Virus record (IMG/VR): IMGVR_UViG_3300037090_000118 | Span: 1-33,077 of that record | Reading direction: 5' to 3' (one strand) | Source: a virus | Length of the DNA: 33,077 bases | In this document: piece after piece, positions 1-33,077 of the stretch | Layout: each line of letters starts with the position of its first letter | Position numbering within the stretch: the first letter of the stretch is position 1 | Notes under the pieces: generated by a model | Databases searched by the model: none | The model's input: only the letters and a program-made list of their open reading frames with translations | What the model was told of the DNA's origin: nothing | Position numbers and translations under genes: made by a program

Positions 1-117
1 CTGCATGGCTTGAATATCCTGACGTGGCTGCATGGCTTGAATCTCCTGACGTGGCTGCATGGCTTGAATCTCCTGACGTGGCTGCAGGGCTGTATTTTCC
101 TGACGTGGCTGCATGGC
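1..117 (-). repeat. 27-bp in-frame tandem repeat
   Basis: Four full copies of a 27-bp unit (1-27, 28-54, 55-81, 82-108) and the start of a fifth (109-117) stand head to tail. Copies 2 and 3 are identical; copy 1 differs by one base and copy 4 by several. 27 is a multiple of 3, and on the minus strand the unit reads as a 9-residue peptide repeat (AATSGDSSH type), so the array is part of the coding sequence of the gene at 1-448. There are no spacers, so this is not CRISPR. The array continues past the window edge. Confidence 0.9.
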
Positions 118-448
118 TGTAATATCCGAGTTTTGATATTTTTATTTTTTCAAAAAGAAACTTAATACCTAAATCAATAATTGATTTTAGGTTAATTTCC
201 GTTTCTATTTTTATTTTTTCAGCACATATTTTAGTATCGTCTGTTGCCTCTATGATTTTGCCATCGCTTTCAACCTCACAAAACCTATTTCCGGCAGGCC
301 CATAATATTTTAAAACATCAAGCGGATTTTTGCAAGAATGAAAACCTTTCTTACAAAGTTTAATATCGGTTTCCTGATATTCTTTGCCAACCTCAAACGG
401 AAAGCCATTACATTTTAAATCTTTGTCGAAGCCTTTATACGTTTTCAC
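1..448 (-). CDS. DUF7666-like protein with Ala/Ser/Gly tandem repeat (C-terminus outside the window)
   Basis: An open frame runs leftward from a GTG at 448 off the window edge, 149 codons visible. The start overlaps the stop of the upstream gene (GTGA) and has an AAGGAAGG ribosome site. The N-terminus reads VKTYKGFDKDLKCNGFPFEV, then a KxCKKGFHSCKNPLDVLKYY segment. I recognise this as the N-terminal pattern of phage DUF7666-type proteins, whose function is unknown. The C-terminal part is built of 9-residue repeats with Ala-Ala and Gly-x-Ser-Ser, typical of that family, and may form a solenoid or stalk. The repeat number cannot be known because the gene is cut by the edge. Family assignment is from memory of the motif; the open frame and repeats are directly visible. 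Confidence 0.75.
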   Translation of the reverse strand, partial: MKTYKGFDKDLKCNGFPFEVGKEYQETDIKLCKKGFHSCKNPLDVLKYYGPAGNRFCEVESDGKIIEATDDTKICAEKIKIETEINLKSIIDLGIKFLFEKIKISKLGYYSHAATSGKYSPAATSGDSSHAATSGDSSHAATSGYSSHA

Positions 449-705
449 TTTGCCATCCCTTCCTTTTTTGCCTGCTGTTTCACATCAGCCACACTCAGGC
501 CATACCGCGCCAGGATTGCCGCGCTTTGCGCTGACCTGTCCGCATCGTTGGCCTGCGGCCATTTTTGATAGCCGCGCTTGGCCACCGGGATATTGTCCAT
601 GCTGTGAGCGTCCTTTGTGTACAAGTGCCGGCCGGTTTTGACTGCGCCGTTTTGCGAATGTGGTGGGCGGCCAGGTTTGCGGTGCTGTGTGGTGGTGATG
701 GTCAT
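445..705 (-). CDS. Small basic phage protein with AT-hook-like motif
   Basis: 86 codons from the ATG at 705, chosen because an AGAGG ribosome site lies just upstream; the frame stays open to a TTG at 804 but no ribosome site is visible there. Near the N-terminus it carries QHRKPGRPP, close to the GRP core of AT-hook minor-groove binders, followed by a Lys/Arg-rich middle. The C-terminus is a probable helix (SAAILARYGLSVADVKQQAK). The stop overlaps the GTG of the next gene, so the two are probably translationally coupled. I do not recognise a family. DNA binding is an inference from composition only. The gene looks richer in G+C than its neighbours. Confidence 0.6.
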   Translation of the reverse strand: MTITTTQHRKPGRPPHSQNGAVKTGRHLYTKDAHSMDNIPVAKRGYQKWPQANDADRSAQSAAILARYGLSVADVKQQAKKEGMAK

Positions 706-838
706 AGGATACCTCTGGTATGCCCTAATTCTGTATGCCGGGCGCGTCCTGCACTTAAAGCGATGCTCCAGAATAGCAAAGTAGCTATGCTGTTTTGGGT
801 ACAATTGTAAACCATTGATTTATATAGATAAGTCATTT

Positions 839-1300
839 TTAAGCCATTTCTGGTCTGGAATAACCACCGTATACCCATTTATGCCAATCATCCCCGCCCT
901 GGGCAACTAAAACCTTAGACGGCGGCGGCAGCTGATCGGATTTAAAATCAATAATGTCGGCTTTTTCAAGATTAAGAGGTTCTATTTCATTGTGGCATGG
1001 TTCGCAAAGGGAGATCAAATTATCCATAATGTCTTTTCCTCCCCTTTCTCTTGAAACAATGTGATGCGCCGAAAGATCATATTTTCTAAACTTTTTTCTA
1101 CAACTTTGACAAATATAATTATCTCTATGCTTAACATGATTTGCCATACGAATAAAAAATGGTGTAAGATTTTTGTCGTCCTCCGGATGATAAACAATAC
1201 TGCGCCAATCATAAATTGCCTTGTCGTATTCCGGTTTATTATCTTCCGGCCCTAATTCGTCTTCGCCTTGTCCCAATATGCTGTTTTGCAATTTGGACAT
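839..1300 (-). CDS. HNH endonuclease
   Basis: 153 aa. The HNH core is clear: a first zinc pair CQSC (C64, C67), the catalytic LSAHHIVSRERGG segment (H79/H80), N94 in MDNLISL, and a second zinc pair CEPCHNE (C99, C102, with H103). HNH enzymes of this size nick or cut DNA; in phages they are either free-standing homing nucleases or packaging-associated cutters next to terminase. This one is far from terL, so a homing or early host-DNA role is more likely (inference). The ATG at 1300 was chosen for its AAGGAAG ribosome site 7 nt upstream; an upstream in-frame extension to 1351 lacks one. The first 49 bases overlap the zinc-ribbon gene in another frame. Confidence 0.88.
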   Translation of the reverse strand: MSKLQNSILGQGEDELGPEDNKPEYDKAIYDWRSIVYHPEDDKNLTPFFIRMANHVKHRDNYICQSCRKKFRKYDLSAHHIVSRERGGKDIMDNLISLCEPCHNEIEPLNLEKADIIDFKSDQLPPPSKVLVAQGGDDWHKWVYGGYSRPEMA

Positions 1301-1380
1301 TGGCGAGCTTCCTTTTTCCTCGGAAACCATACCCACCCGCACCGTAAGCATTTTTTCTGTGTTCTGTTTTTGTGTTTCAT
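1252..1380 (-). CDS. 42-aa zinc-ribbon protein
   Basis: Start ATG at 1380 with an AAGGAAG ribosome site directly upstream and a consensus promoter behind it. The protein reads MKHKNRTQKKCLRCGWVWFP and ends in a second knuckle, CPNCKTAYWDKAKTN. The paired CxxC motifs (C11/C14 and C28/C31) are a classic zinc ribbon. Tiny proteins of this layout are common in phage early regions, usually of unknown function; nucleic-acid or protein contact is likely. It is the first gene of the leftward HNH transcript and its 3' end overlaps the HNH gene by 49 bases, so translation of the two may be coupled. Confidence 0.8.
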   Translation of the reverse strand: MKHKNRTQKKCLRCGWVWFPRKKEARQCPNCKTAYWDKAKTN

Positions 1381-1393
1381 AACTTCCTTATCT

Positions 1394-1422
1394 AATATAA
1401 CCTGTTTGCGTAAACTTGTCAA
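1394..1422 (-). promoter_or_regulatory. Sigma70-type promoter (leftward)
   Basis: On the minus strand TTGACA (1417-1422, perfect -35) is separated by exactly 17 bases from TATATT (1394-1399, -10). Transcription would start near 1387, just before the zinc-ribbon gene and the HNH, AT-hook and DUF7666-like genes. Confidence 0.85.
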
Positions 1423-1454
1423 CATATTTCTTTTTTATTTTACAGCCATGCCAA

Positions 1455-1721
1455 TCAGCTCCCGTTCCCGGCCCTTCTCGCCCCATGCGCTATGCCGCGC
1501 CCAAACCCGAACCGCAGCTGGTCCGTGTCCAGCTTGTACCGCTTGTGGTGCTGCACCCGCCGGGGCGCTGCATCATACAGGTGCGCATTCCGGCGCTCTG
1601 CCTGGCGCACTATGGCAGTGAGGCGGGCAGCGGCTGCTGGTGTGGGGATGGTCATGCGGCCCCCCGTCGCACACTCCGACGAAGCGTGAACCAACTTGGC
1701 GCTGATTGTGCACTTGTGCAT
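1455..1721 (-). CDS. Hypothetical small basic protein
   Basis: Open frame of 88 codons from the ATG at 1721, two bases after the stop of the upstream gene. An alternative start is the ATG at 1655 (66 aa, MTIPTPAAAARLTAIVRQAE), which has a G-rich stretch upstream and, like the AT-hook-like protein at 445-705, begins MTI. The product is rich in Ala, Arg and His with no recognisable domain. The DNA is visibly richer in G+C than the A+T-rich surroundings, so it may be a recent acquisition, or the frame may be open by composition alone. It lies directly upstream of the leftward promoter at 1394-1422. Confidence 0.4.
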   Translation of the reverse strand: MHKCTISAKLVHASSECATGGRMTIPTPAAAARLTAIVRQAERRNAHLYDAAPRRVQHHKRYKLDTDQLRFGFGRGIAHGARRAGNGS

Positions 1722-1723
1722 GA

Positions 1724-1909
1724 TTAGTTTCCAGGAATCTGCGGGGCTTTAGCCCCAGCAGAGGATGTCAAAATCCAGTATGCCAGAAACAGATCCAATA
1801 TGGCTATGATACGTTTATCATCCCTTTTAGCTATTGCATCGTCCAGCTCAAGCACGACAAGAAAAGCCGATAGACACGTAATGTTGGCAAGGGTGAAGTT
1901 ATTTTTCAT
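1724..1909 (-). CDS. Small two-helix membrane protein
   Basis: 61 aa starting at an ATG that overlaps the stop of the upstream gene (ATGA), a typical coupled phage arrangement. Two hydrophobic stretches (about residues 6-21 and 34-49, the second FLAYWILTSSAG) flank a charged loop AKRDDKR, consistent with a hairpin inner-membrane protein. No family is recognised. It could be an early host-takeover peptide. A holin role is unlikely because it sits in the early leftward module. Confidence 0.5.
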   Translation of the reverse strand: MKNNFTLANITCLSAFLVVLELDDAIAKRDDKRIIAILDLFLAYWILTSSAGAKAPQIPGN

Positions 1910-2112
1910 GTGGGTTTCTTAATTTCTTCATGTTTGATTATTTTATATGCCATACGCTTCGTTACGTTTGTCAATATTGATTCCAAAACTTTTGCGTATT
2001 GAACCTCAATATCGTTTGCATCCTCGCGCCGCAGAATATTTACCGTTACATCATACTGCGCAATATCTTTGCCGATTTTCTTGCCGTTAATTATCACATT
2101 TACAACTACCAT
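1906..2112 (-). CDS. Hypothetical 68-aa protein
   Basis: The start lies inside the 3' end of the upstream gene (26-base overlap) and the stop overlaps the next start by 4 bases, so it is locked in the overlapping gene string. It begins with a beta-rich segment (MVVVNVIINGKKIGKDI) followed by a helical, Lys-rich C-terminus. No catalytic motif or known family is recognised. Confidence 0.6.
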   Translation of the reverse strand: MVVVNVIINGKKIGKDIAQYDVTVNILRREDANDIEVQYAKVLESILTNVTKRMAYKIIKHEEIKKPT

Positions 2113-2341
2113 TATTGGCCCCCATATCGCTTTTATTCATCCATTCGGCATGACCTATAAATTCCATATTTTCAAAAGAGCAACGATAATAAAACAGACC
2201 GCTTTCTTCCGGAGATGCACAATATCCCATCGCGCCAAACGATTTTGGTTCCGAAACAACCATAAAGCACCCGCCAAAGCGCGGGTCGTGTGCGGGATCA
2301 ATTTGTACAACATCACCAACGCGCAACTCTCGCTTAATCAT
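2087..2341 (-). CDS. Conserved-looking phage protein, 84 aa
   Basis: The protein starts MIKRELRVGDVVQIDPAHDP and contains FGGCFMVVSEPKSFGAMGY, YYRCSFENMEFIG and AEWM. The layout (GDVVQI, a beta-rich body, a YYRC segment, a WM end) resembles a small hypothetical protein seen repeatedly in phage early regions; the function is unknown. It has an ATGA overlap with the gene upstream and a 26-base overlap with the gene downstream. Confidence 0.7.
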   Translation of the reverse strand: MIKRELRVGDVVQIDPAHDPRFGGCFMVVSEPKSFGAMGYCASPEESGLFYYRCSFENMEFIGHAEWMNKSDMGANNGSCKCDN

Positions 2342-2505
2342 TTAGCGGCCTGCTTTTGTTTCCAGTACGCTTCCATGCGCTCTAGGCGTCTGCGCAATTC
2401 GGGCACATCCCCATACGTTGTTTCGTGGCATATGCCCAGCTCCGGGCATGTGGCGCAGTCCTGGGGAGCGCCGCCAAGCAGGGGGCAGGGGGTGGGAGTG
2501 CTCAT
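2338..2505 (-). CDS. Cys-rich small protein
   Basis: 55 aa from the ATG at 2505, which overlaps the upstream stop (ATGA). An in-frame ATG at 2523 has a purine-rich stretch almost touching it and is the alternative. Four cysteines lie in the first half (CPLL, CATC, GICHE), so a small zinc knuckle is possible. The C-terminal half is a charged helix (ELRRRLERMEAYWKQKQAA). No known family. The stop overlaps the following gene by four bases. Confidence 0.6.
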   Translation of the reverse strand: MSTPTPCPLLGGAPQDCATCPELGICHETTYGDVPELRRRLERMEAYWKQKQAAK

Positions 2506-2642
2506 ATTTTTAGCTTTTCGCATAATTCCTTTATTGCGGCCTCGTATTGTTCAGGCGTAAGATTGCGCTCTTCTATTTTGCGCTTCTCAGTTTCGTACTC
2601 GCGCCACTTTTCAATGCTTGGATATTTGAGCCTCTGCTGCAT
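2502..2642 (-). CDS. 46-aa helical protein
   Basis: ATG at 2642, ribosome site GAGGTG a few bases upstream, stop overlapping the next gene's ATG. The protein begins MQQRLKYPSIEKWREYETEK and ends in charged helix ending KELCEKLKI; it is almost wholly helical and charged, with no known family. It is the first gene left of the TnpB insertion. Its natural start context may have been rearranged: the RBS-plus-ATG that should serve the gene following the primase-helicase is now stranded on the other side of the element at 3980-3982. Confidence 0.6.
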   Translation of the reverse strand: MQQRLKYPSIEKWREYETEKRKIEERNLTPEQYEAAIKELCEKLKI

Positions 2643-2823
2643 GATGCACCTCGTGGGCCACTCCAGCCCCGATAAGGGTGTTTATGGCCGAGTTTACGAT
2701 CCTGCGAACGAGAAAGCCCACGGAGCGAGTCTTCGAGCGTCTTTAGCCGTGGGATGAAAGTGAGCCAGTCTAATTTAAAATAAATCATGCATTTCTTAGG
2801 CAAATAGATTATATTAGTCTTAT
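2643..2823. other. Gene-free left flank of tnpB with RE-like hairpin
   Basis: No convincing gene. The plus strand has an inverted repeat, CCCACGG (2717-2723) and CCGTGGG (2747-2753), the latter preceded by CTTTAG. This mirrors the CCCACGAC-TTTA-GTCGTGGG hairpin at the right end of the element. It could be a left-end structure or the remnant right end of a second TnpB element; a short + frame just before it (VYGRVYDPANEKAHG) could be a decayed TnpB C-terminus. The last 60 bases before tnpB are strongly A+T-rich. Confidence 0.4.
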
Positions 2824-3963
2824 ATGCGTAAGACTTTTAAATATAGATTATACCCAACTAAACTTCAAACAACCAAAATGAATAACATTTTGGAACAGAC
2901 TCGTTGGGTCTATAACGAAACTCTTGCACTTAGAAAAAATACTTGGGAATCTGAGAAAAAATCTATCTCTCTTTATGCCAGTCAAATAGAACTCACTAAA
3001 TGGAAAACTGTTAAACCAGAACTTAATGAAGTCTTTTCTCAGGTTCTTCAAAATGCTCAACTCCGAGTTGACCTTGCTTTCAAAGCCTTTTGGCGGCGTT
3101 GTAAGGCAGGAGAGAACCCAGGTTTTCCAAGATTTAAAGGTAAAGGTTGGTATCATTCCATAACCTACCCACAGGCCGGATTTAGACTCCATCCTGACGG
3201 GGTTTATCTTTCCAAGATCGACCGCGTAAAGATTGTTCTCCATAGACCTGTCGAAGGTACTATTAAAACTTGTACCGTTAAAAAAACTCCTACCGGTAAA
3301 TGGTATGTTTATTTTTCCTGTGAAACAGAAAAACCTGAGCCTCTCACAAAAACCGGAAAAATTGCTGGAATTGATTTGGGTCTTATCACCTATATCCAGT
3401 GCTCTGATGGGTCTAAAATAGATAAACCTCGATTTTTTAATCTTGAACAAAAGGCTTTTGCTCAAGCCAAAAGGCGTGAGAATATAACTTTTAAAGCCAA
3501 ACATAAAAGAGTTTTGGCTATGATCCATGAGAGGATAAAAAACAAGAGAGAGGATTTTTGTCATAAGGCTTCCAAGAAACTCGTTGATAAATATGATTTC
3601 ATTGCTCATGAAAACCTGAATGTTAAAGATATGCTTGAGCAAAAGAAATATTCTAAAAGCATAGCTGATGCTTCTTGGTCTACTCTGATTCAGTATATGA
3701 CCGCCAAAGCTGAAAACGCTGGGCGGATCATAGTGGGAGTAGACCCAAGAGGAACCAGTCAGCGATGCTCGCAGTGTGGCACTACCGTGACTAAGACTAT
3801 TGAGGTTCGTGTTCATAATTGTCCTCACTGCGGTTTTAAGACAGGTAGAGATTTAAACTCTGCCTTAGAGATACTCAGACTCGGATTGGAGTCTGTTGAG
3901 CGACCTGTGCCTCGCCGTAAGGCGAAAGCACTGGTCAGGACTCATGGAAGCCCACGACTTTAG
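2824..3963 (+). CDS. tnpB: TnpB RNA-guided nuclease (IS605 OrfB family)
   Basis: 379 aa, full family length. The N-terminal helix-turn-helix/wedge segment (KYRLYPT, WVYNETL, NPGFPRFKGK) is followed by a split RuvC nuclease with all three acidic residues: D184 in AGIDLGL, E263 in AHENLNVKDM, D343 in TGRDLNSALEIL. The zinc finger CSQC/CPHC (C315, C318, C333, C336) is intact and the C-terminus HGSPRL is typical. TnpB proteins bind an omega RNA made from the element's right end and cut matching DNA beside a short adjacent motif, keeping the element in place after TnpA excises it. Without tnpA this copy depends on a transposase in trans. All catalytic residues are present, so it is probably active. 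Confidence 0.93.
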   Translation: MRKTFKYRLYPTKLQTTKMNNILEQTRWVYNETLALRKNTWESEKKSISLYASQIELTKWKTVKPELNEVFSQVLQNAQLRVDLAFKAFWRRCKAGENPGFPRFKGKGWYHSITYPQAGFRLHPDGVYLSKIDRVKIVLHRPVEGTIKTCTVKKTPTGKWYVYFSCETEKPEPLTKTGKIAGIDLGLITYIQCSDGSKIDKPRFFNLEQKAFAQAKRRENITFKAKHKRVLAMIHERIKNKREDFCHKASKKLVDKYDFIAHENLNVKDMLEQKKYSKSIADASWSTLIQYMTAKAENAGRIIVGVDPRGTSQRCSQCGTTVTKTIEVRVHNCPHCGFKTGRDLNSALEILRLGLESVERPVPRRKAKALVRTHGSPRL

Positions 3964-3999
3964 TCGTGGGAGCAGTCACCATATATCTCCCCTTCCTTC
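3800..3999 (+). ncRNA. Predicted omega RNA (reRNA) scaffold and guide
   Basis: In TnpB elements the 3' end of tnpB and the right end are transcribed as the guide RNA. Here the terminal hairpin is CCCACGAC-TTTA-GTCGTGGG (3951-3970). If the scaffold ends after GTCAC (3979), the 20-nt guide is the plus-strand sequence 3980-3999, CATATATCTCCCCTTCCTTC, which is the end of the primase-helicase gene, i.e. the flank of the insertion site. The 5' limit is a guess. Placement follows from family knowledge; no RNA evidence is available. Confidence 0.4.
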
Positions 4000-5763
4000 T
4001 TGTTTTTTTTCTTCTTCTGTTTTTTGTTGGCTAAATGTTCCTTTAGTAATATCAAACTCCAAAGATTCAACCCCTAAGCAACCGTGATTTTTAAATCTCA
4101 TTTTTTTACAATGTATATCTGTTAATCCTGTTTTTTCGTTTCTATAAATAATTATTCCTATGTCCGGCTTATTTCTCCAATGTGCAGAATCGCTTATATC
4201 ATATAATTCAGGAACCAAATAAGAACCATCTTCGTTCTTCTTTGGTTTTGCTGGATGTCCAGAAACAATAACGATTTGATTATTTATTCTTGCATAACGG
4301 CGCAACTTCATTAAATTATATCCAACAAATTCAGTCAAGGACATTTCGGTTGGCCGAGTATGTTCAAGTTCATTATATGGATCAATAATTAATCCGTCAA
4401 TATTCAAATCTTTGGCTGTGTTTAATATCATATCTAAAGTAACGGACTCGTTGTTGATCCCTATTAATTTATAATGTTCTTCAAGAAATTTCATAGATTC
4501 TTCTACGTCACTAAAGTTCATCCTGTTTGATCCAAAGAAAGACATTTTTTTGTTTTTTTCAGTCAGGTTTTGAATTATAAACGGTGCCGGATAATTTTCC
4601 GGTGAATAAATAGCCCAAGTAAAATCATGTGAAACCGCAAGGTTGTTACTAATATCAAGTATAAATTCTGTTTTTCCGCTACCTGGATAACCAGTAATGA
4701 CATAAAGTAAAGATGGCACCATTGTAAATATTTTATTAATATTATTCCATCCAGTAGACAATCCTGCTTGTTTTCCATTATTATAAAATTGTTTGACACT
4801 TTCTAAATATTCCATTACCCCCGAAACGCTTGCAATCTTATCACAGTTTATTTCTCTCGGTTGCCCGTCAATCTGTTCACCTATTTTTATGTTTTTATCA
4901 CCTATAGTATTGGAACAGTTATTAATCGCCCGCTCTATTGTTATTTGCCCATAGGTATATCCATTAGCAAAATGTACTTTATCCCATTTAGGGCGCATTA
5001 ATCCTGATTGCCGAAATAAAGAATCTATTTCTATAAAATTTCTTGATGTCCAGAAAGCAAGATGATTACATAACGCCATATCTGCGGATGAATGATCTCC
5101 TGAATATGCGGAGGTATCTCCTTGCCAAAGAGCCTGTATTTTAAATCCGTTTATAGCTTTGAACATTTTTTCTGGAAGATCGTTTATTTTTGTAGTATTA
5201 TTATTATAATTTAACAATGTTTCTGTTTTATTTTGTTTTGTTTTTTGTATCATTTCGTAAATTTTATTTATTTCATCTTCGTTTAGTTCTCTAAAATCTT
5301 TTTTATTTTGAAAGACGTTTCCAGTAAAAGTAAAATATCTTTTGCAACCATAAATTTCCGCTTTTTGTGTTTTCACCGAAGGTTTTAAAAGTTTTCCACC
5401 ACAAAAAACATGGAAGCCATCCCCACTTGGGGATATTTCGGTGTAACTATTTGCCTCCTCTATTATTTCTAACGCCCAAGGCTCAATAAAATCACTTGCA
5501 TCACTAAGACAATGGTCAAGATCAATTAAAATAAATGCCTCCGGCTCAATCCCAGACTGAAACCCTATACCATCAAAATCATTTGAAACGGATAATGCTG
5601 TGTTAAAATCCGTCCAGGTTTTTGAATTATTGCTTTCTGCTTTTCCAAAACTATTTGCCCTATATGGTACTTTCGTTTCTTTACCCTCACGTATTTCACG
5701 TTTCCAGACTATCCAATTTGGAACAGATAACATTTTCTCAGGCACAATAGCAATGTTAACCAT
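3976..5763 (-). CDS. Primase-helicase fusion (AEP primase + RecA-like helicase)
   Basis: 595 aa. The N-terminal archaeo-eukaryotic primase/polymerase domain shows the metal-binding pair D81-L-D83 (ILIDLDHCL), the SPSGDGFHVF motif (111-120) and an RYFTFTGN strand (142-149). A helical segment follows (about 205-285, WQGDTSAYSGDHSSADMAL and GYTYGQITIERAI), as in NrS-1-type phage polymerases. The C-terminal helicase has Walker A GYPGSGKT (358-365), Walker B GLIIDPYNEL (D461) and a later IVIVSGHPAKP strand. It would prime and unwind DNA at the phage fork. Its ATG overlaps the initiator gene by 8 bases. The last codons (GDIW, TGA) abut the TnpB element, and the TGA itself uses bases inside the proposed element end, so the native C-terminus may differ by a few residues. 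Confidence 0.88.
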   Translation of the reverse strand: MVNIAIVPEKMLSVPNWIVWKREIREGKETKVPYRANSFGKAESNNSKTWTDFNTALSVSNDFDGIGFQSGIEPEAFILIDLDHCLSDASDFIEPWALEIIEEANSYTEISPSGDGFHVFCGGKLLKPSVKTQKAEIYGCKRYFTFTGNVFQNKKDFRELNEDEINKIYEMIQKTKQNKTETLLNYNNNTTKINDLPEKMFKAINGFKIQALWQGDTSAYSGDHSSADMALCNHLAFWTSRNFIEIDSLFRQSGLMRPKWDKVHFANGYTYGQITIERAINNCSNTIGDKNIKIGEQIDGQPREINCDKIASVSGVMEYLESVKQFYNNGKQAGLSTGWNNINKIFTMVPSLLYVITGYPGSGKTEFILDISNNLAVSHDFTWAIYSPENYPAPFIIQNLTEKNKKMSFFGSNRMNFSDVEESMKFLEEHYKLIGINNESVTLDMILNTAKDLNIDGLIIDPYNELEHTRPTEMSLTEFVGYNLMKLRRYARINNQIVIVSGHPAKPKKNEDGSYLVPELYDISDSAHWRNKPDIGIIIYRNEKTGLTDIHCKKMRFKNHGCLGVESLEFDITKGTFSQQKTEEEKKQEGRGDIW

Positions 5764-6514
5764 TAAGTTCTTTCATTCGTTCTTTTTGTATCTGTTTTTC
5801 CCCGGCTGATAAAATGTGTGTTGGCAAAATTATTTTATGTTTTTCATCTAACCATCGTTGTTGGTTTAAATATGTTGCAGGCATTGGAATGTATTGTCCA
5901 TTATCTTTTTTCCATTGTTCTGTCTGTTTCTGCCATTCAAGGGCAATCAATATTAATTGGAGCGTTTCGCCCGGTGATGATATTTTCATCCACGATTTAT
6001 AAGCTGCGCCCTTACCTTCCTTGCGCGGGTATGAACTCCAAAACTCCAAAAAAAGCGTTGAAAAATCATTCCCCCCTTGCATTCCCTCTTTAATACAAGA
6101 AGCAGAAGCAGAAGCAGAAGCAGAAGCATTAATGTCCGCCATATCTCCGGACATTTCCGGACAAGTCTTTTTCTTTCTCTCTTCATATTTCCTTTTTGCA
6201 TCAGCTTCCTTGTAGTTTAACTCACGAAACTTCTGATAATTTATTATTCGGTATCCACCATCTACACGCTCAATTCGTTTTCCTTCATTTTGAATAGATC
6301 GGCTTTCTGTGTCCGGAGAGGACAGTTCTTCGATTGCCGCTTTTGTTTCATCAAGTGATAATCTGCAAACAGAAGAAATACCAACAGAAGATACGGGAGC
6401 TATTCCATCCGGCTTACATGCGGCGAGTAAAGCAATCCACACCTTAAATGTTTTAGGATCACAGGCCATTATTGAAGAAAGTAAAATACCCTCATCAAGT
6501 TTAGTATATCCCAC
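5756..6514 (-). CDS. Replication initiator / helicase-loader-like protein
   Basis: 252 aa from a GTG with GAGG a few bases upstream. The N-terminus (about 1-100) looks like the winged-helix domain of phage replisome organisers: a conserved start GYTKLDEGILLSSIMA, then FKVWIALLAACKPDG and GYRIINYQKFRELNY. A low-complexity (Ser-Ala)5 linker follows, then a C-terminal domain with FLEFWSSYPRKEGKGAAYKS and YIPMPATYLNQQRWLDE, the pattern of phage proteins that recruit the helicase. It is the first gene of the leftward transcript and overlaps the primase-helicase by 8 bases, which supports an initiation or loading role. Confidence 0.78.
   Translation of the reverse strand: MGYTKLDEGILLSSIMACDPKTFKVWIALLAACKPDGIAPVSSVGISSVCRLSLDETKAAIEELSSPDTESRSIQNEGKRIERVDGGYRIINYQKFRELNYKEADAKRKYEERKKKTCPEMSGDMADINASASASASASCIKEGMQGGNDFSTLFLEFWSSYPRKEGKGAAYKSWMKISSPGETLQLILIALEWQKQTEQWKKDNGQYIPMPATYLNQQRWLDEKHKIILPTHILSAGEKQIQKERMKELNG
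6099..6128. repeat. Hexanucleotide microsatellite (GAAGCA)5
   Basis: Five perfect GAAGCA units encode the Ser-Ala linker of the initiator protein on the minus strand. Unit gain or loss would change linker length without breaking the frame. Confidence 0.9.
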
Positions 6515-6526
6515 AAAGCCTCAATT

Positions 6527-6595
6527 AAAAAGCCTGCCTGTATTCCTGCTCAGGGAAATACAGCTATGCGCCGGAGCTTTGCGCTACGGACAGGC
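6527..6595 (-). terminator. Leader hairpin / possible attenuator before the initiator gene
   Basis: Between the leftward promoter and the initiator gene the transcript can form a 7-bp stem (CTGTATT/AATACAG, 6538-6544 with 6557-6563) extended by two G-C pairs. It may be enclosed by GCCTG/CAGGC (6591-6595 with 6532-6536) directly followed by five U. This could attenuate transcription or modulate translation. The fold is drawn by eye. Confidence 0.35.
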
Positions 6596-6630
6596 TATAA
6601 ATTTACGTGGAAATTCCTGAGCATGCTATA

Positions 6631-6659
6631 ACAATACAACAAGCCCATTGCCGTGTCAA
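6631..6659 (-). promoter_or_regulatory. Leftward promoter for the replication module
   Basis: Minus strand: TTGACA (6654-6659), 17-base spacer, TATTGT (6631-6636). Perfect -35, four of six -10 bases. It points at the initiator and primase-helicase genes. Confidence 0.7.
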
Positions 6660-6714
6660 GAAAATAATGCTATAGCTGCAATTTATTTTTACAGACAGGT
6701 CGTGACAAATAACG

Positions 6715-6725
6715 CGCTAATAGCG
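6715..6725. promoter_or_regulatory. Small palindrome, possible operator
   Basis: CGCTA-A-TAGCG is a perfect 5+5 inverted repeat in the gene-free divergent region, between the leftward and rightward promoters, where a switch protein could bind. A second short palindrome, GCTATAGC, lies nearby at about 6669-6676. No repressor gene was recognised in the window. Confidence 0.3.
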
Positions 6726-6750
6726 TCCAATATATATAAGTATTACCTTT

Positions 6751-6802
6751 TTACCGATTTGTGTAAATAGTGCTTGACAACTATTGCTTTTTATCGTAAA
6801 TT
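6751..6802 (+). promoter_or_regulatory. Rightward late promoter with conserved upstream element
   Basis: TTGACA (6774-6779), 17-base spacer, TAAATT (6797-6802). Immediately upstream is TTACCGATTTGTGTAAA (6751-6767), which recurs before the portal gene at the same distance from the -35 (see 17358-17409). It drives terS, terL and the accessory cassette. Confidence 0.78.
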
Positions 6803-6857
6803 ACTTATTGACCGTTACAAACCTTAACATGAGCTGCTTTGCTTGAAGGTGCGTTAT

Positions 6858-7313
6858 ATGGCTGCTGAAGGTGCCCCTCCTAATAACAACTTTGCAGAAA
6901 AGTACAAAACCCCAAAAGAACGTCAAGCTTTGTGTGAAAGATATTGTTCTTACTTGAAAAAAGGCGGGTATCCTTCATATTTTCCAGAGTGTTCTGACAA
7001 AACAATAGAACGATATATAAAAGATTTCCCAGTTGATTTTCCCACCGAAAAGATAGAAGAAGCAGAGCGCGAATACAAGCGTTACTATTTTGACCTTCTT
7101 GAGCAGGGTGCAACTGGTAAAATACACGGCTACAACGCGCCGTCTGCAATCTTTCTCGCAAAAAATATAAATAAATTCCGCGACAATCACGACATTACCT
7201 CTGGTGGTGAAAAAATAAAATCAGTACCACCTCAAATTATAGTTACCGATCAAGCTACAGCAAGCTTTGTCAAAAAGATGCTGTGTGGGCCGGATGATTC
7301 TCCCGAATCTTGA
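6858..7313 (+). CDS. Terminase small subunit
   Basis: 151 aa from the ATG at 6858, with GAAGGTG 7 nt upstream; an in-frame TTG at 6843 is less likely. The N-terminal half has a helical DNA-recognition arrangement (YKTPKERQALCERYCSYLKK, then CSDKTIERYIKDFP). The middle reads EEAEREYKRYYFDLLEQG, and GYNAPSAIFLAKNINKFRD is the common TerS oligomerisation pattern. It recognises the packaging site and regulates the large subunit's ATPase. The assignment rests on these motifs, the size, and the 20-base overlap with terL. Confidence 0.8.
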   Translation: MAAEGAPPNNNFAEKYKTPKERQALCERYCSYLKKGGYPSYFPECSDKTIERYIKDFPVDFPTEKIEEAEREYKRYYFDLLEQGATGKIHGYNAPSAIFLAKNINKFRDNHDITSGGEKIKSVPPQIIVTDQATASFVKKMLCGPDDSPES

Positions 7314-9144
7314 AACCACAACAGTATTTTCTCGTAACCGCAGGGCGTTCGAGGAGGGTTATAAAGTCATTGTGAATCAGGGTGGAACTTCAAGTAGTAA
7401 AACCTATTCAATTCTTCAATTGCTTATCGTATTAGCTGCATCATCTTTTTACAATGCTGGTATAATTTCTGTTGTATCTGAATCAATTCCTCACCTTAAG
7501 CGCGGAGCAATCCGTGATTTTCAAAAAATAATGGGTGAAAAGTTTGACGATATGGCGTTCAATAGAACGGATCATATTTACAAGTTTGATAAATCCCAGA
7601 TGGAGTTTTTCAGCGCGGATGATTCCGCCAGGTTGCGTGGTGGTAGGAGAAATATTCTTTTTCTCAACGAGTGTAATAACATTACAATGGATTCTTTTGA
7701 TGAACTTGATGTAAGAACGGAGGGCTGTACTTTTGTTGATTATAACCCCGTTTCTGAATTTTGGATACATCAATTACTACAACAAAACGGAATAAACGAT
7801 TTTACAAAAGATTGTTTTCCAGAAGATCACAAACAAATATGCTTTATTCATTCCACCTATATGCAGGCTCGACAGGTTCTTCCCAAAGACACAATAGATA
7901 AGATTGAATCACGTAGGGAAAGAGATGTAAATTGGTGGAATGTTTATGGCTTGGGTCTTGTGGGTAACATTGAGGGGCTTGTACACCCGCTGTTTACCAC
8001 TTGTGACGAAATGCCGCTGCCCGGCTCCGGCCCTGAGTTTTTCGGGCTAGACTTTGGCTTTACTGACGAAACCTCATTGATTAAATGTATGGTGGTCGGT
8101 GACCAGCTTTATTGTGATCAGCTAATATACGAAACCGGCCTCACCAATCCGCAAATTTCCCGCCGTATGGAATCTTTAGGTGTTCGCAAAAACCATGACG
8201 AAATATTTGCTGATAGTGCAGAGCCTAAATCAATTAAAGAAATTGCCTCATACGGATTCAACATAAAGGGTGTGGAAAAAGGTCCAGATAGCGTTCGTGC
8301 TGGTATTTTGAAGGTTAATGAATACCGCCAGGTCTGGACTAAGCGCAGTGTAGACTCAATCAAAGAGCAGCGCAATTTTCGTTACATTCAGAAAGATGAT
8401 GGCACTTTTACCGATAAGCCTATGGATGATTTTGGACATAGTATGGCTGCTCGTCGCTATGCCGTTATAAGCAAACACCTACAGGCTATCGAGCGCATGA
8501 AGTGTTTGGTACATGACATATCAAAGTTTGTTAAGGATGATCCGCTGGGTGGGTTCTACGAGGTTATAAACGGCTTTGCGGTGCGTGAAAATTGGGCGAC
8601 TATTGTCACCTGCCAATGGGATAAGGATAATGGACTTTTGCATGTTAATTTTGAAGCTACAATGAACACTATTGAGAACATAAAGGCTTACTGCGAATCT
8701 GTGAAAAAAGCCATGAATGTAGCGCCGCCCGTAATGAATCCTACCAATGGCGCTGCGGTGCAGAACCTTGTGAGCCAGTTAATCGCGCAGAAGGTTCCGG
8801 TTGTTATTGACCAGACGTTTGACGCTATTGGAACGTTGTATTTTCTTAATAACGTAATTGACCGGCGAAAGTTCACCATGAATAGCCAAGCAGAATCTCT
8901 ACGACAAGCCATGCAAAGCGATACGGAAGTAAAGAACCTTTCCCCGCACTTAGAAGCGTTGCTGTATATCGTAAATAACATAGCAATCAAGGTTAAAGCC
9001 GAGGACAACAGAAAGCCGCTCAAAATGTTCAGCAAAGAAAAGTTTGAATACCAGAAGGAACAGGAGCTGACATTAAAGGGGCGCGAGCGTAACCCGGACG
9101 GAACGTTGAAACCAATAGATAAAGGATATGCGCAGGGGTGGTAA
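7294..9144 (+). CDS. Terminase large subunit with long C-terminal extension
   Basis: 616 aa from the ATG at 7294 (the earlier TTG at 7267 is a weaker start). The ATPase has an unusual Walker A, QGGTSSSKT (29-37), Walker B with catalytic Glu, ILFLNE (121-126), and a coupling region VDYNPVSEFW (148-157). The RNase H-like nuclease shows D253 (FFGLDFGFTDE), D307 (EIFADSAEP) and the DDFGHSMAARRY segment (378-389). It packages the genome into the prohead through the portal and cuts the concatemer. About 200 residues after the nuclease (410-616) are not part of a standard terminase and are unexplained; they read as alternating strands and helices (WATIVTCQW, PVVIDQTFDAIGTLYFL). Confidence 0.92.
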   Translation: MILPNLETTTVFSRNRRAFEEGYKVIVNQGGTSSSKTYSILQLLIVLAASSFYNAGIISVVSESIPHLKRGAIRDFQKIMGEKFDDMAFNRTDHIYKFDKSQMEFFSADDSARLRGGRRNILFLNECNNITMDSFDELDVRTEGCTFVDYNPVSEFWIHQLLQQNGINDFTKDCFPEDHKQICFIHSTYMQARQVLPKDTIDKIESRRERDVNWWNVYGLGLVGNIEGLVHPLFTTCDEMPLPGSGPEFFGLDFGFTDETSLIKCMVVGDQLYCDQLIYETGLTNPQISRRMESLGVRKNHDEIFADSAEPKSIKEIASYGFNIKGVEKGPDSVRAGILKVNEYRQVWTKRSVDSIKEQRNFRYIQKDDGTFTDKPMDDFGHSMAARRYAVISKHLQAIERMKCLVHDISKFVKDDPLGGFYEVINGFAVRENWATIVTCQWDKDNGLLHVNFEATMNTIENIKAYCESVKKAMNVAPPVMNPTNGAAVQNLVSQLIAQKVPVVIDQTFDAIGTLYFLNNVIDRRKFTMNSQAESLRQAMQSDTEVKNLSPHLEALLYIVNNIAIKVKAEDNRKPLKMFSKEKFEYQKEQELTLKGRERNPDGTLKPIDKGYAQGW

Positions 9145-9146
9145 AA

Positions 9147-9311
9147 ATGTTTGAATCAGCCAAGGCAATTATAGCCCACAGGGAGGAACAAAATGAACCT
9201 ATTGTGCAAAAAGATATAGATTATATTGCTAAAACATGTGCAAGTGAAATCATGAAGGTGATTGATGATGTTTATAAAAATAAAAAAGAAGTCAAAAAGG
9301 TCTCGGAATGA
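9147..9311 (+). CDS. Hypothetical 54-aa protein
   Basis: ATG at 9147 with a strong AGGGGTGG ribosome site; the stop overlaps the next ATG (ATGA). It begins MFESAKAIIAHREEQNEPIV, is mostly helical, and ends in a Lys-rich tail (VYKNKKEVKKVSE). No family recognised. Confidence 0.65.
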   Translation: MFESAKAIIAHREEQNEPIVQKDIDYIAKTCASEIMKVIDDVYKNKKEVKKVSE

Positions 9312-10315
9312 AACTGTATAATCTCGACCAGCACGTTTCGGTGAACAGCGACCTTGAATTTATCTGGCGTAAACTTGGTCACGAGCTTGATATTGACAGC
9401 ATTTCCGGCCATTCGTGGGTGATGGGAAGGGAGCGCAAGCATGTTCCACTGGTTGAAAATAATATTGGCAGTATTGTCGAGAAAGAATTGTGGCGAGAGT
9501 TTTATGATACTTACCATGAAAGATTATCAGCTTATGACGGATACGTATGCTGCTATCCGCCCGTGTTCGCCCTGCTCTACAAGCAATTTACAGACAAGCG
9601 CGTTATTGTTCACATACCAATCAGATATGATTTCCCCTATACAGACAATGAGCCAAGCCTCAAAGTGCTCAATGATTTTCTTGTCAGTGATCCCGTGATT
9701 GTATCAGCTAACAACAAGTTGGACAAGGCTTATTTTGAGGACCGTACAAATGGCAAGAAAGAGTGTAAATACATTCCGTCGCTGTGTGAATATACCGGGA
9801 TGAAATGGGCACCAAAGCGCAGTGAGTTTTTGCTGTATGATGGATCACGAAAATGGCGCATTGATGGCACGCTGAATAGGTATGACGATTTTCACCCGCA
9901 TACGTGGAATGATATACAGTCTTTCCGTGGTATTATTCATATGCCGTATAATATTTCGACCATGAGCATGTTTGAGCAGTACACCGCCTGCATACCGCTG
10001 TTCTATCCGTCGAAAGAGTTTTTACTTAAAATGTACCGGAGTGGGGCCGGTGTGCTTGAACAATGTTTCTGGTCAACAACACAGCACGGCAAGTACGGAT
10101 TTGGCACAATAGAATCTGTGCTTGATTTGGCAGATTTCTACAGTGAGACATTCCCGCATATTATCACTTTTGATAATCTGGCGCAGCTTGATGATAAGCG
10201 GTATGATGATGCGTTTTTGGAGTGGACAAGCACAGAAATGGAAAAGGATAACCAATGGAACAGAAGCGTCGTGTACAAGGCGTGGGAAGAAATCCTAAGC
10301 GAGTTAAAAAAGTAA
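9308..10315 (+). CDS. Glycosyltransferase-like protein (GT-B type, tentative)
   Basis: 335 aa, coupled by ATGA to the preceding gene. The N-terminus has no Rossmann glycine loop, but the middle (KRVIVHIPIRYDFPYTD; DPVIVSANNKLDKAYFE) and the C-terminal half (SFRGIIHMPYNISTMSMFEQYTAC then IPLFYPSKEFLLKMY) look like a GT-B acceptor/donor cleft: an EQ-like pair in a helix after a beta strand. It opens the accessory cassette between terL and portal, with five further glycosyltransferase-like genes, which supports the reading. The substrate is unknown. A sugar-modifying enzyme of another fold is possible. Confidence 0.5.
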   Translation: MKLYNLDQHVSVNSDLEFIWRKLGHELDIDSISGHSWVMGRERKHVPLVENNIGSIVEKELWREFYDTYHERLSAYDGYVCCYPPVFALLYKQFTDKRVIVHIPIRYDFPYTDNEPSLKVLNDFLVSDPVIVSANNKLDKAYFEDRTNGKKECKYIPSLCEYTGMKWAPKRSEFLLYDGSRKWRIDGTLNRYDDFHPHTWNDIQSFRGIIHMPYNISTMSMFEQYTACIPLFYPSKEFLLKMYRSGAGVLEQCFWSTTQHGKYGFGTIESVLDLADFYSETFPHIITFDNLAQLDDKRYDDAFLEWTSTEMEKDNQWNRSVVYKAWEEILSELKK

Positions 10316-10440
10316 AATGGGACGGAAGATTTCAAAGTCCTGTTTTAGCTAAGATGGCCAAGTTATTAGTTAAAGCAAATAGAAAAAAACTTGATAGGGA
10401 AATATTGGACTTTCTTACTATTGGTGGTTTAGGTGAGTAA
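10255..10440 (+). CDS. Small very basic protein
   Basis: 61 aa with AAGGA upstream of an ATG lying inside the preceding gene (61-base overlap); the stop overlaps the next GTG start by 8 bases. Nearly a third of residues are Lys/Arg (PKRVKKVKWDGRF; KANRKKLDREILDF). It may bind nucleic acid. An internal ATG (MAKLLVKANRKK) would give a 28-aa product without the overlap. Confidence 0.5.
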   Translation: MEQKRRVQGVGRNPKRVKKVKWDGRFQSPVLAKMAKLLVKANRKKLDREILDFLTIGGLGE

Positions 10441-11179
10441 GCGCGTCATAAGCTTTTCCTTGTGGGGGCAATCCAAGCAATACTGCTGCGGCGCAATAGC
10501 CAACGCCCGTCTTGCGCCCAAGCTGTTCCCCGGCTGGACGTGCAGGTTCTACTGTGCTGACGACGTACCAAAGCGCGTTGTAGATGACCTTAAGGCCGAG
10601 GGTGCGGAGATAATGCCGGAGCATACTGGCGTGGGCTTTGTGGGGCTATTCTGGCGGCTCAAGGTGGCGGATGATGTCTATGTTGACCGGTTTATTGTCC
10701 GTGATACGGATAGCCGCCTAACGCCACGGGACGCGGCCTGTGTGAAGGAATGGGAGGAGTCCGGGTTGCCGTTTCACATTATCAGGGATTGTGAGTCGCA
10801 CGGTGGCTGGATTTTGGGCGCTACATTTGGCATGGTTAATTCATTTCTGCCGGAAGTGTGCCATACAACCATGCAGGAGCTTCTTGTAGAGTTTTGGGAG
10901 GACTGGTATGTGGGCTTAACTGAGCATGGCTATGAGAGTGACCGGGGAAAGTTCTATGGAGTCGATCAGGAGTTCCTTTCGAGAAAAATATGGAATTTAA
11001 TAAGGGACAATCATCTTGCTCATGTTGCTGATTATGCTTGTTTGAAATTTACAGGAAAAGAAAAACTCGCTCCCCCAATAAATAGAAAACCAGGAGAAAG
11101 CAGTTTAACGGCAGAGGCGTATGTTGGACAAGTATGCAATTTAGAGCCTGAATGGGAATTATACAGTTATGATTTGTAA
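10433..11179 (+). CDS. GT-A-type glycosyltransferase-like protein
   Basis: 248 aa, GTG start overlapping the preceding gene. It begins KRVISFSLWGQSKQYCCGAI, then LAPKLFPGWTCRFYCADDVP and FWRLKVADD, and has a DxD pair D91-T-D93 (VRDTDSRL) at the end of a strand, as in metal-dependent GT-A enzymes. The following FHIIRDCESHGGWILGATFG is also typical of this group of short polysaccharide-type transferases. It would use a nucleotide-sugar donor in the cytoplasm. The acceptor is unknown: a virion protein or host surface glycan are both possible. Confidence 0.72.
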   Translation: MSKRVISFSLWGQSKQYCCGAIANARLAPKLFPGWTCRFYCADDVPKRVVDDLKAEGAEIMPEHTGVGFVGLFWRLKVADDVYVDRFIVRDTDSRLTPRDAACVKEWEESGLPFHIIRDCESHGGWILGATFGMVNSFLPEVCHTTMQELLVEFWEDWYVGLTEHGYESDRGKFYGVDQEFLSRKIWNLIRDNHLAHVADYACLKFTGKEKLAPPINRKPGESSLTAEAYVGQVCNLEPEWELYSYDL

Positions 11180-11321
11180 ATCAATTTATATTTATGCCTT
11201 AGTTGATCCCAATACTCATGATGTGAGATATATTGGTAAATCGTATAATCCATATCAAAGATTGCTACAACACTGTAATTGTAAGAAGAAATTTTATGTA
11301 ACATTAAAGATGGGGGTTTAA
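11169..11321 (+). pseudogene. GIY-YIG homing endonuclease N-terminal relic
   Basis: A 50-codon frame beginning MICKSIYIYALVDPNTHDVR and containing VRYIGKSYNPYQRLLQHC. This is the GIY-YIG N-terminus (YIYALVDP ... VRYIGK) and matches the intact copy at 22886-23593 (FIYSLADP ... VRYVGKANDPYRRYCEH). It stops after about a fifth of the full protein, lacking the rest of the nuclease and all NUMOD3 repeats, so the enzyme is dead. It overlaps the 3' end of the upstream glycosyltransferase by 11 bases, and the next gene starts 3 bases after its stop. Confidence 0.8.
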
Positions 11322-11323
11322 AA

Positions 11324-11620
11324 ATGTCGCTTGAGCGTAAACCAACCGAATCTTTCGAGCAGTACCAGACCCGCCGCAAGGCAGAAAACCTTACTGAGCG
11401 TACTTATCTGCGTGGCATGATTAGTCATCAATCAAAAAAGATTATTATGTTGACAACACGACAAATGGTTGATGAGGCAAATAAAAACGACTCATTGGCT
11501 CGTTATAAACTTGGTGACCATATAATTGTGCATAGCACATATAAAACGCCACCAAACACTGTTCCACGATTGGATAAGTGGCAGAGAAGGAAACTGAGAA
11601 AAATAGTAGCGAAAGGATAA
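11324..11620 (+). CDS. Hypothetical 98-aa protein
   Basis: Starts MSLERKPTESFEQYQTRRKA with GGGGG a short way upstream. Basic and probably helical at both ends, with a beta-rich middle (LGDHIIVHSTYKTPPN). No known motif. It sits between the GIY-YIG relic and a glycosyltransferase. Confidence 0.55.
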   Translation: MSLERKPTESFEQYQTRRKAENLTERTYLRGMISHQSKKIIMLTTRQMVDEANKNDSLARYKLGDHIIVHSTYKTPPNTVPRLDKWQRRKLRKIVAKG

Positions 11621-11623
11621 ATT

Positions 11624-12739
11624 ATGCCAATTTCTCATCAGGCCTTTTTTTTCTGGGGACAAAACACAGCGTTGCCTTATACTAGATATTTGACACTTGC
11701 CACGTTTCGTTTGCAGCACCCTGATTGGCCTATGGCGTTGTACCAGTGCCGTTGTGCCGACAAGGATCATTGGGGCTGCGGGATCTTTGTGGACTTCCAG
11801 TTCAACGGTGAGGAGCTTGAAAAGCTTTACCGTGAGCTTGAGACTGAGGGTGTAAAGGTAGAACAAAATCTACGCGATGTTGCCTATGACGTGCTTCTGC
11901 ACAGTAAAGAGCCTGCGCCGTGGGACTCAATACGGTATGACCAGGCCGCTATTAAGGCCGCACTAAAGACTTGCACAACGCAAGAAACACTTACTTCTAA
12001 ACTGCAAAAAGTTGTGGATAAGCGCATGGCGCGTGAGGCTCTGCGGCCACAGAAGCATAATTATATCCAGGAAGCGGTGGAACGTCTTGGGGTGGAGCTA
12101 CGTGAATATGCGCCTGCCGACAAGCGCGTCTATACTATGCCACCGCCGAACGTGAGCGACATATTTAGCGTGGAGATCCTTGGGCAGCAGGGCGGTTGGT
12201 ACTTGGACCTGGACCAGGTTGTGTTAAAGCCATTAACCGGCTTAAGCAACCACTATGATTTTGTTTGTGGCGGGCAAACCGTGTTCTACATTGGCATATT
12301 CGGTAGCAAACAGGGCGGGGCTGTGGTTGGTGATTTCTACGGAAAGATGCTTGGCAGCTACGATCCAAAGTTCTACAATTCGTCAGGCATATCCGCCATT
12401 GTTCATAGCAGCCTTGAGGACAATGCTTGGCTGGCGTGGTTTAAAGACACGCGCAATGGAACAAACCATATCCTTGAGCAAAATCATTTTTACCCGTTGC
12501 TTGCGCCTGACGGCTCAAACAGGTTTTGGAGCGGTAATTTTGATATTTGCGGCAACGATGCGGCGGGGAGTGAGTGTGTACATTTTTATGGGGGGAACCC
12601 TGTCAGCCAGAAATTCTTTAGGGAAATGACACCGGATAATATTTTATCTTACGAGGGTGGAGCAAACTGTATGTCAAAATACATAGCAAAGGTTTCCAAT
12701 GGTGGACAATCGAATAAGAAAATATTCTGCTTTGAATGA
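11624..12739 (+). CDS. DXD-motif glycosyltransferase
   Basis: 371 aa, AAAGGA upstream. The N-terminus reads FFFWGQNTALPYTRYLTLAT followed by a donor-binding-type HPDWPMALYQC. The key signature is GGWYLDLDQVVLKPL, with D195-L-D197 after a hydrophobic strand, the hallmark of the Gly_transf_sug (DXD sugar-binding) family that transfers hexoses from nucleotide sugars with a divalent metal. Later H-rich and GG segments (EQNHFYPLL, HFYGGNPVSQ) agree with this family's C-terminal side. It is the best-supported enzyme of the accessory cassette. Acceptor unknown. Confidence 0.82.
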   Translation: MPISHQAFFFWGQNTALPYTRYLTLATFRLQHPDWPMALYQCRCADKDHWGCGIFVDFQFNGEELEKLYRELETEGVKVEQNLRDVAYDVLLHSKEPAPWDSIRYDQAAIKAALKTCTTQETLTSKLQKVVDKRMAREALRPQKHNYIQEAVERLGVELREYAPADKRVYTMPPPNVSDIFSVEILGQQGGWYLDLDQVVLKPLTGLSNHYDFVCGGQTVFYIGIFGSKQGGAVVGDFYGKMLGSYDPKFYNSSGISAIVHSSLEDNAWLAWFKDTRNGTNHILEQNHFYPLLAPDGSNRFWSGNFDICGNDAAGSECVHFYGGNPVSQKFFREMTPDNILSYEGGANCMSKYIAKVSNGGQSNKKIFCFE

Positions 12740-12745
12740 GGCAAT

Positions 12746-13216
12746 ATGCTGTTTGAAGTAAACGCATCCGACATCTTTGAAATATCCGCGCTGATAGCGG
12801 CAGAAGCGGAAACGGGAAGCGTGCTGCCGCGCTGCGTTGATTATGTGGCAGATCACTTGCCCAGCTTTGCCATTGTCAGGTGTGACGATAGGATAATTGG
12901 TTGCGCATCGTATAGGATATTCTACCAAATAGGCGAGCAGTCCATAGCTGAAATACGCTCGCTTGTTGTTGACCCGGAATACCGCAAGCAAGGCTACGGC
13001 GATTTTCTTATGATGGAAATTGCAAGGGAAATCGGTGAAAGGTGCATAAAAAGAATGTTTGTGTTTACGCTTGTGCCAGAGTTTTTCAAGCAGTACGGCT
13101 TTCATACGGTAGATGATGATTATGTTATAAAAACCACGTGGCTAGAAGATTGTAAAATTTGTCGCCATAATAACAAGGATTGTAAAGAAATATTCATGGT
13201 GAAGGAGGTTATATGA
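12746..13216 (+). CDS. GNAT-family N-acetyltransferase
   Basis: 156 aa. The acetyl-CoA-binding motif is LVVDPEYRKQGYGDFLM (RKQGYG at 80-85), preceded by the EIRSL strand and followed by the FVFTLVPEFFKQYGFHTV segment, as in ArgA-like acetyltransferases. The C-terminus has an extra Cys/His cluster (CKICRHNNKDC) that could bind a metal. It transfers an acetyl group from acetyl-CoA to an amine. Sitting among glycosyltransferases, acetylation of an amino sugar is a reasonable guess; a protein N-terminal or small-molecule target cannot be excluded. The 3' end overlaps the next start (ATGA). Confidence 0.85.
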   Translation: MLFEVNASDIFEISALIAAEAETGSVLPRCVDYVADHLPSFAIVRCDDRIIGCASYRIFYQIGEQSIAEIRSLVVDPEYRKQGYGDFLMMEIAREIGERCIKRMFVFTLVPEFFKQYGFHTVDDDYVIKTTWLEDCKICRHNNKDCKEIFMVKEVI

Positions 13217-13392
13217 GTATCATAACCAGGATACTGCTGATAGTGTTGGTGTGTTTTGTGGGTGGCGTTTGTGGTTGCTGTTTTGTGCTAGAGGAAGAAT
13301 GGGCTCGAAGCGACGTTCTTGATTTTGGAATACTGATATTGCTATTATTCTGGTTCGTAATGGAACGCTTGAATATGTACGGGAAACAATAA
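13213..13392 (+). CDS. Small two-TM membrane protein
   Basis: 59 aa, strong GGAGGT ribosome site, ATGA overlap with the GNAT gene and TAATG overlap with the next gene. The first hydrophobic stretch runs about 5-25 (ILLIVLVCFVGGVCGCCFVL); the second is about 38-50 (FGILILLLFWFVM), with an acidic loop EEEWARSD between. A holin-like or membrane-anchor role is possible, but no endolysin neighbours it. Confidence 0.65.
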   Translation: MSIITRILLIVLVCFVGGVCGCCFVLEEEWARSDVLDFGILILLLFWFVMERLNMYGKQ

Positions 13393-14102
13393 TGTTTGAT
13401 CGCATTAATCTTATGGTGCCGTCATATAAACGGCCTGCAATGCTGCGGACGTTTATTGATTCCGCATTGGAAACAGCAACAAATGAAGACAATCTGTGCT
13501 GGACAATCTTACTCAATGAAAAGGATGATTCATACAAAGATTTTGTTTGGCCTATAAATTGTTGCATACTAAAGGAGAACTCCGGTGAACCAAACTTATC
13601 AGCATATTTCAACCAGATGTACAATGAAACGGCGCATAAAGGTGACGATGTTTTGGTCACTATGCTTGGTGATGATATGGCTTTTGAAACTTCGGGATGG
13701 GATGTTCAAATTCTTGCTAAGATTAACGAGAAAAATGGCATCGGAATAGTCCACTGTGAGGACGGCTTTTGCTCCCACGGCGCTTGCCCGGTGAATATAT
13801 TTACTACACGCAAGTTTGTTGAAGCCTGCGGTGGTGAGTTTATGTGTAGTGCGTTCAAGCGGTTCTGGATGGATGAAATATGGGGGCGGCTGGCGGATAT
13901 GGCAAAGTGCAATTATTTTCTGCCAAACGTGGTGGTTAAACACAACCACACAAGTGGCAAGAACAGCCACGACGAAACATTTCGGCGGTTAGAAAATATG
14001 GGTGTGCATGAAATGGCTGGCGGAATTGATGTGGCGCGTGAGGCTATTTGGCCGTTTATTGAAGTTATGTATGACAACCTATTAGAAAGTGGGTTAATAT
14101 GA
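13392..14102 (+). CDS. Glycosyltransferase family 2-like protein
   Basis: 236 aa. The N-terminal LMVPSYKRPAMLRTF strand-loop is typical of GT2 nucleotide binding. The acidic pair is D94-D95 in VTMLGDDMAFE, followed by the GIGIVHCEDG strand and a catalytic-type FWMDEIWGRL helix. It would transfer a sugar from a nucleotide donor, in the cytosol. It overlaps the GroES gene by four bases. Target unknown. Confidence 0.72.
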   Translation: MFDRINLMVPSYKRPAMLRTFIDSALETATNEDNLCWTILLNEKDDSYKDFVWPINCCILKENSGEPNLSAYFNQMYNETAHKGDDVLVTMLGDDMAFETSGWDVQILAKINEKNGIGIVHCEDGFCSHGACPVNIFTTRKFVEACGGEFMCSAFKRFWMDEIWGRLADMAKCNYFLPNVVVKHNHTSGKNSHDETFRRLENMGVHEMAGGIDVAREAIWPFIEVMYDNLLESGLI

Positions 14103-14452
14103 GCGACCCTATCCATGATGACATGCCTGAAGTCAAACGTGACACTATGCAGCCGCATGGTGACCGCGTTCTCTTGCGCATGGAGAAGCCCAAACAAAAG
14201 GGCGCTATACTAATCCCGGACAGTGTAAAGTCTCTGGACAATTGCTGGTATGGCGTTGTGCTCGCCAAGGGCAAAGGCGATAATGCTGACAATATTCCTC
14301 TTGGTGTTCGTGTCATGGTGGAAAAGATGTTTAAAATGACCGGCGGCATGGAGGGTATGGGAATGAACGGTATTGATTGTGGTGAGCATGGATTAGATGG
14401 TAAGGGGTGTATGTTGCTGGATGCAGATAAGGTGCTGGCGGTGGTGGAATGA
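14099..14452 (+). CDS. groES: GroES-like co-chaperonin
   Basis: 117 aa. MQPHGDRVLLRMEKPKQKGA is the GroES N-terminal strand plus mobile loop, with the Ile-Leu-Ile tip (GAILIPDS) that contacts GroEL. GVVLAKGKG and LGVRVMVEKMF follow, and the C-terminus CMLLDADKVLAVVE is canonical. A Gly/Met-rich stretch (MTGGMEGMGMNG) replaces the roof segment. Phage GroES proteins (such as T4 gp31) adapt host GroEL to fold the large capsid protein, so this is likely a capsid-assembly factor although it lies within the sugar cassette. Both ends are coupled to neighbours by ATGA overlaps. Confidence 0.9.
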   Translation: MSDPIHDDMPEVKRDTMQPHGDRVLLRMEKPKQKGAILIPDSVKSLDNCWYGVVLAKGKGDNADNIPLGVRVMVEKMFKMTGGMEGMGMNGIDCGEHGLDGKGCMLLDADKVLAVVE

Positions 14453-15084
14453 AAAATGCTGTTCTTGTTACCGCTATTCCTGACATGGATTGGGTAAAAA
14501 CTCATGGCGCTATGTGCCTCGAAGTTATTCGCAAGTATTTTGAGCGGCACAATCATGAATTGATAGTAATTACCGAGAGGCCCAAGGTTGACGCAAAGCA
14601 CAATTCATGGTTGTGGTTGTTAGGACATAAATTGTATCCAGGTTATAATTATTTACTTTGTTGGAACCTCGACATATTGCCGCAGCTATTCGATGTGGAC
14701 ATCTTTGATTATCTTGACATGAACCGGATTGCGGCTTGTGTTGAATTTAATGGCCTTAGTACATTTCCTTATTATCGTTATAATTGCGGACTTGTGGGAA
14801 TGCCACAAAAGTATCAAGCCTTTTTTGAGGGGTGTTTTAATAAATGGGGCAACAATCCCAAAAACTGGCCGTCTTGGGAACAATATTATGTTAATATGGA
14901 ACTCGGAGAACAGGCAATAGACGTTCAAGAAATACCTCGCAAGTTCAATACCTTTTATGAAAGTAATGAAAAAGATACTGTTTGCGTTCATTATTCTTTT
15001 TCTGTTTACAAGGATAGGGCCCCTCTTGCCACGGACGCAATGGAAAAACATTATAAGCGGTTGAAAAAAGTCGGAACAATATGA
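14449..15084 (+). CDS. Glycosyltransferase-like protein
   Basis: 211 aa, start within the GroES stop (ATGA). The N-terminus VLVTAIPDMDWVKTHGAMCL and a middle YLLCWNLDILPQLFDVD (N73-L-D75, a degenerate DxD) suggest a GT-A fold like small GT8-type phage transferases. RIAACVEFNG and YRYNCGLVGMPQKYQAFF follow. The missing first Asp of the DxD means metal binding is not assured. It may be catalytic with a variant motif or inactive. The stop overlaps the radical SAM start by four bases. Confidence 0.62.
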   Translation: MKNAVLVTAIPDMDWVKTHGAMCLEVIRKYFERHNHELIVITERPKVDAKHNSWLWLLGHKLYPGYNYLLCWNLDILPQLFDVDIFDYLDMNRIAACVEFNGLSTFPYYRYNCGLVGMPQKYQAFFEGCFNKWGNNPKNWPSWEQYYVNMELGEQAIDVQEIPRKFNTFYESNEKDTVCVHYSFSVYKDRAPLATDAMEKHYKRLKKVGTI

Positions 15085-15995
15085 TCTTCGCGCCACAATT
15101 AAAACTTGCTTCACATCCGCAATTTCCAAAGTTCCTTACTGGCGAAACCGTTCCGATTATCAATATAGAAATTTCACCTTCGAGCGTATGTGATGCAAAG
15201 TGCTCCGCTTGTTTTTACAAGGAAGATAAGAACGTAAAAGAAAAGTTCATTCACTGGGGGCCATTGTTCGCCTTTCTTCTTGATGCTGACACTCATGGTC
15301 TTGAGGCCATAACTTGGAGCGGCGGCGGCGAACCAACCTTGCACCCGGATTTTTCTGATCTTGTTTTCCGTGTGGCATCACAAACAAAATTGAACCAAGG
15401 CTTGTTTACCAATGCTTTGTTAAAACCGAAATACCGAGCCAGCTTTCTTAAATGGATTCGTGTATCAAAAACAAATGAGTCATGGCCTGACGGACACATA
15501 TTTTTGCTAAGACAGCAAAATGCCAATGTGGGTTTGTGTGTTAATTACCGGGGAAAAGAGGACGATTGGGACATTAAGGAGGGCTTGCGGCTTGTTCACA
15601 AGATGGAGTTACGGTATCTCCAGGTTCGACCCGCGCTCAATATTATGGGCAAGACAATAGAGATTAATCTCCCAGACATTAAAGACGACAAGTTGATTAT
15701 CACACCTTATAAATTCCACGAATGCTCAAAAAAAGATCGAGGATATACGCTTTGCCAAGGCTTTCATTTTTCAACCATGATTTGGGAAAACGGCATGATG
15801 TCGCCCTGTATGTACATGAGACATCATCAAGAATACAACATTGGCAGCATTTATGAAAATCGCTTTGTGGATTTGTGTGAAAAAATGCCCAAGAGCTTGC
15901 CCGTGCTCGATGATTGTCAGATTTGTTGTAAAAATAACGAGATTAATAAACTGATAAACGATTGCAAAAAATTGGAAGATGTGAGTTTTGTATAA
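15081..15995 (+). CDS. Radical SAM protein with C-terminal Cys cluster
   Basis: 304 aa. The iron-sulfur motif is SVCDAKCSACFYKED: C37, C41, C44 in the CxxxCxxC spacing. The SAM-binding GGGEPTLHPDF (81-91) follows, in the order expected for a radical SAM barrel. The C-terminal third has further cysteines (SPCMYMRH; DDCQICCKN), like a SPASM-type auxiliary cluster. These proteins generate a 5'-deoxyadenosyl radical to modify peptides, sugars or cofactors. It is framed by glycosyltransferase genes with four-base and zero-base joins, so it probably acts in the same pathway. The substrate is unknown. Confidence 0.87.
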   Translation: MIFAPQLKLASHPQFPKFLTGETVPIINIEISPSSVCDAKCSACFYKEDKNVKEKFIHWGPLFAFLLDADTHGLEAITWSGGGEPTLHPDFSDLVFRVASQTKLNQGLFTNALLKPKYRASFLKWIRVSKTNESWPDGHIFLLRQQNANVGLCVNYRGKEDDWDIKEGLRLVHKMELRYLQVRPALNIMGKTIEINLPDIKDDKLIITPYKFHECSKKDRGYTLCQGFHFSTMIWENGMMSPCMYMRHHQEYNIGSIYENRFVDLCEKMPKSLPVLDDCQICCKNNEINKLINDCKKLEDVSFV

Positions 15996-16547
15996 ATGAT
16001 ACTATCCATCCTTATACCAACACTTTTAGACCGTGCAGACATGCTCAAAAATCTTATGTCTGATCTTTACGAGCAAGCGGAATTGATTAATGCTGATTCT
16101 GACATTGAGATTGTATGCAACAAAGATAAGGGTGAACAGACAACTGGCTACAAGCGCAACAAGCTCCTGAGCGACGCGGTGGGGGAATATATAGTATTCG
16201 TGGACGACGATGACAAGGTATCTCACTCTTATTGTAAGCTGATTATGGATGCACTGGCAAGCAAGCCGGACGTTGTTGGGATAAGAGGGATATATATCGT
16301 CAATGGGCAATACAATGGTGTTTTCGAACATTCAATCAAGCATAAGGCGTGGTCACAAGAGGGAAACAAATATTACCGTTGCCCAAACCATTTAAATCCA
16401 GTGCGTCGTGAACTTGCATTACAGGCCGGGTTCCCAAACACAATAATCGGTGAGGACAGGGATTACAGCATGAATCTGTTACCGCTATTGAAGACAGAGG
16501 TAATGATCGAAACTCCAATTTACGAATATTACGCGAGGGCTAAATGA
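15996..16547 (+). CDS. Glycosyltransferase family 2
   Basis: 183 aa, ATG directly after the radical SAM stop. MILSILIPTLLDRADMLKNL is the GT2 N-terminal strand and helix. GYKRNKLLSDAVGEYIVFVD then DDDKVS (D70-D73) is the donor/metal site. A later GEDRDYSMNL helix resembles the catalytic-base ED motif. It is short for the family but contains all core elements, and is the clearest GT2 in the cassette. Its last bases overlap the zinc-ribbon gene that follows. Confidence 0.85.
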   Translation: MILSILIPTLLDRADMLKNLMSDLYEQAELINADSDIEIVCNKDKGEQTTGYKRNKLLSDAVGEYIVFVDDDDKVSHSYCKLIMDALASKPDVVGIRGIYIVNGQYNGVFEHSIKHKAWSQEGNKYYRCPNHLNPVRRELALQAGFPNTIIGEDRDYSMNLLPLLKTEVMIETPIYEYYARAK

Positions 16548-16780
16548 CCCACCCCGCGCTACAGGCCGTGAGGTGTCCCAGGCTGCGCAACAAGGGCGGC
16601 AGGCACGATACTTTATGTAACGCTCTTGTAATACCGGGAAAGGATTATGCTTTTTGTCATAAATGTAGTGCGTTTTTCAGGATTATAAGAGTTCCCGGCA
16701 AGCCGCTAAAGTTGATTGATATTGATAAGGATGAAATTAGGTTTATGTGGCTGTTACTGGAATATCAAAATATATCTTGA
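16544..16780 (+). CDS. Com-like zinc-ribbon regulator
   Basis: 78 aa, ATGA overlap with the GT2 gene. Two cysteine pairs lie in RCPRLRNKGGRHDTLCNALV and CHKCSAFFRI: a zinc ribbon resembling Mu Com, a translational activator that binds mRNA. The C-terminal half (LKLIDIDKDEIRFMWLLLEY) is not typical of Com. It could regulate the phage or bind another protein. Confidence 0.6.
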   Translation: MTHPALQAVRCPRLRNKGGRHDTLCNALVIPGKDYAFCHKCSAFFRIIRVPGKPLKLIDIDKDEIRFMWLLLEYQNIS

Positions 16781-16805
16781 CACACAAGCCGCTTGAGTGT
16801 ATAAT
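16777..16805 (+). promoter_or_regulatory. Perfect-consensus sigma70 promoter
   Basis: TTGACA (16777-16782), exactly 17 bases, TATAAT (16800-16805). It overlaps the last bases of the zinc-ribbon gene and fires into the 46-aa gene and the lipoprotein. It lacks the block shared by the two late promoters, so it should work with host RNA polymerase alone. A start at +7 would put the transcript start on the ATG at 16812 (leaderless). Confidence 0.88.
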
Positions 16806-16811
16806 ATAAGT

Positions 16812-16952
16812 ATGGATAAAATAAGTAAGTACTTTTCTAAGATCGGTCGAAAGGGTGGCAAATCCGGGAAGGGAGATTCTAAGCGGCGTGGCAATTCGGA
16901 TTATTACAGGAGAATAAGAAAAGGGAACAATAAACAAGGAGGTAAAAAATGA
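16812..16952 (+). CDS. 46-aa basic protein, possibly leaderless
   Basis: ATG only seven bases after the -10 box, no ribosome site, so translation would be leaderless; alternatively it is not translated. It begins MDKISKYFSKIGRKGGKSGK and ends KQGGKK; very rich in Lys, Gly and Arg, like small DNA- or RNA-binding peptides. It ends with an ATGA overlap with the lipoprotein gene, whose GGAGG site lies in this gene's last codons; that overlap is the best evidence it is real. Confidence 0.5.
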   Translation: MDKISKYFSKIGRKGGKSGKGDSKRRGNSDYYRRIRKGNNKQGGKK

Positions 16953-17350
16953 AAAAGGTAATTATTTTTTTAGTAGGAGTTTTGTTGTGTTGCAGCAATC
17001 CGACAGCACCTAAAACTGCGGTGATAGCTTGGAGGGTTGTTAAGATTTATTACGATCCACAAATATCACCTCCGTTTGATGACCGGATAGTAAGCAAAGA
17101 TACCTCAAGAGTTTTATACAGGGACAGCACTGACAGTATGTCGTTTAAACAGTTTGGAACATGGCACTCTATACCGGCGTGGTATGGTTCTGAAATAGGT
17201 ATTCCTACTGGCGATACCATACGTATTTTCTCTAATGGCATAAATGATACGTTGCGCTCATATTTTACCTGTAATGGTTTGTTGTATTTTGCCGGTAATG
17301 GCGCAGATACTTTGATTGTCACCAAAGACACGACTTGGATATTGAATTAA
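16949..17350 (+). CDS. Small lipoprotein-like surface protein (moron)
   Basis: 133 aa, strong AAGGAGG ribosome site. A short Lys-led signal peptide (MKKVIIFLVGVLL) runs into Cys-Cys-Ser-Asn (C14/C15), a lipobox-like site although the residue before the Cys is not Gly/Ala/Ser. The mature part is polar and beta-rich, with no catalytic motif. Phage lipoproteins under their own host-type promoter, among late genes, are commonly superinfection-exclusion factors that block the phage receptor or DNA entry; that is inference here. No +2 Asp, so outer-membrane localisation is likely in a Gram-negative host. A secreted protein without lipid remains possible. Confidence 0.65.
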   Translation: MKKVIIFLVGVLLCCSNPTAPKTAVIAWRVVKIYYDPQISPPFDDRIVSKDTSRVLYRDSTDSMSFKQFGTWHSIPAWYGSEIGIPTGDTIRIFSNGINDTLRSYFTCNGLLYFAGNGADTLIVTKDTTWILN

Positions 17351-17357
17351 GGTATAA

Positions 17358-17409
17358 TTACCGATTTATGTAAAAAGGTCTTGCATTGTTGATAATTTGA
17401 TGTTATATT
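17358..17409 (+). promoter_or_regulatory. Second late promoter with the shared upstream element
   Basis: TTGCAT (17381-17386), 17-base spacer, TATATT (17404-17409). Upstream TTACCGATTTATGTAAA (17358-17374) is nearly identical to 6751-6767 and stands exactly 23 bases before the -35, as there. It should drive portal, scaffold and capsid. Confidence 0.8.
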
Positions 17410-17451
17410 GAGTTCGAGTATTCATATCTTCAACTGAATCTCACCTTATGC

Positions 17452-17477
17452 CGCTCTTCGGTTCGGTGCCGAGAGCG
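17452..17477 (+). promoter_or_regulatory. Hairpin over the portal ribosome site
   Basis: CGCTCT (17452-17457), a bulged T, CGG, a 7-base loop, then CCG and AGAGCG (17472-17477) fold into a nine-pair stem ending three bases before the portal ATG at 17480. The GAGAG ribosome site is in the stem, so translation of the portal may be slowed or regulated. Confidence 0.45.
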
Positions 17478-17479
17478 AC

Positions 17480-19624
17480 ATGCCAGAAAATCAGCTACAA
17501 GAAGGTTTGCCAGAGAGTGCCGCTACTGCCGCCGCTGCCGTTATCGAACGGGCGATGGGTGTCGGACAGCAGAAGGTAAATTTCGTTAATACCCGCTTCC
17601 AGAATTGTCTCAACGCTTTAATTCCTCGTCGTGACCGCCTCTTTTTAAACCTCGACAAATACTGCGGATACCAACTCGACCCAGAGCAGATTAAAAAACT
17701 GGACAAGGCCCGCCGTGTGCCTATTGTGATGAATCTTTCCAAACGCAAGGTTCAGGGGCTTGCTGCGGCAATCGTAAAGAACATCTGGGACATTGACGTG
17801 TTGCCTATGGATGGCAAGCGTAATACGCTGATGTATGCTATCCAGGACATGATGAAGGTTGACCAGAGTTATTCGCGCTGGGACTACAACTTTCTCATGC
17901 ACATCATCTATGCGCTGATTTCTGATTCTGTAATGGAGATGATTTTTACCAATGAAATTGACCCTATGGGGCGCATAGGGTGGGAAGTGTGCCAGCCAGG
18001 GATGGTTGCTTATGATCCTAATTGGAGAACGGGCGTAAGCAAAGACTTAAATTTTGTTTTCAAATACATGAAGCTCACCGCCGACCAGATCATGCAGCTC
18101 TACCCAGACCAAACAGAGAGAATACAAAGAAACCTCCTAATGGATTTAACACTGGGCGGAAATTTTGATACTCCAAAAATCTCAGATTACAAAGACTATA
18201 CACAGTCTAAAACCATGAATGGGCAATATGATGTAGTGGAATATAATTACGTTGTTGAGGAAGAAGATGTTGTAGAGGTTGCCATTAACGCAAATCTTGA
18301 GTTGCCCAAGACCGATGACTACCAAGTTAAAAAGGATTTCGTTGAAGCAAACAAAATAAAATATGAAGACATTCATTCCATTTATCAAACAATAAAAAAG
18401 CCAAAAATTTGCACAATATGTCCTGGTATTGTTCCTGAACAACCCCTTTACGACGGATATGATATATTCCAGATCAAACGCCTCAGATTTTTCCCTCTTG
18501 CATCAGAGCGTATTGTCGGTGAGCCTTTTGGAATCATGGATGTGCTTACTAACATGCAGGATGCTATTAACAAACTGATAAACAACTCACAAGGAATTAT
18601 TGATTCGGCTGCTCATGGCGGCGGGGCTGTCAATCCTGAGATTGTTGGTAACGATGATACAAAAATGGAGGAGATTAAAAAGCGTTGGAGCGATCCGTTC
18701 TATAAATTCTTTGGCAGCCCTGCCGCTTTTGCATCAGGGAAGTCAATGTTTTTACCCTTTCCGCACAATGACGTTGATGCCGGGATATTTAATCAGCTTT
18801 CTAAAATACTTTATGAATTGAACAATGATGTTCTACCGCTAAATCCTGCCGCCGAGGGAAAAAGCGAACACGCCGGCGAGCCTGGCATTCTATTCAACAT
18901 GAAGATGCAAATTATTGAGCAGGCGCAGCTTGTTTTAATGAGAAACATAGAGAATTTCCTACTTGAAGCTGGTGAGGCTTATGTTGATGCTGGAAAAATA
19001 CTCTATAGTAAAACTAAACGAACATTCTATAAGAATGATGGCTCGGAAATAGTTATTAATGATATAAAAACTTTACCCAGTGGTGACATTGCAATAGATA
19101 ACGATTTGGGAAGTTTACAGCGATGCCGCATTGTAGTTACTCTCTCCCCGAAATCTCCTAATTCTCAGTTTACAAAGCGCATGACTCACATGGACGTATT
19201 GAACCTTCTTTACAAAGACGCTGTGAACAACATTGAGCTAATAGGCATGACACAGGGAAAAATTCTTGAAACTATTCCGTGTGATGATGAGGAAGAAAAG
19301 ATACGCGCCCAGATGATTGAGCGGCGTAACCAGCTTGGTAAGATGAGAATGGATGCAATGCTTAACACGCCTCCTGGCGGCGCACAACAGAAGCCGCCGA
19401 CGTTGGCTTTCAGGTACGCCGATCTTGAACCCGAAGCAAAAGTACAGGCATTGAAGAAAATTGGCATAGAGGTGGGGTCACAGCAAGGACAGGAACCAGG
19501 GCAACAACAGGGACAGCCGCAACAGCCCCCACATGCCGAGGCCCAGCAAAAATTACAGCAGAATTTACAACCACTCACAGCTCCGCAAGGGGCAAGCCAG
19601 ACGGCAAGTCCGTCTCAAACTTAA
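17480..19624 (+). CDS. Portal protein
   Basis: 714 aa. Position (terminase side, before scaffold and capsid), length and segments fit a podovirus-type portal: KLDKARRVPIVMNLSKRKVQ, IAWE-type VCQPGMVAYDPNW, and IKRLRFFPLASERIVGEPFG followed by GIMDVLTNMQDAINKLINNSQ, the stem-to-wing transition. The C-terminus is a Gln/Pro-rich unstructured tail. It forms the dodecameric channel for DNA packaging and ejection and docks the terminase. A hairpin lies over its ribosome site. The family name is not certain, but nothing else of this length would sit here. Confidence 0.82.
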   Translation: MPENQLQEGLPESAATAAAAVIERAMGVGQQKVNFVNTRFQNCLNALIPRRDRLFLNLDKYCGYQLDPEQIKKLDKARRVPIVMNLSKRKVQGLAAAIVKNIWDIDVLPMDGKRNTLMYAIQDMMKVDQSYSRWDYNFLMHIIYALISDSVMEMIFTNEIDPMGRIGWEVCQPGMVAYDPNWRTGVSKDLNFVFKYMKLTADQIMQLYPDQTERIQRNLLMDLTLGGNFDTPKISDYKDYTQSKTMNGQYDVVEYNYVVEEEDVVEVAINANLELPKTDDYQVKKDFVEANKIKYEDIHSIYQTIKKPKICTICPGIVPEQPLYDGYDIFQIKRLRFFPLASERIVGEPFGIMDVLTNMQDAINKLINNSQGIIDSAAHGGGAVNPEIVGNDDTKMEEIKKRWSDPFYKFFGSPAAFASGKSMFLPFPHNDVDAGIFNQLSKILYELNNDVLPLNPAAEGKSEHAGEPGILFNMKMQIIEQAQLVLMRNIENFLLEAGEAYVDAGKILYSKTKRTFYKNDGSEIVINDIKTLPSGDIAIDNDLGSLQRCRIVVTLSPKSPNSQFTKRMTHMDVLNLLYKDAVNNIELIGMTQGKILETIPCDDEEEKIRAQMIERRNQLGKMRMDAMLNTPPGGAQQKPPTLAFRYADLEPEAKVQALKKIGIEVGSQQGQEPGQQQGQPQQPPHAEAQQKLQQNLQPLTAPQGASQTASPSQT

Positions 19625-19637
19625 CAGAGGAGTAACC

Positions 19638-20924
19638 ATGCCAGACAAGGCAACACAAGAATTGGACACTGGGGTTGAAATTCCCAATGTCAATGATTTG
19701 TCGAAAGAGGAGTTGGAACACGTAGCCGCTTCTACCCCGGAGCAACTTGCGGCGGAATTGACAGCGCCAGAAGAGGAAGAGGTTCCTGGCGGTGAGGCAG
19801 CTCCCGAAGACCAAGCCGCGCCAGAGGAAAAGCAGACTACAGTACTAAAAGGGAAATCTAAGCCACAATCTAAAACATCCCCCAGTGAGGCCATTGAGGT
19901 TGTTTTGGACGATGGCCGAAAGATAGTCTTTGATAACAAAGATCAGTTGCTTCAAAACTTCAAATCCTTGCGGATTAGCCTTGATAAATTCAATGCCGAA
20001 CGCGGCACAACTTATAAGGAACTCCAGAGGATGAGAGATTTGGAACAACAGTATACCGCTTTGCAAAGAGAGCTTGAGGACTTGAAGCGTGTCCCCGCTC
20101 ACCCGCCCAAAGGCCAACAGGCGGCAGCGACGACAGACATGGTTCATAAAGCCGAGGAAGCAGGGATAGACCCTAAAGAGTTTTTTAAGGACTTAACCCC
20201 TGAAAATTTTGCAGAGAAAATGGCGGAGATTCTTGATACTGCCGCCATGCAAGCAGAAAAACGGTTGTCCCCCAGGCTACAGGCAGCCGAGGATGAGAAC
20301 AAAAAGCTTCGTGAGGAGTTTGGACAAATCCGTACAGACATGACGTATCGTGAGCAGAAAAGCGTTTTTGATTCGCATTACCTTAACCTGATGAATGAGA
20401 TTACTCAGCTTCAGGCAAAGGTTCCTGCGATAAAGACGCAATGGACTCCCGAACAGATCAATGCCGCAATACAGCAGTACGGTTCCGAACAAGCCCAGCT
20501 TGTTGTTCCTCCTGGTGACTTTGATAAATGGACGATTATTGAATCCATGCTCAAGGAAGATTATTGCCCTATTGATAGCCAGGGGCGGCTCGATATTACA
20601 CAACGTAAACTAAAATCCATTAACAGTGCGTGGGCAGCGTTTCAGGTTGAACATCCAGAGCTTAACGATCAGACCGTAGCGGCGGCACATACTCAAGGTC
20701 AGCAACAGGTTTTAGATCAGGTACAGCGGGTTACGAATAGACCGCCGACCTTACCTAATAATTTGTCAACGGCCGACACGAATCCCGACGCTATGACTAT
20801 CGAACAAGCTCAAAAATGGATAAGTACGCCACCGGAAACGCTTGCCATTTGGAAACGCACAAAAGACCCGCGATACCAAAAATTCGAGGAGGCGCAGGCT
20901 TTCGCGGAAAAGTACGCGGGATAG
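19638..20924 (+). CDS. Scaffold-like protein
   Basis: 428 aa from the ATG at 19638 with GAGGAG upstream (the frame stays open to 19533 inside the portal gene but lacks a site). The N-terminus is very acidic (TAPEEEEVPGGEAAPEDQAA), then a basic linker, a long coiled coil (about 110-260; RMRDLEQQYTALQRELEDLK) and a helical C-terminus. This composition, between portal and capsid, is that of a scaffolding protein that guides capsid assembly and is then released. No protease motif was seen. Confidence 0.65.
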   Translation: MPDKATQELDTGVEIPNVNDLSKEELEHVAASTPEQLAAELTAPEEEEVPGGEAAPEDQAAPEEKQTTVLKGKSKPQSKTSPSEAIEVVLDDGRKIVFDNKDQLLQNFKSLRISLDKFNAERGTTYKELQRMRDLEQQYTALQRELEDLKRVPAHPPKGQQAAATTDMVHKAEEAGIDPKEFFKDLTPENFAEKMAEILDTAAMQAEKRLSPRLQAAEDENKKLREEFGQIRTDMTYREQKSVFDSHYLNLMNEITQLQAKVPAIKTQWTPEQINAAIQQYGSEQAQLVVPPGDFDKWTIIESMLKEDYCPIDSQGRLDITQRKLKSINSAWAAFQVEHPELNDQTVAAAHTQGQQQVLDQVQRVTNRPPTLPNNLSTADTNPDAMTIEQAQKWISTPPETLAIWKRTKDPRYQKFEEAQAFAEKYAG

Positions 20925-20936
20925 AAAGAATTTATT

Positions 20937-22262
20937 ATGGCAAGTTATACAGCCTTGCAGTCGCAGAACCTTATTACCGCTGCGACCGCATTGAAAATCC
21001 AAGCTTTCGAGAAGCTCGTACAGATGAAGAGCCTTCCTGAGAGTATCTTTTTTCACCTGTCCGGCAATGTCATTGATAAGATGACACCCATTCCCGCCGC
21101 GTGGCTGCTTAAGATGCCGCCCGAGGCAGGGCAGGCGCACCAAACCAATTTCCCCTTGCTCATGTGGCTTTCGGGACAGGAAACCAAGGGCAATGCCGCT
21201 GATGAGATTAATAATGTGGAAGACCCTGTAATCAAGCAGTTCATCGCTTATTACAACGATGTTTCCCACAGCATGAAGCTCGACCAGTACGGCATTTCCT
21301 ATCTGGATACTGCTCCTTACGCTATCAAGGACAAGGCTTCTGATCTTCTGGCGACGTATTGGAAGGAACTCATGGACTACTACATGCAGTTTGCGATACT
21401 CTGGCAGGTTTCACCGAACCTTCTGGAGTCGCCGACAAACCTTTCAGTATCAGCGCACAGGAACACGTTCGTTAAGGGCGTGAATCTGGCTAACCAGCCG
21501 TGGTCAAACTATAACATGAACGCGAACTTTTTCAGCGGTGTTATTGCGGCCACAATGGATTTAGCGAAAAACGGCCATACAAACCTTTACGAAATGGGTT
21601 TTGACTTCCCGTTTGCGCTTACGATTGCAGAGTGGGCGAATTATACCGGCAAACTCAAACCCTTTAACCTTGGCGGACGCGGATCGTATATTTATGCGAT
21701 TCCTTCCAGCCAGGTTACAAGGACATTGAGTCCTATCAGCAACGGTTCGATGGGAGCGGTTTGGCAGGCAACGACAAAACTGAACACTGAGGAAGCGTCG
21801 CTGCCCCTCGTGCTCGGTCGTGCTCGTAATGTCCTGTTTGTGGAAAACCCGAGATCACCTACTGCCAAAACATACGGCAGCGGCAGCGGTTCAGGTTCCG
21901 GCCTTGGAACGACATCGCCGTACAACAGCGTACTTGAAGTTAAGTACCTGAAACCCGGCGAGAACGACCAACGGCACACCACCGGCGACATCTGGGAACC
22001 CGGTTTCCTGATGGGGATGCACGGTATTGCCGAAGTTGATGCGGGCGTACATACCGAGTACGAAGTCCAGGATTTCAAAAGGTTCAAAGCAACGGGCCTG
22101 TTTGATACGATGGGCTTCAACAGGGTTGAATACGTTCCGTCGAGTGGACAAACGGTGTCAACGTCCACCTCATCGACAACGCTTGATAACTTTTCAAGCG
22201 CGGTTACGTGGTTCTATAAGCAGTCTGCATATTGGAACATACAGACTGGTCAGACCTACTAA
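20937..22262 (+). CDS. Major capsid protein
   Basis: 441 aa immediately after the scaffold gene and followed by a strong terminator. Features are an N-terminal arm rich in helices, central strands (GYMGFDF-type YEMGFDFPFALTIAEWANY) and an HK97/P22-type long beta body. I compare it to the N4 gp56 / DUF4043 coat group, with low certainty. At residues 314-322 there is a (Gly-Ser)4-Gly stretch, a natural flexible linker, likely in a surface-exposed loop. Expected to be the most abundant virion protein. The GroES-like gene in the cassette likely helps it fold. Confidence 0.8.
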   Translation: MASYTALQSQNLITAATALKIQAFEKLVQMKSLPESIFFHLSGNVIDKMTPIPAAWLLKMPPEAGQAHQTNFPLLMWLSGQETKGNAADEINNVEDPVIKQFIAYYNDVSHSMKLDQYGISYLDTAPYAIKDKASDLLATYWKELMDYYMQFAILWQVSPNLLESPTNLSVSAHRNTFVKGVNLANQPWSNYNMNANFFSGVIAATMDLAKNGHTNLYEMGFDFPFALTIAEWANYTGKLKPFNLGGRGSYIYAIPSSQVTRTLSPISNGSMGAVWQATTKLNTEEASLPLVLGRARNVLFVENPRSPTAKTYGSGSGSGSGLGTTSPYNSVLEVKYLKPGENDQRHTTGDIWEPGFLMGMHGIAEVDAGVHTEYEVQDFKRFKATGLFDTMGFNRVEYVPSSGQTVSTSTSSTTLDNFSSAVTWFYKQSAYWNIQTGQTY

Positions 22263-22276
22263 CGGTAGGAAGTAAC

Positions 22277-22309
22277 GGTGGGGGAGACAATTCTCCCTCA
22301 CCAATTTTT
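22277..22309 (+). terminator. Rho-independent terminator after the capsid gene
   Basis: GGTGGGGGAG (22277-22286) pairs with CTCCCTCACC (22293-22302) over ten positions with one G-U, loop ACAATT, then AATTTTT. It would reduce transcription into the downstream genes relative to capsid. Confidence 0.85.
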
Positions 22310-22338
22310 AAACAATATTCCCAACATGGGAGGGTTTT

Positions 22339-22863
22339 ATGGGTTTCCAGGACATTAAACAAATCGCAATGGCGATTAGTGACATGGAGAGCGCAGTTCC
22401 CGAACCGATGCCGTACATAGTTTTGAGGCACAAGGATTTCTCAAAAACAGATGGCGACCAACTCTTCGGTCTTTATGGAATCAGTGTTTTTCAGGGAAGT
22501 GGAGTTGGTGGCGGTATCTCCACAGAGGTAAAGGTTAATGAGAACAAGCCGTGTACTTTCTATCGGGACAAGCGGACAAATGTTTTGTTTGCCGTTATCC
22601 CTGATTGCAAGCACAATAGGGATGTTCTTACCAACCCCAATAATGTCCGTCAGCTTTTGACGATTCAAAGAGGAGAGCGGGCGGCACTTTTGACAATCAT
22701 GGAAGCACCGGAAGATTTAAAGGCGCAGATTGAAAAGGTGAAAAAGGATATTGCGGAAAAGAAAATTGATCCTACTCCGAAATATCAAAAGATGGACAAG
22801 GAAGGCGACCCTTTTAATTACATTGTTTCCGATGTGAAAATGCCGATTGATGGCGCTGCTTAA
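22339..22863 (+). CDS. Hypothetical head-region protein, 174 aa
   Basis: GGGAGGG ribosome site four bases before the ATG. It begins MGFQDIKQIAMAISDMESAV, with a beta-rich middle (FGLYGISVFQGSGVGGGIST) and a helical Lys/Glu-rich tail (EDLKAQIEKVKKDIAEKK). It lies between the capsid terminator and the homing endonuclease, so a decoration or head-completion role is plausible; no family is recognised. Confidence 0.65.
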   Translation: MGFQDIKQIAMAISDMESAVPEPMPYIVLRHKDFSKTDGDQLFGLYGISVFQGSGVGGGISTEVKVNENKPCTFYRDKRTNVLFAVIPDCKHNRDVLTNPNNVRQLLTIQRGERAALLTIMEAPEDLKAQIEKVKKDIAEKKIDPTPKYQKMDKEGDPFNYIVSDVKMPIDGAA

Positions 22864-22885
22864 ACAAATAGTGAGGGGTTTGTTA

Positions 22886-23593
22886 ATGAATACAACTTTT
22901 ATTTATTCCTTGGCAGACCCCATTACTTTTGAAGTGCGATATGTTGGGAAAGCAAACGATCCGTATCGGAGGTATTGTGAGCACTTAATTGATAAAAAGC
23001 ACACTCACAAAACTTCATGGATTCGCTCTTTATTGAAACGGGGGTTGCTTCCAATAAGGCAGATTCTTGAGGAATGCGACAAGACAGAATGGGAGAAAAA
23101 AGAGCGCGACTGGATAGCCTTTGAAAAACGGTGTGGGTGTCAATTAACTAATACCGCCGAAGGTGGAATAGCAAGTTTAGGAATGAAGGGGAAGCGACAT
23201 TCGGAAAAAACTAAAAGAATAATGAGTTTACATTCTTCTCTAAGGGGAAAACATTCTCTATTTAGGAACAAGCACCATTCAGAAGAAACAAAAAATAAAA
23301 TTTCTCAGAGCCATAAAGGTCTAAAACCGTGGCTAGGAAAACATCATACAGAAGAAACAAAAACAAAAATGGGAGAATCTCATAGGGGAATTAAAATATC
23401 AGAAGTAACAAGATTAAAAATGAAAAAATCTCATACTGGCCATAAGCATACGGAAGAACATAAGAAAAAAATATCACTTTCTCAAAAGGGACGAGCACCA
23501 ACAATTGGTTTTTCTGGGCGACATCATTCTGAAGAAACTAAAGAAAAAATGAGAAATACGTTAAAAGATAAATTTAGTAAATTAAGGATTTAA
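22886..23593 (+). CDS. GIY-YIG homing endonuclease with NUMOD3 repeats
   Basis: 235 aa from the ATG at 22886 (GAGGGG site 7 nt upstream). The GIY-YIG domain starts TTFIYSLADP...VRYVGKANDPYRRY and extends through LLPIRQILEE, DWIAFEKRCGCQLTN and NTAEGG. The C-terminal half carries several NUMOD3 DNA-binding repeats, each S/TEETKxK-x-S-type (HSEKTKR, HSEETKNKISQSHKG, HTEETKTKMGESHRG, HSEETKEKMR). Free-standing phage homing nuclease that cuts cognate DNA lacking the gene and spreads by repair. It is complete, and two truncated relatives lie in the same window. Confidence 0.9.
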   Translation: MNTTFIYSLADPITFEVRYVGKANDPYRRYCEHLIDKKHTHKTSWIRSLLKRGLLPIRQILEECDKTEWEKKERDWIAFEKRCGCQLTNTAEGGIASLGMKGKRHSEKTKRIMSLHSSLRGKHSLFRNKHHSEETKNKISQSHKGLKPWLGKHHTEETKTKMGESHRGIKISEVTRLKMKKSHTGHKHTEEHKKKISLSQKGRAPTIGFSGRHHSEETKEKMRNTLKDKFSKLRI

Positions 23594-23597
23594 ATAT

Positions 23598-24272
23598 ATG
23601 ACTGTTCAGGAAATTTGCAATTTGCTAATTTTACAAAATCCTGATTGGAACACAACCAGGGTTCTTAGTTTGTTAAATCAATTTGTACAGATGGTGCTGA
23701 AGGGAGATCAAACCGAAAATCTTGTATTTGATGCTTCAACTGGCAAACTCCCTTTCTTGACAACAACGAAGGGCACTTACCTGTATTCTTTGTCTTCCAC
23801 GTATTACAAATGCAAATATATTCTTGTTGATGTAACAAAATGGACTTCTGCTTACGAATATCCTAATAACCCCGCTTTTGGAAGAAACAACACCGAGTAT
23901 GCGTTCAACACTAATGAGATTATTTTGGGTGGATATAAGTATCGGCAAGTTCCCGTTGTAATTACCCCGGCTTTCGGCTCTGGTGTTGCTACTGTACTTT
24001 TCCAGTTTGACCCGAATACTACTACCAACCTATACTACATTTACGGTTATCAGGCTGGAAACCAAATAACATCATTTAGTTCAACATTGCAAATCGAGGA
24101 ACGTTTTCACATGGATGTCGTGGCGGGTTGCCAGATACTCATAGATTCTCTCGACAATGGCCGGTTTGAAGATGGATTGAAAACAGTACAAGAGCAATTC
24201 GTGTCGAAAATATTATTGCAGAAATATAATAATTCACATCCCGACAGTTCCGTTGAAGCTATGGGACTGTAA
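23598..24272 (+). CDS. Head-tail connector-like protein
   Basis: 224 aa starting MTVQEICNLLILQNPDWNTT; the N-terminal helices resemble the small connector proteins that sit on the portal (gp4-type of podoviruses). The middle is beta-rich with many Tyr/Thr (TYLYSLSSTYYKCKYILVD, YYIYGYQAGNQITSF), and the C-terminus is helical (EERFHMDVVAGCQILIDSLD). Placement between head and internal proteins supports a connector or tail-stub function; the assignment is inference. Confidence 0.6.
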   Translation: MTVQEICNLLILQNPDWNTTRVLSLLNQFVQMVLKGDQTENLVFDASTGKLPFLTTTKGTYLYSLSSTYYKCKYILVDVTKWTSAYEYPNNPAFGRNNTEYAFNTNEIILGGYKYRQVPVVITPAFGSGVATVLFQFDPNTTTNLYYIYGYQAGNQITSFSSTLQIEERFHMDVVAGCQILIDSLDNGRFEDGLKTVQEQFVSKILLQKYNNSHPDSSVEAMGL

Positions 24273-24281
24273 GGAGTCGTT

Positions 24282-26036
24282 ATGATTCTCCGCATAGAAC
24301 AACCCGCATGGGTGAGGCAAGAAATGGAAAAATCACAAATCCCGCAGCAAAGAACGATTCTCCCGCAGAGCTATTTCACGCAAGGCATTAACTCGCCACA
24401 GAAGCCGGGAATGTTTAAGCCAAAGGACGCGCAACGGCAGCTTGATGATAAAATGGGACAGCGACAGGACGCTATACCAGCCATGTTGCGGCATGGTGAA
24501 GAAGTGATACCGCCAGAAGTTATTGCAAAAATGGGGGGACGCGAGAATTTTCTATCGGCAATGAATGAAAAACTTGGGCCAACAGGCATTCAGCTTCACG
24601 GGGGGAAAGGGCCGGTGACGGGTGGGCAGCCGGAGGAAGATGCGCTTCATGGCACGGTTCGGCCTATGGATTACCAACAGCAGCCACAACAGGGGATGGA
24701 TGGTATGAGGGCGGGTGCTCCGGGCTTTGCAAGAGGAACGGCAGGAATCCGATTCAATTTTGCAAAAGGGACACCGCAAGTATCAACGGGCATGACGCAA
24801 TATCCCGGAGGTATGCTGACAAACACTCGTGAGTCACCGCTTGGAGCGACGGAAATAGACCCACGGCAGAGACATGCATCAGGAACGACGGGTATTAATC
24901 CTGTGCCGAATCAAACAGTAGCGACTCCCCAAGTTAAACAAAATACCGCCGCTGCACCAGCACCGGCAGTAGCTGTTCCGCAACAGTCCACAACTTCTAC
25001 TACTTCAACACAAGCTCCTGTAGTAAATGGCCCGCAGGCAGCGGCAATAAAGCCTTCGGTTCAGGGAATAGGCTTTTCACCGACGGATGTTACACAGACA
25101 TCACTCTATAAAACACAGGCAAAAGCCGCTGATGAAGCAATACAAAAGCAGGGTGCCGTGGGTGCTATGACTAACGACCAGAATCTTGCACAGCAAGGTA
25201 TTGGACAGGACACATCGGCGGGTCGGACATCAGCAGCGCAACAACAAGCTGGAACGGAATCGAAAATAGCGGCGACAAATACTGAGCTTGCCGGGAACGC
25301 CCAAAAGCAACAAGCCGCTGACTTACAGACACAGATGCAGCTTGCTTATCAAAGCGGTGATTGGGGTAGCGTGAATAAGGCTCTCGCCGCAATGGGACAA
25401 TCGCCAGTTGATTTTACTAACCTTGAGCAGCAGCGGCAATCGGGAAATTTGAATGGCGCGGCACAATCACTGTTTAACATTGCCAATTCAATAACAGGCA
25501 CCGATGCACAGTCCATAGCAACCAAAACCGCGTTATCAAACGAGGCAACAGGGCTACTTTCGACAGGATTGAAAACGACCTTGGGAGCACAGTATAATCC
25601 GCAAGCCTTAACGGATGCCGTGACTAATGTAGCCGCTGGCAACATTGCTGATCCTGCGACAAATGCGTTTGTTAATCATGTTGCAAGTGCTCCTTTGGCA
25701 TGGATACAAAATAGCCAAAATGGGCAACAGTTTGCACAAAGCCTTGAGAATAATCCTGCGGGTAAGGAATTGCTTGCAGGAGTTAAGGCGGGGAATGCAG
25801 AAGCGGTATCTTTAGCAGCCGAACTGTCTACCTATGCAGCAAGTAATGACAGTGGAGTTCAGTTATCGGCTGACAAGATTGCTTTACTTAATCAGTACGG
25901 TGTATATCAGGACATGAGCAAGCTTAATGCGGCTCAAGCGGCGTATCAGGAAGGCCCGATGAATGCAGCAACTTCTATGAGTTACGGGCTTTCTCCAATG
26001 AGTTCAAGCAATAATTCAGCACTTACTCAAACATAG
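24282..26036 (+). CDS. Large Gln/Ala-rich virion protein
   Basis: 584 aa, AAGGAG site. The N-terminus has DAIPAMLRHGEEVIPPEVIA, a motif like the 'AMLTPGEFVIP' segment seen in tape-measure and other large virion proteins. The remainder is low-complexity, rich in Gln, Ala, Thr and Gly (QQSTTSTTSTQAPVVNGPQA), with helical repeats later. Such proteins are probably carried inside the virion and ejected. No enzymatic motif visible. Confidence 0.6.
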   Translation: MILRIEQPAWVRQEMEKSQIPQQRTILPQSYFTQGINSPQKPGMFKPKDAQRQLDDKMGQRQDAIPAMLRHGEEVIPPEVIAKMGGRENFLSAMNEKLGPTGIQLHGGKGPVTGGQPEEDALHGTVRPMDYQQQPQQGMDGMRAGAPGFARGTAGIRFNFAKGTPQVSTGMTQYPGGMLTNTRESPLGATEIDPRQRHASGTTGINPVPNQTVATPQVKQNTAAAPAPAVAVPQQSTTSTTSTQAPVVNGPQAAAIKPSVQGIGFSPTDVTQTSLYKTQAKAADEAIQKQGAVGAMTNDQNLAQQGIGQDTSAGRTSAAQQQAGTESKIAATNTELAGNAQKQQAADLQTQMQLAYQSGDWGSVNKALAAMGQSPVDFTNLEQQRQSGNLNGAAQSLFNIANSITGTDAQSIATKTALSNEATGLLSTGLKTTLGAQYNPQALTDAVTNVAAGNIADPATNAFVNHVASAPLAWIQNSQNGQQFAQSLENNPAGKELLAGVKAGNAEAVSLAAELSTYAASNDSGVQLSADKIALLNQYGVYQDMSKLNAAQAAYQEGPMNAATSMSYGLSPMSSSNNSALTQT

Positions 26037-26047
26037 AGGTGATGTAA

Positions 26048-26201
26048 TTGAGTAATACAACCTTTATTTATGCTCTTTGTGACCCAACAACATTGTTCTG
26101 GAAAACATTTGTCAGAAGAAACAAAAAGGAAAATTAGCAAAGCAAATAAAGAGCACGCTATAGTAAGGCAATTAGCCCAAGAAAAGAGAGGTACGCAATG
26201 A
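26048..26201 (+). pseudogene. GIY-YIG/NUMOD3 homing endonuclease with internal deletion
   Basis: A good ribosome site (GAGGTGA) precedes a TTG starting SNTTFIYALCDPTT, the GIY-YIG N-terminus. The sequence then jumps directly to a C-terminal NUMOD3 piece in another frame (GKHLSEETKRKISKANKEHA), which ends ACGCAATGA overlapping the next gene. The whole catalytic domain between them is missing and the frame is broken after 29 codons. The ends match the intact copy at 22886-23593. Confidence 0.85.
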
Positions 26202-26818
26202 TAACCGGAGTTAGATATAGCTATCACGATGGTGGTTCAGTGGATATTAAGTATCCGCGCCAGAAGTTTGATCAGGGAACATTTCATGATGTTAATCAGG
26301 CCAATACCGGAATAGCACCCATAGGTGGCTCTGAAGCTGTACAGGGTGCGGGTAAAAACGTGATTACTCTATCAAACGGCATGCAAGTAAATGCTCCTTC
26401 TGGTTCTTCCTCACAATCTTCTTCTGGTGAACAAATAGGAACCATGCCAAACGATTTTGTTCAAGCCCCGCAAGTACAGGGTGGTGGCGGTGGAGGGTCA
26501 AGTGGTGGTGGTGGCGGCGGTATGGGAGGAATGACCAGTGGAATATTTGGAGATGTTGCTGCCGTCTACAATGATTTACGCCAAAACACATCTGAAAATC
26601 AGCAAGTAGCGAACCAAATTTTCAACCGTAATGTTGGGCGTAAAAATCTTGCTATGGCTGAGGCTACAACAGCCTCAAATTTGCGTGGGGCTGGGCAAAC
26701 ACAGCAGCAGAATGCGATTCAGTTTGGAGAAAATCAATCAGACAGAGCGGGACAATTAAAACTTGCCGGTGCGTGGGCTTCTGGGGTCGCTAAAGGATTG
26801 ACGGCTGGAAGAACATAG
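26198..26818 (+). CDS. Gly-rich virion protein
   Basis: 206 aa, AGAGAGG site, ATGA overlap with the pseudogene. A short basic N-terminus (VRYSYHDGGSVDIKYPRQK) is followed by Ser/Gln and then long Gly runs (QGGGGGGSSGGGGGGMGG, residues about 95-112), then a helical C-terminus. No known family. Probably an internal or ejected virion protein on the basis of place and composition. Confidence 0.6.
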   Translation: MITGVRYSYHDGGSVDIKYPRQKFDQGTFHDVNQANTGIAPIGGSEAVQGAGKNVITLSNGMQVNAPSGSSSQSSSGEQIGTMPNDFVQAPQVQGGGGGGSSGGGGGGMGGMTSGIFGDVAAVYNDLRQNTSENQQVANQIFNRNVGRKNLAMAEATTASNLRGAGQTQQQNAIQFGENQSDRAGQLKLAGAWASGVAKGLTAGRT

Positions 26819-26826
26819 GAGCAAAT

Positions 26827-28308
26827 ATGCCTAGAATAGTACAGATGTTCAATACGACGACTCTTGATGGTCAGCCAGTTCAAGTTTACCAGACTGATGA
26901 CGGGAAATATTTGCACTCCGATGATGCACAGAAGGAAATTGCCGCAGGTAGATTGGTTGCTCAAAAATCGGATTATCCAGCGCAAAGTTCCGTACAGGGT
27001 ATAAAAATGCCTGTTAAAACCGCTTCGGAAGAAGTGCGTGCGCGGGAATACAATCAAGGAGCCACCGCACAAACCAACTTACCTGCTGCACAGGGCATAG
27101 CGAATAAATATGATTATTCGCCCGCTGCTTTTCAGACCACATTACAACAGGCTGGGGTTGCTGATACAAAAGAAGGACAAAAAGCATATCAGGATTATAC
27201 TAAAAATATTGCACCAACAGGGGAAGATATTAACAGGCGCGTTGATTTTGAATTAGGCCCGGTAACCGACGTGGCAAAACAGCATGTTCAAGGGGTGCCG
27301 CAGACACCTTTTGAAAAAACTGCTATGTCTCTGGGAGAAGAAGCTGTTTCTGGTATGCCTGAAAAAGAAGGACAACTTGGCAGGCCAATGGAAAAAACGG
27401 AAGCTGATTTTGCCAAGGCGCGTGAAGCGAGTATGCAACAGGAGGAAAAGCCGGTTAAAGAAACAACAACAGCAACAGGAAAATCAACTACGGCTGGTGG
27501 TGCGGGAATGATTTACAGCGAAACGGATAACCCAATTGAATTTGCAATAGCGAGAAAACTTGCTAATGGCGAAATTAATTTCCAACAAGCCATTTCTATT
27601 TATCCTGCATTCGGACAAAAGGGCCAAAAGAGAGAAAATATTATCGCTACGGCAATGAAAATAAATCCTAAATTTTCTCCCTCAAGCCAGATGATTGCGT
27701 ATGGTGGAGAGCAATCTCACGCAAAAGCGGCAGCGCAACTCAGGCCAGATGTAGTAAGCGGAAAGGTTGGACAGCAGGCTAGGGGCGGAACGGCGCGACA
27801 ACTTAATATGCAGCGGCAAGCCGCGCAAAGAGCGACCTCGACGTTTGATGATGCTCTTAAAAACAGCGGTGGTAAATATGAAAATATTCCAACATGGATG
27901 TACCGTGACCTTGCTATGGACTATGCAAAAATACTTACTTTATCAGGGCAGATTGCAGAGGGTAGCGTTGATAAGGTTATGCAGGCATCGGCTCAGGGGA
28001 AATTGAAGGAGCTTTGGAATTATACAACAGGCGACACGAAAACAACGGCACCGCAAAAGGTTTTAGAGCTTATGCACCAAAGGATAAAATCTCTTGGCGT
28101 TGATTTGGATAAGCAATATTACAACCAAGTACAGGGCCAGAACATGCCAATAACGAGCAATCCGGCAACAAACCCGATGAAAACAACGGGAATACCAACA
28201 TCTGGCGCGAAAGGTAATGCTCCTACATTGTCAACCCGTGCAGAAGTGCAGGCGTTACCTTCCGGTGCTCATTTTATTTATAACGGCGTAGAACACGTTA
28301 AAAAATAG
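26827..28308 (+). CDS. Large virion protein, Lys/Gln/Ala-rich
   Basis: 493 aa, TAGGAG site. The N-terminal VQVYQTDDGKYLHSDDAQKE is followed by Gln- and Ala-rich repeats and helical segments (GVADTKEGQKAYQDY). The C-terminal part (EYQ..., YNGVEHVKK) has a beta finish. I see no enzymatic motif. It stands in the row of internal virion proteins and is likely ejected with DNA. Confidence 0.6.
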   Translation: MPRIVQMFNTTTLDGQPVQVYQTDDGKYLHSDDAQKEIAAGRLVAQKSDYPAQSSVQGIKMPVKTASEEVRAREYNQGATAQTNLPAAQGIANKYDYSPAAFQTTLQQAGVADTKEGQKAYQDYTKNIAPTGEDINRRVDFELGPVTDVAKQHVQGVPQTPFEKTAMSLGEEAVSGMPEKEGQLGRPMEKTEADFAKAREASMQQEEKPVKETTTATGKSTTAGGAGMIYSETDNPIEFAIARKLANGEINFQQAISIYPAFGQKGQKRENIIATAMKINPKFSPSSQMIAYGGEQSHAKAAAQLRPDVVSGKVGQQARGGTARQLNMQRQAAQRATSTFDDALKNSGGKYENIPTWMYRDLAMDYAKILTLSGQIAEGSVDKVMQASAQGKLKELWNYTTGDTKTTAPQKVLELMHQRIKSLGVDLDKQYYNQVQGQNMPITSNPATNPMKTTGIPTSGAKGNAPTLSTRAEVQALPSGAHFIYNGVEHVKK

Positions 28309-28315
28309 GCAAAAT

Positions 28316-31300
28316 ATGTCTGAAGATATTACCGACCTTGCTTCACCTGTCGAGGACATATCCGACCTTGCCTCCCCCGTGTCTGGCGCTGCCGGTGGAC
28401 AACAGCCCGCGCACGTCCAGAACCTTATGTCACGTCTCGGGCCGCTGCTTATGTCTGGTGCTAAAGCGGCTGTGGGGCCACGCTTTGTACAGGCCGGGAA
28501 AGATATTGCAGCAGGCGCAGCGGCGAGATCGGAAAGAACAGAAAGAGCGCCCACATTACCAGAGCAGGCGCTAAGTGGACTCGGTGAAGCGGCAGGATTA
28601 GCGGTAGGTGTACCGTGGGAGCTTGGAAAAGCAGCAATAGGAACAACGGCGGATGCGTTAAAATCTATTACTCCGCAACCTGTTCAGCAAGCAATTCAAC
28701 CAGCAGCGCAAGCCACTGAAAGCGGATTACAAAAGGTTGTTAGGGGAATTGGAAACATTCCACTTCCTGGCGGTAATAAAGTGAGTGATATTCCAGCGGG
28801 TGCGGTAGAAACATGGAAGCAGTTGCCACAAAGAGCAAAGGATATTACAAGTTCTGTGGGTGACATTTCGATGGTAGCTCCTGTTGGAAAAGGCACACAA
28901 CTATTGGCTAAAGGTGCGGAAAAACTCGAAAAGGGTATTGTGGCTCCATTTGCTGAGAGAATGGCAAAGAAAGACATCGTACAAAAACAAGTAAAGGTTG
29001 ATGAGCAGATAGCGAAAGCGGTAAAAAAGGGTATCAGCAAGGGAATTAAACCAACAGTTGTCGGAAAGAAAACATTGGCGCGGCATGACAAGTTTTATTT
29101 AGATGCTAACGACGCAGTAAAAACCATTGCGGATAACCGTGATAATGTAAAAATAGTTGATGAAAATGGAGAGTCTGCACCTCACCCAAGAAGCTCGGCT
29201 GAAATGGCACAAGCCGTAGATCAGACGAAAAAAATACTTTACAAGCAATATCACGACATGGCGCTTGCTGCTGGCGATAAAGGTGCTCAACTTGACGTTG
29301 CTCCGATCATAGCTAAAATTGACAAAGTAAGCAAGGATTTGAAAGAAAACCCGGAAACGCGGGCTTATGCCGAATCCTTAAAAGCCGAAATACAGGAATT
29401 GCAGGGCCAATCGCCAGAAATTATTGAAGCAAGAATAAAAGATTTGAATAGTTCCCTTGCTGGTTTTTATGAAGGCCGAACTGCGAAAGCAAAAGCCCGA
29501 ATTGATGGCTCGGTTGCTAACCTTATGCGGGAAGAACTGGACAATAAAATAACCGGCGCAGTTGGTGAAGGATATCAGGGGCTAAAGAATAAATATGGCT
29601 CGTTGAAAGCAATTGAAAAAGAAGTAAATCACCGCGCTATTGTGAACGCTCGTAAAGCGGGGAAAAGTATTATAGACATGACCGATATTTTTACCGGTGG
29701 AGATTTGGCCGCCGGTGTTCTTACTATGAATCCATTGCTGATTGCCAAGGGTGTAGCTGGGCGCGGATTGAAGGAATTATACAAGGCTATCAACAATCCT
29801 GACAGGGCTGTCGCTGCAATGTTCAAGAAGGTGTATGGATTGTCGGACAGGGCAAAGGTCGTTTCGGGAATGAGAAAAGGCGCGAAAATCCCAGAGCCGC
29901 CGCCAGAACCACCCGCTGCTCTACCCGCCCCACAGGGCACTATGCAGACGCAATTCATTCCCGGCCAGGAACCGGGCGCACCAGTACCAAAGCCCGGTAT
30001 ACCGCAGACAATTAAGAATCTTGGCAATGAAGGCGGGTACATTGATCTAGGGGGGGCTAGTGCTCCCGTCGAGCCACCCCCAACCGCCCCAAAAGGAGCG
30101 CCCGGAGCGGCGGCAAAGACCCCGCATGAGCAACTTATTGAGCGTATTCGTGGGCAAAAGCCATCGGAAGCACCTATTACCCCAGAGATACAGCAGGCGC
30201 AGATAGCACAATTACGGACAGAACGTGATGCAAAAGCGACGGAAATAGAAGCGCAGAAAAATGCAAAATCTGAGCTATTTCCTGACGAGCCAATAACGCC
30301 GGACGAGATAGCATCAAAGAAAAATGATAATAACATAGACTTTTTCAAAAAAATAGGTTATACTTATGATGAAGGGAGAAAAGTTTATGCCTACAATCCT
30401 GACCCCGCAGATGTTGAGCGAGTATGGTCTGCCTTCGGACGCGACAGACGAGATGTTTCACAACGCTCTGAAGAACTCCGTGCTGAAATTGAAGCAAAAC
30501 GCGCCGCAGAGCAACTCCCCCGTGGTGCCGAAGTTCCACCCGTTGAAGGTGCACCAAGTCAAAGCGGTGAAGTCGCCCAAGGTGAGAGCAAGCCGCCACA
30601 AGATGTTCTTCCGCAGGGCAGCGAGACTGAGCCGCAAGGCAGCTTAAGCCCGGAAGACCAAGCCACACAAGACCGCCTGACTCGCATTGCCGAGCGCAAA
30701 GAGCGAAAGCCAGGCGAAGTTTATACCCACGACTTAACAGACAATCCCCAAGCAAACCGCGTATTGTGGCGTGATAATGTGCGCCGACAAGTCAAGTGGC
30801 ATATTGACCATGACGAAAACGGTACGCTCCGTGACGACAGGAAAGACCAGTGGGCTTACGTCATGGGTGAGTCTACCAAGACGGGCGAGCCTGTAAACAT
30901 TACTCCACGAACACAAGGAATATTACAGGGGCACTCGTTTGAATTTAGTGCTGGTGATTATGGCCCTAGTGAAATGGAATTACGCAGCGAGGAAATGACA
31001 CCGGATGAAGGAAAGCAATACTGGACAGAGGATTTGGGCCAGCCTGAAGGCGAAATGCCGGTAACGTGGGATGAGGTTATGCAGGAAATCCGCAGTGCGG
31101 AAACAAGCCGTGGACAGGCGGAAAGGGTTACTAAAGGGCATGTGGTGAACGCGGGTAAGGTAGAGGATGGTGGGGAAGAAGCTAAGTACGCCGCAGAACA
31201 GGACGAAAGAAAATCAGAAGAAGCGTCCCATGAGGAACAGGCGGCAATTGAGGGGGAGCGCGGCTCAATGCAGAACGTGATTGATATGTTGAAAGGTGAA

Positions 31301-33025
31301 TCCGGCGCGATAGCCACTGGTGGCAAGGTTGCAGACCCGCTCTACAGCAACGCCGCAAAAGCCGTGTCCGATATTACTATGCCAAAGGCACCCGCGAGCC
31401 AGTGGTTGTCTATGCTCGATCCTGCCAAAGGTAAGGGCACCAAGGCCGACGAGATGAAGTGGATCGGGCTGGATGATTACCTAAAGGAAAAGGGCGACCA
31501 GACCGTTACCAAGCAGGAGATACAGGATTTCATTGAGCAGAATAAGGTGAAGTTGGAAGAGGTAACAAAAGGACAAAACCTTGGCAAAATAAATTTGAAA
31601 AGTAAATATGCTACTCCAAGAGTTGTGAAGCTTGCGAAAGAATGGCAGGGTGATGTTGATGATGCTTTGTGGCTGACCCTTGCCAATGATGGTGATGCTT
31701 ATAGGGAACTTACAAAGAAGTTTCCAGAGCTTGCCAAAGATGAAAATTGGGCCTCCACGGTTGCTGATGATGTTTATGGCGGTGGTGGAAATGTGGTTGA
31801 AACTAAGTTTGGTTCCTACCAACTCCCCGGCGGCGAAAACTACCGGGAAGTGCTGCTGAGGCTGCCGTCGCAAAAAGTAAAAAACGAATATGTTCCAATA
31901 CTTGAAAATGGCAAATGGACACTCAAGAACAACAAGAATGGTGAAGTTTTTTTAGGCGGATTTGAGAATGAGCAAAAAGCAATAGCGGCGGCAAAAGACA
32001 GGAATGCAAGAAGTACACCGCAAGAAACCGGTTATCGTTCCCCCCACTGGGACGAACCCAACGTACTCGCCCACATGCGCCTGAATGACCGCGTTGACGC
32101 AGACGGCAAGAAGGTTCTTTTCATAGAAGAGATTCAGAGCGATTGGCACCAGGCGGGACGGAAGAAGGGGTATAAGTTCCCAAAAAATGACATGCTTGAT
32201 CTTCCCGAAGGTTATGTCACGCGACAAAGGAATTTAGGCGGGGTGACATTGTTTAAGGGTGACGAGGCCGTGGGTACATTTAATTCTCGTGAAGCGGCCA
32301 TAGATGGATTGAATCAGCAACGCACTCCCGCGGCCCCCTTCTCAAAAACATGGCACGAACTTGCCTTCAAGCGCATATTGCGTGAAGCCGCTGAAAAGGG
32401 TTATGACAGGGTGGAATGGACTCCGGGAGAACCGCAAGCAGAACGGTATGATTTGAGCAAGCAGATAGACAATATCGGGTATCGCCTAGACGGGGACGGA
32501 ACCTATGAAATAGCTGCAATAAAAGACGGCGAAACAGTTATCACCAAGCACGGCCAAACGCCCAATGACCTTGAAGGAATTGTTGGCAAGGACGTGACCA
32601 CTAAGATTGTTAATGGCGAAGGAACACCCCGCAAGGGCGGCGGCAACGTAAGGGACTTGTCTGGAGTAGACTTGAAAGTCGGCGGCGAGGGCATGAAGGG
32701 CTTCTACGACAAAATCCTTGTCGATTACGCTAACAAGTATGGCAAGAAGTGGGGCACAAGTGTAAAAGATGCATACTTAAATGAAACCGCTTCTAATCCA
32801 GATTTGCCAATTGCTACAGAATACGCACAGGGTAAAAAGCCTGTTCACTCCATGACCATCACCCCCGCCATGCGTGCATCTGTTATGGGTGAAGGACAGC
32901 CGATGTTCGCCGTTACCGGCGGCGCTGGCATTGCGGGCACATTGGCCGCTATGCAGGCCAGTAGAGATAAAAATAAAAAAGGTGTTTCCGATGTTGTTTC
33001 ACGTATGAAATCTAAACGCAAATAA
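28316..33025 (+). CDS. Giant polyvalent virion protein (1569 aa)
   Basis: The longest gene of the window. The N-terminal half is helical with a hydrophobic stretch (LSGLGEAAGLAVGVPWEL), then a Pro-rich linker (PEPPPEPPAALPAPQG, about 525-540). The last third carries recognisable large-polyvalent-protein domains: KADEMKWIGLDDYLKEKG (about 1042), YQLPGGENYREVLLRLP, HWDEPNVLAHMRLNDR, FIEEIQSDWHQAGRKKGYK (about 1268) and HELAFKRILREAAEKGYDRV with EWTPGEPQAERYDLSKQ (about 1345-1380). Such multi-domain proteins are carried in the virion, ejected early, and are thought to hold host-takeover activities. No catalytic residues are claimed. The domain names come from memory of these conserved strings. 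Confidence 0.75.
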   Translation: MSEDITDLASPVEDISDLASPVSGAAGGQQPAHVQNLMSRLGPLLMSGAKAAVGPRFVQAGKDIAAGAAARSERTERAPTLPEQALSGLGEAAGLAVGVPWELGKAAIGTTADALKSITPQPVQQAIQPAAQATESGLQKVVRGIGNIPLPGGNKVSDIPAGAVETWKQLPQRAKDITSSVGDISMVAPVGKGTQLLAKGAEKLEKGIVAPFAERMAKKDIVQKQVKVDEQIAKAVKKGISKGIKPTVVGKKTLARHDKFYLDANDAVKTIADNRDNVKIVDENGESAPHPRSSAEMAQAVDQTKKILYKQYHDMALAAGDKGAQLDVAPIIAKIDKVSKDLKENPETRAYAESLKAEIQELQGQSPEIIEARIKDLNSSLAGFYEGRTAKAKARIDGSVANLMREELDNKITGAVGEGYQGLKNKYGSLKAIEKEVNHRAIVNARKAGKSIIDMTDIFTGGDLAAGVLTMNPLLIAKGVAGRGLKELYKAINNPDRAVAAMFKKVYGLSDRAKVVSGMRKGAKIPEPPPEPPAALPAPQGTMQTQFIPGQEPGAPVPKPGIPQTIKNLGNEGGYIDLGGASAPVEPPPTAPKGAPGAAAKTPHEQLIERIRGQKPSEAPITPEIQQAQIAQLRTERDAKATEIEAQKNAKSELFPDEPITPDEIASKKNDNNIDFFKKIGYTYDEGRKVYAYNPDPADVERVWSAFGRDRRDVSQRSEELRAEIEAKRAAEQLPRGAEVPPVEGAPSQSGEVAQGESKPPQDVLPQGSETEPQGSLSPEDQATQDRLTRIAERKERKPGEVYTHDLTDNPQANRVLWRDNVRRQVKWHIDHDENGTLRDDRKDQWAYVMGESTKTGEPVNITPRTQGILQGHSFEFSAGDYGPSEMELRSEEMTPDEGKQYWTEDLGQPEGEMPVTWDEVMQEIRSAETSRGQAERVTKGHVVNAGKVEDGGEEAKYAAEQDERKSEEASHEEQAAIEGERGSMQNVIDMLKGESGAIATGGKVADPLYSNAAKAVSDITMPKAPASQWLSMLDPAKGKGTKADEMKWIGLDDYLKEKGDQTVTKQEIQDFIEQNKVKLEEVTKGQNLGKINLKSKYATPRVVKLAKEWQGDVDDALWLTLANDGDAYRELTKKFPELAKDENWASTVADDVYGGGGNVVETKFGSYQLPGGENYREVLLRLPSQKVKNEYVPILENGKWTLKNNKNGEVFLGGFENEQKAIAAAKDRNARSTPQETGYRSPHWDEPNVLAHMRLNDRVDADGKKVLFIEEIQSDWHQAGRKKGYKFPKNDMLDLPEGYVTRQRNLGGVTLFKGDEAVGTFNSREAAIDGLNQQRTPAAPFSKTWHELAFKRILREAAEKGYDRVEWTPGEPQAERYDLSKQIDNIGYRLDGDGTYEIAAIKDGETVITKHGQTPNDLEGIVGKDVTTKIVNGEGTPRKGGGNVRDLSGVDLKVGGEGMKGFYDKILVDYANKYGKKWGTSVKDAYLNETASNPDLPIATEYAQGKKPVHSMTITPAMRASVMGEGQPMFAVTGGAGIAGTLAAMQASRDKNKKGVSDVVSRMKSKRK

Positions 33026-33045
33026 CTCTCGAAAGGAGTATATTT

Positions 33046-33077
33046 ATGGACATGAACCCCGTTGACAGAGAATCGAA
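33046..33077 (+). CDS. Start of a further late gene (cut by the edge)
   Basis: ATG at 33046 after a strong AAAGGAG site seven bases upstream; the visible part is MDMNPVDRES. It follows the polyvalent protein by 20 bases. No function can be inferred. Confidence 0.6.
   Translation, partial: MDMNPVDRES

Follow-up and report, generated by a model that had tools for sequence, protein, structure and literature searches.

A glycosyltransferase island with a twitch-type radical SAM enzyme between the TerL and portal genes of a phage: a probable virion glycosylation cassette

The stretch of viral DNA analyzed here (33,077 bases, referred to as the window) carries, between TerL and a P22-like portal gene, an island in which six glycosyltransferase (GT) genes are combined with genes for a radical SAM (rSAM) enzyme, a GNAT acetyltransferase and a GroES-like co-chaperonin, and we conclude that the island probably glycosylates virion proteins, with the rSAM enzyme altering the glycan. 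The genes lie at positions 9308-16547, all on the plus strand, in the order g335, g248, g98, g371, GNAT, g236, GroES, g211, rSAM, g183 (Table 1). The nine genes named in the initial annotation are all present at this location; five of its six GT-like genes are backed by a family match or a structural model, and g211 is a predicted GT from a sequence pattern. Two longer contigs are identical to the window over the compared proteins.

Table 1. Features of the island and its surroundings in the window.
Feature	Coordinates	Strand	Basis or remark
TerL, left border	7267..9144	+	Terminase_3 / Terminase_3C; phrog_2 8e-28
g335, GT-B (predicted fold), no Pfam family, recurrent-core member	9308..10315	+	AF2 model; PDB GT-B matches; 11 phage homologues
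g248, GT-A (predicted fold), no Pfam family, recurrent-core member	10433..11179	+	AF2 model; GT8/glycogenin-type matches
g98, small protein, no family match	11324..11620	+	absent from L007
g371, DXD glycosyltransferase (Gly_transf_sug)	11624..12739	+	PF04488 24.8 bits, cutoff 23
GNAT acetyltransferase, accessory	12746..13216	+	PF00583 1.1e-12, above cutoff
g236, GT2-like, recurrent-core member	13392..14102	+	phrog_14945 (PHROG glycosyltransferase family) 5.3e-14
GroES-like co-chaperonin	14099..14452	+	PF00166 4.4e-6, above cutoff
g211, probable GT-A, directly 5' of rSAM	14449..15084	+	sequence pattern, four homologues
rSAM, predicted twitch-type radical SAM enzyme	15081..15995	+	CxxxCxxC + C225, C243, C279, C283
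g183, GT2, recurrent-core member	15996..16547	+	PF00535 1.3e-6, above cutoff; phrog_14775 4e-36
g78, small Cys-rich (zinc-ribbon-like) protein, conserved 5' of portal	16544..16780	+	38% in L007
P22-like portal, right border	17480..19624	+	PF16510 1.5e-16
g441, probable major capsid protein, possible acceptor	20937..22262	+	role from position + size

The island had been described as a single tight, overlapping run of genes. This is the case from g236 to g78, where ends abut or overlap by 4 nt, but the region also contains intergenic gaps of 163, 144 and 175 nt, and packing is therefore uneven. A truncated GIY-YIG-like ORF is located in the 144-nt gap; the segment 22847-23593, checked as GIY-YIG against PDB sequences, gave no match. 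Scanning the island for promoters and terminators yielded hits at about the chance level, except for one perfect site 5' of the lipoprotein gene. The position of the genes suggests late expression.

Structure prediction had been proposed as a check on the GT assignments, and both genes that were modeled have predicted GT folds. The AF2 model of g335 (11 phage homologues, pLDDT 88.9) contains two Rossmann-type domains that match GT-B structures, with BshA (TM 0.63) among the PDB matches. The model of g248 (32 homologues, pLDDT 89.1) is a GT-A fold with a DxD motif whose nearest structures are of the GT8/glycogenin type; Asp91 and Asp93 of its DTD motif are invariant in the 32 homologues, and this fold is also seen in predicted viral proteins from phages and giant viruses. 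Asp94-Asp95 of g236 are likewise invariant in 16 homologues. Family searches in Pfam and PHROG returned no match for g335, g248 or g211, and PDB sequence searches with g335, g248 and g236 gave no reliable match. The size of g211 and an LDxxP motif invariant in four phages make it a probable GT-A enzyme; its 4-nt overlap with the rSAM gene is also found in L007 and L023. A relationship of g211 to the GT8-like gene preceding rSAM in L088 was considered and rejected, as profile comparison gave no match. In profile-profile comparison of the cassette GTs, the sole link was a weak one between g183 and g236.

Comparison of gene order in related phages, also suggested initially, identified an independent phage, L007, that retains eight of the nine named cassette genes in unchanged order (g335, g248, g371, g236, GroES, g211, rSAM, g183), followed by g78, the portal gene and the probable capsid gene; GNAT and g98 are missing. 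Identities to the window are 51-58% for the cassette proteins (g371, 54%; GroES, 39%), 56% for the portal and 68% for the capsid protein. Because gene order is retained in an independent relative at this distance, the cassette is not a chance grouping. TerL of L007 matches window TerL only in the C-terminal extension (37%); the window TerL core shares about 50% identity with the TerL cores of L004 and L023. None of the cassette genes was matched in L004, where a portal-sized ORF is located immediately 3' of TerL. Since the TerL cores of L007 and the window are unlike and their portal-capsid regions alike, the cassette travels with the portal-capsid block and not with the TerL core. GNAT and GroES had been counted as parts of the cassette, and both are present, but GNAT (also PRK07757-like at 1.3e-31, below cutoff) is accessory because L007 lacks it, and GroES, although also found in L007 and L088, may be a mere co-tenant of the site. 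A Cys-rich ORF of 78 aa comparable to g78 is located 5' of the portal gene in L088.

Profile searches with the cassette genes revealed a recurrent GT core. The genes g248-g236-g183-g335 are present in this order in L017, L018, L021 and L085; L023 contains the core with extra copies and L025 three of its four genes. In L018, L021, L023 and L085 the core is part of the head-tail operon: it lies 3' of ORFs resembling head-tail connectors, with tail-like genes next where the contig extends, these connector and tail names being read from translations. Both L023 and L085 encode g211 and rSAM in addition to the core. Another cassette family lies within 6 kb at 35 of 55 g248 loci, a set that includes near-copies. 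None of g335, g248, g183, g211 and g371 was found in the 1.14 Mb surrounding cellular rSAM relatives. The window's site is also used elsewhere: L088 and L037 each have a GT island flanked by TerL and a P22-like portal, that of L088 also containing GroES and two rSAM genes. TerL adjoins the portal gene in a fifth P22-like-portal record (behind L092), and its rSAM gene is elsewhere.

The seven rSAM cysteines listed in Table 1 are invariant in 14 homologues, and the L007 orthologue exceeds the Pfam cutoff. Twitch domains contain four C-terminal cysteines and a single auxiliary cluster (PMC6231123, PMC9012708), and the window enzyme is, by its cysteine pattern, a twitch-type rSAM predicted to hold one auxiliary cluster. 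The SPASM-like cysteines of the initial annotation are thus reassigned; a full SPASM label was rejected, as there are four conserved C-terminal cysteines, not the seven-cysteine motif, and the Pfam SPASM score is below cutoff. In the rSAM tree (90 rows), the window enzyme belongs to a fully supported 10-member clade, in which nine rows are viral and the tenth is a Parvarchaeota MAG. The function of rSAM enzymes is not readable from sequence similarity (PMC6231123). Neighbors of the viral relatives are most often GT2 genes (11 of 87, a raw count), then other rSAMs, methyltransferases and nucleotide-sugar epimerases. Cellular relatives have the same kinds of neighbors together with transketolase-type genes (again raw counts) and lie in polysaccharide and nucleotide-sugar clusters. 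A DegT aminotransferase gene is found in the same block as g211-rSAM in L023 and L085; none was found in the records of the window's own phage. This context suggests that the enzyme probably alters a sugar. BtrN, the twitch rSAM dehydrogenase that oxidizes an aminocyclitol in butirosin biosynthesis (PMC9012708), resembles the window enzyme in having one radical SAM cluster, in its four C-terminal cysteines for one auxiliary cluster, and in a carbohydrate-type context, which in L023 and L085 includes the nearby DegT. However, the sequence similarity is weak and confined to the core (profile E value 0.007), and the window rSAM is not assigned as BtrN.

The initial annotation knew of no similar phage pathway, yet GT islands within mycobacteriophage structural operons are on record (PMC3706429, PMC4351075), and g183 is homologous to a GT from one of them. 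The named proteins closest to g183 are GTs encoded by Mycobacterium and Gordonia phages, among them LittleE gp15, a distant homologue (37.7%, 1e-25). In the LittleE island (gp15-gp21), four genes annotated as GTs and one for a kinase separate the capsid from the head-tail connector genes (PMC3706429). In Corndog (gp35-gp38), the portal and protease genes flank three GT-type genes and one for an O-methyltransferase, for which the authors proposed capsid modification (PMC4351075), and glycans on the capsids of the cluster F1 phages Che8 and Rita are reported in PMC11256854, citing Freeman 2023. These cluster J and O islands resemble that of the window in combining several different GTs with modifying enzymes inside a head operon, in sharing one homologous GT, and in a proposed or reported capsid modification. 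They differ in location, the window island being placed between TerL and a P22-like portal, and no rSAM, GroES or g248-, g335- or g211-type GT was seen in the LittleE island. The podovirus ctQWt234 (MW202801.1) encodes rSAM, GT, PhyH, methyltransferase, NodB and GT genes in its structural region 3' of the capsid gene; its rSAM is on the same superfamily branch but is 22% identical and outside the window clade, its GTs differ from those of the window, and GroES is absent. Given the LittleE and Corndog islands and the Che8 and Rita glycans, this kind of island is already known, whereas the phage group, the GT families, the rSAM enzyme and the site are new: no earlier description was found of the rSAM member, of the GT families without a Pfam entry, or of the recurrence of the core in unrelated phages.

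From these observations we infer the following scheme. Soluble cytosolic GTs would be co-produced with capsid and portal protein and, drawing on host nucleotide sugars as donors, would assemble a short glycan on virion proteins while particles are being put together. The enzymes g248, g236, g183 and g335 would perform core steps common to unrelated phages, and g371 and g211 lineage-specific ones. The rSAM enzyme would abstract hydrogen from a sugar that is free, nucleotide-bound or already attached, and would oxidize or epimerize it, the electron passing to the enzyme's single auxiliary Fe-S cluster, comparable to the action of BtrN on its aminocyclitol. In L023 and L085 the DegT enzyme could then aminate a ketone made by rSAM; in the butirosin pathway, BtrN oxidation precedes a transamination. 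The accessory GNAT of the window phage could acetylate an amine, and GroES would probably assist folding of capsid proteins or of the island enzymes. As a guess, g441 is a possible acceptor. It has a GSGSGSG loop at about residues 314-322, which is retained in L007, and in the window version a Ser/Thr-rich segment at about residues 402-425, near the C-terminus. Neither g441 nor the portal matched proteins of named phages. The genomic site by itself is no proof of the glycosylation target.

The same enzymes might instead be directed at the host surface: in an infected cell, the GTs, rSAM and GNAT would remodel the capsule, the O-chain or the LPS core, which could, for instance, shut out other phages or keep progeny off debris. 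Soluble GTs are able to act on LPS core, and this is the leading alternative, though we regard it as rather unlikely. It agrees with the polysaccharide and nucleotide-sugar clusters around the cellular rSAM relatives and with the pelagimyophage host-recognition clusters, in which GT and rSAM genes occur together, as in the window, and have been interpreted as LPS modification; those clusters differ, however, in being GT8-rich and located in a large variable tail-fibre region (PMC7029224). Arguing for virion targets instead are the placement of the cassette with head genes, which recurs across several phage groups, and the capsid-region island in which the nearest named g183 homologue sits. Moreover, Pfam and transmembrane scans found no flippase, polymerase, lipid-carrier GT or membrane protein among the island genes, and no transmembrane stretches in the cassette proteins.

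A peptide or protein side chain as the rSAM substrate, in a RiPP-like reaction by an enzyme whose only tie to the GTs is a common site, is distinctly unlikely. The best match of the rSAM profile among PDB sequences is a sactisynthase, SkfB (2.8e-10), but the stretch ahead of the CxxxCxxC motif, at only about 36 residues, is too short to hold an N-terminal RRE domain like that of SkfB (PMC6231123), and no precursor-like gene was recognized. The GT, epimerase and DegT genes adjoining its relatives also speak for a sugar. The initial proposal of virion targets and an rSAM change on a sugar or peptide is thus upheld as probable for virion and sugar and disfavored for peptide. Glycosylation of modified genome bases as a defense against restriction is a known activity of phage GTs (reviewed in PMC12619734), and a near-identical longer contig encodes an MT-A70 methyltransferase. 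Nevertheless, we consider DNA hypermodification highly improbable because no base hydroxymethylase was found: the thymidylate-synthase/dCMP-hydroxymethylase family PF00303 was absent from eight related, possibly incomplete records in which the controls were positive. In addition, the cassette lies with head genes and not with replication genes.

Under virion glycosylation, a broader reading can be put forward tentatively, although we consider it doubtful as a whole: the island may encode a glycan pathway peculiar to phages and passed as a module between unrelated tailed phages, with a virus-encoded twitch rSAM enzyme oxidizing a sugar, which a DegT enzyme would aminate in some relatives. GT families known only from viruses would then build on capsid proteins a glycan that the hosts do not have. 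In the literature found, virion glycosylation has so far been demonstrated mainly in mycobacteriophages. If the present interpretation is true, the recurring core with its Pfam-less GT families and rSAM enzyme in unrelated phages would suggest that tailed phages commonly coat themselves with sugar, a trait so far overlooked that would affect adsorption and recognition, and the island would supply new carbohydrate-active enzymes with testable substrates.

The terminase large subunit (TerL) of the window carries an additional C-terminal region (residues about 404–625) sharing 37% identity with the TerL C-terminus in L007, an independent phage that keeps most of the cassette, while the rest of the two proteins is dissimilar. 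The core instead resembles the TerL cores of two other phages, L004 and L023, and the comparison places a mosaic joint within the gene. TerL of L088, a related cassette-bearing phage, contains a Hint/LAGLIDADG intein.

A perfect sigma-70-type promoter (12/12) lies immediately 3' of g78, which encodes a small cysteine-rich protein, and is followed by a basic 46-codon ORF that runs into the beginning of a lipoprotein-like ORF. Together these look like a moron separating the island from the portal gene. Next after the portal gene, the scaffold-like g463, called from its first ATG, starts 92 nt inside it.

A GIY-YIG-like ORF with NUMOD3-like repeats, flanked by the structural genes g174 and g224, has no counterpart in L007. 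A truncated 50-codon relative (40% over 45 residues) lies directly 3' of g248, a glycosyltransferase gene of the island. From motifs recognized by eye, the former is probably a homing endonuclease and the latter a remnant.

Positions of the features discussed.
Feature	Record	Position	Strand
TnpB/OrfB-type gene	window	2824–3963	
TnpB/OrfB-type gene	L075	15098–16324	
Primase-helicase	window	3976–5763	minus
TerL	window	7267–9144	
TerL with intein	L088	281–3031	
g248	window	10433–11179	
GIY-YIG-like relative	window	11169–11321	
Putative moron	window	16777–17350	
Basic ORF	window	about 16812–16952	
Lipoprotein-like ORF	window	16949–17350	
g463/portal overlap	window	19533–19624	
GIY-YIG-like ORF	window	22847–23593	
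Acyl-carrier-like ORF	L093	9692–9946	

The genome has two distinct TnpB/OrfB-type genes, both with Cas12f1-like TNB domains. It also encodes a primase-helicase whose HBD domain is NrS-1 polymerase-like. In L093, a 170-kb contig, an 84-aa ORF, acyl-carrier-like by eye, lies immediately 5' of a more distant radical SAM relative.

The top viral structure matches of the g248 model are giant-virus protein domains (Mimivirus LCMiAC01, 31% identity, TM 0.81), so this predicted glycosyltransferase type occurs both in phages and in giant viruses of eukaryotes.
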